Assembly: GCA_034509425.1 (NCBI GenBank)
Contig: JAVTVJ010000048.1
Coordinates: forward strand, 1,349,945-1,413,944
DNA: 64,000 nt
Reading direction: 5' to 3'
DNA from: Eopsaltria australis
Taxonomy: Eukaryota; Chordata; Aves; Passeriformes; Petroicidae
Shown here one piece after another: positions 1 to 64,000 of the stretch. Under the pieces are notes generated by a model. That model was not told where the DNA came from and ran no database searches. It saw only the letters and a list, made by a program, of their open reading frames with translations. The stretch's first letter is position 1. Each line of letters begins with the position of its first letter. The position numbers and the translations under genes are program-made.

Positions 1-1349
1 CCAGCCTGAGCGGGTGATAATTAACGCCGTGAATAATTAATGCAGGTGTCGGGGAACTTGTGTATTTAAATAATTCTATTGAAATAATTCTATTAAATGT
101 ATATATCTAAATATATTTCAATATAATATATTTAAATATCATGTGTTTAAATATATTTAAATAATTAGGATTAAATAATGGAGGAAAAACTTGGAATGTG
201 AGGAATGTGATCCCACTCAAGCAGCCCATCCATGCTCCTGGAAATTCAAGGATTGGAAGCTTTCACTCCAAAATTTCCTTTTCCAGGAAGGGAATTGAGG
301 CTGGGAAAATCTCCTGGAAATTAAAGGAAATCTCCTGGAAATGTAAGGATTTGGAAGCTTTCGCACCAAAGATTCCTTTTCCAGGAAGGGAACTCAGGCT
401 GATCCCTCAGTGATTCCAAACGGAATTATTATCCTGCTTTTCCAAGCTGGGATAAAGCTACAGCTGGATAAAAGAAAGACATCCTCCACAATCCCAGAAA
501 AACCAGGATTTATGGAAAAATCCCCCTCTCATGGACGAGAAAATGAGGCCACAAAGGGAATCCTGCATTTCTCTGCTCTCCTCTTTGGGAATATTTTTCT
601 GCTTCCCAGATTTTTCTTTTTTCCCTCCAATTATTTCTTATCATAAATTCCTCATCCACTTCCAACCTGGCCCATCCCGTGTGTGAGACGGGAACTCAAA
701 TTTCTACCCCAAATAAGCAAAAATGAGGATTTAAACCCAGGTTTCCTGCAATTTATGGACGATTTTAGGCCTGGATTATCCAGCTGGCAATGAAAAAGTT
801 CCTGCTATTGATCCATTGATCCAGCTGAAAGTCCTACACTGACCGGGATTGCTGGAGATGAAATTCCTGGAGATGCAATTCCTGCCAGCTCCAGTGGGGA
901 AAAACTGGGATTTAAGGAAAAATCCCCCTCTCACGGATGAGAAAATGAGGCCACAAAGGGAATCCTGCATCTCTCTGCTCTTCTCTTCAGGAATATTTTT
1001 CTACTTCCCAGATTTTTCTTATTTCCCTTCCACTGATATGGGACAAAAATCCGACATTCAGTCTGTTAGTTCTGGGTTTAAAACCCACTTTAATGAGTCC
1101 TTTTCCCTTTTCTTCCTTTTTTTTCCCCCCACTTTTTATTTAAATTTGCTTCTCTTGGAAGAGGGATGGCAACTCCCCCAAAATTCCATAAATGTGCCGC
1201 TCCCGGTGGTCAAAAATCCAATTTAATTTCTTTTAAAGATATTAAGGATCGAGTCTTAATGGGTAAAAATAAATTGGGCTGTGTTCCCAAAGCCTCCAAA
1301 CACATGGGGAGCAGCATCTCCCAATTCCTGTAGGATTTGGGGGGAGAAA
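1..1349. other. Intergenic, no gene; short local duplications
   Basis: AT-rich start (about 60-190). A ~120-bp tandem duplication occurs at about 238-398 (ctggaaattcaaggattgga, ttccttttccaggaagggaa). A ~125-bp segment is repeated at about 510-635 and 909-1035 (gaaaatgaggccacaaaggg). No exon recognised. Confidence 0.6.
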
Positions 1350-1450
1350 TACGGAATCCTGGAATGGTTTGGGTTGGAAGGGATCTCAAAGATCAGCTCG
1401 TTCTTATCCCCGGGACAGGAACATTCCCGATTCCCAAGAGGGTTGGGAAT
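1350..1450 (-). mobile_element. CR1 LINE 3'-end fragment (antisense)
   Basis: The reading gaatggtttgggttggaagg then gatctcaaagatc is the reverse complement of the avian CR1 3' end, which finishes ...ccttccaacccaaaccattc. Diverged after about 100 bp. Confidence 0.6.
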
Positions 1451-2179
1451 TTCGCTTGAATCTCATGTTCTGCATTAGAAATAATCAGGGAATTATGGAA
1501 TATCCTAAATCTCCCCTGGAACAGCTCCATAAACTTGGGGGAGTCTTTTGTCAAATCATTCCAAATGCGTGAGATCCCCCAAGTAGATTTTCATGGAAGG
1601 TGGGAATTCTGTCCAAGGTGGGAATTTTTCTGGAGTAGCACAAGGATTATTCTGGTTCTCCAGTCTGGCCTTGGATTCATTCCGCCTGGATAATTATCCA
1701 GGGAATTACATCCCTAAAACCCTTTGATGAATAAAGAATAAAACCCCAGAATGAGGAATTTCCCAAAGAATCTTCTACCTGGAGGGATTTTTGGGGAATA
1801 CCCCCGCGAGTCGGAGCTCGGCGTCTTCACCCAACACCTGCCCAGCCGAACGGGGTGTGGAGTCAGAGGAAATTCCGGGAGGCTCCACATCCCTTTTGAC
1901 ATCCGACGCCCTCTGAAGCCATTCCAGGAGCTCGGAGGAGTCCCGGAGGCTGGGATGGCTCTCCAGAGGGACGGGGGAGATCCGTATCTCCCTCCTTCTG
2001 AGGCACAAATTGTTCACCTGCGCACGAGCAACAATGGAGGCTTTGAGGCCACCGGTGGCCAAGGCACGGCAAAAATTCCATCGCGGACACTTCCCTCCTT
2101 TATATCCCGGCTAATCGTCCCCGTGCTGTCAGCAGGGAATGTTATCAGCCCTCAGCGAGGCATCAAACACAGACAGAGA
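1451..2179. other. Intergenic, no convincing gene
   Basis: Mostly unique sequence. A minus-strand open frame at about 1775-2062 has moderately normal composition and a few CpGs, but I recognise no family, see no clear splice sites and find no partner exon nearby. Confidence 0.5.
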
Positions 2180-3535
2180 AATCCCTAATCCCGCCCCGCC
2201 CTTCCCAGAGAAAGCCTGGGAAAGGACCCGCAGGAATTCGGGAGCAGGGAATCCGGGATGAGCGGATGTTGCCTCTCCTTGGTTGGTTTTGTTCTTTCCT
2301 TTGTTATTTATTTCTTGATTAATAAATTCCATTCTGCCCCAGATTTTTAGGAAAACGCTCCATCAAAATCAGCTCCCAACGGGAATTTGGGGGTTGACAG
2401 AGGGATCCCTAATCCCGCCCTGCACTTCCCAGAGAAAGCCTGGGAAAAAATCTGCAGGAATTTGGGAGCAGGGAATCTGGGATGAGCGGATGTTGCCTCT
2501 CCTTGGCTGCTGCCGGTCTCTTTTGCTCCCGTTTTTGTAATTTATTTATTAATTAACAAATTTCATTTGCAAAAATGCTCTATCAAAATTGGCTCCCAAC
2601 GGGAAATTGGGGGTTGGAACAGAGGGATCCCTAATCCCGCCCTGCCCTTCCCAGAGAAAGCCTGGGAAAGGACCCGCAGGAATTCGGGAGCAGGGAATCC
2701 GGGATGAGTGGATGTTGCCTCTCCTTGGCTGGTTTTGTTCTTTCCTTTGTTATTTATTTCCTGATTATAAATTATGTTCTGCCCCACATTTTTAGGAAAA
2801 TGCTCCATCAAAATTGGCTCCCAACGGGAATTTGGGGGTTGACAGAGGGATCCCTAATCCCACCCAGCCCTTCCCAGAGAAAGCCTGGGAAAGGACCCGC
2901 AGGAATTCAGGAACAGGGAATCCGGGATGAGCGGATGTTGCCTCTCCTTGGCTGCTGCCGGTCTCTTTTGCTCCCGTTTTTGTAATTTATTTATTTATTA
3001 ATTAACAAATTTCATTTGCAAAAATGCTCTATCAAAATTGGCTCCCAACGGGAATTTGGGGGTTGACAGAGGGATCCCTAATCCCACCCTGCCATTCCCA
3101 GAGAAAGCCTGGGAAAGGACCCGCAGGAATTTGGGAGCAGGGAATCCGGGATGAGCGGATGTTGCCTCTCCTTGGCTGGTTTTGTTCCTTCCTTTGTTAT
3201 TTATTTCCTGATTAATAAATTCCATTCTGCCCCAGATTTTTAGGAAAATGCTCCATCAAAATTGGCTCCAGACAGGAATTAGGGTTTGACAGAGGGATCC
3301 CTAATCCTGCCCTGCCCTTCCCAGAGAAAGCCTGGGAAAGGACACGCAGGAATTCAGGAACAGGGAATCCGGGATGAGCGGATGTTGCCTCTCCTTGGCC
3401 GGTGTTGCTCAGATTTCCTCTTTGTTATTTATTTTCTGATTAATAAATTTCATTTTGCCCTGGAGTTTTGGGAAAATGCTCCATCAAAACCGGCTCCCAA
3501 CGGGAAATTGGGGGTTGGGATTGTGGGGTTTGAGT
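2180..3535. repeat. Tandem array, ~220-bp unit, about 6 copies
   Basis: The block gagggatccctaatcccgcc, then ttcccagagaaagcctggga and gttgcctctccttggctg, recurs near 2185, 2405, 2627, 2850, 3070 and 3295. Units end in a T/A-rich stretch and ctccatcaaaattggctcc. Confidence 0.9.
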
Positions 3536-3636
3536 TGGGAATGCCCCTACTCCCTGTGAGGGGGAAAATAATGATTTAAAATGTATTTTTTTTAATTAAT
3601 AAAAAGAGAAACACATAATGGGGATATTTTTATAGG

Positions 3637-3812
3637 AGCATGGAATGGTTTGGGGTGGAAGGGACTTCCAAGAGGATCTAATTCCATAGGCAGGGATGTC
3701 ACTATCCCACGTTGCTCCAAGCTGACCTTGGACACTTCCAGGGATTCCAGGAAGTAAATGATCCCTAAATCCCTTCCAACCCAACCCATTCCATGATTCT
3801 GTGATTCAGGGA
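3637..3812 (-). mobile_element. CR1 fragment with both ends CR1-3'-like (fold-back)
   Basis: It opens with the antisense CR1 end (ggaatggtttggggtggaag) and closes with the sense end (cttccaacccaacccattcc, then atgattctgtgat). The ~175-bp piece therefore has terminal inverted repeats. Confidence 0.65.
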
Positions 3813-5700
3813 TAAAGCCCCTTGCAGATCCTCCCTCAAACAGGAGCGAGACAAAGGAAAATCTGAAAATCCTCAGGAAAAAAGCGGATTTGCTGAAGGA
3901 GGGAATGAATCCAGCTTATCCCTGATTTCCCTGATTTCCCTGACACCTCACACCAGACTTATTGGACATTTTAAGACATTTTGGCTCCCTCCATACTCCA
4001 GGAAGTCAAAAAGAAAAACCCTGGAATTTTGATGCATCTTCAAACATTTAAGGCAAATCAGTTCCTCAAGCACCCGTTTCCCTTGGCTCTGATTTTCCAC
4101 GGATTTCTGAGAGGGAGCCTTCATCCGGATGAATCCCACTCCATTTTTCCATCAAAAATCATCATTTCCTCACCCATTTTGGCAGAATTTGGCTTCATTA
4201 AAGAGTCTGAGACCCCAAGACAAGAGATTTAATGGCAAAACAGAGTCCAGACACGGCTTCGCCGATGATTTTGCTCTGAAAGGTTTTCCAGAGTTCCTAA
4301 GGAATGACAGGCAGGATATTTAAGAGCTTGGCTTCCGTGGAGGCAGCTGCTGAATGACATCACTCTTCCCAATCCCAAATTGAACCATTTGCTGCCACCA
4401 CGGAGAAAAAAAACGGGAATATTCCTGTTTATTCAGAACCGATCGGCTTAAAAATTGTGGGAATGAGGAGAGGGCGCTTTATTATCCCGAATATTCCAGT
4501 GCCATCTCCTTTATTCCTTTGTCTGCGGTGAGAACAGATCTGGGTGGGAATCCAAGGAATTAAAGGTGGCTGAGAACATGGAGGAGGCGACGGAGAACAT
4601 GGAGGAACAGAAAAAAATTGGTTCTCGTGCTGCCCAATCCAACCTTGGCGTCCCTCCCACACCTCAAGACCATGGAGAAGCCTTTCCAGAACATTCCTCC
4701 AGGCAGGACCAGTTTCCAGCCAGGAAATTGAATTCCCAGCACTGCCAGTTTAGAGTGAGCTCCTCCAAAGCCACCCCGGTGCCAGAGGGTTTTTATAGGG
4801 ACCGGTGGCTCCTGGAATGTTGTCACCAGGCCACTGGAGCCGGCAGGGTCCCGCTGAGGGACCTTTGCCACCGCCTGCTGAAGGGACTGCACCTCGTGCT
4901 TCCGTTGTCCAGGGAAAACTGTGCAGGGAGGGACAATTTGGGGATTCCCTTCTCCCTGACAATTCCAGGCACTGGGGAAAGACTCAAAGGAAAATCAGAA
5001 AACCAAGGGAAGGAGCAGCCGCGTTCTTCCTGCTCAATGGGGGAACCTCAACAGGTCCACCTTGGGTGGATAATTAACAATTGGATAATTATGCCATTTG
5101 CCTCCTGCATCCAGCACATCCCAATTCCAAGCCCTTCCCGGCTGCAGGAATGTGCCGTGATCACATTTAGGATCAATCAGGGATGGAAACAAAGCCGAGC
5201 TCCCATTTTCCAAGGGGTGGGGACCTACCCTTCGGAAAGATCCCGAGATCAGCTGAAATCAAGGATGAGGAGGTGGAATCCGGAGGGAATTCCCGCAGGA
5301 GTGAACTCACAGGCTGTAAAGCAGCAAGTGCTTAAGGCCAGACCCCATAAATCCCCTAAATGAGATGCTGGTGACATTATAGACCCCGGCTGTTGGTTTT
5401 TCCAGCTGAGCTGCAGACCACAGCCAATGATTTATATCCCAGGAGTTGGGATGGGGTGAAAAAGGAGAGTGGGATGGGGGAAGGGGAAAAGGGGAGTGAC
5501 TGGTGGTGTTTAAATTCCTAATTAAATCTTTTCTTCAGGAAGGAGGAGGAAAAGGAAAGAGCGACTCGGTCTTGGTGCTGGGAAGGGAAAATTGTAAATT
5601 CAGAATGATGGGGAACGAGAAAGGAAGAGGCAAAATTCCTCTTTCCAAGGGGAGAGAGGTACCAGTTCCCCTGGGAAGGGTAGAGCACAAACTCTGGGAA
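3813..5700. other. Intergenic, no gene recognised
   Basis: Unique sequence. It contains the longest non-repeat open frame of the left flank (4566-5363, 265 codons), but this has no recognisable domain and no sign of splicing. Probably non-coding. Confidence 0.5.
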
Positions 5701-5709
5701 GGAGAAAGG

Positions 5710-6075
5710 AAAGGGAGTGGGAAATTTGGGATTGTTAAGCCTGGAGAAGGCTCCAGGGAGAGCTCAGAGCCCCTTGCAGGGCCTGAAGGGGTTCCAGGAG
5801 AGCTGGAGAGGGACTGGGGACAAGGGATGGAGGGACAGGACACAGGGAATGGCTTCCACTGCCAGAGGGCAGGGACGGATGGGATATTGGGAATGAGGAA
5901 TTCCTGGCTGAGCTGGAATTCCCAGATTTGCTGTGACTGCCCCTGGATCCCTGGCAGTGCCCAAGCCAGGCTGGACAAGGCTTGGATCATCTGGGACAGT
6001 GGGAGGTGTCCCTGCCCATGGAATGGAGTGGGAATGGGATGAACTTTAAGGTTCCTTCCAATTCCTCCTCCTTAT
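5710..6075 (+). mobile_element. CR1 LINE 3'-end fragment (sense)
   Basis: Contains the CR1 3' block agctggagagggactgggga, cagatttgctgtgactgccc, and gaactttaaggttccttcca. Confidence 0.75.
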
Positions 6076-6429
6076 CCTAAAATCTGGGAACCACCGTGGA
6101 TATGGAGAAGATTCTGGAAGAGGAACAAACCCCCCTTGGTTTAACTTGGCCAGAAAACCAAACTCTTTACAAAAAGCAACGGTTTGAGGAAAAACTCCAG
6201 GAATCCATCCAAGCACTTTCTCCCGGATTTGATGGATAACACAGGACTCGATGATCTTGGAGACTTCTCCAACCTTAGGATTCAGTTTTAGGATGGATGG
6301 GCTGCATCCATGGATTCTACTCATGGATTCTACTCATCCTGAGGATCCACGGACACGGAAGGAAAGAGATTGTTAGGAAAATGTAGATTTTGGTATTTAA
6401 TCCCATCAATGTCATGCTGGAATTCTGAT

Positions 6430-6860
6430 CCTGACAGCCATAGGTAAGGAAAATATATTTAGGAATATTATGGAAAAAAATAGATTTAGAAATATTATGG
6501 GAAATATTTTTATTAATATTATGAAAAATATATTTATTAATATTATGGGGAAATATTTTAATATTATGGAGAATACACTTATGAATATTATGGAAATATA
6601 TTTATTAATATTATGGAAAATATATTTAGGAATATTATGGGAAAATCTATTTAGAAATATTATGGAAATATATTTATTAATGTTATGGGAAAATATTTTT
6701 AATATTATGGAAAAGATATTTATTAATATTATGGGGAAATATATTTATTAATATTATGGAAAAACTATTTTTGAATATTATGGAAAATACACTTATGAAT
6801 ATTATGGAAAAATATATTTAGGAATATTATGGAAAATACACTTTGGAATATTCTGAAACA
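6430..6860. repeat. AT-rich minisatellite, ~28-30-bp unit
   Basis: About 14 copies of aatattatggaaaatatatt and variants. Confidence 0.9.
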
Positions 6861-8095
6861 TGTTTATTTATTTATATCCTCTGATACACACACAGAGAAA
6901 TGGAACAAGAAAATGGCCAAAGCAGAGCCAAAAATCATCCAGATTTCTTCACGGAATGCCCAGAAATCCCAACAAATTTTTTAAACCCAAGGAATTGTCC
7001 TTGAGACCAAAATCTGCCTGGATAAACAGGAAGAACAAACGGGATTGGGAAGGTTTTCTTTTCTTGCCATGCGGAGAAAAGGGAACAGCATTCAAATAAA
7101 CGGAAATCTTTCCCTCCTCATTTTTTGTAAATATCCCAAGGGAACCTTGGATTTGAAGGATTCTGACGAGCTCAGGTTGGGTTTTCCAGCAATGCCAATC
7201 CATACAAGGAATTAGGCGGGATCCTGCTCCGGGAATGCCTCCGGGTGGAAATCCGGGCTGTGTCCTGCATGGATTCCAGAGTCAACGGGATTTTGGAGAT
7301 CCAGGAGGAAGCACTGGCTTTTATGAGGTGAAATATTTAATCCCGGCGCTTAAATATAAAATATAATTTTAAAACGGCTTTTAATTGTTATTTATCCAAT
7401 GATTTATAGCTCAATTCACCAGGAAAAAGCTTTTCCTGCTGTGAGCAACTAAAACATTCCTTGGATGTCATCCTTGGATGTGTCCCTGTTTTCCTCTTCT
7501 CCCTTCTTTGTTTCATACCTTGGATCTGTTTTTAGGTTCTGCTTTTAGGATCTTCTCCCTCACCACAGCAATCCAAGGATTTCCACATGGATTTCACGCC
7601 CGCTTTTCCAATCATTCCATCCACCAGAATCGCCGGAGCCTTTTCTCAGCGTGGTTTTCCAGGGATTTCAAGCTCAAATTCGGATGAAACACCGAAGGAA
7701 AAGAGGAGGGAATTATGAGGAGAAGGTTCTGGGGTCTCTCCAAATTTCAGGAATCATCAAAGCACCAGCTTTTAAAGTTTATCCCTGTAAAAATATAAAT
7801 CCAGAGGGATGGATCCCTATGGGATTTGGGACAGAAAGTCAGGAATGGGATAGGGAAAGGTGCTGATAGTGCAGGTGGAAGACCCCGGTGTTTTTGCAGC
7901 TGGAGAACCAGGATGCTCCCACTTTTCCCTGGATTTGAGGAATAATTCAGATTCAATCATTCCACGACAGCTCTGGAAGGCCCACAGCTCCACTGGATTT
8001 TCCCAAGATCCATCTTTGCTCTCAGAGTTGGACTCTTCCAGAGATTTAAAGGAGGAAAAGGGTTTTCCCAGTTAGAGGAGATTGGGGGAAAGAAA
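6861..8095. other. Intergenic, no gene; AT-rich unique island
   Basis: Unique sequence. 7325-7420 is AT-rich without simple repeats (cggcttttaattgttattta) and might be a non-coding element. No exon seen. Confidence 0.45.
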
Positions 8096-8099
8096 GTGG

Positions 8100-8650
8100 G
8101 AATGCTGAGCACTTTTCCAAGCACAATATTCCCATCTCAGCCCATCCTCTCACTCCAAGGCAGTGCTAATTCCCAAATCCTGGGATTAATGAGCACAATA
8201 TTCCCATCTCAACCCCCAGCTCATTCCAAGGCTAATTCCCAAACCATGGGATTTCCGAGCACGATGTTCCCGTCTCATCCCATCCTCTCACTCCAAGGCA
8301 GTGCTGATTCCCAAATCCCAGGATTCCTGAGCACAATATTCTCATCTCAACCCCCAGCTCATTCCAAAGCTAATTCCCAAATCCTGGGATTCCTGAGCAT
8401 GATGTTCCCATCTCATCCCATCCTCTCACTCCAAGGCAGTGCTGATTCCCAAATCCCAGGATTCCTGAGCACAATATTCTCATCTCAACCCCACGCTCGC
8501 ACAGTATTCCCATAATTTCTCCTGCTCACTCCAAGGCAGGGCTAATTCCCACATTTTGGAATTCCTGAGCACAATATTCCATCACTTTCCCTGCTCACTC
8601 CGAGGCAAAGTTAGTTCCCACATCCTGGGATTTCCACGCGTAATTCCCAC
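8100..8650. repeat. Tandem array, ~60-70-bp unit
   Basis: Copies of gagcacaatattcccatctc, ctcactccaaggcagtgct and aattcccaaatcctgggatt, about eight units in alternating forms. Confidence 0.85.
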
Positions 8651-9680
8651 ATCCCGGAATTATGAGGTCAATTATTTATCAAATTATCCAGGTGAGTTCC
8701 CACCCTCAAGGAGCTCAGCTGAGGCTGCAGCTGCTCCTCGCTATTCCCGACTTTTATCCAGCCAGGCTTTGCACTTCCCTTTGGAAGAGACAGAGAATTC
8801 CCCACGAATCCTTGGGAAAGACTGACCCCTTCTGGGAATCCAACCCACAGCTGCTCAGGGAATCTGGGAACGGCTTTTGTGCCCTGGAATTTCCCCAGGA
8901 GTTTTAGGCAGCAAACCCTCGGCATTGGCCGGGAAAATTTTCCAAGGAATTCTCCGGAATTTCCTAAGGATGTTTTTTCCTGTTGGCTTCCACCAGTTAA
9001 TTTTACATTCCCCCTCACATTCCTGGATTTTTAAGTTCAGTGATGTTCCCTCAAATGATCCAGTTCTGCATCATCCTCCAGCTTCTCCTTCCTGCTTCTT
9101 CCCTAATATTCCAACCTTTTCCTGGTGTTATTTAGGATAATCCCACACATCCCATGGGATTTTCTCCTGTTCCTGTTCCAGGACAGATCTGGGATAGAGC
9201 AGGGGGATGCTGTGGGGTTTGTGTGGGGTCAGGTCCTTGGCCACACCAAGGACCGGGAATTGTCCTTTTGGGCCACTTTGGGGTCATTCCCATGGATCAG
9301 GAATTCCCATGGAGCGGGATTTGGACTTTATTTCCAGCTCCTGAATTATTGGGCAGATACTCAGGGAGATTAAAATCCATCGGTGAATTCCTGCCTTGAA
9401 AGTTGCCTCAATTTGCAGGATAAAGGAATAAATTTTTATTCCATGCTTCTCCCTCTCTGGCTCCCTCCGGAATTGTTTTTCTTCCTGCAAAGCTCGAGGC
9501 TTTTTCTCCCGGAGTTTTAATCCTCTTTCATAAAGTTTTGGATGTTTTCACATTCCGGGAGTTGCACCAATATTTCCTCCTTGGAGAACGAGCCACGCTT
9601 TCCCTCTTTGGACCCCGCCAGTGCCAACATCGGGATTTTTTCACACCGAGAAAGCAGCCAGGATTTGGGATTTGGAGAAA
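8651..9680. other. Intergenic, no gene recognised
   Basis: Unique sequence with scattered ggaattcc-type words. No exon, array or mobile element recognised. Confidence 0.5.
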
Positions 9681-9684
9681 GGAG

Positions 9685-10005
9685 CATCAGGTCCTGCAGG
9701 AGAGCTGGAGAGGGACTGGGGACAAGGCATGGAGGGACAGGACACAGGGAATGGCTTCAAAGTGAAAGAGGGAATGTTTAGATGGGATATTGGGAAGGAA
9801 TTCCTGGCTGGGAGGGTGGTGATGGATTGGGATGGAATTCCCAGATTTGCTGTGGCTGCCCCTGGATCCCTGGTGGTGTCCAAGGACAGGCTGGATGGGG
9901 CTTGGAGCAGCCTGGGATGGTGGAAGGTGTCCCTGACTATGGAATGGAATTCGCATTGGATGAGCTTTGAATTCCCCTCCAACCCAACCCGTTCCATGAT
10001 TCCCT
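9685..10005 (+). mobile_element. CR1 LINE 3'-end fragment (sense)
   Basis: Has gagctggagagggactgggg, aaggaattcctggctgggag, tgctgtggctgcccctggat, ending ccaacccaacccgttccatg. Confidence 0.78.
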
Positions 10006-11190
10006 GAGCAGATTAAAGCCCCCTCCGGCTGCCCCTGAATTAGAATCTGATTAAATCTCAAATATTGGTGATTTGGGACAGGATCAACTTTAACCACCCC
10101 CCCTTCACCAAGGGCTCCCTGAGGTATCCATGAGGAATTCTGAGGAAAGAACCGTCGTGCTGCCCGTACTCACCAAACGATGGATCCGAGGAGGAGCCGG
10201 ATCTTCCCCACCCTCGGCAAAAATTCAGGATGGCTGCAGGGATTTCAGCAAATCCTTCGTGCCAAGGAATGTTCCCGGACACTCCGCTCCAACTCAATCC
10301 CAATAAACTGTGAGAACAATCCGTGGCACCGCGTCCCTCCTGGTCAACAATCACCTCCACAAAGCATTCCTGGAAAATCTTTGGGAATCCTTTGCTCCAG
10401 CCTCCAGGGGAGTCAGCCTTGCGTACGAGCAAAGGAAACAATGGGCTTGATTGCGATGTACCAAATTAATTAAATTTAATTAAAGGGTGGGGCTTTCTGC
10501 CCGGGTCATTAATCTGATTAAAGCAGGCTGGAATTTTGGGAATAGGGGCCAGTGCAGGTGTGAGCGTGTGATGCCGACCTTGGAACAGGCACCGGCATGA
10601 GGAAAACATCCCCTTTCCTGTCAGGATATCGCTGCCAAACTTCTCTGGTCACGGCAGCTCCGAAAGCCAAACAGGGCCTGAAAACCACAACAAAAATGGA
10701 AAAATCCTGTGGGATAAAGGCAAAAATCTAAAGGAAGGGATGTGGGGAATCATGAACAATGGAAGGATTGAGGATGGATGGGATGGGAGATGATGGAGGG
10801 CAGTCAAATCCTGGGAAAACGGATTGGCCATTCCTGGTTTCAGTGGAAGAACCAGAGAGGCTCAGATCAAATCAGCAATTGGAGTATCCAGCACAAATTC
10901 CTTGCCAGAGAATCCACGGACGCCTGAAACCAGCAGGATTCCAAAAGCAGATGGATCCACAGCTCTCCCACCTCTGGACATGGATTATTTGGGAGAAGAG
11001 CAATGGGCACCTGTCCCATTCCTGTTCCATTCCTGTTCCCTTCCTGTTTCCAGGAAGCAGCAGGGAGGGAAGGAGGGACTTTGGGCTGGTCCAGTGTGGC
11101 CAGACATGGATTTGGGGAGAGAAATCCATGCCAGGGACTGACCTGGGAAACGAAATTCTGGTCACTCATCCTGGGGGCTCCCCACTCCTC
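10006..11190. other. Intergenic; candidate conserved non-coding island at 10300-10520
   Basis: Unique, with a local run of AACAAT sites (10315, 10346, 10437) and homeodomain-type caaattaattaaatttaatt near 10461. No coding exon recognised. Confidence 0.4.
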
Positions 11191-11192
11191 TC

Positions 11193-11490
11193 CAAGGCCG
11201 GAGAGGGACTGGGACAAGGCACGGAGGGACAGGACACAGGGAATGGCTTCCCACTGCCAGAGGGCAGGGATGGATGGGATATTGGGAAGGAATTCCTGGC
11301 TGGGAGGGTGGGGGAGGTCCTGGCACAGGTGTCCCAGAGAAATTGGGATTTTCATCCCTGGAAATGTCCAAGGTCAGGTTGGACGGAGCTTGGAGAAACC
11401 TGGGATAGGGGAAAGTGGCCCTGGTTGGAGCAGGATGATCTCTGAGGTCCTTTCCAACACAAACCTGGAATTCTGGGATTCTGTGATGTT
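11193..11490 (+). mobile_element. CR1 LINE 3'-end fragment (sense)
   Basis: ggagagggactgggacaagg, gaattcctggctgggagggt, aggtcctttccaacacaaac: sense CR1 3' end. Confidence 0.75.
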
Positions 11491-12850
11491 CCCCACCCCA
11501 CCAGGAATGCCATTTCCCACTCATCATCCAATCTTCAGAGCTGCTGCCTCGGGGTGACATCCCAGAGATTCCTGCTGAGCTCCCGTTCCCTCCAGATCCT
11601 CAATTCCTCCATCTGGAGAAGGACAGGATGGACCTGATCTCCGGGAAGCACTGGGGACCTCAGGGATCAGCACCATTGGGATCTTCCCTGTTTGTCCCAG
11701 GCTGGATGAAGTCGAATCCTCGAGGGAAAAGGCCCCCTGCTCCCTGAGCCCTCCATCCAACCTTTCCATGTTTTCTATGGAAAACGTGAGCACTTTGTAG
11801 CAAACACCGTTTGAAATCTCCCATTCCGTCGCCGTCGTTCCGGCCCAGGCGAAACCTCCCCGAATTCCGAAATTCCCATTTATTAAACCCCATTAAAAAA
11901 GGTAAAAATAGCAACTCCCCTTCGGAACGGCTTCCTCTCCCTTTTCCCTCCTAATTGATTATTTCTCCGAGGTAAAACTTCTCGTGCGACGGCCAAACAT
12001 CAGCATTAATTAGATTAAGTAGCGGGGGGAGCTGTTAATTATTATTATTATTATTACTATTCTTTTTTTCCGAGGGCTATAAAGCAGAAACGAAACAAAA
12101 CTCACTTTATATCCCCAGACAAGTGTGTGTGTGTGTGTGTGTTTATATATTCCCTAATTCCTGCCAGTTTTCCTCCTTTTTTCTCCTTTCAAAGCACTCC
12201 AAGCAATAACCCCGGGGATGAGAGAGCCCTTTCTGTTTATCCTTGTTTTCCTTCCAATGAGGAATAAGCTCCGAGGGCATTCTTTTAACAAGGCCCTCGT
12301 AATCCTTTAACGGGGTTTGTTGAAAAATAAAGACCCAGCACTGCCAGACACCGGGCAGCAAAAAGCTGCTTAGTGCCAAACTCCTTGGCACAGGAGGAGC
12401 CGGGAATTGGCTGAGTTTTCCCTCCTGTTTTCTGGTGGAATAGGAAAACTTTCCTGGGAGCCCAAAAATTGGGCAGCACCTGGAATGTGCTCCCTGTGTT
12501 CGAGGAGCGAGCGGGAGAAAATCTGCTCTAAATCCAGGATGGGATGAGCCTGGAGGAATTGGGGGATCTCAGTGCGACAGGGATGCAATTCCTGAAATCC
12601 CACAGAGATGTGGATCCCAAATCCTAGTGGGAAAATTAAAGGTGCCCACGGCTGTTCTCCACGGAGAAACACCTGAAAGCACGAAGTGTAAAAATCCTAA
12701 ACTAGAGAGAAATCAAACATCAAACTTCATATTAAACACGATCCCAGGAGGGTTTAAGGCAACAGTTTTGTCAGGAAAAAGAGGAAAAAAATGGGGATCC
12801 GTAAGAAATGTGGCTAGGAAATCCAGGAAAGGGGGAATTCTGTCCCTCTG
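11491..12850. other. Intergenic; AT-rich unique island and short microsatellites
   Basis: 11940-12060 has tcctaattgattatttctcc, gcattaattagattaagtag and an (ATT)n run. (TG)n is at about 12123-12141. 12175-12375 is unique, non-repetitive and possibly conserved. No exon. Confidence 0.45.
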
Positions 12851-12854
12851 CCCC

Positions 12855-13320
12855 ATCAGGTGAGGCCTCACCTGCAGAGCTGCCCCAGCCCTGGATCCAG
12901 CATGGGAAGGACCTGGAGCTGCTGGAGAGATCCAGAGGAGGCTCCAGGATGATCCCAGAGATGGAGCAGCTCTGCTGGGAGGAAAGGCTGGGAGAGCTGG
13001 GAATGTTCCCCTGGAGAGGAGAAGCTTTGGGGTGAGCTCAGTGTGGCCTTGCAGGAGCTGGGGAAGCTGCAGGAAAGAAGGAGAGAGGGATTTCCAAGGG
13101 ATGGAGGGACAGGACACAGGGAATGGCTTCCACTGCCAGAGGACAGGGATGGATGGGATATTGGGAATTAGGAATTCCTGGCTGGGAGGGTGGGGAGAGG
13201 CTGGGATGGAATTCCCAGATTTGCTGTGGCTGCCCCTGGATCCCTGGCAGTGCCCAAGGCCAGGCTGGACGAGGCTTGGATCACCCTGGGACAGTGGGAG
13301 GTGTCCCAGTACGGATTTTC
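12855..13320 (+). mobile_element. CR1 LINE 3'-end fragment (sense), one of the longest here
   Basis: Begins ggtgaggcctcacctgcaga, continues gagcagctctgctgggagga and ends in the CR1 tail tgggacagtgggaggtgtcc. Confidence 0.78.
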
Positions 13321-13859
13321 CCCTTCCCGACATCTCCAGCGGTTGCCAGTCGATATTTTCCCCGTGATCCTGGATTTTCCTCACCTTCAACTTTCCAAAT
13401 TCAAGCCAAAAGTCCAAACCTACCCTCTCCTCACCCTGGCTGCTCCTGGCCCTGATCCAGGGAGCTGCCACCTCCTCCTGATCCTTGAAATCCGAAGGAA
13501 AAGCATCCCTGAGGGCCGGATGAAGCCCTGGATCAATCACATCCCACACGGATAGCGAGGAGCGCTGATAAAGCCTTCAGAAAATCCAGATAAGCTCCCC
13601 TGGCTGCCCGGAGCTCATCCCCGAGCTCATCCCAGAGCTCACATTTTCCATCGGGAAAAGTGACAGAGGGAAGGAGCCACGTGGGAAAAACAAACAGGGC
13701 CTGGAGATAAGAGAAAGTGGGAGAACGGGAGATAAGGGAAGGATCAAACGCTCTTCCCTGCTCTTTGCTTCCTCTCCATTTCCTGCCCGGAGCAGCTCTG
13801 CCCTCCCCTCTGCGCTCCAGGTGACAAAGGAGCTGTTGTTCACGCCGGGAAAGCTTTTC
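13321..13859. other. Intergenic, no gene recognised
   Basis: Unique sequence. Three copies of gagctcatccc/agagctca-type words lie near 13610-13640. No exon seen. Confidence 0.5.
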
Positions 13860-14462
13860 CTGAGGTTTTCCAGGTTTTCTGAAGGCAGCAGCCCTGAAAA
13901 CCTAAATTCACCGGTTTTTGTGCAGTGCTGAAGCTGGAGAGTCCCAGGTTTGTCCCAGGAGGTGCCATGGGAATTCTGAGCCTCAGGAACAGTTGGTCCC
14001 TGATCCAGCTGACAAAGCCAGCAAAAAAAAAATCCGGATGTTTGAGGTTTTCCATGTTTTCCAAAGGAACCAGCCCTGAAAACCTGAGTTCACCTGTTCT
14101 TATCCAGCGCTGAAGCTGGAGAGTCCCAGGTTTGCGGGGAGATGCCACGGGAATTCTGAACATTTGGAACAGGTTGGTCCCTGATCCAGCTGACAAGGCC
14201 ATAAAGAATTCCAAATTTAATCATGCCAGGAAAGAAGTTTTCCATGTTTTCCATGTTTTCCAAAGGCACCAGCCCTGAAAACCTGAATTCACCTGTTTTT
14301 ATCCAGCGCTGAAACGTCCCAGATTTGTCAGGAGATGCTGTGGGAATTCTGAGCCTTGGGAATAGGTCCATCCCTGATCCAGCTGACAAGGCCGCAAGAA
14401 ATTCCAAATGTTTGAGGTATTCCATGTTTTCCAAAGGCACCAGCCCTGAAAACCTGAATTCA
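13860..14462. repeat. Tandem array, ~180-bp unit, 3-4 copies
   Basis: ttccatgttttccaaaggca, ccagccctgaaaacctgaat and tgatccagctgacaaggcc recur. The array abuts the next CR1 directly. Confidence 0.88.
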
Positions 14463-14463
14463 C

Positions 14464-14835
14464 AGGCTGGGAGAGCTGGGAATGTTCCCCTGGAGAGGAG
14501 AAGGCTCCAGGGAGAGCTCAGAGCCCCTGGCAGGGCCTGAAGGGGCTCCAGGAGAGCTGGAGAGGGACTGGGGACAAGGCATGGAGGGACAGGACACAGG
14601 GAATGGCTTCCACTGCCAGAGGGCAGGGATGGATGGGAGATTGGGAATTAGGAATTCCTGGCTGGGCTGGAATTCCCAGATTTGCTGTGGCTGCCCCTGG
14701 ATCCCTGGCAGTGTCCAAGGCCAGGCTGGATGGGGCTTGGATCACCTGGGATAGTGGGAAGTTTTCCTTGCCCATGGAATGGGATGGGATGGGATGATCC
14801 TTAAGGTCCCTTCCCACCCAGTCCCTCCTGGAATT
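14464..14835 (+). mobile_element. CR1 LINE 3'-end fragment (sense)
   Basis: ctgggagagctgggaatgtt through agggcctgaaggggctccag to gatccttaaggtcccttccc. Confidence 0.78.
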
Positions 14836-16585
14836 CCGTTATCCCCACAAACAGGATGAACAGGAGAACACTTGAATTCCAAATCCGTGCTCCCCTTCCC
14901 CCCTCCCCATCCAGCTGATCCACTCATATCCTACACAATTCCCACCAGCTTTCCCTTTTTTTTTTTTCTCCCCATTTAATTTTTTTTAAGGAATTTGGCC
15001 CAAGGTGTTTCCTTGTAAATTGGAACAGATTTTTTTTTTCCCATGATTTCCATGGATTTAAAAAAAAATAAATCCCCAACCGTGCTTAAAGCCAAGGAGA
15101 GAGGGGGGCGAAACATCACCCCATTCTCCAGAGGTGTTTATGAGCTCAGCTTCTCCCACTTTTTTTTAATGGAAAAGTGGAAAAAGATGGAGTTTTTTTC
15201 CCTTTTTTCCTGGCCCCCCTTCATCCCTCCTTTCCCTAATGGCTCTCCCAAAAAACATCCCGCGGGCATTTGCTGCAATAAAGCACAAAAACGAGGCCAA
15301 ACCGCCCGAGAGGAGCCAAACCCAACCCGGAACGGGATTTTTCTCACTGCGGGAATTCGCTGGGCTTGGAAGTGGCAATCCATAAAAAGTGTGGAAAACC
15401 AGGCGGCCCTGAGGATACGGAGAGCGGTTGGAATCAGGTGAGATCGTGAAGTTTCGCTCTCTGGGATCCAACGGCGGCGGCTCCCAAGATGTTTCCTCTC
15501 TTTTCGGGATGCGTTTTCCAAGCTTGACCTTTCAGGGAGCTGGGAAGGCTCTGGAGAAGACATGGATAAAGAAGGAGTCCTGAATCCAGGAATTTGGATT
15601 TGATGATCCATGGAGAAGGACAGGTTGCTCCAGAGCAGAGCTCCCAGAATGTTTCCTCTTTTTTGGGATGCGTTTTCCAAGCTAGACTCGCTTTAGGGAG
15701 CTGGGAAGGCCCTGGAGAGGATGTGGATAAGGAAAAACCCTGAATCCAGGAATTCCCAGGCTCCTTTGAAGATCCATGGAGAAGGACAGGTTGTTCCAGA
15801 GGGCAACTCCCCCATGGATCCATCCCTGAGGTCTCCAGAACCTCAATTTTCCACATTTGTCACCTGGGACATGGAATTCCCGTTTGGAATCCCTCAAATC
15901 CAGCAGCACATGGGAATTTTGGGATTCCCCTGTGGAATTTCTACCCCTGTCAGAGCAGGGGTCTGGGACATGGAATTCCTTTTTGGAATCCCTCAAATCC
16001 AGCAGCTCATGGGAATTTTGGGATTCTCCTGTGGGATAGGGATGCTGGGGTTCTAGGGAGAACAGCTGGATCAGTGATCTGATCCCAATCCCATCATCCG
16101 TGGTTTGCAGACCAGGAAACTGGAGCAGAAGGAAATTTGGATCCAAGAGAATTCCCGGAAAAGCCAAATTATTCCTGTTATCCATGCCGAGGAAAATCTG
16201 GGAATACAACACAGGAATTCTGAGCTGAGAGCGGGAATCCCAGCCACAAATGTGGGAAGTCTCCAACTCGGCTGCTCCATCCTGGAAAATCCACTTGGCG
16301 CATCCTTCAAACTCTGGGCTCTCTCATTCCATGGATTTGTTTTTTTTGGGAAGATCCCAAAAACCCAAGTCATAAAAGGGCTTGGAATTTTCTGCTTTGA
16401 GTGTCCCAGGATCTGGATCGGTTCCTTTTTCCCTACAGGACACGATCCCAAAATGTGGAGCTCCGGACACCTCACGGATGCTCCAAGCACCAGCCCGGTG
16501 CCACCACCGTGTCCTTGAGTGCCACATCCTCATGGTTTTGGGGCAATTCCCAGAATCCCAAAATCCCTGAGTCCTCTGGAATCAC
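14836..16585. other. Intergenic; two local duplications, no gene
   Basis: A ~190-bp block is duplicated at about 15480-15690 and 15655-15815 (gatccatggagaaggacagg, gatgcgttttccaagct). A ~105-bp block is duplicated at 15867-15935 and 15968-16035 (ggaatccctcaaatccagca). The rest is unique with no exon recognised. Confidence 0.6.
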
Positions 16586-16587
16586 CG

Positions 16588-16870
16588 AGTCCAAGCTGTG
16601 CCCGATCCTCGCCTTGAGTGCCACACCCAGGAATTCCATGGACACCTCCAGGGATGGAGAATCCAAACTTTCCTGAGCACTTCCAAGGCCCAAGAACCCT
16701 TTCCATGGGGAAATGATCCCAAATATCCAACCTGGTCTTTCCCTCTCATCCCAACCCTCATTCCCTGGGAGCAGATCCACAAGGTCCCCCCTGATCCCCC
16801 TTTTGTCCAGGCTCAGCCCCTTTCCCACCTCCCTCAATCCCAAGGGATGTCCTGGATATTTTCCAGCAAT
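16588..16870 (-). mobile_element. CR1 LINE 3'-end fragment (antisense, diverged)
   Basis: gacacctccagggatggaga, ggggaaatgatcccaaatat, gtccaggctcagcccctttc correspond in order to the reversed CR1 tail. Confidence 0.6.
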
Positions 16871-17039
16871 TCCAGCATAAATTCAGCCGTTCCTGTTGGG
16901 AAAACTGGGAATCAGCAGCTCCTTACTGGGGGAAGCGGGGATTTTGGATTCCAGGCTGTGTTGGAATTCAGGCCTAATTAATTTTGGGTTTTAATTTCTT
17001 TTGGTCATCCCGATGAAAATAACGACATTCCCAAGTGTC

Positions 17040-17935
17040 TCTCTCCAAGGTTTTTATGGGATTTTCAATGGATTCCATATTTTTATGGGATTTTCAACGG
17101 ATTCCATAATTCTACGGGATTTTCAATGGATTCCCTTTTTTTATGGGATTTTCAATGGATTCCATAATTTTATGGGAATTTCAATGGATTCCATAATTTT
17201 ACAGGATTTTCAATGGATTTAATATTTTTATGGGATTTTCAATGGATTCCCTATTTTTACGGGATTTTCAATAGATTCCCTCTTTTTATGGGATTTTCAA
17301 TGGATTCCATATTTTTTATGGGAATTTCAATGGATTCCCTACTTTTACAGGATTTTCAGGGGATTCCATAATTTTATGGGATTTTCAATGGATTCCATAA
17401 TTTTATGGGATTTTCAATGGATTCCATAATTTTACAGGATTTTCCATGGATTCCATATTTTTATGGGATTTTCCATGGATTCCCTATTTTTATGGGATTT
17501 TCAATGGATTCCCTCTTTTTACGGGATTTCCAATGGATTCCATATTTTTATGGGATTTTCAATGGATTCCATAATTTTACGGGATTTTCAATGGATTCCC
17601 TCTTTTTATGGGATTTTCAATGGTTTCCATAATTTTATGGGATTTTCCATGGATTTAATATTTTTATGGGATTTTCAATGGATTCCATAATTTTACAGGA
17701 TTTTCCATGGATTCCATATTTTTATGGGATTTTCAATGGATTCCATGTTTTTATGGGATTTTCAATGGATTCCATAATTTTATGGGATTTTCCATGGATT
17801 TAATATTTTTATGGGATTTTCAATGGATTCCATGTTTTTATGGGATTTTCAATGGATTCCATATTTTTATGGGATTTTCCATGGATTCCCTCTTTTTATG
17901 GGATTTTCAATGGACTCCATATTCCTCCGTCAAAA
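17040..17935. repeat. 29-bp minisatellite, about 30 copies
   Basis: Unit tatgggattttcaatggatt plus ccatatttt, with ccata/ccctc and acgg/acagg variants, in near-perfect 29-base register. Confidence 0.95.
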
Positions 17936-18275
17936 CCCGGAACCAGCCCCAAACCACTGCAGCGTTCTGGGTGTGATTTAAGGCGATTGAAATCCATCAG
18001 AATTCATGGGATGAGGAAAAACCAGGGATCAAACACAGCCACGGAAATCTGGGATTGATGGGAATTCCGGGAATTCCAAAGGGAACAGCGGCCTCTCCTC
18101 AGCGGGGACTTGAAATGAAATGGAAAAAAAAATGAAATTAAACCAAAATAAAATAAAAGTGATGAGGAGACAGATTTTAATCCAGGTAATTAATCCTGGT
18201 TCCCTGGGAAAACCTGGGAAAAATCCAAATCTTTGACTCCTCAGTTTTCCCATCTGGAATACGATAAATGCACGA
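17936..18275. other. Intergenic, no gene
   Basis: Unique sequence with a short A/T-rich stretch near 18115-18160. Nothing recognised. Confidence 0.5.
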
Positions 18276-18279
18276 CCTC

Positions 18280-18475
18280 CAAGATGATGTTGGAGATGGG
18301 ATTTTGGGAAGGAATTCCTGGCTGGGCTGGAATTCCCAGAGAAGCTGCGGCTGCTCCTGGAATCCTGGCAGTGTCCAAGGCCAGGCTGGATAACCCTGGG
18401 ATAGTGGGAGATCCCTGCCCATGGAATGGGATCATCCCAAAGTTCCTTTCCATCCCAAACCATTCCATAAAAAGC
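18280..18475 (+). mobile_element. CR1 LINE 3'-end fragment (sense)
   Basis: gggaaggaattcctggctgg, ggcagtgtccaaggccaggc, ending catcccaaaccattccataa. Confidence 0.72.
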
Positions 18476-20479
18476 AGATTCCCGATTTTTCTCACCTTGT
18501 TTTCCTCATTCCCTTCCCGAGCTCTTCCGGCACCTCCCGATTTCCTCCCCGGCCCATGGGGAACGCAAATCTGGATTTTTATTGGGCCTTAAATCCCAGA
18601 ATTCCCATGGTATCCGTGACCTCCCTGGAATATCCCAGCAGTTTTATGGGAAGAGAAGATTGGGAAGTTCGGGGGGGGCCTCGCCACGATTATTTGGGAT
18701 CAAATCCCTGGAGAATCCTTGGAAGGGAACGCGGCCCTTGCCTGGCCGGTGACATTCCAGAGTGTCCCCCTGGAAGGCGCTTCCCAATCTGCAAGAAAAG
18801 ATGGATTTTATCCAGCTGGGAAAGTTTGGGATGGTGAAATCCCTGTGTGGAAAGGGAGGAGGGACATGGAAAATTCCTGGAGAAATCCGGGATCACAGAG
18901 AGCCCCCCCTTATCTCCCTGGTATTTTCTCTGAGGCACCTCAGGGATTCTTGGAATTCTGCTCCAGGGGGATTCGGAGCTGGATGGGGATCCTGGAGAAA
19001 GCACCACACCCCCTCCATCCCAAAAAAAAAAAGTAGGAAAAAAAATCGGGAAAGGCGAATTTTCCAGCTTTTTATTGATCAAAAATTCCCAGGTTTTTTT
19101 TCACACTGCAGATCCCAACCTGTGGAAAATGTCGGGAATGTAAATCCTGACCTGACCCGTGGATCAACAGCTCCATCTCCAACCCAGGAAATCGTTGGGA
19201 AGTCGATCCTGCAATTTTTTTTTTGGCCGCTGGAAAGGGAAAATCCCAAAGTTTTCCCAGCTCTGCTTCCCGGAATTCCACTCCCCTGGGGGTAGCGGGA
19301 ATCGCGCAGATCCCAGGATTGGTTTTCCATGGATTTCAGCAGCTGATCAGGGCAGGTGATCCCAATTTTTCTTGGCTCCATCTTCAAAGGGAGCAGATCC
19401 AAGACTTTTCCAATATTTCTGTCCAAGTTATGAAATAAATCCAGCAGTTCCTGGAATCCCACTCTGGAAAAAAGAGGGGAAATTCCAGGTTTTTCATTGA
19501 GAGCCTCTGGAAGAGCTGGAATTCCTCTAGAGGCTTCGATCCCTTGGAGATATCCCGGAATTTCCCAGCCATGGATGCACCTTGGGGTCCCCTGCTGAGT
19601 TTTCCCTGCTTTTCCCGAATCCTAAAAAAAGCCGTGGAATTGGGAAAACACCACAAGAATTTTTTGCACTGGATCCCTTCCCAAAAAACCCCCAGGAATG
19701 GAATTCCAATCTCCACTTCTCCAGCTCCTCTGCTCTTCCAGACTCCCAGAAATCCCTCGGGATCGACTTCGCCGGCCAAAAAAATGAAGGATTTTTGGGA
19801 ATCTCTTCCATCAATTCTGAATGAAACTCCATTTTTCCTTCTGTTTTCCATGGAAAACCAATCCAGGAAGATTGGGATAAACCAACGCCAGGAACAACTT
19901 TAGTTGGAAGATTTCCCAAATCCAGGTTTCATTTCCCATCCCCAAAAAATCCCAAATTCCTCAAAACTGGGTCTAATTCCCAGACAAGATCCCCCTCTAG
20001 TGGGGATTTCTGGAATATGTGGAAATCCCGGGATTTATTCCCGATCCTGCCTGGGTGGTTTTTCCTCCTCCAGGATCAGCATCACCTGAATCCAAGGAAA
20101 TCAGCGATCCTGTCATTATTCCCTGGATTTCTGGGAATTAATGCAACTTCTGCCCTCTGGAATTCCATTCCTACCTCAATCCATGGAAATAAATCCAATT
20201 TTCCCCTAAAATTCCCTTCCCGTGGCTGTGGCTTTTCCAAGGCAATTTCTCCATCTGCTGGTGGAAAAGCAACTCCCAAAATGCTGGAATTGCTCCCGGC
20301 TGGAATTTTCCACCTTTTTTTTTCACTTCTTGAGTTCCAGATCCCACCGGAACAGGGAAAATATTGGATTGGGGCTGGGAAAAGAAAATCGGGACAAGGA
20401 AAAGTGGGGAAAATGGGGAATGTCTTGGCAGGGATAAATCTGGGTTGGAAAAGGAGCGGGAAGAGAAAAAAGCTGGAAT
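18476..20479. other. Intergenic, no gene recognised
   Basis: Unique sequence rich in ggaattcc-like words, with open frames on both strands that have no recognisable domains. No CR1 or array seen. Confidence 0.45.
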
Positions 20480-21078
20480 AAAATAAAATAAAGTAAAATG
20501 AAATGAAATGAAATTAAATTAAATTTAAATTTAAATTAAATATAAAATAAAATAAAAAATTAAATTAAATTAAATAAATTAAAAATAAAAATAAAAATAA
20601 AAATAAAAAATAAAAAATAAAATAAAATAAAATAAAACAAAAAATAAAAAATAAAGTAAATGAAATGAAAACAAAATAAAATGAAAATAAAAAATTAAAA
20701 TAAAATAAAATAATAAAATAAAATAATAAATAATAAATAAAATAAAATAATAAAATAAAATAAAATGAAATTTAAAAATTAAATTAAATTAAATTAAATT
20801 AAATAAAATAAAATAAAAAAATAAAAATTAAAAAAATAAATAAAAATCAAAACAAAATAAAATAAAATAAAATAAAATAAAATTAATAAAATAAAATATT
20901 AAAATATAAAATATAAAACAAAACAAAATAAAATAAAATAAAATGAAATAAAATGAAATAAAATAAAATAAATAAAATACAAAATAAAATAAAAAATAAA
21001 ACAAAATACAACAAAATAAAAATAAAAATAAAAATAAAAATAAAAATAAAAATAAACAAATATAAAATAAAATAAATC
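20480..21078. repeat. A-rich (AAAAT)n-type microsatellite, ~600 bp
   Basis: Almost only A and T: AAAAT/AAATT/AAAAAT units in blocks. It lies about 0.9 kb past the TMIE stop and would be T-rich in a TMIE read-through transcript. Confidence 0.95.
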
Positions 21079-21736
21079 CCATTCTTGGGAATAAAGAATT
21101 GGAGGGAATTCCCCCTACGGAGCAGAAAACTCCAGGATATCCCGAGTTTTAATTATCCCAAGATTTTCCACACTATCCCTAAAAAGCTTTGGAGTGAAAT
21201 CCCCTCAGCTGGAATTTTTAAGGCACGAATTGCTGGAATATTCCCAAAACACCCAGGAAATCCCGCTCCCGATAAAACCACTCCGCAGGAATTCCCGGGA
21301 AATGAGGGAATAGCAGCCACAAGGAAGCGGAGCGGAATTCCTGGTCTCAGGACTGGCTTTCCTCGGCAAAAAATTGGGAAAATGTGGATAAATCTCCTGG
21401 AAAAGATGGAATTCCTGGTGTTTCCTGCAGCAATCCAGGGAAAGAGGCCCCGGAGAAGGATGGAAAAATTCCCACGTGTCCAAAAACCTCTTGGAATCCA
21501 CAGGAGAATTCCATCCTTTGGGTTTTTCCCAGGGTTTCTATAATCCCTAAAATCCCCGGAGCTGAATGCCAGGAAATCTTTCTCCAACTTCTCCAGGTCC
21601 TCCGGAAGAAGAAATCTGGGATGAATCCCGTTCTCCTGTTTGGATCCTCATCCCTGAGCATTCCCACTTTATCCAAACTCCTCATTCCCATTCCAGCTCC
21701 GGTTCAGTCCCATCCCGTTCCCACCACCTATTCCTC
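21079..21736. other. TMIE 3' flank, no gene
   Basis: Unique sequence between the AAAAT tract and the candidate TMIE poly(A) signal. Open frames here are unsupported. Confidence 0.45.
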
Positions 21737-21742
21737 TTTATT
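21737..21742 (-). other. TMIE: Candidate TMIE polyadenylation signal AATAAA
   Basis: The minus strand reads AATAAA about 200 bases past the TMIE stop, followed by a GGTGGTGGG stretch. It is the first canonical hexamer I noticed downstream. Such hexamers are common by chance, so confidence is low. Confidence 0.35.
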
Positions 21743-21938
21743 ATCCAAACAAATTCCCAGTTTTCCTTTGGAGAGCCCAATCCCAGCTGCTCGCCCTCCG
21801 AATGGGAATCAATCCATGCATCCAGCAGAATTCCCAGGAATATCTGGGAAAGCAAATCTTGCTCCCGGTGCTCCTCCCACAGCGATTTGCCGGAGTTTTC
21901 CCAAAAAAAATTCCAGCCTTTCCAATCCTTCCCGGAGG

Positions 21939-22306
21939 TCACTTCTTCTTTGCTGGGGCTTTGGAATTCCCGCCGGCTTTTCCATTGGTTTTGGCGCCTC
22001 CGGATTTTCCAGCTTCTTCTTTTTCCCCCTTTTTCCCCCCTCCTTGTTTCGTGTCCTTTCCCTTTTCCCCCTTTTCCTTTTCCCCCTTTTCTCCTTTCCC
22101 TCCTTTCTCCTCTTTCCCTCCTTTTTCCCCTTTTTCTCCGTCTTTTTTTTTGCCTCCGTCCTTCCCGTCCTTGGATTCTTCCTTCTGCTCCTTCTCTCCC
22201 TCCTTTTTCTTGGAGCCTTTGGATCCATCCTTCTTTCCCTGAGCCTTGTCCACTTTCCCGGATACCGTGGGAACTTCTTCCTCTTTTTTCTCTTCCGTGA
22301 CCTGAG
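21939..22306 (-). CDS. TMIE: TMIE coding exon 4 (Lys/Glu/Gly-rich tail and stop)
   Basis: The acceptor is a T-run followed by CTTGGGAACAG. It joins in frame (G|CT) and encodes [15 protein letters not shown], then about 100 residues made almost only of K, E, G, D and S, ending NSKAPAKKK and TGA. The coding strand is nearly all purine. TMIE tails are lysine-rich in other vertebrates, but this one is roughly three times the usual length. The reading frame is open throughout, which supports it as real. The internal low-complexity part may vary in length or be misassembled. Confidence 0.82.
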
Positions 22307-25300
22307 CTGTTCCCAAGAAAAAAAAAACCAGGAATTAACGCGGATTAAACGACCCAGGAATTGCCAAAATTCCCGCTCCCTGCTGGAAATCCGGGAGAAT
22401 ATTCCTGCTGGGGTTTTCCCATCCGACTTTTTGCTCCCAGGGAATTTTTTGGGAGAGGAATTTGGGATAATCTTTATTCTAAAGGCGGGAAAGCCCTGGC
22501 ACAGATTCCCAAGGAAATTATGGATTCCCCATCCCTGGAAGTGTCCAAGGCCAGGCTGGAGCACCCTGGGATGTTGGAATTTCCCTCTTCCCATGGAATG
22601 GGATGATCCTGAAATTCCCTACCCCATTATTAAGAAGGAATTTCATAGCTCAAAACTTTTCCTCATATTCCCGATTTTTCTCCGACCGGAAGTGATTCCA
22701 TTTCTCCCAAGTGCTCCCGAAATCCAGGATCGCTGCCCTGAGCTCGCATCCCTGGACACAAACAGGGATCACATTCCAGAGGTTTCTCATGGGAAGTTTT
22801 TCCTCTGCTCCAGACCAGCAGGGGATAAAGTTTAACAAAATCCAGGGAAAATCAGGGAAATTTTCCATCTTTTTGCTTCCTGTGGAAAGGGAGAGGGATT
22901 TGGAGAAAGGGATGGAGCACCAGGAAAAGAAGGAAAGGAGAAGGGATGGATGGGATATTGGGAAGGAATTCCCGGCTGGGAGGGTGGGGAGGGGCTGGGC
23001 TGGAATTCCCAGAGAAGTTGTGGCTGTCCCTGGATCCCTGGGATGTCGCTGGAAGGGGCTTGGAGCAGCCTGGGATAGTGGGAGATCCCTGGGGATGATC
23101 CCTAAGGTCTCTTCCCACCCAAAGCATTCCATGATTCCTGAATTTTTTTACTTTTCCCTAAAATATTCCTTTGGTGTGGACGTGAAAATAAAATTCCATC
23201 CTTTTTCCTTGGGAATGGCCGTTTATTTTTCCATAAAAACGGGAACAGAATAACACCGAGCATTCCTTAAAACCCCAGGGGAATTCCTGACATCCCATTA
23301 AAAAAAAAAAGGGAGAGAGAAGAGTCAAAAAACCCCATCCCACCCTTTTGGCTGGAAAAATGTGGTGGGAAGCAGAAGAATTCCCAAAAAAATCAGCTGG
23401 AGCAGCCTCAGAGTGGGAAACTTGGAGATCTCCAAGGCCATGGACACACCCAGGGCATCTCCAAGGAAATCCTGGGAAAGGAGCACAAAGGGATCGATTT
23501 TTCCATTAAATTTTGTTCCCTGAGCCCTAAAATCCATTGGTTTATTCCCAGAAGGGTTTGCCCTTTCTGACATTCCAAAAATTTCATGGAGAGCTTTTCG
23601 GAATTCAAACATTCCCTCAAAGGAAAGGCGGAAGAGGGGAAGATAATTCCAGGAACTGGGAATATTTAAACATCGGGATATATCTAGGATCCAGGATTTT
23701 GTCAGCTCCAGGTCTCCAGACAAAAATTCCGGCACGGAGATGGATCCCAAAGTTTCCCACATTTCCCACTGGAATTCCTAAATCAGGGATGGAAGATTTT
23801 TTTGGGATCAGGAGGCATCTCCGGAGGGAAATCCCAGGAAGTTTTTTGGGATTGGATGGATCACCAGATGGGCAACTCAGGAATTTATTTTCCAGGTGTC
23901 CAGGCAAAAATTCCAGCACGGAGATGGATCCCAAAGTTTCCCACATTTCCCACTGGAATGCCTAAATCAGGGATGGAAGATTTTTTTGGGATCAGGAGGC
24001 AACTCCAAAGGGAAAACCTGGGAATTTGGTGACTCCAAGTTTTCTGGGTGTAAAGACGGAAACGTCGGCACTGAGATGGAGCACAAAGGTTTCCACAATT
24101 CCCATGGGAATGGCTAAATCGGGTATGGAAGATTTTTTGGGATCAGGAGGCATCTCCGGAGGGAAATCCCAGGAATTTGGTCACATGAACTTTTCCAGGT
24201 GTCCAGACAAATATTCCAGCACGGAGATGGATCCCAAAGTTTCCCACAATTCCCACAGGAATGCCTAAATCAGGTGTGGAAGATTTTTTGGGATCAGGAG
24301 GCATCTCCGGAGGGAAATCCCAGGAATTTGGTCACACAGAGCTTTTGTCAGTTCCAGGTTTTCTCAGCTAAGCAAATCCTTTGGAATTCCAAAGGCTGGA
24401 GATTCCCAGGAATTTTTAAGGCCCAATTTCCCTTTTCCACTCCAGCACCTCCCCTCCCATGAAAAAAAAAACGGAATCTTTTTCTTTTCCTGACGGATAA
24501 AGCCTGGAAAAACAGCACTGACACATCCCTATCCATAAATATGGATAACACCCTTGGGAAGAGAGGATTCCCATCCCAACATGGATTCCTTCCAGGAAAT
24601 TGGGGCACATTTTGGGATGTGCCAAATCCCAGAGGATCGGGAGATTCCGGGAACAGCTTTTCCTGAGCCGGCACCAAACATCAGCAGCGGAATTCCGGAA
24701 TTTTCCACAGGTGGCCCCCATTTAACTGGAAAAAATTCGGATACTCCTCATGGAATATCCAAGAAATAATAACCTCATAAAATATCCAAATGATCCAAAT
24801 CTATGGGTTTCCTAGGGATAAATTGTGGGAATTTATTCCTGAATTCCCACTGTCGTAATTCCCAATGGAACGATTCCAACGGATCCAATATCCCGCCTTT
24901 GGATGGAGCCCGTGGAAACCTGGGGGATGTAAAGGTTTTTTTCCAGGAGATCCAAATTTATTCCAGGGTGAAACCAAATTCCATCTTTTTGGGATATTCC
25001 TACGAATGGAACTGGAATTCTGTTATCCACAGCCACGATCCTACAAATTCTCTGGGATCTACTGAATTTAGGGAGTCAGAATTCATTTTTTTTTTTGGGA
25101 AGCAAAGCAGAGAATCCTTTGATTTCCTGGGCATTTTCCAGGTGGGATCGCTCCGAGAGGTGGGATTGGATTCTCCGGGCCTTTGGATGACCTTGGAATT
25201 TAAAGTATTTGGATTTTAAGGATACAAGGATAAGGATTAAGTGGAAAGACAAGGATTAAGTGGAAGAACGAGGATTCAGTGGAAGGACAAGGATTTATTC

Positions 25301-28300
25301 ATGGAATTGGGTTCAGCTCCAGAGGGAATTCTGGGAATCCCCGATTTAGGGCCAGATACCCGGACACCCCGAAATCCCGGGATCTGTGCAAATTCCCATT
25401 GTTCAGCCTTTAATTCCGCGTTTTGCTGGTGTAGGACTGAATTTCTCCAAGGAATTCCAAAATTCCCACAGCGTTGGGATCTGCCTCTTCCAGCCCGGAT
25501 TGAAGCGGCGCATCCCGAACCGCGGAAACGCCGTTTTTAGGGAATTACAGCTCCCGGAGAGACGCAGGAAAAGAGGGAAAAGAACCATCAAAAAGGTGTG
25601 GAGGAAACAGGAGAAATCCGGGAATGGAGAAGCAGCAAATCCAAGGATCGGTGGATTCCCTCGGCAAAGAGAAGCCACAGGCGGCCGGGAATGAATCCCT
25701 AAATTCCTTGGAGAACCATCTCGTCCTCTTCCTTCAGGACAGGCAGGGAGTGGAGAGGTCGGGGCTGGACGTGGCCAGAGAGAGGGAGGAGATTGTCGGG
25801 AGAGCCTACGGAATCAGGAAAGGAGAGTGAGAGCAGCGGAGATCCCGACGGAAACATTCCAGCAGGAAAAACCGGGAATGGGGAATTCCGAGCGCTCCGT
25901 CGGAGCTCCTGGTATCCCCCCAAGCCAAGGGCGGGCCCTGAAATGCATCTGAATTCCCACTGGGAATTTGAAATATGGGATTTTCTTTCAGGAGGGTGAA
26001 GGTCGGATAATCGATGGGAAAATGGGATTGGAGCTCCAGTTGTCCCAGGAAAGGTTTGGATTGGATATTAGGGAAAAAATTCCAAACTGGAAGAGTGATT
26101 GAGGATTGGGAAATGCCGGAATCGCCACCCCTGGAGGGGTTTGAAAAACCAGGAGATGTGGAAATTCCCAGCGTTTTTTAGTGGGATTTGGCCCAGAACA
26201 GGAGTTGAGGATCTTTTCCAACCTTCATTTGGGAATGAAGGAATAATTCCAACGGAAAAATTCCCTCTTCTCCAAAGGATTTTATCCCAATATCTTCATC
26301 TGCTGCTCTCACTGGGAGGGCTCATCTTGAGGGTGGCACAATCCCAAAAAAAAGTGGGAATTACCTCCGGGAATGTTGCTGAGCTCGTGGAGGGATTTTG
26401 TCCTCCCAGAATCCCAGAAAAAAGTGGGAATTGCCTCCGGGAATGTCGGTGAGCTCGTGGAAGGACTTTGCATTCCCAGAATCCCAGAAAAAAGCAGGAA
26501 TTACCTCTGGGAATGTTGCTGAGCTCATGGAAGGATTTTGTCCTCCCAGAATCCCAGAAAAAAGTGGGAATTACCTCTGGGAATGTCGGTGAGCTCATTG
26601 AGGAGCTTTGCACTCCAAAAAAAAAGTGGGAATTACACAAAATGTTCCAGGAATGTCAGGGAGCTCATTGAGGGACTTAGTGCTCCCAGAATCCCCAAAA
26701 AAAGTGGGAATTACCTCTGGGAATGTCGGTGAGCTCGTTGAGGGATTTTGCACTCCCAGAAACCCAGAAAAAAGCTGGAATTATCTCCAGGAATGTCAGT
26801 GAGCTCGTTGAGGGACTCTGCTTTCCCAGAATCTCAAAAAAAGTGGGAATTACCCTTTGGGAATGTCAGTGAGCTCGTTGAGGAACTTTGCACTCCAAAA
26901 AAAAGTGGGAATTACCTTTGGGAATGTCGGTGAGCTCATGGAGGGACTTTACTCTCCCAGAATCCCAGAAAAAAAGCGGGAATTACCTCCAGGAATGTCA
27001 GTGAGTTCATAGAGGGATTTTGTGCTCCCAGAATCCCAGAAAAAAGCGGGAATTACCTCCAGGTATGTCAGTGAGCTCATGGAGGGACTTTGCCCTCCCA
27101 GAATCCCCCAAAAAAGTGGGAATCATCTCTGGGAATGTTGCTGAGCTCATTGAGGGACTCTGCTTTCCCAGAAACCCAGAAAAAAAGTGGGAATTACCTC
27201 CGGGAACATCAATGAGCTCGCTGAGGAACTTTGCAGTCCAAAAAAAAATGGGAATTACCTCCGGGAATGTCAGTGAGCTCGTTGAGGGATTTTGCCCTCC
27301 CAGAATCCCAGAAAAAAGCGGGAATTACCTCCGGGAATGTCGGTGAGCTCGTTGAGGGACTCTGCTTTCCCAGAATCTCAAAAAATGTGGGAATGACCCT
27401 TTGGGAATGTCAGTGAGCTCGTGGAGGGACTTTGTACTCTCAGAATCCCCAAAAAAAGCGGGAATTACCTCCGGGAATGTCGGTGAGCTCGTTGAGGGAT
27501 TTTGCCCTCCCAGAATCCCAGAAAAAAGCGGGAATTACCTCCGGGAATGTCGGTGAGCTCGTTGAGGGATTTTGCGCTCCCAGAATCCCAGGAAAAAGCG
27601 GGAATTACCTCCGGGAATGTCGGTGAGCTCGTTGAGGGGCGGCACGGTGTCCAGTTTGTCGGCGTAGTTCTTGGCCGCCTTGCGCTGCGCGTAGCGAGCC
27701 TCGATCTCCTTCTTGGTGCGAGGGATCCGGCACTTGAAGATGCAGCACAGCGTGATAACTGGGAATGGGAATGGGAAACAAACTGGGAATGGGAGTGGGA
27801 AACCGGGAATGGGAATGGGAAACTGGGAATTCTGGGGGAGCTACTGGGAATGGGAATGGGAAACTGGGAATGGGAGTGGGAAACTGGGAATGGGAATGGG
27901 AAACTGGGAATGGGAATGGGAAACTGGGAATTCTGGGGGAGCTACTGGGAATGGGAAACTGGGAATGGGAATGGGAAACTGGGAATTCTGGGGGAGTTAC
28001 TGGGAATGGGAATGGGAAACCGGGAATGGGAATGGGAAACTGGGAATTCTGGGGGAGTTACTGGGAATGGGAAACTGGGAATGGGAATGGGAAACAGGGA
28101 ATTCTGGTGATCACTGGGAATGGGAAACTGGGAATTCTGGGGAGTTACTGGTAATGGGAATGGCAAACTGGGAATTCTGGTGATCACTGGGAATGGGAAT
28201 GAGAAACTGGGAATTCTGGGTGAGTTACTGGGAATGGGAATGGGAAACTGGGAATTCTGGTGATCACTGGGAATGAGAATGAGAAACTGGGAATTCTGGG

Positions 28301-30583
28301 TGAGTTACTGGGAATGGGAATGGGAAACTGGGAATTCTGGGTGAGTTACTGGGAATGGGAGTGGGAAACAGGGAATTCTGGGTGAGTTACAGGGAATGGG
28401 AAACAGGGAATTATGGTGATAACTAGGAATGGGAAACTGGGAATTCTGGTGATCACTGGGACTGGGAAACTGGGAATTCTAGGTTATGATTGAGAATGGG
28501 ATTTCTGGTGAGTTACTGGGAGTGGGAAACTGGGAATTCTGGGTGAGTTACTGGGAATGGGAAACTGGGAATTCTAGGTGATCACTGGGAATGGGAGTGG
28601 GAAAACAGGGAATTCTGGGTGAGTTATGGGAAATGGGAGTAGGAAACAGGGAATTCTGGAGAGTTACTGGAAATGCGAAACATGGAATTCTAGGAGATAA
28701 TTGGAAATGGGAAACAGGGAATTCTGGGTGAGTTATTGGGAATGGGAAACACGGAATTCTAGGTGATAACTGGGAATGGGAATTCTGATGAGTTACTGGG
28801 AATGGGAAAAGGAATTCTGGTGAGTTACCGGGAATGGGAGTGGAAAACTGGGAATTTGGGGGAGTTACTGGGAATGGGAAACTGGGAATTCTGGGTGAGT
28901 TATTGGGAATGGGAAACACAGAATTCTAGGAGATAACTGGGAATGAGAAACAAGGAATTCCGGGGAGTTATTTGGAATGGGAGTGGGAAATGGAATTCTG
29001 GGTGAGTTACTGGGAATGGGAAACAGGGAAATCTAGGAGATAACTGGGAATGGGAAACGGAATTCTGGTGAGTTATTTGGAATGGGAATGGAAAACAGGG
29101 AATTCTGCTGAGTTACTGGGAATGGGAGAAGGAAATGAGGTATTCTGGTGAGTTATTGGGAATGGGAAACACGGAATTCTAGGAGATAACTGGGAATGGG
29201 AAATGGAGTTCTGGTGAGTTATTGGAAATGGGAAACGAAATTCTGGGTGAGTTATTGGGAATGGGAAACAGGGAATTCTAGGTGATGACTGAGAATGGGA
29301 ATTCTGGTGAGTTACTGGGAATGGAAAACATGGGATTCTAGGAGATAACTGGGAATGGGAAGCAGGGAATTCTGATGATCACTGGGAATGGAAAACATGG
29401 AATTCTAGGTGATAACTGAGAATGGGAATTCTGGTGAATTACTGGGAATGGGAGTGGGAAACAAGGGAATTCTTGATGGGTTATTGGGAATGGGAAACAT
29501 GGAATTCTAGGAGATAATTGGGAATGGGAAACAGGGAATTCTGGGTAAGTTATTGGGAATGGGAAACAGGGAATTCTGGGTGAGTTACTGGGAATGGCAA
29601 AGGGAAACAAGGAATTGGGTTGGACACTGGGAATGGGAGAGGGAAATGAGGGAATCTGGGTGAGTTATTGGGAACAGAGAGAGGGAAACAAGGAATTGTG
29701 GGGGAGTTACTGGGAATGGGAGAGGGAAACAAGGATGTAACTGGGAATGGAGAGGGAAACGAGGATCTGGCTGGGAATGGGAGAGGGAAATGGGGGAATC
29801 GGGGTGGGCTCCTGGGAATGGAGAGGGAAAGGAGGATTTGCTCCCTGGGAATGAGGGAAGCTCTGGCTGCCCCCGGATCCCCGGCAGTATCCCAGGAAAG
29901 GGATGAGGATCCAATCCCAGAGTGGAAATGAAGGAAAAACGGATGGATCTGACAGGGAATTGTTTCCCAAGGGATCCCGAGGAATTTGGCTCCAGGTGCT
30001 GCAGGAGAAATGGAAAAACCCCCCGGATTTCAGGGATGAAACCAAAACTTTCCTGGTTTTTCATTCCCAAAACTCCCTTTCTGTCGGGATTCAATTGTTT
30101 TTCCCGGGAAGAACGGAGAGAGAAGAGAAGAGAATTCGGGATTTGGATTTTCCACTAATTTTTTTTATGGGATGGTGCCACCTTGTGGGATGTGCTTGGA
30201 ATCCTCATTTGGATTGGATTTATGGATTTATTTCAGTTCTATTTATTAATAATAATAATAATAATAATAATTATTATTATTATTATTGTTATTATTATTA
30301 TTATTATTATTATTTATATAGCATATAAGCATATCACTATATAAATATATTTTTATTAATTATTTGTAATAATTTCTAATAATACAAAATATTTATAAAT
30401 TATTGTTTAATTAATGAATTAATACTCACAATAATATAAATCATCATTCTATTTATGAACAAATAATTTTTAAAGCCTAATTGCTGTATTTGTATTTTAT
30501 TTTAATTTTAATATTTCTTTCCATTTTTTAATTTTACTACTTTATAATTCCCTGAATTCTATTTATTTCTAATAGTAATAGTA

Positions 30584-30628
<45 letters not shown>

Positions 30629-30875
30629 CATATAAACATATCACTATATAAATATATTTTAATTAATTATTTATAATAATTTCTAATAATACAGAATATT
30701 TATTAATTAATGTTTAATTAATGCATTAATACTCACAATAAAATAAACCATCATTCTATTTATGAACAAATAATTTTTAAAGCCTAATTGGTGAATTTAA
30801 ATTTTATTTAATTTTTTAATATTTCTTTCCATTTTTAAATTTTAATATTTTATAATTTCCTGAATTCTATTTTTT

Positions 30876-30909
<34 letters not shown>

Positions 30910-31163
30910 TAAATTATAAACATATCACTATATAAATATCATTATAATTATTTGTAATCATTTCTAATAATACAAAATATTTATAAATTATTGTTTAATT
31001 AATACATTAATACAACAATATAAACCATCATTCTATTTATGAACAAATAATTTTTACAGCCTAATTGCTGTATTTGTATTTTATTTAATTTTTATATTTC
31101 TCTCCATTTTTAAATTTTAATATTTTATAATTCCCTGAATTCTATTTATTTTTAATAACAATA

Positions 31164-31194
<31 letters not shown>

Positions 31195-34100
31195 AACATA
31201 TAAACATATCCCTATATAAATATCATTAAAATTATTTGTAATCATTTCTAATAATACAAAATATTTATTAATTAATGTTTAATTAATGCATTAATACTCA
31301 CAATAATATAAATCATCATTCTATTTATGGACAATTAATTTTTAAAGCCTAATTGCTGTATTTGTATTTTATTTAATTTTTATATTTCTCTCCATTTTTT
31401 ACTTTTAATATTTTATAATTACCTAAATTTTCCTGAATTTTTTTCTTTGCCTTCCCTATTTTTTTATCCCTTTTCACTTCCCGGATATCCAGGCTTGAAT
31501 CCAATTCCAAGGAATTCCAATTCCAGCCACCAATTCCAAGGAATATTTGTGATGGATTATTTTTTTAGCACATTTACAAGATTCTTACAGCTTTTAAAAT
31601 CATTATTTCATTATTATTTTATTACATTTTATTAGGATTTTATTATGATTTTATTATCTTTAAATTATTTTAAAATTGTTATTATTAAATGTTATTCTTT
31701 TAATTTTTTTATTATTTAAATTATTATTAAATTTCGGATTATTACTTTATTAATTCTACATAATTAATAAAATAATTATGAACACTTTTAATTACTTTTA
31801 TTAAATAATTGTATTTAGTAAGTAATTGATTACTTTTATTAAATAAAGGTAATTTTTTATTATTTTATTATTAGGTTTTTATTAGCTTATTATTCTTTAT
31901 TATTTTTTATTATTTTTATTATTAATCTCAAGTTTGGAGCCACAACTTCCCTCAGGAATTCCCAATTCCATCCCACGGGAATTCTCCTCTAATTCCAGGA
32001 CACCTGAAAGGAGTCCAGGACTTTTTGGGATCACCCCAGGGAAGGAATTCCCTCGGAAAGGAATTCCAGGTGGGAATCTCCAGTCTGGAATTCCCTCAGG
32101 AATTACCACACACAGCTGGGAATTCCATCCCACAGGAATTCTCTGATTCCCAGATAACTGAAAGGAATCCAGGATGCTCCGGGATCATCCCCAGGGAAGG
32201 AATTCCCTCAGAAAGCAATTCCAGGTGGGAAGCTCCACTTTGGAGCTGGGAATTCCCTCAGGAATTCCCAGTTCCATCCCACAGGAATTCCCCTCTAATT
32301 CCAGGACACCTGAAAGGAATCCAGGACTTTTTGGGATCACCCCAGGGAAGGAATTCCCTTGGAAAGCAATTCCAGGTGGGAAGCTCCACTTTGGAGCTGG
32401 GAATTCCTTCAGGAATCACCACACACAGCTGGGAATTCCATCCCACGGGAATTCTCTAATTCCCGGATATCTGAAAGGAATCCAGGATGCTCCGGGATCA
32501 CCCCAGGGAAGGAATTTCCTTGGAAAGCGATTCCAGCTGGGAAATCTCCAGTTTGGATCCTCAGGAATTCCCAATTCCATCCCGCAGGAATTCCCCTCTA
32601 ATTCCCGGATATCTGAAAGGAATCCAAGTGCTCAGATCAGGAATTCCCTTGGGAAGCTCCAGCTGCTCCCATTCCCTTCCCAGCTGAATTCCCGGGATAA
32701 GGGGCCACACCTGGGATAACGAGGTGGGAAAAGGGATTAAGAGCAGCCCCTGGGAACCTTGGGAATGCTCCTGATCCCAGGAATGCTCCTGATCCCGGGA
32801 TTGCTGCTGCTGGAAGTTGGGGCTGACTGGGAAGAAGAAGCTGCAGTTTCCAGCTGGAAAAGTGGGATATTCCCAGATTTTTCTGGATTTGTATCCCATT
32901 CCCAGCTCCCGGGAAAATCCGTGGCTGCTCCTGGGGGGGTCCAGATTTTTGGGATAAACTGGGAAAACAACGGAGCCCTGGAGGCAAGGAGGAGCAGGAT
33001 GGAGCCGGCTGAAATTCCAAGGAAAGGGTGAGAACTGCTGGAATGATCCTGGTTCTCCCAATTAATTCCATTCGGATTGGATTCTAGAGGATTTGGAGTT
33101 GCTGTATTCCCAAAAAACCCACGGGGTTGGAAACAGAGCCCGGGACCTCTTGGGAAGCTCTGGATTTATCCCGGAGTTTCAGATCCGTGGGATCTCCCAC
33201 AAACCCTTCCCTTTTTCTCTGGGAATAAATTTATCCAGAGGAATCTGCTGAGGCTGGGATTCTGGAATTTGGGATTTTGCCTGGCTCTGGAATTGCCCGG
33301 CTCTGGAATTGCCCGGCTCTGGAATTGCCCGGCTCTGGAATTGCCCGGCTCTGGAATTGCCCGGCTCTGGAATTGCCCGGGTCTGGAATTGCCCGGGTCT
33401 GGAATTGCCCGGGTCTGGAATTGCCCGGGTCTGGAATTGCCTGGGTCTGGAATTGCCTGGGTCTGGAATTGCCTGGGTCTGGAATTGCCTGGGTCTGGAA
33501 TTGCCTGGGTCTGGAATTGCCTGGGTCTGGAATTGCCTGGGTCTGGAATTGCCTGGGTCTGGAATTGCCTGGGTCTGGAATTGCCTGGGTCTGGAATTGT
33601 CTGGCTCTGGAATTGTCTGGCTCTGGAATTGTCTGGCTCTGGAATTGTCTGGCTCTGGAATTGCCTGGGTTTGGAATTGCCTGGGTTTGGAATTTGGATT
33701 TTGCCTGGCTCTGGAATGAGGTTATTTCCCTGAGTTTGGGAATTTAGGGATTATTGCCTGAGCTCGGAATTCCCTGGGTTTAGGAATTTAGGATTTTTGC
33801 CTGAGTTTGGGATTTGGATTTTGCCCAGTTCTGGATTGAGGCTATTTCCCTAATTTTAGAATTCAGGGATTTTTTTTCCTGAGTTTGGGAATTTAGGGAT
33901 TTTGCCCAATTTGGGGATTGGGTTGTTTCCCTAATTTTGGAATTTAGGGATTTTGCCTGGTTTGGAATCAGGATTTTGCCTGCTTTTAGGGATTTAGATT
34001 CTGGGAATTTTGGATTCTGCCCAATGCTGGAATTTGGGATTTCTGCCTGATTTGGGAATTTCAATTCCCTCCTTCCCATTGAAACAATCAGGCTGTAACT

Positions 34101-37100
34101 TCCTTTATCCGTTTATTCTGGAATTTCTGGAATCAGGAGTTGGATTTGGATGATTTCTATGGATCCCTTTCCCCTTGGAATATTCTGAGCCAATTTTCCT
34201 GGATTTTTCCTCTTGTTCTGAACGATTCCAGGTTTAAAATCCTTGGGGTTTAAAATCCCTGCTAAAACCAAACAGAAAATCTTGGAATCCCAAATATTCC
34301 AGTGGAGGAGCCCCAAAAATTCCTTCTGGAAGATGTGGAATGAAATGGTCTTGAAGGTCCACTCCAACCCAGAGCATTCCAGGATTTCCCAAACCCAGAG
34401 CATTCCAGGATTTCCCAAACCCAGAGCATTCCATGGTTCCCAACCCAGAGCATTCCATTATTCCAGAACATTCCAGGATTTCCCCAACCCGGAGCATTCC
34501 AGGATTTCCCCACCCAGAGCATTCCAGGATTCCCAACCCCGAGCATTCCATTATTCCAAATCATTCCAGGATTTCCCCAACCCAGAGCATTCCATGATTC
34601 CAAAACATTCCATGGTTCCCAACCCAGAGCATTCCATGATTCCAGAGCATTCCAGGATTCCCAGCCCAGAGCATTCCAGGATTTCCCGAACCCCGAGCAT
34701 TCCATGATTCCAAAGCATTCCAGGATTCCCCAGCCCAGAGCATTCCAGAATTCCCAAACCCAGAGCATTCCATGATTCCAAAACATTCCATGGTTCCCAA
34801 CCCAGAGAATTCCAGGATTCCCAACCTGAAGCATTCCAGGATTCCCCAGCCCAGAGCATTCCATGGCTCCCAACCCAGAGCATTCCAGAATTCCCAGCCT
34901 GGAGCATTCCAGAATTCCCAAACCCAAAGCATTCCATGGTTCCCAACCTGAAGCATTCCATGAATCCCAGCCCAGAGCATTCCAGGATTCCCCGCCCAGA
35001 GCATTCCATGATTCCAAAACATTCCAGAATTCCCAACCCAGAGCATTCCAGGATTCCAGAGCATTCCAGAATTCCCAACCCAGAGCATTCCAGGATTCCA
35101 GAGCATTCCAGGATTCCCTGAACCCAGAGCATTCCAGGATTCCCAGCCCAAAGCATTCCATGGCTCCCAACCCAGAGCATTCCAGGATTCCCTGCCAGGC
35201 TCCACCATGGATTTGGGCGGGAATGCAGCGCTGGATCCCATTCCCATCCCTGGAACCTCTCTGGGTCATCCCCAGGCGATTCCCAAGCCGAATCCACGGT
35301 GATTCCCACTGGGAAATCCCTCCTCGCGCGTTCTGGGGAATTCCAAAGAGTTTTTCCCGAGGAAATCCCGCTGGGAATGGGGCAGGATGGAATCCCGGGA
35401 CTCACTGATGGACAGGACGAAGAGGGCGAAGATCCCGACCACCTGCCAGAGCCGGAGCCCCCAGATCACCACGGTCTCCGACGTCACCGGATCCGGCTTT
35501 TTCTTGGGAGGCGCCGTGGTGGCCTGGGAAAAACGCAGGGGAAAAACGGCGGGAAAAGGTGGGTTAGGAACGGGAAATTCCCTGAAATCCTCGTGGAAGC
35601 GATGGGAGCACGGGAAATGCTGGAGTGGTTGGTGAGGACTCGATAGTTTGGGAATATCGGAGGGAATGTTCGGGGCAGGAGGATTTGGGAATTGGGCGCT
35701 GTCGGGGAAGGTTCTGCCTCGCTTTTCCGCTTGGGAAAGGTTGGACAGCTCGGAAAACCTGGAATTATTCCCGGAGAAGCAACCTGGGCTGGGAAAGGAT
35801 TCCGGGATCCATCGCGGGGGATTTATGGGATGGGATGGGATGGGATGGGATGGGATGGGATGGGATGGGGGAAAATCCGGGATTCATTGGAGTGGGGGTG
35901 GAGGTGAACTGGGAATTCCCGGTTTTTGGGGATGAGCTGAGAAATTCCACAGGGTCTGGAAAGCAGGGAAAGGTGGGTTAGGATTGCAGAATTCCCTAAA
36001 ATACTCCGGGAGGTGCTGAGAGCTGGAGGGGTTGGTGACTCCTCGATAATTTGGGAATATTGGAGGGATTTTTAAGGAATGGGAGCAGGAGCGATCCAGG
36101 AAAATCTCCTTTTTCCAGCCATTCCTTCACTCACCCCAAAATTCCCTTCTCCGCTTTTCCAATCGATTGTAAGGAGCAAATCAGGGCCAAGAATGAGAAA
36201 AGAACAGGAAAAAATTCCAGGAATATTTCCATGGAAAATATCCATGGCTGGATCATGGCCTTGCTGGAGTGGGAAAGGATTGGAGGTGGGGTTTGTTCCC
36301 AAAGTTCCTCCAAATAAATTCCGTTTGTTTTTTGGGATGTGGAAATCCAGGATTGAAAGGAAACCTTTTCCTTGCTCCTAAACTCCCAGAACTCCTTGCT
36401 CGGAATGGGGAGGAAACGTCTTGGATTTGATTTTTCTGGCTGGAAAAGGGAAAGAGCCCAATGGGAAAAAAATCTTGGAATGGTTTGGGATGGAAGGGAA
36501 CTTCAGCACGATCCCATTCCATGGGCAGGGACACCTCCCACAATCCCAGAGTGCTCCAACCTTTCCTTGGACATTCCAGGGATCCAGGGGCAGCCACAGC
36601 AAATCTGGGAATTCCAGCCCAGCCAGGAATTCCTAATTCCCAATCTCCCAACCATCCCTGCCCTCTGGCACTGGGATCCATTCCCTGTTTTCCTGTCCCT
36701 CCATCCCTTAAAAAAAATGGATGGAAAACTCCTCATTCCCAAAAAAGTCCCTCCTAAAAAAGTCCCCGGGATTCCCTGGAGCCGCTCGGATCCGGCTGCA
36801 ACGGATATTCCGGAGTGAATCCCAGCGGAATTCCCCGCTCTCCGATTCCTCACTAATCCAATTGGAGCCTTTTCTGCTTCCTGTTGTGTCTGGAATTCCC
36901 TGAATCCCGAGGGAATCCCATCCTGGATCCAGCAGAATTCCTGGCTCTCCAAACTCCCGGAATTTGGGGCATCCCCCTTTTCCCATCCCACAGGGAATTG
37001 CTGCTGAGGGAGGAGGAAAATCAGAGAGGAGTTGTGGGATCTTGGAGAGGAATCCGGGATGGATAAAAAGGGAGGAAACTCTGGGATGGGACACGGAAAA

Positions 37101-40100
37101 ATCTCCCTGGAAAAAGCTCCAGGATTTATTTCAGCCCCGGGATTTATTTTGGACTCCAGGATTTGTTCTGGCTCCGGGATTTTCTTTTTTGGCTTCCAGG
37201 ATTTTGTTGGGCTCTGGGAATTTTTGGGCTCCAGATTTGTTCTAGCTCCAGGATTTTTTTTTTTGGGCTCCAGGATTTTTTGGGGGGGGCTCCAGGATTT
37301 TTTTTGAGCTCCGGGATTTGCTTATTTGGGCTCCAGGAATTTTTTTTTCAGGGCTCCAGGAATTTTTTCGGGGCTCCAGGATTTTCTTTTTTGGATTCCA
37401 GGATTTTTTTGGGGGCTCCGGGATTTTTTTTGAGCTCCGGGATTTTTTTGGGTTCCAGGTTTGGTTTTTTTGGGCTCTGGGATTTTCTTATTTGGGCTCC
37501 AGGAATTTTTTTTTGGCTCCAGGAATTTTCTGGGTGGGCTCCAGGATTTTATTTTTGGGCTCCAGGATTTTTTTTTGAGGGGGGTTCTGGGATTTTTTTT
37601 TTGGGGGGGGGCTCCAGGATTTTTTTTGGGGCTCCAGGATTTTTTTGGGATCCAGGATTCTTTTGAGGCTCCAGGTTTGGTTTTTTTGGGGGTTCCAGGA
37701 TTTTGTTTTGGGCTCCAGGATTTGCTTTTTTTGGGCTCCGGGATTTTCTTTTTTGGGCTCCAGAATTTTTTTTTGAGCTCCGGGATTTTTTTTGGTTCCA
37801 GGTTTGTTTTTTTTTTTTTTGGGCTCCAGGATTTGCTTATTTGGGCTCCAGGAATTTTTTTGGGGCTCCAGGAATTTTTGGGGGGCTCCAGGATTTTATT
37901 TTTGGGCTCCAGGATTTTATTTTTGGGCTCCAGGATTTTCTTATTTGGGCTCCGGGATTTTTTTTGAGGGGGCTCCAGGATTTTTTTTGGGCTCCAGGAT
38001 TTTTTTTGGGCTCCAGGATTTTCTTTTTTGGGCTCCAGAATTTTTTTTGAGCTCCAGGATTTTTTTGGGATCCAGGATTTTTCTGAGGCTCCAGGTTTGG
38101 TTTTTTTTCAGGGCTCCAGGATTTTTTTTATTTGGGCTCCTAGAATTTTTTGGGGGACTCCAGGATTTTTTTTTTGGGCTCTGGGATTTGCTTATTTGGG
38201 CTCCAGGAATTTTTTTTTCGGGACTACAGGATTTTCTTTTTTGGGTTCCAGGATTTGCTTTTTTTGGGCTCTGGGATTTTCTTATTTGGGGCTTCAGGAA
38301 TTTTTTGGGGGACTCCAGGAATTTTTTTATTTGGGCTCCAGGATTTTTTTTGAGCTCCAGGATTTTTTTTGAGGTTCCAGGTTTGGTTTTTTTGGGGGGC
38401 TCCAGGATTTTATTTTTGGGCTCCAGAATTTTTTTTTTGGGGGGGGGGGTCCGGGATTTTTTTGAGAGGGCTCCAGGAATTTTTTTGGGGCTCCAGGATT
38501 TTTTTTGAGCTCTGGGATTTTTTTGGGCTCCAGGAAATTTTTTGGGCTCCGGGAATTTTTTTTGGGCTCCAGGATTTTTTTTGGGGGGGGCTCTGGGATT
38601 TTTCTTCGGGCGCTCTGGGATTTTCATATTTGGGCTCCGGGATTTTTTTTGGAGCTCCAGGATTTTCTTATTTGGGCTCCAGGATTGATTCCCGCTCCTT
38701 ACAAAGGATCCAGCAGCCAAGCAAAGGAATTGGATGGATCCCACCCATTCCAGTGGATGGAATTCCATGGGGAGAGGGATCAGGAACCGGTTTAGGGTCA
38801 GGAATTGGGGAAATTCCATGCGCTGATCCCACAGATCCCAGTTCACTTCCAGCCTTGGCTGAGCATTCCCCAGCCCTGATCCCGGGATCCGTTTCCCTCT
38901 GGAACAGCCTCGATCCGACTCCCAAGCCTCAGGAATTGCAGGATTTGGGAATTCCGTGGAGCTCAGCTCTCCCAAGCTTTGCTTCCGACGGATAACTGGA
39001 AAAGGGAGGCAGGAATTGGAATGGGCTGCCTGGGAAAGCGCTGGAATTCCATCCCGGGAAGTGTCCAGGGAATGATTGGATGGGATTTCATTCCCATGGA
39101 AGTGTTGGATCAGAGGCTGGAATCGATCCTGGAGCTCTTTTCCAAGCGGAATGATTCCATGGGTAGGAATTCCTTGGATATTTCAAGATTTTCCAGGTGA
39201 AGTCGGGAAGGAATTCTCTGCTTTTGGGAAAAATCCAAGGAATTCTTCAAGAACTTGGAAGTGCCGATTTGGCCTTGGGAATAAATGCCAGGATTTGGAG
39301 CTGTTGGTTTTTTTCCTGGGAATAAAGGTCGGGATTGGGATGGAGGATAAAAGTTGGGATCTGGGATGAAGGGATGAGGTGCAGGGAATGCATTCCCAGG
39401 AGAGAGAAAATTGGGATAAGGGGATTTTTCAGGAAAAATCCACCCGGAATTCCAGCCTGGTCCAGAACTGGGAGTTGGACACTCCAACATTCCAGAGGAT
39501 TGGAAGGAGGAGGAGGAAAAGCTTCTCCAGAGGGATCAGGCTCCAGGGAATTCATCCTTGGATGGAGGAGAGTGTCAGGAATGTGGAAAATCCCGGGAAA
39601 AAGCGGCATTCGGGCAATAATTCCATCGGAAAAGCTTTGGAAACGGGAATAAATCCACGGGAATGATGGAAACTCATCCTCGGGATAACGGATCCAGGGA
39701 TGTGGGAAAGCTGATGATGATCCAGGAGGGAGCAGAAAGGGAATTCCGGGATCAAAAAGGTGTGGAATTTTTTTATGGAAAGCTAAAGTTAAAGGATGGA
39801 AATCCCGCTAAATATTCCATGGGATTTTTAGGGAAGGCCTTGGAGCAGGAGCTGGGAAAGAGCTGGAGCAGAACCCGGCGCTCAAAATTGGATCCCGATT
39901 TTTCTCGGGAAGCGGAATTCCCGAGCGACCCCTCTGGAATGAGACCATTCCTCAGGGAATTTTCTCCCAAGGATTATTCCCGATTGATCCCGCCGGGATC
40001 GGCTCGGATTTGGGATCCCATTCCCAGCTCAATCCCCACCCTGGATATCCCACTGGCTGCTGATCTCCGGGATTAGGAGCAGGGGAGGGGATTTTCGGGA

Positions 40101-41973
40101 TCAAGCGGGGATTTAGGAGCTCATCCCGGGATTCAGGGATTTCCAACCCATCCCGGGGTTCTCTGATTCTCTTCCCAAATTTTGGGAGAACTTCCAGCCC
40201 AGGGAATTTTTCCATGGGAGCGAGCCAAGATTTCCTCAATCCAATCCAAGATTTTGAGGGATTTTTGCCTCTTCTCTCCCGAATTTTTCCTTCCTTTTTT
40301 CCCTTTATTTTTCCTTATTTTCGGGGGGGGTTTTTTTGGGAATTTTCCCAGCTCCCGGAATGATTTTTCCTCTCCGGCTTTTTTTTCCTCCTCTGTTTGC
40401 TCCAGCCTGGCTGAGCTGGAATTGAATTATTCGGGATAACTCCATTATCCAATTATTTCCAGGAATCGGCTCCTCGGTGGGGCCTTGGCTTTTCCAGGAA
40501 AAAAAAACTGGGATAAACAAAGCAGATCCCAAATTTCTCCCTGGCTGATCCCGGTTTTTGGGGCTTTGATGTTTTGTTTTGGTTTTCTGGGATAAAATAA
40601 ATGGAATTTTTCCCGGCTGGATCATCCCTGGGATTCAGGGCAGGAGGATTTGGGAATTCTGCGCTGTCAGGGAAGGTTCTGCCTCGCTTCTCCCCTTGGG
40701 AAAGGTTGGACAGCTCGGAAAACCTGGAATTATTCCTGGAGAAGCAACCTGGGCTGGGAAAGGAATCCGGGATCCATCGCTGGGGATTTATGGAATGTTC
40801 AGGTAGGATAGGATGGGATGGGGGAAAATCCGGGATTCATTGGGAATGAGCTGGGAGTGGGGGTGGAGGTGAACTGGGAATTCCCGGATTTTGGGGATGA
40901 GCTGAGAAATTCCACAGGGTCTGGAAAGCAGGGAAAGGGCAGGGATTGAAATCCTAGGAAAAAGGGAAAGGCAGGGATGAGCGGCCGGAAATCCCGGGAA
41001 AAAATACGGAAAGGGAAATCCTGGGAAAAAACCTGGGAAAGGGCAGGGATGAGAAGCTGGAAATCCTAGAAATCCTGGGAATAAAATATGGAAAAGGGAC
41101 GAATGGCCGGAAATCCTGGAAAGAAAAAAAAACCTGGAAAGGGAAGAGATGAGAGGCTGGAAATCCAGGGAAAAAATACAGAAAAGGAAATCCTGGGAAA
41201 AACCTGGAAGGGCAGGGATGAGAGGCCAGAAACCCTGGAAAAACATCAGGGAAAGGGCAGGGATGAGAGACTGGAAATCCTGGAAAATTCCTGAATTTTC
41301 GAATCCCAGAAATCCCAGCCAAATCCCGCTCCCGAAATCTCAAGCGAGAGCAACGACTCCAGCAGGGAAAAGGATCCAGAGGGGGAAAAGTGAAAGTTTT
41401 TGGGAGCTGGGAATTTTTTTCCAGGCAGGATTTTCCCTCTGGAATTGCTGGGGGGATCGGAGCCGCCCTTTCCCTCCGGGATCATTCCCGGTTTTTCCAC
41501 AGGGAGTGGGAATGCAGAGTCATCCTGAGGAGGGGGAGAAATTCCCTCGGAATTCCAGGTTTCCCCAGGATTTCAGGGAATGAGGAGAAGGAAAACCCAT
41601 CCCAAAGATTTCCCTTGGGAATATCACCAGGGCCAGGATTTTTGGGATCGCTCCCGCTCCTTTTCCCCCCTGATCCTCAAACTGTTGGAAAACCGGGAAA
41701 AAGCCGCGATCCCAACCCTAAATCCTCATTCAGGCCCTTCGGGAAGCACCAAAAATTCCCAAAAAAAACCCCCTTGGAACTCCTTGGATCCACCTTAAAT
41801 TCCCGCTTGTTTGTTTTCCAGGGCAAACCCCCATTCCCGGCCCGCAATTCCCACTTTTCCAGCGGGATTTTTCCAGCGGGATTTTCCCTTACCTCGATCA
41901 GCTGCGCCAGGGAGAGCCTGGAGCGGGCCAGGACGAGGCAGGAAATTCCCAGAGAATTCCAGGCTGGATCCAT
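21939..41973 (-). CDS. TMIE: TMIE, transmembrane inner ear expressed protein (4 coding exons, complete)
   Basis: Coding exons read on the minus strand: 41973-41893, 35523-35406, 27758-27609, 22306-21939 (81+118+150+368 nt, 238 codons plus TGA). All introns are GT-AG and the phases match. The core (residues about 43-116) closely matches vertebrate [21 protein letters not shown], the basic [14 protein letters not shown] segment and VPPLNELT. Residues R76, R79 and R87 occupy the positions of human R81, R84 and R92, which are mutated in DFNB6 deafness. Known family role: a membrane subunit of the hair-cell mechanotransduction complex with TMC1/2 and LHFPL5, at stereocilia tips. The N-terminus is only weakly signal-peptide-like. 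The tail is Lys/Glu/Gly-rich and much longer than in human (238 versus about 156 residues in total). The introns are packed with minisatellites. The gene lies head to head with ALS2CL, as in mammals. Identification is very secure; the exact tail end and start are somewhat less so. Confidence 0.93.
22480..22625 (+). mobile_element. CR1 3'-end fragment in TMIE intron 3 (antisense to gene)
   Basis: catccctggaagtgtccaag, gccaggctggagcaccctgg and tggaatgggatgatcctgaa are the CR1 tail. Confidence 0.68.
22900..23145 (+). mobile_element. CR1 3'-end fragment in TMIE intron 3 (antisense to gene)
   Basis: gatgggatattgggaaggaa, aagttgtggctgtccctgga, gggatgatccctaaggtctc, ending attccatgattcc. Confidence 0.72.
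23690..24360. repeat. Tandem array, ~150-185-bp unit, about 4 copies (TMIE intron 3)
   Basis: Repeats of ggaggcatctccggaggga, cagcacggagatggatccca and aagtttcccacatttcccac. Spacing is about 186, 149 and 151. Confidence 0.9.
24361..26339. other. TMIE intron 3, unique part
   Basis: No array or exon recognised. A short (~20-bp) repeat of aggattaagtggaagacaa type is at 25228-25290. A GC-richer patch lies at about 25480-25930, with some CpGs. Confidence 0.5.
26357..27640 (-). repeat. ~70-bp array of TMIE exon 3 end plus 5' splice site, 18 intronic copies
   Basis: On the minus strand each unit contains the exon-3 end (CTCAACGAGCTCACCGACAT, then TCCCGGAG), the donor GGTAATTCC and ~30 bases of intron start. 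Units begin at 26357, 26427, 26497, 26567, 26628, 26706, 26776, 26845, 26907, 26978, 27048, 27118, 27189, 27250, 27320, 27389, 27460 and 27530; the real junction is the nineteenth (27600). At least 13 intronic copies keep GGTAATTCC or the aligned GT. Copies next to the exon are the most alike. Confidence 0.95.
27609..27758 (-). CDS. TMIE: TMIE coding exon 3 (membrane-proximal cytoplasmic region)
   Basis: Acceptor CCCATTCCCAG, 150 nt, donor GGAG|GTAATT. It encodes ITLCC, the basic [14 protein letters not shown] motif, [26 protein letters not shown]. In the family this amphipathic basic stretch lies next to the membrane and is reported to bind phosphoinositides. Both splice sites are embedded in tandem arrays that repeat the splice-site sequence (see findings). 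Confidence 0.95.
27754..29850 (-). repeat. 2.1-kb array of TMIE exon 3 acceptor-like units (intron 2)
   Basis: Units of gggaatgggaaactgggaat plus tctgggtgagttact. On the TMIE strand these read TTCCCATTCCCAG, the same as the real exon 3 acceptor. Several units read CCCAGTTATC(ACC), that is acceptor plus first exon bases (for example near 28760, 29038, 29187 and 29345). Confidence 0.93.
30245..31440. repeat. AT-rich block, ~290-bp unit x4, each led by (AAT)n (TMIE intron 2)
   Basis: Each unit has an (AAT)n run, then acatataaacatatcactat, ctaataatacaaaatattta, catcattctatttatgaaca and gcctaattgctgtatttgta. The internal landmark recurs near 30441, 30748, 31025 and 31311. Confidence 0.92.
31441..31925. 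other. AT-rich low-complexity, TMIE intron 2
   Basis: Runs of TTATT/AATTA. Nothing else recognised. Confidence 0.7.
31930..32640. repeat. Tandem array, ~150-bp unit, about 5 copies (TMIE intron 2)
   Basis: Recurring ggaattcccaattccatccc, acctgaaaggaatccaggac, gggatcaccccagggaagga and ggaaagcaattccaggtggg. Confidence 0.92.
33275..33695. repeat. 16-bp minisatellite, ~26 copies in ordered variant blocks
   Basis: Exact 16-base period of cccggctctggaattg and variants: about 5 cccggct, 4 cccgggt, 10 cctgggt, 4 tctggct and 2 cctgggtt units in succession. Confidence 0.97.
33696..34080. repeat. Degenerate repeat of gggatttnngcctgag/tttgggaattta
   Basis: Imperfect ~25-40-bp repetition continuing from the 16-bp array (tttagggattttgcc, gagtttgggaatttag). 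Confidence 0.65.
34335..35210. repeat. Minisatellite of cccagagcattccaggatt, ~40 copies, following a CR1 tail
   Basis: Begins in aaatggtcttgaaggtccac and tccaaccc, the CR1 3' end, then ~19-24-bp units of cccagagcattccaggattc with atgattcc/tggttccc variants up to exon 2's flank. Confidence 0.92.
35406..35523 (-). CDS. TMIE: TMIE coding exon 2 (transmembrane segment)
   Basis: The acceptor TTTTTCCCAG precedes 39 codons plus one base, followed by a GTGAGT donor. It encodes [10 protein letters not shown], the conserved [18 protein letters not shown] block and most of the membrane helix (about residues 52-73, completed by exon 3). This is one of the best-conserved parts of the family. Confidence 0.95.
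35665..35970. repeat. Dispersed duplication copy A in TMIE intron 1 (partner at 40630)
   Basis: caggaggatttgggaatt, ggttctgcctcgcttttccg, ggacagctcggaaaacctgg and tccacagggtctggaaagca, shared with 40630-40940 at high identity. It contains an internal (GGGAT)n run. Confidence 0.95.
35824..35872. repeat. (GGGAT)n microsatellite
   Basis: About eight tandem tgggatgggat units inside duplication copy A. Copy B has only two or three. Confidence 0.95.
36476..36715 (-). mobile_element. CR1 LINE 3'-end fragment in TMIE intron 1
   Basis: ggaatggtttgggatggaag, ccatgggcagggacacctcc, gatccaggggcagccacagc: reversed CR1 tail, same strand as TMIE. Confidence 0.75.
36716..37109. other. TMIE intron 1, unique part
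   Basis: No exon or repeat recognised. Confidence 0.5.
37110..38690. repeat. 1.6-kb T/G-rich minisatellite (ggctccaggattttt), TMIE intron 1
   Basis: About 45-50 copies of tttgggctccaggatttttt with ccggg, tctggg and ggaattt variants. The TMIE transcript would read AAATCCTGGAGCCC repeatedly. Confidence 0.95.
38691..40629. other. TMIE intron 1, unique part
   Basis: No array or exon recognised. A T-rich tract lies at about 40260-40400. Confidence 0.5.
40630..40940. repeat. Dispersed duplication copy B in TMIE intron 1 (partner at 35665)
   Basis: Same ~300-bp unit as copy A, same orientation, about 5 kb away, with small substitutions and a shortened GGGAT run. Confidence 0.95.
40941..41292. repeat. 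Tandem repeat, ~40-55-bp unit, TMIE intron 1
   Basis: ggcagggatgagaggctgga, aatcctgggaaaaacctgg repeated about 7 times. Confidence 0.85.
41293..41892. other. TMIE intron 1, donor-proximal unique part
   Basis: No repeat or exon seen. It ends at the exon 1 donor. Confidence 0.5.
41893..41973 (-). CDS. TMIE: TMIE coding exon 1 (start codon, N-terminus)
   Basis: The ATG is at 41973-41971, followed by 27 codons ending LAQLIE, then a GTAAGG donor (phase 0). The end aligns with the human exon 1 end (QLVE). The hydrophobic stretch [10 protein letters not shown] is interrupted by RSR, so the signal peptide is weaker than in mammals. The start is chosen because it is the ATG in frame with the conserved end; an alternative upstream start cannot be excluded. 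Confidence 0.8.
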
Positions 41974-42250
41974 CTTCTCTTCCCGGGATTTCGCCCCTCC
42001 CGCCGGATCCCGGGATTTGTTGGATCCCGGGAAAAGTCCCGGCCTTGCTTTTCTTTTCCAGCGGCGTTTTCCAGGCGGGAGCGGCGGCCGGAGCCGCTCA
42101 TTAATGAGGGAATTAATGAATTAATGATCCAGGCGGTGTCGATGGCGGAGCCCCGGGAGGGGGGGGTCGGGAGCACCGCGAGCTCTTCCTGCTTTTCCAG
42201 AGGGCCGGGAATTCCCTTTCCAGGTTTTTTTCCAGCCGCCTGAGCGATCC
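41974..42250 (-). promoter_or_regulatory. Candidate TMIE promoter / 5'UTR, CpG-rich with homeodomain-type sites
   Basis: The sequence directly upstream of the TMIE ATG is GC- and CpG-rich, unlike the AT-rich or repeat-filled surroundings. It holds an inverted repeat GAGCGGC/GCCGCTC (42079-42099), the perfect palindrome CTCATTAATGAG (42097-42108) and two overlapping ATTAATGA sites (42111-42127). No TATA box is evident. The start site is not visible from sequence alone. Confidence 0.45.
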
Positions 42251-43254
42251 CAGCTGTGGGATCAGGGAGGGAATTGGTTTTTTCCTTCAAAAAAAAAAAA
42301 AAATCGGGATTCAAGGCGAGCTGGATGTTTGGAATTCTGGGATTTGATCCCGCCTGGATTTTAGGGATGTGTTCGCGCACCTGGGTTTCATGGATTTATG
42401 GAATTCGCCGATTATTTGGGTTTAAAGCTCATCCCGTTCCATGGGCGCTTCCCAAATTCCCGCTGGATATTCCAGGGATCCGCAGTTTTTCTGGGAGTCC
42501 CAGCTCAGATTTTTGGGAATTCCCAAAAAAATCCCGCTGAACTTCCCCTCCTTCCCTGATTCCTGAATCGCTGGGATTTGGGATTCTGGCCTGGGAGAAT
42601 CCTGGGATTCCAGGCAGGAAAACAATCCCGGAGAATTCCAGCATTTTTAGGGAATCCCACAGAATTCCAGGATAAAAATATTCCCATGGGAAAGGAAAAT
42701 TCCAGCAGCTCCAGCTCCAGGGTTTAATCTTGGATCAACCCGGGAATATTCCAGGAGTTTGGGATGATCCCGGTGTGGATTTTGGAGGAATTCCAAGGGT
42801 TGGGAGCGGATTTTCCCGGGACAAATCCCTCAGGAATTCGGGAAGGGAAGGCGGGATTGGGAAGGGACACGCGGGGGCAGCAGCGAGACAGGGAATTCCC
42901 GCTTCCCAAATTTCCCATGGAAATCCAGGCTGGGGCTCCAAAATCCTAAGGAATTTTTCCCTGAGCTGCTTTTCCAGCTGGTTTTTTTTTTTGGGGAATG
43001 AGGGTCCTGGATCCAAGATTTTCCTCATCCCTCTCCCGCTCCCTCCTCTTTATTTTCCTTTTCCCGGATTTCCCAAAATCAGGTTTCCAAAAAAATTGGG
43101 ATAAAACTCTGGGAGGTGTCGAGGAATTCCCGGGATTTTCAGGAATAAAATTCCCTCTGGAAGGAGGGAGGAGAAAATGTGGAGCAATCCCGGATTCCAG
43201 AGGATCTGGGAATGCTGGGCCTGATCAATCCGTGGGGAGCCGGGATTCCCAAAT
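42251..43254. other. Intergenic between TMIE and ALS2CL
   Basis: Unique sequence, no exon recognised. An A13 run lies near 42289. Confidence 0.5.
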
Positions 43255-43840
43255 CCATAAAAACCCAACCGCTGGAATTCCGTCCTTTTGGAAAACGCTG
43301 CGGGAATGCCGGGATTGGTTTGAGGATTTCCTGGGAATGAATCCCAGGAGTTTGGAATATCAACCCCGGGAATTCCAGGATGGGAATTCCAGGTCATTCC
43401 CGACACCTCAGCCGTTAATTGGGAATTCCGGCTCCCTCCTTTTATTCCAAGACGTTTGGGAATGGAATTCCTTCTTTTTGGAAATCTTGGGATTTGGTCA
43501 AGAGGATTTTCTGGGAACGCATCCCACGCTGGGATTATCAACTCTGGGAATTCTGGGATGGGAATTCCAGGTCATTCCTGGTGTCTCATCCATGAGCTTG
43601 GAATTCCAGCTTCCATCGTTTTATTCCCAGATGTTTGGGAATGGAATTCCTGCCTTTTGGAAAGCGCTGTGGAAAACTGGGATCTGGCTCAGAGGATTTT
43701 CTGGGAATGCATCCCAGGAACTTGGGAGTAAACTCTGGGAATTCTGGGTTGGGAATTCCAGGATGAGAATCCCAGGTCATTCCCGGTGCCTCCATAAATT
43801 GGGAATTCCAGCTCCTTCCTTTTATTCCCAGAGGGCCTCC
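43255..43840. repeat. Tandem array, ~185-bp unit, about 3 copies
   Basis: Copies of tttgggaatggaattcctgc, gaggattttctgggaatgca, gggaattccaggtcattccc and ccttttattccaag/ccag. Confidence 0.88.
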
Positions 43841-44319
43841 AAAAGAAGGGACAAATCCTTGATCCCGATCCAAGGGCTGAGAATTCCCTGGGGATAAAAC
43901 ATTCCCGGTGCCTGTCGGTGGAGCCGGATCAGATCCATGAGCTCCTGGAGAGATTCCGGAGGCAACCGGGTGGAGAAACGGCCCTGGGAGCTGCAGCCGA
44001 ATTCCCATGGAATTCCCACAGAATTCCCATTGAATTTCCACTGAATTCCCGCCGAATTCCAGCCTTTCCTGCCCCATTCCAGCCCGTTCATCCCGAATCC
44101 TTCTTTTCATCCCACTCTTCCCTAAATCCTCCTGCCCATCCCAATGGATCTGGAGAATGCCCCAAACTGAATTTTCCGGAATGAAACCCGGAATTCCATC
44201 CTGATTTCCGTATGGAAGCACATTCCCACTGCCGAGCCCGTTTTTTTTTCCTCGTGCCTTGTTTTCCAATCCCTCCCTTATCCTTTAAGGAAAGGTTTGT
44301 GTTGGCTCCATGAAAAAAC
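43841..44319. other. Intergenic, unique
   Basis: An 11-12-bp gaattcccat/gaattcca repetition lies at 44000-44060. No exon. Confidence 0.5.
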
Positions 44320-45030
44320 TGGGATTGGATTATCCCGGAGATTGGGATCCCAGGGATTGGATGATCCCAGAGATTGGAATCCTGGGGGTTGGATGCTCCC
44401 AGAGTTTGGGATCCCAGAGATTGGATGATCCCAGGGGACTGGATGATCCCAGAGTTTGGGATCCCAGGGATTGGATTATCCCAGAGTTTGGGATCCCAGG
44501 GATTGGATTATCCTGGGAATTGGGATCCCAGAGGATTGGATTATCCCAGAAATTGGGATCCCAGGAGATTGGGATCCTGGGGATTGGATTATCCCAAAGA
44601 TTGGGATCCCTGGGGATTGGATTATCCCGGAGATTGGGATCCCAGGGATTGGATAATCCCAGGAGATTGGAATCCCTGGGGATTGGATGATCCCAGAGTT
44701 TGGGATCCCAGGGATTGGATGATCCCAGAGTTTGGGATCTCAGGAGTTGGATTATCCCGAAGTTTGGGATCCCAGGGATTGGATGATCCCAGAGTTTGGG
44801 ATCTCAGGAGTTGGATTATCCCGAAGTTTGGGATCCCAGGGATTGGATGATCCCAGAGTTTGGGAACCCAGGGATTGGATTATCCTGGAGTTCGGGATCC
44901 CAGGGATTGGATTATCCCAGAGTTTGGGATCCTGGGTATTGGGTTATCCCAAAGATTGGGATCCCTGGGGATTGGATGATCCCAGGAATTGGGATCTCAG
45001 GGGTTGGATGATCCTGGAGTTTGGGATCCC
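44320..45030. repeat. ~30-bp minisatellite, about 23 copies
   Basis: Unit ggattggatgatcccagagt plus ttgggatccca, with several variants. Confidence 0.95.
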
Positions 45031-45129
45031 AGTTTTCCATGCCTCCTTTCCCAGGAACACGGAAATCCCGGGATTCCGGGCTTGCGAGGCATCCGCAGGA
45101 GAACGGGAGATTGGGGCTGGAGATGGGAT

Positions 45130-47139
45130 TGGGGAATGGAATTCCTGCCCCAGGGATTTGGGAATTTGGGGTTTTTAGGAGGAGGGGAAAGAGTTCAGGG
45201 GGGCTGAGGTGTCTGGGATGTCCTGAGAGGATTTTTGGGATTGGTTTTAGGGTTTTTTGGGAGGAAAGGAAAAAGTTCCTGGGGCTGAGGTGCCTGGGAT
45301 CCCCTGCCCGATGGATTTGGGAATTTTGGGGTTGGTTTGGGGTTTTTTCCAGGTGGTTAAACTGCAGCAGGGAACTCTGGGACCCCCTGAGAGAGGAATT
45401 TGGGAATTTTGGGGTCGCTTTTAGGGTTTTTAGGAGGAAGGGAAAAGGTTCAAAGCGGCTGAGCTGCAGCAGAGAGCCCTGGAACAGCCCGAGAGAAAGA
45501 TTCGGGAATTTGGGGTCGGGTTTTGGGGTTTCTTAGGAGGAGGGGAAAGAGTTCTTGGGGGTGAGGTGTCTGGGACCTCCTGTCCTACGGATTTGGGACT
45601 TTTGGGATTGTTTTTAGGGTTTTTAGGAGGAGGGGAAAGAGTTAAAAGGGGATGCGGTGCCTGGGACCTCCTGTCCGATGGATTTGGGAATTTTGGGGTT
45701 GGATTTGGGGTTTTTCCAGGTGGTTAAACTGCAGCAGAGAATTTTGGGACCCACTGAGGGATGGATTTGGGAATTTTGGGGTCGTTTTTAGGGTTTTTAG
45801 GAGGAGGGGAAATGGTTCAAAGCGGCTGAGCTGCAGCAGAGAACTTTGGGAGCTCCGGAGAGAAAGATTTGGGAATTTTGGGGTTGTTTTTAGGGTTTTT
45901 AGGAGGAGGGGAAAGAGTTAAAAGGGGCTGAGGTGCCTGGGATCTCCTGAGCGGAGGATTTAGGATTTGGGGGTTGGATTTCGGGTTTTTGACGGGGGTT
46001 GAAAGGCAGCAGAGAGCTCTGGGACCCGCTGAGAGATGGATTTGGGGTTTTGGGGGGCGGGATTTAGGGGTTTTTAGGAGGAGGGGAAAGACTTCCTGGG
46101 GGTGAGGTGTCCGGGACCTCCTGCCCGATGGATTTGGGAATTTTGGGGTTGCTTTTAGGGTTTTTAGGAGAGGAGAAATGGTTAAAAGCGGCTGAGCTGC
46201 AGCACGGAACTCCGGGAGCTCCCGCGGGATGGATTTGGGAGTTTGGGGCTGGGTTTAGGGTTTTTTACTGGGGTTGAATTGCAGCAGAGAACTTGGGGAC
46301 CTCCAGAGAGAAAGATTTGGGAATTTTGGGGTTGTTTTGGGGGTTTTTCGGAGGAGGGGAAAGAGTTAAAAGGGGATGCGGTGCCTGGGATCTCCTGTCC
46401 GATGGATTTGGGAATTTTGGGGTTGGATTTGGGATTTTTTAGGGGAAGGAGAAATGTTTAAAGTTGCTGAGGTGCCTGGGACCTCCTAACCGATGGATTT
46501 GGGAACTTTGGGATTGGTTTGGGATTTTTTCCAGGTGGTTAAACTGCAGCAGAGAATTTTGGGACCCACTGAGGGATGGATTTGGGAATTTTGGGGTCGT
46601 TTTTAGGGTTTTTAGGAGGAAGGGAAATGGTTAAAAGCGGCTGAGCTGCAGCAGAGAACTTGGGGACCTCCGGAGAGAAAGATTTGGGAGTTTTGGGGTC
46701 GGGTTTTGGGGTTTTTTAGGAGGAGGGGAAAAAGTTCCTGGGGCTGAGGTGTCTGGGACCTCCTGTCGGATGGATTTGGGAATTTTGGGGTTGGTTTGGG
46801 GTTTTTTCCAGGTGGTTAAACTGCAGCAGGGAACTCTGGGACCCCCTGAGAGAGGAATTTGGGGATTTTGGGGTCGCTTTTAGGATTTTTAGGAGGAAGG
46901 GAAAAAGTTAAAACTGGCTGAGCTGCAGCAGAGAGCCCTGGAACAGCCCGAGAGAAAGATTCGGGAATTTGGGGTCGGGTTTTGGGGATTTGTAGGAGGA
47001 GGGGAAAGACTTCCTGGGGGTGAGGTGTCCGGGACCTCCTGCCCGATGGATTTGGGAATTTTGGGGTTAATTTTGGGGTCGTTTTTAGGGTTTTTAGGAG
47101 GAAGGGAAATGGTTCAAAGCGGCTGAGCTGCAGCACGGA
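45130..47139. repeat. 2-kb G-rich array, ~90-120-bp units, ~18 copies
   Basis: Recurring gatttgggaattttggggt, cgtttttagggtttttagga, ggaggggaaagagttaaaag, gctgagctgcagcagagaac and gggacctcctgtccgatgga. Strong G-run strand bias. Confidence 0.92.
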
Positions 47140-47260
47140 ACCCTGGGAGCTGCCGCCCGCTGCGTTTGCGGTTTTGGGGTCGTTTTTGGGGTTTTTAGGA
47201 GGAAGGGCAGCGGCTCCCGGCGCATCACGTGCCGCCCGTCCCCCGCAGCCGCCCGCGAAT
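47140..47260 (+). promoter_or_regulatory. CpG-rich patch with TCACGTG E-box, candidate ALS2CL promoter
   Basis: CpG-dense stretch standing out from the G-rich array to its left. It carries TCACGTG at 47225-47231. A good 5' splice site, CAG|GTAGGT, lies at 47748-47755, so a non-coding first exon ending at 47750 and spliced to 50073 is possible. No transcript evidence is available. Confidence 0.3.
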
Positions 47261-47750
47261 CGCAGGGGAAAAAAAAACCCACTCCTTTTCCATGGATTTC
47301 CTGGAATTCTCAGCCGTGGGGGGAAGGGAGGAGCCTGGAAGGAGCAACAGGAAAAAAAATCCCAAAGTTTTTTTTGGCGAAGCGCTGCGGGAACAGAAAA
47401 ACCGGGAGTGCGAACCCCCCCCCAAAAAAAACCCCAAACCCCTCGTGACCTTTCCCCTTTCGCTTCCCGAATTTTTCGACTTCCCGAAAATCCGGGATGA
47501 CAAAATCCGGGATTATTTTTTTCGAAACAAAAAGGGGAAGAGGAGGAGCAGGAACTTTGGGTGCCTCAGGATTTGGGGTTTTGTAATCCCGGCTCCCGTG
47601 GGAGTTCGGGATTTGCGGCTCTGCCTCCCCATGTGGGAGGCAGCGATGGGAGGGAAGAGCTCCAGCCTTGGGAACACCGAGAATTCCCACATTCCCGCGG
47701 CTCCCGGAGTTTTTTCCAGCCGGGAATTTCCCAGCGTTTCCTCACTCCAG
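47261..47750 (+). other. Unique segment, possible ALS2CL 5' non-coding exon
   Basis: Lies between the CpG patch and a CAG|GTAGGT site at 47751. Exon status is only inferred; no acceptor is needed if this is exon 1. Confidence 0.2.
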
Positions 47751-48290
47751 GTAGGTCGCTCCATAATCCAGGAGATTTTAGGGATTTTTCCGCTTGGGTT
47801 TGGGATCAGTTGGAGCTCGGAGTCGATTCGCTCCAGAGGAAATTTGGGAATGCTTTCCTCAGGTGGGAACGGGATCAAACCCGGAGCGGATTTTCCCAGG
47901 AAAACCCCGGTTTTCCATTAAAAAAATTCCAGGTTGTTTTTTTTTGGAATTGCACTCCCGGCCAGGTTTAAAGCCCGTCCTTGTTCCTCCCGCGGCTTTT
48001 CCATGGGGAATATTCCCGGTCCTGCTGCCCGAGGGATTTTCCAGCCTCACCTGCAATTCCAGGGCGGAGGAAACAAAGCTGGAAAAGCCGCGGCGGTGCC
48101 GGGCTGGGGCCACACATCAATAATTAAAGCCCGGCTGATAAGCTCGGCTTATCGGGTTTCTGTCCCGGGGGGGGGCGGGGGGGGGTGATCCATAAATTAA
48201 CCTCCCAGTGGCTCAGGAATTCCATGAAAAGTCGGGATTCAAGGCTCGGGTTTGGGGGAAAAGCGACGCTTTGGAGCCTTCTAAAAATAA
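47751..48290. promoter_or_regulatory. Non-repetitive GC-rich segment with inverted GATA-type sites
   Basis: Unique sequence between two arrays. At 48137-48153, GATAAGC and GCTTATC form perfect 7-base arms around TCG, next to an ATCAATAATTAA stretch. There is a G-run at 48166-48186. Possible regulatory element for either gene. Confidence 0.3.
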
Positions 48291-48294
48291 TAAA

Positions 48295-48715
48295 GAGTTC
48301 AGGGCAGAGGAGGGGCTGGGTTTAAACTCGGGTTTATTTTGGGGCTGGGTTTAAACTTGGGTTTATTTTGGGGCTGGGTTTAAACTCGGGTTTATTTTGG
48401 TGCTGGGTTTAAACTTCGGTTCAGTTTGGGGCTGGGTTTAAACCTGGGTTTGATTTGGGGCTGGGTTTAATTTGAGGTTTAAACTTCGGTTTCATTTGGG
48501 GCTGGGTTTAAAGTTAGATTTAATTTGAGGATGGGTTTAAACCTGGGTTTAATTCGGGGCTGGGTTTAAACTTGGGTTTAATTTGAGGCTGTGTTTAAAC
48601 TTGGATTTCATCTGGGACTGGGTTTAAACTTCGGTTCAATTTGGAGCTGGGTTTAAACTTTCGTTTAATTCGGGGCTGGGTTTAAACTTGGGTTTAATTT
48701 AGGCCTGGCCTAAAG
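48295..48715. repeat. ~30-bp minisatellite (ggggctgggtttaaacttgg), ~14 copies
   Basis: Units ggggctgggtttaaacttgg plus gtttattttg, many containing the palindrome GTTTAAAC. Confidence 0.95.
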
Positions 48716-48719
48716 CTGA

Positions 48720-49175
48720 GGCTGTTTAGGGAAGTTCCCTTTGGCCCGGAATTCCTGGAATGTGCAGCTGCTCCCTGGAAGCGCTCCTGGAACGGGCGGA
48801 AAACCGGGAATTTTTGGGAATCCGGGGTGGGATTATCCCTAAAATTCTGCTCTTGTTACGTTTTGGAGGCCAAAAATCCACGAATTCCAGAGAAATTCGG
48901 GAATAACCGGGAACGGAGTTGGGAATTTGGCGATTCCCGATCCCAGAGCTGGGGTTTTTTTTGGGAATAGGAGCGGAACAAAGCTCAGGAAGTGGCCGGG
49001 TTTAGGCTTGGCTGCTAAAACCAGCTCTAATTAATCGCAGCCCAGCTGAGCCACAGGCCTGACCTGCTCGGGAATGTTTACATTCCAAAGGCTTGGAAAG
49101 GGCCCGGCGCAAAGCTCCCGGCGCTTCCCGAACCGGAATTTCCTTGGAAAGGCTTCGGGCAGAGCCTGGGCACCG
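48720..49175. promoter_or_regulatory. Non-repetitive segment upstream of ALS2CL with GGAATG/CATTCC inverted repeat
   Basis: Unique sequence between two tandem arrays about 1 kb before the ALS2CL ATG. 49071-49086 is GGAATGTTTACATTCC: 7-base inverted arms holding two TEAD-type cores and one forkhead-type TGTTTAC. Confidence 0.3.
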
Positions 49176-49945
49176 CAGGGAATTTCCTTGGGGAATTCTG
49201 GGAATTCTCTCCAGGAATTTGGGGAATTTCTTCTGGGAATTGGGGGAATTCTCTCCAGGAATTTTCTCTGGGAATTGGGGGAACTTCCTTGGGGATTTGG
49301 GGGAAATTTCCTCAGGGAATTTTTGGGAATTTCTTCAGGGAATTGAGGGAATTCTCTCTGAGATTTCAGGGAATTTTTTCAGGGAATTCTGGAAATTTCC
49401 TCCAGGAATTCTCTCCGGGAATTGGGGGAATGTCCTTGGGGAATTGGGGGAATTCTCTCTGGGAATTGGGGGAACTTCCTTGGGGATTTGGGGGAAATTT
49501 CCTCAGGGAATTTTTGGGAATTTCTTCAGGGAATTGAGGGAATTATCTCCGGGATTTCAGGGGATTTCCTCAGGGAATTGGGGGAATTTCCTCCAGGAAT
49601 TCTGGAAATTTCCTCCAGGAATTCTCTCCGGGAACTGGGGGAATGTCCTTGGGGAATTGGGGGAATTCTCTCAGGGAATTCTCTCCGGGAACTGGGGAAT
49701 TTCTTTTGGGAATTGGGGGAATTCTCTCCAGGAACTGTGGGAGCTTCCTTGGGGATTTGGGGGAAATTTCCTCAGGGAATTTTTGGGAATTTCTTCAGGG
49801 AATTGAGGGAATTTCCTCCAGGAATTTCCTTGGGAATTGGGGGAATTGTCTCTGGGAACTGGGGGAATTCTCTCCAGGAATTGGGGGAATTTCCCCTGGG
49901 AATTTCCTCTGGGAATTGGGGGAATTTCCTTGGGGAATTGGGCTT
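49176..49945. repeat. Array of gaattctctccgggaattggggg, ~30-45-bp units
   Basis: About 20 units of gggaattgggggaatttcct, ccaggaattctctccgggaa. A higher-order block of ~200 bp repeats (ttggggatttgggggaaatt). Lies just upstream of the ALS2CL first coding exon. Confidence 0.92.
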
Positions 49946-50072
49946 GGATTTCCCAAGTGCCCTGAAACCTCAGGATACAAATCCAAGGATTTTCGGTGGG
50001 AGAAGCCTCGGGGCTGGAATGCGACGGCTGCTCCCTTTCCCAGGGATTTGCTCCATTCCCGCTGTTTTCCAG

Positions 50073-50181
50073 GCCATGTCCACGGCTGGAATTTTGGGAT
50101 CGCTGCTCCAAGCGGAGGAAAACTTCTCCTCCTGCCTGGCCCGGATTGACGCCCTCATCCTCAAACCTCTGCTCCAGGCAG
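50073..50181 (+). CDS. ALS2CL: ALS2CL first coding exon
   Basis: The acceptor TGTTTTCCAG ends at 50072, then GCC and the ATG at 50076, with donor GTAAAT after 50181. It encodes MSTAGILGSLLQAEENFSS to KPLLQA, 35 codons, the same length as the human N-terminal exon. The acceptor just before the ATG implies at least one upstream non-coding exon. Confidence 0.88.
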
Positions 50182-53100
50182 GTAAATCCAGGGAATTTTG
50201 GGCTGCAATTCCCAGCTGGAATCAACCCAAGGAGGGATTTCCAGCTGGAATTCCCGCTTGGAGGCGTTTCCTTGGGAAAAATGGGGTTTAGGGATGTTTG
50301 ACCTAAAACCGGGAATAGGAACAAGCCCAGGGTTGTGTTCTGGAGGATTTTAGGGATGAATCCATGAGTTTAGCTGGATCAGCATTCCCAATCCAGCATT
50401 TCCAGCATGGAAATGGAAAACTGATCCCACAGATCCCAAAAATCGGGGCCCTTTTCCTTCCTCTCCGCTTTCCCAAATTATTCATTTATTCCCTTCCAGA
50501 AAAACGGCTCCAGGAACTCCAAATATTCCTTGAAATTCCCCCTTTTCCCTGTTAGGATGGGATTTATCCAACACACACAAACCCATTCCCCGAAATTCCA
50601 TGGGAATTAAGGCTTTTCCACATTTTTCCCCATTTTTCCTGATTTTTTCCCTCCAGAGCCCCAGGATCCAAAGGAGAAGGAGACCTTCCAGCTCCTGCTG
50701 CTCCTCAACGATCGCTTCCAAGCCCTCTGGAATTTCACGGAGGAGAATTCCCGGATCCTGAGGGGAAAACACGGAAGCTCCGATTCCTCCGGCTGCTGTA
50801 TCCAGGATTTTTACATCCTCTGGAAAGGCGATCTTGTCCTCAGCCTCTACATCCAGTGAGTGCCGGGAGATTGCGGGAAAACGGGATCGGATCCATCCCA
50901 GTTGGGATCGTTCCAGAGAGGGGAGTGGGAATGTCGGGAAAAGCTGGGATGAGGGAAAAATATCCTTGGAAAAAGTGGTTTTTCCATGGTTTTGTGCTTT
51001 TGGAGTGGGATGTGAGATCCCAGCGAGGATCGAAGTTGATGGAGAGCTGAAATTCCATAAAAATCTGCGATTCCTCGTTTTTTTTCTCATCCATAAATTT
51101 GGCTAAAAGTTTTCCGGCTGGGATTTATCCGAGTCTGCCCCAAAAAATCCTGGAATTAAGATTGGGAAGGAATTCCAAGATTGGATCCAACCTTCGATCC
51201 CAACCCATCGAACATCCGGGCCTGCATTTTTCCAGAGGGGTTTTTATGGGAGTAATGGGATTTCCAACAACTTGGGATCCATAAACTCATCCCAAATTTC
51301 CCTCTCTAACTCCTCCCGTGTTTCCTTGGAATTTTTTCCAGGTATTTCGTCACCTTCGCCAACTTTGTTGTGGTCCAAGGCATCGAGCAGGCCACCAAGA
51401 GCAAGAGGTCAGCGAGGGGATGGAAAATCCTTGGGAATCTTGGGAATCCGTGGGATTTGGGGACGTCGGGCAGCTCCGGCAGTCGGAAAATCCCAGGATT
51501 CCAGAATGGATTGGGAAAATCCTTAAAAATCCTCTCATTCCATCCTGGGCCAGCTCCCGCTATCCCAGGCTGCTCCGAGACAAATCCAACCTTGGACAAT
51601 CCCAGGATCGGATTTTCCTCTTTCCAACCGACCCCTGCTGGAGTTGGAAACTTGGGATTTGGGGATTTAGGGAAGGGAATTTCCACTAATCCCAGATTTC
51701 TCTGGAAGCAGGGAATGCAAACAGGAATTTATAATGAGCGCATTCCCAACTGGTTTATTCCAAACTTTTCCATTGTTCCCACTATCCCAGGCTGCTCCAA
51801 GACAAATCCAACCTTGGACAATCCCAGGATTGGATTTTCGTCTTTCCAACCAACCCCTGCTGGAGTTGGAAACTTGGAATTTGGGGATTTAGGGAATGGG
51901 TGTGATTTGAGAGAGGGCAATGTGGGAATCTGGCAGGCAATTCCCACTTATCCCAGATTTTTCTGGAAGCCGGGAATGCGAACAGGAATTTCCAATGAGC
52001 GCATTCCCTGGTTTTCCCCGGCTTCCTCCGGCCTCGTCACACAGAAAGCCCGGCAAACAGATTAGCGGGAATTCCGGGATCATAACGAACCCCTGTGCTC
52101 ATTCCCGGTTTTCCAGCGAGGCCTGGAAGCTGCAGCAGCCGGTCCTGAAGCAATTCCTGCGGGATTTGCCCCCGGAGAGCTCGCTGGCGCTGGCGCTGCA
52201 CTCGGTGCTCCACAAACCCTTCCGGGAGCACATCCAGAGCTACCTCGGGATCCTCGCCCGGCTCCGGGAGCAGCTCCACCAGGTGGGAATGGCTTGGAAT
52301 GCGGGGTGGCTCCTGGGGATGGGGTTTGTGGGAGGAAATATTCCATAAAATCCAGTCTGGTCCTTCCTCCGTTGCTAAATATTCCTTAAAATCCAGTCTG
52401 GACCTCCCTTGCTAAATATTCTCTAAAATCCAACTGAAGTGCCGGGGAAAAGAATTCCCTAAAATCCAACCTGGACCTTCCCAGGCCCAAATATTCCCTG
52501 AAATCCAACCTGGTCCTTCCTCCATTGCTAAATACTCCCTAAAATCCAGTCTGGACCTCCCTTGCTAAATATTCCCTAAAATCCGACCTGGACCTCCCCA
52601 GGCCCAAATATTCCCTAAAATCCATCCTGGCCCTTCCTCCATTGCTAAATATTCCTTAAAATCCAGTCTGGACCTCCCTTGCTAAATATTCCCTAAAATC
52701 CAGTCTGGTCCTTCCTAATTTGCTAAATATTCCATAAAATCCAGTTTGGTCCTTCCCCCATTGCTAAATCTTCCCTAAAATCCAACCTGGATCTCCTTTG
52801 GTCCAGGATGGATACATTGATAAACATTCCCTAAAATCCAACTGAAGTGCCAGGGAAGAAATATTCCCTAAAATCCGACCTGGACCTCCCCAGGCTCAGG
52901 ATGGACACATTGCTGAATATTCCCTAAGATCCCACCTGGACATCCCTTATTAAATATTCCCTAAAATCCAATCTGGACGTTTTTAGTCCAGGATGGACAC
53001 GTTGATAAATATTCCCTGAAATCCAACCTGGAATTCCCCTGGTCCAGGATGGACGCATTGCTAAATATTCCCTAGAATCCAACTGAAGTGCCAGGGAAAA

Positions 53101-56100
53101 GAATTCCCTAAAATCCAACATGGACCTTCCCAGGCCCAAATATTCCCTAAAATCCAATCTGGACCTCCCTTAGTCCAAGATGGACACATGGATAAATATT
53201 CCCTAAAATCCAGCTGAAGTGCCAGGAAGAAATATTCCCTAAAATCCAACCTGGACTTCCTTTTGCTAAATATTCCCTAAAACCCAAGCTGGGTCCAAAC
53301 CCAGGCCCAAACCTGGAGCGTTGCTCAAGCTTTTCCATCTTTTCCCAGGGATCGGAGAAGGACGTGGTGGCCACCGTTATCCAGGAATTTGAGAAGCTGG
53401 AATCCTTCATCAGCCAGGTGCTGGATGAGGCCTGCGCCACCAAGGAGCTCTGGAAATCCCTGGGATACAAATTCACCGTGAGTCGGAGGGAATCGGGGTA
53501 CGGATCGGGAATTGGGGATGTGGATCAGAAATTTGGGGCTGGAATTCAACGGAGCAGAGCTGGACGGAAGAGCAGGAGAAAATCCCTGGGAATTTCAAAG
53601 CTGAGTTTGGGTCCCAAGTGTGGCAGTGGCACTTTGATCCCGAGTCAGAGGGAATTTGATCTGGATCGGGAATTTGAGACTGGAATTCAACAGAGCAGAG
53701 CCGGGTAGAAAAGTTGGAGAAACTCCCTGGGGCTTTCAAAACGGAGTTTGTATCGCTTGAATCCCAAGGCAGGGGGAATTTGAGGCTGGATTGGGAATTT
53801 GATATGGATCAGGAATTTGATTCGGATTGGGAATGTGATATGGATCAAGGATTTGAGGCTGGAATTCAACAGAGCAGAGCTGGGTGGAAGAGTGGGAGAA
53901 ACTCCCTGGGAGTTTCCATGTTTTGTGTCCCCAGTGTGTCCCTGTCACTTTAACCCTGAGTCACAGGGAATTTGATCTGGATTGGGAATTTGAGGTTGGA
54001 TTGGGAATTTGATCCGGATTGGGAATTTGAGGCTGGGAGTAACAAAGCAGAGCTGGGTGGAAGAGCTGGAAAAACTTGGTTTAAAGCTGAGTTTTGTGTC
54101 ACCTGAACCCCGAGGCAGCCGATCCCTGCAGGAATTCCTGCCTGGAATCCTCTGCCAATCCCGTTTTTTCTGGGATGCTCCCTCCCGTGCAGGATGTGCT
54201 GTGTGTTCCCGAGAGGAGGCTCCTGGAGGACAGCAGGAACCTTCCCATCGCCTCCGGCACCGCCCGCTCCGAGCGCATCCTGCTCTTCGACGACGTCCTG
54301 GTGCTCATCCAGGTCAGTCCGGGATCCTCCACAGGGACTGGGAAGGGAGCGCGGATAAACGGCACTAAAATCCCAGTGGAATGGCAGGAATGACAGGAAT
54401 TTCCAAAGGAATGGTGGGAAAAACTCCAGAGTTTGGCTGTTGGGAAAAGCTGGGAAAACTTTGACTTAAAGATCCCACCCCATTCCATGGACAGAGGCAC
54501 CTCCCATCATCCCAGGTTGCTCCAAGCCCCATCCAGCTTTTCCTTGGACACTTGCAGGGATGGGGCAGCCCCAGGTGTCTGGGAATGTTGGCTGGAATGA
54601 TTTGGGAATGCTCTGGAGACCAGGATCACCTGGGAATGTTTTACTGCTGGATGTGACCATGGAATTACGGAGGAGTTTTAGGAATGTTAAAACAAAAACT
54701 TCCCTACTTTTCCCGGGATTTTTCCCTCTCCAAGGTCTCCCATCCCAACTTTTTGGTCCATCCATCCCACATTGGGAATTTGTGCCGCCGTTCCAGCTCT
54801 GCCATTCCATGGATGCTTCCAGCAATAACAGGACCTCCTTTTCCCATTTTTTCCAGGGAAACAGCTTCCAGAGTTTTGATCTGAAGCTGGTGTGGGTGGA
54901 TGAAAACTGCGGCGAGAAATCGGCTCCAGGATCGTGAGTGAGAAATTCCCACCGGGAATTAAAAAGAAATGGAATAAAAATGTTCAGGTTGATGGGAAGA
55001 TGATCCAAAGCTTTGTCCCATCTCCTTTCCAAGCACTGGGATTTGTTTGGGATACGGATAAGGGGGTCTCAGCAGCTTGGAATTTGCTGCAAGATTAAAA
55101 TCCTGGAATTTTGGAGGTTGGAAAAGCCCTCTGGGATCGTCAAATCCAACCTGTGCCCCGTCCCCACCTTGTCCCAGCCCAGAATTCCTTGGACACTTCC
55201 AGGGATGGGGACTCCAAACCTTCCTGGGCAATTCCAATGCCTGACCACGTTTTCCATGAGGAAATTCCTGCTGATGTCCAACCTGAGCCTCCCTTGGCCC
55301 AGCTCGAGGCCGTTCCCTCTCATCCTGTTTGTCGCCAATCAATCCCAAAATTATTTCATCCAGCCCTAGAGAACTTGGGATCCCTCCAGAAAATCCACCT
55401 GAAAAAGCAGCAGGAGCTCCAGGAGGGGAGTGGGAAGAGCAGGAATCGCTGATGGATTGGGAATTGTGTTTTCCATCCTGTTTTTTCCCTCCCAGGTACA
55501 GCCTGCGCATCACAACCCCGGAGGAGGCCTTCGTCCTCTCCGCCAAGGACCCCCAGATGAAGGTCAGGCCTTGGGATTCTCCCATCTCTTCATTATTAAA
55601 ACAGGAAAATAATCCAGGGAGGGTTTGGATTGGGATTTTTGGCTCCTTTTCCAAGATAATCCTGGATGAGGTGGCCAGAGGTAGCTCAGAGTTGATGGTG
55701 GGAACCCATCGGTTTCTCGCGGCTTTTCCTGATGTTTCTCTTTTTCCAATCAACTTGAAACTTCCATTTCTTTTTTTATTATCCAAGTGGAATTTTTTCC
55801 TGTTTTTTTTTTTAACATCCAAGTGGAAATTCCTCCCTCCCAGCTCTTGTACCTTGGTGCAGCACCCACCTTCCAGGACAATCCTCTGGAAGCTGCGGAT
55901 GATGGGAACCCATTGGTTCCTCGCTGCTTTCCCAAAGTTTCTCTGGCTGATTTTCCCGGGCTCTGCGCTGATTCCCTGTCCGTGTTTCCCGCCCCAGGCC
56001 GTGTGGCAGTGGAAGCTGGAGCAGGCCGTGCGCCAGGCGCTCAACGGGAAGCGCGATTTCCCGCTCTGGGGCCGCAGCGGGGAGGGCAGCGAGGCCCCGG

Positions 56101-59100
56101 CCCGGCGCTTCTTCACCTACGTGTTCCGCATGGAGGGACGGCTCCGCGGGGCCACCTACGAGGGCGAGTGGCACTGGGGGAAGCCCCACGGCAAGTAAGG
56201 AACCTCTCGGGTCCCTTTTTTCCATGTGGGAATAAGGTTGGAAGTGCTGGGTTGGCTTTTCTGTGAAGGTTGGGAATGATTGCCAGGGTCAAGCCAAACA
56301 TCTCCAAGGTCAACCCAAACAACCCCATCATGAAAGGGCTGCTCCTTTTCTCAGCCCTGCGAGGGCGAGTGGCTCTGGGGGAATTGGGCCCCTTTTCCAA
56401 GTGGGAATAAGGTTGGAAGTGGTGGCTTGACATTCCCATGAAACTTGGGAAAGATCTCCAGGGTCAACCCAAACAACCCCATCATGAAGGGGCTGCTCCT
56501 TTTCCGGGCCCTACAAGGGCGAGTGGCCCTGGGGGAAGCTCCATGGCAAGTAAGGAACCTTTCGGGTCCCTTTTTTCCATTTGGGAATAAGGTTGGAAGT
56601 GCTGGGTTGGTTTTTCCGTGAAGGTTGGGAATGATTGCCAGGGTCAAGCCAAACATCTCCAAGGTCAACCCAAACAACCCCATCATGAAGGGGCTGCTCC
56701 TTTTCCGGACCCTACAAGGACGAGTGGCTCTGGGGGAAGCCCCGTGGCAAGTAAGGAACTTTCTGGGCCCCTGTTCCATGTGGGAATGATGTTGGAAGTG
56801 CTGGGTTGACATTGCCATGAAGGTTGGGAAACATCCCCAAGGTCAACCCAAACTCATCCCCAAGGTCAACCCAAACAACCCCATCATGAAGGGGCTGCTC
56901 CTTTTCCGGGCCCTACAAGGACGAGTGGCCCTGGGGGAAGCTCCATGGCAAGTAAGGAACCTTTCGGGTCCCTTTGTTCCATGTGGGAATAAGGTTGGAA
57001 GTGCTGGGTTGGCTTTTCCGTGAAGGTTGGGAATGATTGCCAGGGTCAACCCAAACAACCCCATCATGAAGGGGCTGCTCCTTTTCTGGGCCCTGCGAGG
57101 GCGAGTGGCTCTGGGGGAATTGGGCCCCTTTTCCAAGTGGGAATGGTGTTGGAAGTGGTGGCTTGACATTCCCATGAAACTTGGGAAAGATCTTCCAGAT
57201 CAACCCGAACATCTCCAGATCATTCTTGAGGGGTCTCCTCCTTTTTTAGGCGCTTCCAGGGTGGGGATAAAGTCAGAATTGGATTATTAATGAGGTTGTG
57301 GACATGAATCCAGGGATTCCTGCCTCACTCATTCCCAGAGGGAATTCCGGCCTTGAGCGCAGGCTTAGCAAAGCCTGAGTCCTAAACTTGGGATGGATTG
57401 TGGATGTCTCACCCGTGGTTTATGGATTAAATCCTAAAGGAATGTGGTGTTGATCACCCCGAAGGTGCCTCTAATCAGGATTTAGGCTTGGCCTAAAATC
57501 AAGATCTCAGCCTGGGATATGAAATTCTCACCCTCAGGATGAGGGAAATCCCCATAAAAACCCTTTGCTGTGAAAAATTTGATTCTCTGCTATCAAAATC
57601 TCCTTGAACTTAATCCAAACTTGGAACATCCAAACTTTTATCCCAGGAATTAAATCCAAATGGATCTCAAATGGGAACGTGGGAACTGTTCCCATGGGAA
57701 ATCCAAGTTTAAGAGAGGGAATGTCTGCAAATTAAAGGTTCCCAACCAAAATTCCTGATTTGGGATAGAGGACAACTCTGGGGGTTTTTTGGGAAGAAGC
57801 CTGGAATATGACTTGAGTTCTTCAGCCACCAAAACATCGGGAAATTGGATTTTCCATGAGTTTTCCACAATTTGCTCTGGAAGCAAAAAGGATGGAGAAG
57901 CTCGGTTTGGGAGAGCCTTAAAACAATGAAAGGATCCAGGATAGAAATGGCTTGGAAGGGGTTTGAATCCAGTTCCAACCCCAAATCCAAACGGAATCCT
58001 GAATATTCCATGGAAAAGATTGTGCCGTGCCCTGGGAGGGAATTAAAGGAGCGTTTAGGGCGGGGGACCTTTGGATCATCCCCACCTTCACTCCCTCCAA
58101 ACCATCTCCTGGCATTTGTCCTCTCCTGCCTTAGGGCTGGAAAACTGGGATTAATCCCAACCTCTCCCATTCCACATGGAGTGACTTGGGTGAGGCATCC
58201 CAGGAAATCCGTGGCAGAATTAAGGGATTCGGGTGTTCAATTCCTTGGATTTGAGTTCCCTTCCCACTCCTGGAATTCCCCTGCCGTGATTTTGTTCCAG
58301 AGCAGCGTCCTGGCCTCGGTGGCTGCTCCGGGATGTCCGAGGGAGGAGCACGGGAGCAGAGCTGTGGGAGGGGGAATTTGGGCTCTTTGGCAAAAACATC
58401 GGAGTTCTCCTGTCTGTCCTGGAATTCCGGGTGACCTGGGGTGGGGAAGGACAGACTCCCACTCAGACGTGGCTCACAAGTCCTCGTGCCTGCAGCAGAC
58501 GTGGAATTACGGAATATCCGGAGTGGGAAGGGCTCCCAGGGATCAAATCCAACTCCTGGCCTGGCACAGACACCCCCAACAGTCCCAGCCTGCCCAAACT
58601 CCTGGAGCAGCCTTGGGAATGCGCACATTCCCATTCCCTGGGGAATGTTCAGAGCCCGACACCCTCTGGAGAAAGGACCTTTTCCTAAAACCCAACCTAA
58701 ACCTGGCCCAGCTCCGGCTGTTCCCTCACCCCCTTGAGCTGCTCCCCTGTTCCCTCCCACAAAGCCAAAGGAGATAATGAAAATATTTGAATTCCAAACA
58801 CATCCGACCGATCCTCCGGAAAACTTGGAAAAGAGCCCATCTCGTGGGGGTGTTTGGAACAACAGCCTCGGTGAAAGTCAAACAACCCCGTCACGGTTTT
58901 GGTCTTGCACCATCTCCTGGCAAACCGACCCGAGGAGGTTTGGATTAAATATTGGGATGGAATTCCTGGCTGGGAGGGTGAGGAGAAACTGGGATGGAAT
59001 TCCCAGAGCAGCTGTGGCTGCCCCTGGATCCCTGGAAGTGTCCCCCTGGAAGGGGCTTGGAGCAGCCTGGGATAGTGGGAGGTCCCTGCCCATGGGATGA

Positions 59101-62100
59101 GATGATCTTTAAGGTCCTTCCAACCCAAACTATTCCAGGATTTTGTAATTCCATTGTGTCCAGCTGGGGAATGTGCAGGGCTCGGATTTTCTGGGATGAG
59201 GCTGGAATTAAGGCTGGCAGGGGATGGGGATGGAGTGGGAGACCGGGAGGGAGGAGAATCACTCCGGCAGGAATTTCCCCATCCTTGGCCGTTTCCGTCT
59301 CTCCCTGCTCTGTTATCACCTCCTGGAATGACTTTTCCAACCCCCACAAAACACAGAATTAATGATCCCTTGGGACTGGAATTCCTCCCTGTTTTCCCAG
59401 TGTCTGGAATTCCAGGCTGTGCTGTCTCCGTGTCCGTGGGGATGTGCTAGGCTGGCACTCGGGCCTGATTAATCCCTGTAATTAATCCAGGATCACGTGT
59501 GAGCTCCTGAAGGCACGAGCCAGCACCTCCACAAAATACTTTTGGGATTAGGGAATGGAATGGGTCCTTCCCACTCATCCCAGAGCAGGAAAACATTATG
59601 GGATTAAATCCTCCTGCAGAAAACCAAGGCCTAGAGGTGCCTTTTGTGTCTGTGTCCTCCGAGGAATCTTTTGGATGTTTGCCGTAAAATCTGGGAATGG
59701 TTTGGGTTGGGAAGAACTTTGGGAAAAGATCCAATCCCAACCCCCTGCCACGGGCACCTTCCACTGGGCTCAGAGCTCCATCCAAGCTGGCCTAAATATT
59801 TAGGCTGTGCTTTGCTAGCTCGTGTTCCATGTGGGAATGTTGGGATGCCCCCGGTGAGAGAATTCCTTGGATTCCAGGGGGACGCTGAAGTGGCGCGACG
59901 GACGCAACCACGTCGGGGAGTTCCGGGAGGGCCTGGAGCACGGGTAAGCCTTGGAAAACGGGATATTCCCTGCTTTTCAGATGAACTGGAATGGTTCCTG
60001 GGCTGGAATCTGATCCATGAATCCGTGGGAATTTATTCACTGGGACGTGTCTTGAAGTTATTTTTAGATCCCTTTAAAACCTCATTGAAATGAGTTTTTC
60101 CTCATGATTTAAGAAACCATTCCATGGAATTCAAGTATGGTTTGTCTCAGTTTTATGGAAGTGAGACTTTAGGATTCCTCTTTTTTCCAAGGCTAAGGTT
60201 TTAAGGGGGAAAACCATCCCAAACACTTTTTGTTGGGAATAGCAGAACATTTAACTCAACCCCTAAACTGAGAAGGGGGGGAAACCAACACTGAAGGAAA
60301 TGCTGGAGAAAAACTGGGAGTGCAGCTCCCAAAGGGATGAGTTTTCCTTTGGAAAAAAGTCCAGCAGCACCTGGGAAAAGTGTCCCAGGTAGGGTTGATC
60401 CGACCACTTAAAGATCGGGAATCTGGACAACCCTTGGTTTTTAAACTTCATCCACTTCAATGGAGTTGTCACTTCCCGTGCCGAGCTTTTTTTCCTGTGC
60501 CGAGCTTTTTTCCTGTGCCGAGCTTTTTTCCCATGCCGAGCTTTTTTCCCATGCCGAGCTTTTTTCCCATGCCGAGCTTTTCCATGTGCCCCTGGCAGGT
60601 TTGGGATCTGCCTGGTCCCGCGGCGCTCCGAGGATCGCTACGACTGCTACAAGTGCCACTGGTACCAGGGCAAGATGAGGGGCTACGGAATCTGTGAGTA
60701 AGTGAAACCCAGGGATACGTTCCAGGGAAAAAGGGGCTCCAGGGGTTTACAGGGGAAAATGTTCCCTGGAATCTTGGGAGCCTGGGCTGGAAAAGCTTTG
60801 TGGACGTTGAGAATTCCAGAATTGTTTGGGAGCTTAAGGATGATCCCATTCCCACCCTTACCATGTGCAGGGACACCTCCCACTTTCCAGGGTGCTCCAG
60901 CCTGGCCTTGGGCACTGCCAGGGATCCAGGGGCAGCCACAGCAAATCTGGGAATTCCAGCCCAGCCTCATCCCCACCCTCCCAGCCAGGAATTCCTCATT
61001 CCCAATCTCCCATCCATCCCTGCCCTCTGGCAGTGGGAAGCCATTCCCTGTGTCCTGTCCCTCCATGCCTTGTCCCCAGTCCCTCTCCAGCTCTCCTGGA
61101 GCCCCTTCAGGCCCTGCCAGGGGCTCTGAGCTCTCTTTGGAATTTCTTCTTTTGAGGTCACCCCAAAAGCTTTGGCCACGGGGCTGCCCCTGGTTCCTGC
61201 TCATCCCTATCCCTGATTTCCCATGCCGAGTGTGACAGACCCAACATTCCAACTGGGAAAGCCCATGGAATAGGCCTGTCCTCCAACCTGGATATTCTGC
61301 TCCATATTTAAACTCGGAGTTGCTCCTTCCAGAGGGTCCAGTCCAGGGAAGGGCTGGTGGCCGCCAGAGGTGGATCCAAGCCTGGCTTCCCTCCCATGGA
61401 CCTGATTTTCCAGCCTGGATTCACCAGTGCTCCAGGCTGGTGGGAGGTCATGGACTGAGTGGCCTCTCCCAGGAAAATTCCAGGCCCATGTGTTGAGTTC
61501 TTGGATTATCTGGGAAGCTGTGGAATGTCTGCGTGGGTGATGAGCATTCCCAGCAGCGAACACGGATCATCTCCAGTCCCATCAATCAAATCTTTGGAAT
61601 ATTTAGAGATGGATGAGCCTGATCTCCTCCCTTCCCAGGCTTCCTCCTCCAGGAGCAGCTGTCAAACATTCCCAGTCTGGAATTCCATCCCTCTTCCCGC
61701 AGGTATGGGAATGACGTGGTCTACAAGGGCTACTTCAAGGACAACGTGCGCCACGGCTTCGGGATCCTGGAGAACTTCTCGGCCGAGCATCCCTTCAAAT
61801 ACACGGGACACTGGGAAAATGACAAAAAGAGCGGATACGGAGTCTGGGAAGACAAGGAGAGGTAAAGGTGGGATGGACCTGAGGCGTGGGAGAACTTTGG
61901 GTTTGGTGGGATAAATCCTCACGTTTGGATGGTGAGATTTGGGGATGGAAGGCTTGAATTCCTGGGAAGGCATTCCCGGAGCCGAGTTTGTGTGGGACAT
62001 TCCCGGAGCTGAGTTTGTGTGGGACATTCCCGGAGCTGAGTTTGTGTGGGACATTCCCGGAGCTGAGTTTGTGTGGGACATTCCAAAGAGAACATTCCTG

Positions 62101-63202
62101 GAGCTGAGTTTCTGTGGACTTTCTTAGAACATTCCCACAGCTGTGTTTGTGTGGGACATTCCTGGGAGAACAATCCTGGAGCTGAGTTTGTGTGGGACAT
62201 TCCTGGGAAAGCATTCCCAGAGCCAAGTTTGTGTGGGACATTCCCAGGAGAACATTCCCGGGGCTGAGTTTGTGTGGAACATCCAGCCCGGAGCGTTGTA
62301 TCGGGTAAAACCACCCTCAGCAGGACACATCCCATGGATGGAGAGCTGGAAAACCGGGACAATCCCTAATTTGGGATCCGTTGCATTCCAGGGGGGAGCG
62401 GTACATCGGGATGTGGATGGATGACCACAGGCACGGAGAGGGCATCGTGGTGACCCAGTCGGGGCTCTGCTACCAGAGGACGTTCCATGCGGATAAGATG
62501 GTGGTGAGTCCAAGATTTTCCTGGAATCCGGAGATCCCTGGGATGGGCAAGATTGAGGTTTCGTTCCCAAATTTATCTCGGAGGACGGAGAGGGTTGGAG
62601 ATCAGGGAAAGGTTCTGCCCCTATAGGGTGGTGGGGATGGACATTCCCATGGACTGGGCACATTCCCAACCCTACCAGAGCTCTGGGAATGTTTGGCTCC
62701 CAGCGCCAGGGTGGGATTGTTGGGATGTCTCCTGTGCAAGGAGTTGGATTTGGATCCTTCTGGATTCCTTCCCACTGGGAATTCCAACGATTCCACACAA
62801 TCGCTGTTTGCTCGGCATCATTTCCCAAATGATTATTCCCTAAAATATCCCAGGATTGGGAGCAGCCCGAGTTTGACCCCGTGACAATCCTTGGTGACTT
62901 TTCCTGGAAAAGGATCCTGCTTTTTGTTCCTTTTCCTTGGAAAATCCACGGAATCATTTCCAGGACTTCTCCGCGGGTTTTCCTTGGAGCTTCTCCCGAC
63001 CACTGAAATGTTGGGCTTGAAAAAAAAATTCCTTGGAATCTGCATCCCATCATTTTTTCTGGGATGAGCTGGAGAAGGTGGGAAGCTCATTGCAGGAATT
63101 CCCGACTTTTTCTTCCATCCCAAGGGTTCGGGAATTCTGCTCCTGGAGGACGACTCCGTCTACGAAGGGAACTTCACGGAAGATCTGACATTTGTGGGAA
63201 AG
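50076..63202 (+). CDS. ALS2CL: ALS2CL, ALS2 C-terminal-like protein (first 14 coding exons; 3' part beyond window)
   Basis: Fourteen exons (50076-50181, 50657-50855, 51342-51407, 52117-52282, 53349-53477, 54193-54312, 54857-54933, 55496-55562, 55998-56194, 59878-59943, 60599-60697, 61703-61861, 62392-62503, 63125-63202) join in one open frame of 547 codons with matching phases. Order: DH-like helical region (about 1-222), PH-like domain (about 223-330; RILLFDDVLVLIQ, FDLKLVWVD, and final helix AVWQWKLEQAV), then eight MORN motifs (about 362-547; YEGEW, HGFGI, YKGYF, GERYIGMW, YEGNF). This is the ALS2CL order; the paralogue ALS2 would have RCC1 repeats before it. The C-terminal VPS9 domain lies past the right edge (mammalian protein about 950 residues). 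Family knowledge: ALS2CL binds Rab5, has weak Rab5 exchange activity, interacts with ALS2 and acts on endosomes. Several introns contain junction-derived tandem repeats. Confidence 0.93.
50657..50855 (+). CDS. ALS2CL: ALS2CL coding exon 2 (DH-like region)
   Basis: Acceptor TTTTTTCCCTCCAG, donor GTGAGT, joining G|AG to CA|G. It encodes EPQDPKEKETFQLLLLLNDR and SGCCIQDFYILWKGDLVLSL, helical and leucine-rich as in the DH-like N-terminal half of the family. Confidence 0.9.
51342..51407 (+). CDS. ALS2CL: ALS2CL coding exon 3
   Basis: Acceptor ATTTTTTCCAG, 66 nt, donor GTCAGC. It encodes YFVTFANFVVVQGIEQATKS, matching the family's YIESYTSCMVVQ-type helix. Phase 2 at the donor is continued by exon 4. 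Confidence 0.9.
51545..52005. repeat. ~230-bp tandem duplication in ALS2CL intron 3
   Basis: tatcccaggctgctcc, gacaaatccaaccttggaca, cccctgctggagttggaaac and tccaatgagcgcattccc appear at 51558-51750 and 51783-52005. The second copy has an extra ~40 bp. Confidence 0.93.
52117..52282 (+). CDS. ALS2CL: ALS2CL coding exon 4
   Basis: Acceptor CGGTTTTCCAG, 166 nt, donor GTGGGA. It encodes SEAWKLQQPVLKQFLRD to LHKPFREHIQSYLGIL and REQLHQ, the central DH-like helices. It is locally GC- and CpG-rich compared with the flanking intron. Confidence 0.92.
52325..53290. repeat. Array of attccctaaaatccaacctgg, ~40-60-bp units (ALS2CL intron 4)
   Basis: About 20 units of aaatattccctaaaatccaa, cctggacctcccttgc/aggccc, with a larger ~240-bp order including ccaactgaagtgccagggaa. 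Confidence 0.93.
53349..53477 (+). CDS. ALS2CL: ALS2CL coding exon 5
   Basis: Acceptor CTTTTCCCAG, 43 whole codons, donor GTGAGT. It encodes GSEKDVVATVIQEFEKLESF and the following helix to SLGYKFT. A tandem array begins right at the donor. Confidence 0.92.
53478..54080. repeat. ~150-165-bp array starting at the exon 5 donor (ALS2CL intron 5)
   Basis: ggctggaattcaacagagca, gagctgggtggaagagtggg, gagaaactccctgggagttt and gggaatttgatctggattgg repeat about 4 times. The gagtcagagggaat part of the unit resembles the donor region gtgagtcggagggaat. Confidence 0.88.
54193..54312 (+). CDS. ALS2CL: ALS2CL coding exon 6 (start of PH-like domain)
   Basis: Acceptor CCTCCCGTGCAG, 40 codons, donor GTCAGT. 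It encodes DVLCVPERRLLEDSRN and then SERILLFDDVLVLIQ, a strongly conserved PH-type strand. Confidence 0.94.
54455..54575 (-). mobile_element. CR1 3'-end fragment in ALS2CL intron 6 (antisense)
   Basis: cattccatggacagaggcac, ggttgctccaagccccatcc, cttgcagggatggggcagcc: reversed CR1 tail. Confidence 0.72.
54857..54933 (+). CDS. ALS2CL: ALS2CL coding exon 7 (PH-like domain)
   Basis: Acceptor CATTTTTTCCAG, 77 nt, donor GTGAGT. It encodes GNSFQSFDLKLVWVDENCGE; FDLKLVWVD matches human ALS2CL exactly from memory of the family. Confidence 0.93.
55115..55400 (-). mobile_element. CR1 3'-end fragment in ALS2CL intron 7 (antisense)
   Basis: cacttccagggatggggact, gaggaaattcctgctgatgt, ccaacctgagcctcccttgg: reversed CR1. 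Confidence 0.72.
55496..55562 (+). CDS. ALS2CL: ALS2CL coding exon 8 (PH-like domain)
   Basis: Acceptor TTTTTCCCTCCCAG, 67 nt, donor GTCAGG. It encodes SYSLRITTPEEAFVLSAKD followed by PQMK, continuing the PH-like strands. Confidence 0.92.
55563..55990. other. ALS2CL intron 8 with a short internal duplication
   Basis: gatggtgggaacccatcggt (55694) and gatgatgggaacccattggt (55898) start a ~48-bp duplicated piece. The rest is unique. Confidence 0.6.
55998..56194 (+). CDS. ALS2CL: ALS2CL coding exon 9 (PH C-terminal helix, first MORN motif)
   Basis: Acceptor CCCGCCCCAG, 197 nt, donor AA|GTAAGG. It encodes the PH-closing helix AVWQWKLEQAVRQALNGK, a linker, then MORN 1 (TYEGEWHWGKPHGK). Its last ~50 bases and donor are copied several times in the following intron. 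Confidence 0.94.
56140..57235 (+). repeat. ~180-200-bp array copying the end of ALS2CL exon 9 and its donor
   Basis: After the real exon end, related blocks occur near 56355, 56500, 56705, 56905 and 57090. They carry agggcgagtggccctggggg, aagctccatggcaagtaagg and downstream ggaataaggttggaagtgct, caacccaaacaaccccatca. GTAAGG donors are intact at 56550, 56751 and 56952 (201-bp spacing). Confidence 0.93.
57236..58554. other. ALS2CL intron 9, unique part
   Basis: No exon or array recognised. Open frames here lack similarity to known domains. Confidence 0.5.
58555..58760 (-). mobile_element. CR1 fragment in ALS2CL intron 9 (antisense, diverged)
   Basis: cccaacctaaacctggccca, gagctgctcccctgttccct and cctggagcagcc match the reversed CR1 tail in order. 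Confidence 0.5.
58940..59150 (+). mobile_element. CR1 3'-end fragment in ALS2CL intron 9 (sense)
   Basis: ggaattcctggctgggaggg, gcagctgtggctgcccctgg, gatctttaaggtccttccaa. Confidence 0.75.
59690..59795 (-). mobile_element. CR1 3'-end fragment in ALS2CL intron 9 (antisense)
   Basis: gggaatggtttgggttggga and aaccccctgccacgggcacc: reversed CR1 3' end. Confidence 0.72.
59878..59943 (+). CDS. ALS2CL: ALS2CL coding exon 10 (MORN 2)
   Basis: Acceptor TTGGATTCCAG, 66 nt, donor GG|GTAAGC. It encodes GTLKWRDGRNHVGEFREG then LEHG, nearly identical to the human segment. Confidence 0.94.
59944..60477. other. ALS2CL intron 10, unique part
   Basis: Nothing recognised apart from the terminal repeat that follows. 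Confidence 0.5.
60478..60585 (+). repeat. ~19-bp repeat forming the exon 11 polypyrimidine tract
   Basis: Six copies of gtgccgagcttttttcct / atgccgagcttttttccc end 14 bases before the CAG acceptor of exon 11. Confidence 0.95.
60599..60697 (+). CDS. ALS2CL: ALS2CL coding exon 11 (MORN 3)
   Basis: Acceptor CCCCTGGCAG preceded by a repeated T-rich tract, 99 nt, donor GA|GTAAGT. It encodes FGICLVPRRSEDRYDCYKCH and GYGICE. The CYKCHW insertion is typical of the ALS2/ALS2CL MORN region. Confidence 0.94.
   Translation, partial: VWDLPGPAALRGSLRLLQVPLVPGQDEGLRNL
60835..61145 (-). mobile_element. CR1 LINE 3'-end fragment in ALS2CL intron 11 (antisense)
   Basis: tgtgcagggacacctcccac, gatccaggggcagccacagc, ggccctgccaggggctctga: a good reversed copy of the sense fragments at 14464 and 12855. 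Confidence 0.78.
61703..61861 (+). CDS. ALS2CL: ALS2CL coding exon 12 (MORN 4 and 5)
   Basis: Acceptor CTCTTCCCGCAG, 159 nt, donor AG|GTAAAG. It encodes VVYKGYFKDNVRHGFGIL and KYTGHWENDKKSGYGVWE, two full MORN motifs. Confidence 0.94.
61965..62285. repeat. ~26-bp minisatellite in ALS2CL intron 12
   Basis: About 10 copies of cattcccggagctgagtttg plus tgtggga, some with a gaacattcctgg insertion. Confidence 0.95.
62392..62503 (+). CDS. ALS2CL: ALS2CL coding exon 13 (MORN 6 and 7)
   Basis: Acceptor TTGCATTCCAG, 112 nt, donor GTGAGT. It encodes GERYIGMWMDDHRHGEGIVV and a degenerate MORN CYQRTFHADKMV. Confidence 0.94.
63125..63202 (+). CDS. ALS2CL: ALS2CL coding exon 14 (MORN 8); last exon in window
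   Basis: Acceptor TTCCATCCCAAG, 26 codons, donor GTGGGA. It encodes GSGILLEDDSVYEGNFTED and LTFVGK. The rest of the gene, including VPS9, is past 64000. Confidence 0.92.
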
Positions 63203-63399
63203 GTGGGAATTTCCTCCCTCTCCTGCTGGAATTTCCAATGGATTCATCTCCCAAGTCCATTCCTTCCCCCAAATCCCTAAAAAAACCAATTTTCCAGATT
63301 CTTGGAATGCTTTTATCACAGAGGGAAAGCTGCAGCCGGGAGATGATGGGAAGTTTGGGAATCATTTGGGATTTTCATGTTTTATTTGCTTCAGGTTTC

Positions 63400-64000
63400 A
63401 TTTGGGGGTTTTTGGGTGAGCTTTTTGGGGCTTTTTTGAGGGTTTGTTTTGCTTTTATTGGGTGTTATTGGACTTTTTTGATTGAGTTTTTGTGGGGTTT
63501 TTTAGGGTTTTTATTGGGTTTTATGGGACATTTAGGGTTTTTTTTTTCCTTTTTTTATTGGGTTTCACGGGACATTTTTTTGGCAGAGTTTTTGGGTCTT
63601 GGGGTTTTTTTTGTTGGGTTTTTATTGGGTTTTATGGGACATTTTTGGTTGAGTTTCTGGGTTTTTTTTTCCTCTTTCTTGGGGTTTTTATTGGGTTTTA
63701 GAGGACTTTTTTTGGCTGAGTTTTTGGGTTTTTTGTGGGGTTTTTGGGTTTTCTGGGGCATTTTTGGCTTAGTTTTTGGGATTTTTTTTTCTCTTTTTTG
63801 GGGTTTTTATTGGGTTTTGCAGGACATTTTTGGTTGTGTTTTTGGGATTTTTGGGTTTCATTTGTTGGTTTTTATGGGGCATTTTTGGTTGAGTTTTTGG
63901 GGTTTTTCTTTCTCGTTTTGGGGGTTTTCATTGGGTTTTACAGGACATTTTTGGTTCTGTTTTTGGGGTTTTTTTGTTGGGTTTTTATTGGGTTTCGCAT
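63400..64000. repeat. T/G-rich repeat at right edge (ALS2CL intron 14)
   Basis: Degenerate ~80-100-bp units of tttttattgggttttatggg, acatttttggttgagttttt. Continues past the window edge. Confidence 0.88.

Follow-up and report, generated by a model that had tools for sequence, protein, structure and literature searches.

Intron 3 of TMIE in Eopsaltria australis contains, immediately downstream of exon 3 and on the same strand, 18 extra copies of the exon 3/intron 3 junction. These copies very probably form an exon-stuttering array, that is, a local tandem expansion of a block of about 70 bp straddling the junction, which is most likely neutral and tolerated by splicing. The window analysed here is a 64-kb stretch of DNA with a GC content of 47.5%, the final part of a 1.41-Mb contig (assembly of 1.17 Gb in 5919 contigs), and the coordinates of its main features are collected in Table 1.

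Table 1. Features of the TMIE and ALS2CL genes and their arrays in the 64-kb window
Feature	Position	Strand	Basis and remarks
TMIE exon 1, coding part	41893..41973	-	tblastn; donor GAG|GTAAGG
TMIE exon 2	35406..35523	-	tblastn, splice sites
Intron 2 minisatellite of TMIE	27759..29790	-	TRF; reaches the exon 3 acceptor; acceptor-like CCCATTCCCAG repeated
TMIE exon 3	27609..27758	-	150 nt; both ends in phase 1; the array derives from it
Array region in TMIE intron 3	26335..27608	-	intron half of u01 plus u02-u19; TRF, unit alignment
Extra donors scoring at least as high as the true one	26365..27539	-	donor matrix; U1 duplex energies
TMIE alternative last exon 4a (...QGI; ...KEEDEM...)	25699..25805	-	tblastn, Agelaius tricolor TMIE, 94%
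TMIE alternative last exon 4b (AQVTEEKK..., lysine-rich)	21939..22306	-	tblastn, Oenanthe and Nestor TMIE
ALS2CL exon h (ends ...GEWHWGKPHGK)	55998..56194	+	tblastn, splice sites; source of the second array
ALS2CL array	56454..57056	+	units of about 201 bp; TRF, boundary scan, published screen, alignment

TMIE exon 3 was placed by tblastn to bird TMIE proteins and by its splice sites (TTCCCAG|TT and GGAG|GTAATT), and its 50-aa peptide matched the Pfam family TMIE (PF16038) with an E value of 6.2e-20. The TMIE exons of the window matched bird TMIE proteins, with songbirds giving the best database matches. Both alternative last exons, 4a and 4b, were compatible with the phase of the exon 3 end. 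The TMIE proteins of other birds carried a C-terminus of either the 4a or the 4b type, one each, and the Xenopus laevis protein (P0241) had a 4a-like end; judging from these protein ends, the two C-termini may be old in vertebrates. The neighbouring gene ALS2CL was found on the plus strand with 13 exons placed, ten via tblastn with a primate protein and three (d, f and g) by eye from open frames. Similar open frames (...GMEGQDTGNGF...) recurred on both strands, for example at 9534-10007 (+), 12864-13367 (+) and 60683-61420 (-), and probably represent an interspersed repeat.

TRF detected a single array at 26340-27638 in TMIE intron 3, with a period of 70, 18.8 copies and 80% matches. The unit of about 70 nt comprises the last 28-30 bases of exon 3, followed by the donor and some 40 bases of intron that include a T-run. 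Splitting of the minus strand gave 19 units, namely u01, the exon's own end (27636-27567), and u02-u19, the 18 extra copies (27566-26335), each holding the exon 3 end, a donor or donor remnant, and intron bases. The unit alignment thus bore out the earlier note on this DNA, made from the letters alone, both in the 18 extra copies and in a repeat unit built from the exon 3/intron 3 junction. Unit sizes were 61-71 nt, and u19 was cut at 58 nt, the far end of the array being chosen by hand. When the exon's last 28 bases were searched in the window with up to six mismatches, 19 matches appeared on the minus strand and none on the plus strand; no match arose in any of 20 minus-strand shuffles. The search of the whole Eopsaltria australis assembly returned 17 matches, corresponding to the query's own place and 16 sites in the array; these are lower bounds, and no copy elsewhere in the genome was listed by this search, which skips very common words. 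A 30-mer of the exon end and donor had no match in the viral contigs scanned. The units were imperfect, with a mean pairwise identity of 83% (gap columns excluded). The sole identical pair was u02 and u05, both 97% like u01, and u03 was 90% like u01. No G4 motif was present on either strand of the array, so that G4 as a cause is unsupported here.

Arrays of this kind have been described in chicken as exon stuttering, or sequence stuttering (Genome Biol Evol, February 2026; PMC12954441), in which a piece of a coding exon and its donor or acceptor recur as imperfect tandem copies within the neighbouring intron. According to that paper, the exon parts in chicken range over 20-187 bp, the copies over 1-44 and the spans over 112-23,555 bp, more than 90% of the sources lie within 1 base of the exon border, and length variation between individuals is a main feature. 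By the same account, dot chromosomes carry 190 of the 236 cases, a strong preference and not a requirement, with 36 of the 236 introns on macrochromosomes; the introns involved are highly repetitive, the medians being 7-93% on dot chromosomes and near zero on other chromosomes. The TMIE array agrees with this description in its exon part of 28-30 nt, its 18 copies and its span of about 1.3 kb, and differs in that the host is a songbird, the locus probably macrochromosomal and the GC content 47.5%. The suggestion that an exon-junction minisatellite of this kind was undescribed stood for TMIE itself, for which none was found in the literature searched, and fell for the kind, which PMC12954441 had reported for chicken. 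Neither TMIE nor ALS2CL is named in the main text of PMC12954441, whose gene list sits in its supplement. That paper was the only one with the term exon stuttering or sequence stuttering in the literature searched, and the literature on minisatellites and splice donors, intron gain and competing donors held nothing closer. PMC3045353 reports a repeat of 150 bp located 5' in an intron, and its passages on this repeat mention no exon part. The TMIE array also resembles a known intron-creating tandem duplication in that the duplicated block crosses an exon-intron boundary and supplies splice signals; there, however, one duplication made a new intron, whereas the 18 TMIE copies lie inside an existing one, and the array gave no sign of a new exon.

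The published screen compares each exon with the introns of its own gene by blastn-short without dust, requiring a length of at least 20, a score of at least 42.1 bits and a result above that of a shuffled control. Run here on the plus strand only and without the paper's further filters, it was passed by two of the 16 mapped introns, TMIE intron 3-4a with nine matches (maximum 60.0 bits) and ALS2CL intron h-i with two (maximum 48.1 bits); two of the nine and one of the two had exactly 42.1 bits. Shuffled introns yielded no match of 20 nt or more. Six of the nine TMIE matches reached base 150 of the 150-base exon and the other three reached base 146, so the copied exon part extends to the exon border with its splice site, as in exon stuttering. 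Highly repetitive introns, another mark of exon stuttering, were found as well, tandem repeats making up 70% of both intron 3-4a and intron 2-3.

The second array, in ALS2CL, is independent of that of TMIE, lies about 29 kb from it and includes three units with the exon h end and the donor GGCAA|GTAAGG, the last bases before the copied donors being 56549, 56750 and 56951. In transcripts modelled from exons h and i alone, translation stopped at the TAA of the true donor whichever of these copied donors was used, at least 351 nt before the junction. A scan of 36 edges of the 18 mapped exons detected exon-end copies within 5 kb at two donors only, those of TMIE exon 3 (n=18) and ALS2CL exon h (n=3). 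Two acceptor edges, of TMIE exon 2 (35523) and ALS2CL exon m (63125), had one match each with at least 18 exon bases, more than 5 kb off.

Arrays without exon parts fill much of the window as well. Tandem repeats of all kinds, merged into 55 arrays, occupied 31.7% of its length, and their share of the 16 mapped introns had a median of 16.5%, reaching 90% in ALS2CL intron c-d and 0% in four introns. Within 27759-29850, exact CCCATTCCCAG occurred 30 times, the true exon 3 acceptor among them, and none of the 25 blastn matches to the exon 3 acceptor boundary had 18 or more exon bases. Exon 3 thus stands between an array of acceptor-like sites in intron 2 and an array of donors in intron 3. With overlapping starts counted, the plus strand of the window had 126 G4-type motifs, compared with 17 for the minus strand. 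Another tandem array extended over 63453-63995, with the contig end five bases beyond, suggesting that the assembly breaks at arrays of this sort.

Donor quality was compared among the copies of TMIE exon 3. GT stood at or near the expected position in 15 of the 18 extra copies, and AG/AGG|GTAATTCC was kept in 13, the number that had been put forward as a minimum for copies with a donor. Scored with a donor matrix, 12 of the 18 equalled or exceeded the true donor (GAG|GTAATT, score 3.52), and the identical 11-mer was found in 11; the u11 donor scored above the true one, and u12 has GTAATTCC intact next to a weaker left side. The last bases before these 12 donors were 27539, 27469, 27329, 27259, 27198, 27057, 26987, 26916, 26715, 26575, 26505 and 26365. 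The splicing machinery would therefore face many equal donors within 1.3 kb, as the earlier note had argued. The U1 duplex energies at the 12 extra sites (-6.6 to -6.7 kcal/mol) accompanied a value of -6.7 kcal/mol for the true donor. The donors of u04 and u15 were poor, and u08, u13 and u18 were without GT. When 15 donors across the window were scored (ALS2CL donor d left out), the true TMIE exon 3 donor came ninth.

Modelling of the transcripts showed that use of the u02 donor adds 70 nt and shifts the frame, as had been foreseen, with no stop within the joined coding part of 4a or 4b. The companion proposal that every third copy would restore the frame failed, because the TAA at the u02 donor stays in frame whenever a donor from u03 onward is used; of the 14 such donors modelled, none gave an in-frame product. 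In these transcripts the distance from the stop to the last junction was 66 to 1170 nt. Premature stops located over about 50-55 nt ahead of that junction yield NMD-type transcripts. The modelled transcripts from u03 onward conform to this stop-position rule, and the corresponding mRNAs look NMD-bound, whereas the u02 transcript reads through instead.

These properties raise the alternative of regulated unproductive splicing, in which the copied donors would act as decoys producing TMIE NMD transcripts and thereby set expression. Such a role would agree with the scores of the 12 donors, with a stop at least 66 nt before the last junction for all modelled donors from u03 on, and with the probable second unit in canary described below, which suggests age. 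Speaking against it, GT was lost in three copies, u04 and u15 are poor, the GT is gone in the sole readable canary copy, and arrays without exon parts occupy much of the window. Conservation of the units was the further point on which this alternative could be judged. The counts of changed non-CpG cells relative to u01 (23/396 in the exon part, 5/144 in the donor and 77/507 in the intron part) indicated better conservation of the exon and donor parts than of the intron part, which counts against a neutral array. However, the tree-based count (19 units, one NJ tree) gave 21 parsimony changes in 22 exon columns, 5 in 8 donor columns and 30 in 30 intron columns outside CpG, and constraint on exon and donor columns relative to intron columns was not detected (p 0.38). 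The tree-based count thus gave no support to the selection on donor copies that the raw counts had hinted at, and the selective conservation expected of decoys was not detected; we regard this alternative as very unlikely. Third codon positions were not more variable than the others (non-CpG cells changed at positions 1, 2 and 3: 11/108, 8/162 and 3/108), giving no sign of coding constraint.

The pattern of divergence among the units bears on how the array arose. Identity to u01 was not correlated with distance for the 18 copies (Spearman -0.06, p 0.83), nor was that of the exon part alone (Spearman -0.32, p 0.19), and a position gradient away from the exon was rejected. The idea that the array had grown from the junction was consequently retained for its origin there, with the exon part unchanged in u02, u03 and u05, and given up for the gradient of divergence. 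Units u04 and u12 were 96% alike, and u06, u11 and u15 had a shortened intron part in common. Such a mosaic is easier to explain by unequal exchange or conversion than by stepwise extension from a single end.

Two further roles for the copied sites were weighed. Dual-specific or recursive splicing, with the AG|GT of each unit serving as acceptor and donor and the intron removed in steps of about 70 nt, has a model in the UBC polyubiquitin gene, a tandem repeat with AGGT at the unit borders whose sites are used for dual-specific splicing, such sites tending to be weak (PMC10809524). The TMIE array is likewise tandem, and the AG|GT core is found in 13 of the 19 units, the exon's own included. 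In contrast to UBC, where the units are coding and use of the sites is reported, the TMIE units are intronic and offer a poor acceptor context: G precedes AG in 12 of the 16 units with GT, as against G at -3 in none of the 17 mapped acceptors, and the pyrimidine fraction was 0.69 (six units), compared with at least 0.75 in 14 of the 17 mapped acceptors. On this ground recursive or dual-specific splicing was set aside as extremely improbable. The array might instead be functional in some other manner, for example by binding U1 within the intron and so suppressing early polyadenylation or shifting the choice between 4a and 4b. The position of the array between exon 3 and the two alternative last exons would suit this, as would the resemblance of the U1 duplex energies of the kept donors to that of the true donor; with constraint undetected and large arrays without exon copies in other introns of the window, such a function has hardly any likelihood in our estimate.

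Other birds were examined through their TMIE proteins. The protein searches gave 389 and 311 matches, from which the best 120 of each were considered and 40 sequences inspected. Fetched proteins that included the exon 3 end and whose tail had at least 20 residues were compared with the translated array, and the best 14 were examined. The canary model (P0060) continues past the exon 3 donor, and its tail scored 117 against the translated array, compared with at most 46 in 30 shuffles, aligning with two successive units. The part after the first unit had a best local score of 60; the maximum over 1000 shuffles was 42, and the remainder of the window gave 39. The canary codons were compatible with 86 of the 96 bases of u07-u08, as opposed to no more than 60 at any of 19466 places sampled outside the array, and the in-frame match implied a unit spacing near 70 nt. 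In the second unit a Leu codon takes the place of GTA, so that this donor has been lost in canary. Canary is thus likely to carry two or more units at the same junction, as read from a protein model and not from DNA. A clear second unit was seen only in canary among the best 14 tails. The Junco tail (P0072) scored 62 against 42 in shuffles without a clear second unit, and the other 12 were within 6 of the shuffle maximum or lower (Parus, 39 against 35). The Catharus model (P0054), aligned without a shuffle test, matched the first unit only and ends there. Repeat expansions in some other birds, for which independent expansion is inferred, are mentioned in PMC12954441; in canary, by comparison, the second unit has the same period.

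The probable second unit in canary, together with the second array of the same kind in ALS2CL, supports the exon-stuttering reading. Both also bear on whether the copies could have been produced by the assembler or by read errors. The window does lie at the end of a 1.41-Mb contig that terminates beside a tandem array. The imperfection of the units, with a single identical pair among 19, nevertheless argues against simple assembly duplication. Their differences are CpG-like mutations, with 33 changes in 10 CpG columns versus 56 in 60 other columns. With a different array in ALS2CL and a canary unit at the same place, an artefact is very unlikely.

The chromosomal setting was approached through other genomes and samples of the contig. 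Among the matches listed, TMIE was on contigs of 138-173 Mb in 13 other birds (for example Oenanthe, 148.4 Mb; Parus, 150.3 Mb; Prinia, 153.9 Mb; Athene, 169.9 Mb) and on contigs of 50-116 Mb in six (for example Lagopus, 50.0 Mb; Falco, 115.6 Mb); in the remaining listed birds it was on short scaffolds or had no stated contig. The chicken PTH1R gene, linked to TMIE, is on chromosome 2 (PMC3483286). The contig was sampled at several points: the samples from 0, 0.3 and 0.6 Mb had 35-38% GC and less than 1% tandem repeat, and that at 0.9 Mb had 50% GC and 1.4% tandem repeat. The tandem-repeat content was 30% at 1.2 Mb, about 1% at 1.3 Mb, and 12-51% in 10-kb blocks in or beside the window. Taken together, the contigs of other birds, chicken PTH1R and the contig samples indicate that the locus is probably on a macrochromosome.

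The exon-stuttering array may have arisen as follows. It probably began with a duplication that joined short stretches of similar sequence, CCCTCAACG in the exon and a CCCTCCATG-like sequence in the intron, and copy number would then have been altered by replication slippage or by unequal exchange and conversion. Under exon definition, the first donor gives the shortest exon with the true acceptor. Splicing probably still takes place at this donor, because it yields the shortest exon and because the u02 donor shifts the frame and those from u03 onward bring in an NMD-type stop. If a later donor were used now and then, this would be tolerated noise, and the array itself is most likely without function.

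Exon stuttering as a kind is already known from 2026 (PMC12954441). New are a songbird case with nucleotide detail, its occurrence in two neighbouring genes, a probable macrochromosomal location and a probable second unit in canary. The moderate GC content and the lack of a G4 motif in the array suggest that neither extreme GC nor G4 is needed. A fuller account, which we offer tentatively and think rather doubtful as a whole, would be that of exon stuttering reaching beyond chicken dot chromosomes to a repeat-rich stretch of a songbird macrochromosome and affecting both TMIE and ALS2CL, the TMIE array being long shared with canary, so that songbird hair cells must choose the first of a dozen equal donors and perhaps let a regulated share of transcripts enter NMD. 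TMIE is needed for hearing. A function of its array is unlikely, and the array offers a natural experiment on how donors are chosen, with 12 additional donors scoring at least as high as the true one within 1.3 kb. It carries exon stuttering beyond chicken, into a songbird and probably onto a macrochromosome, and the canary match provides a route to dating such arrays.
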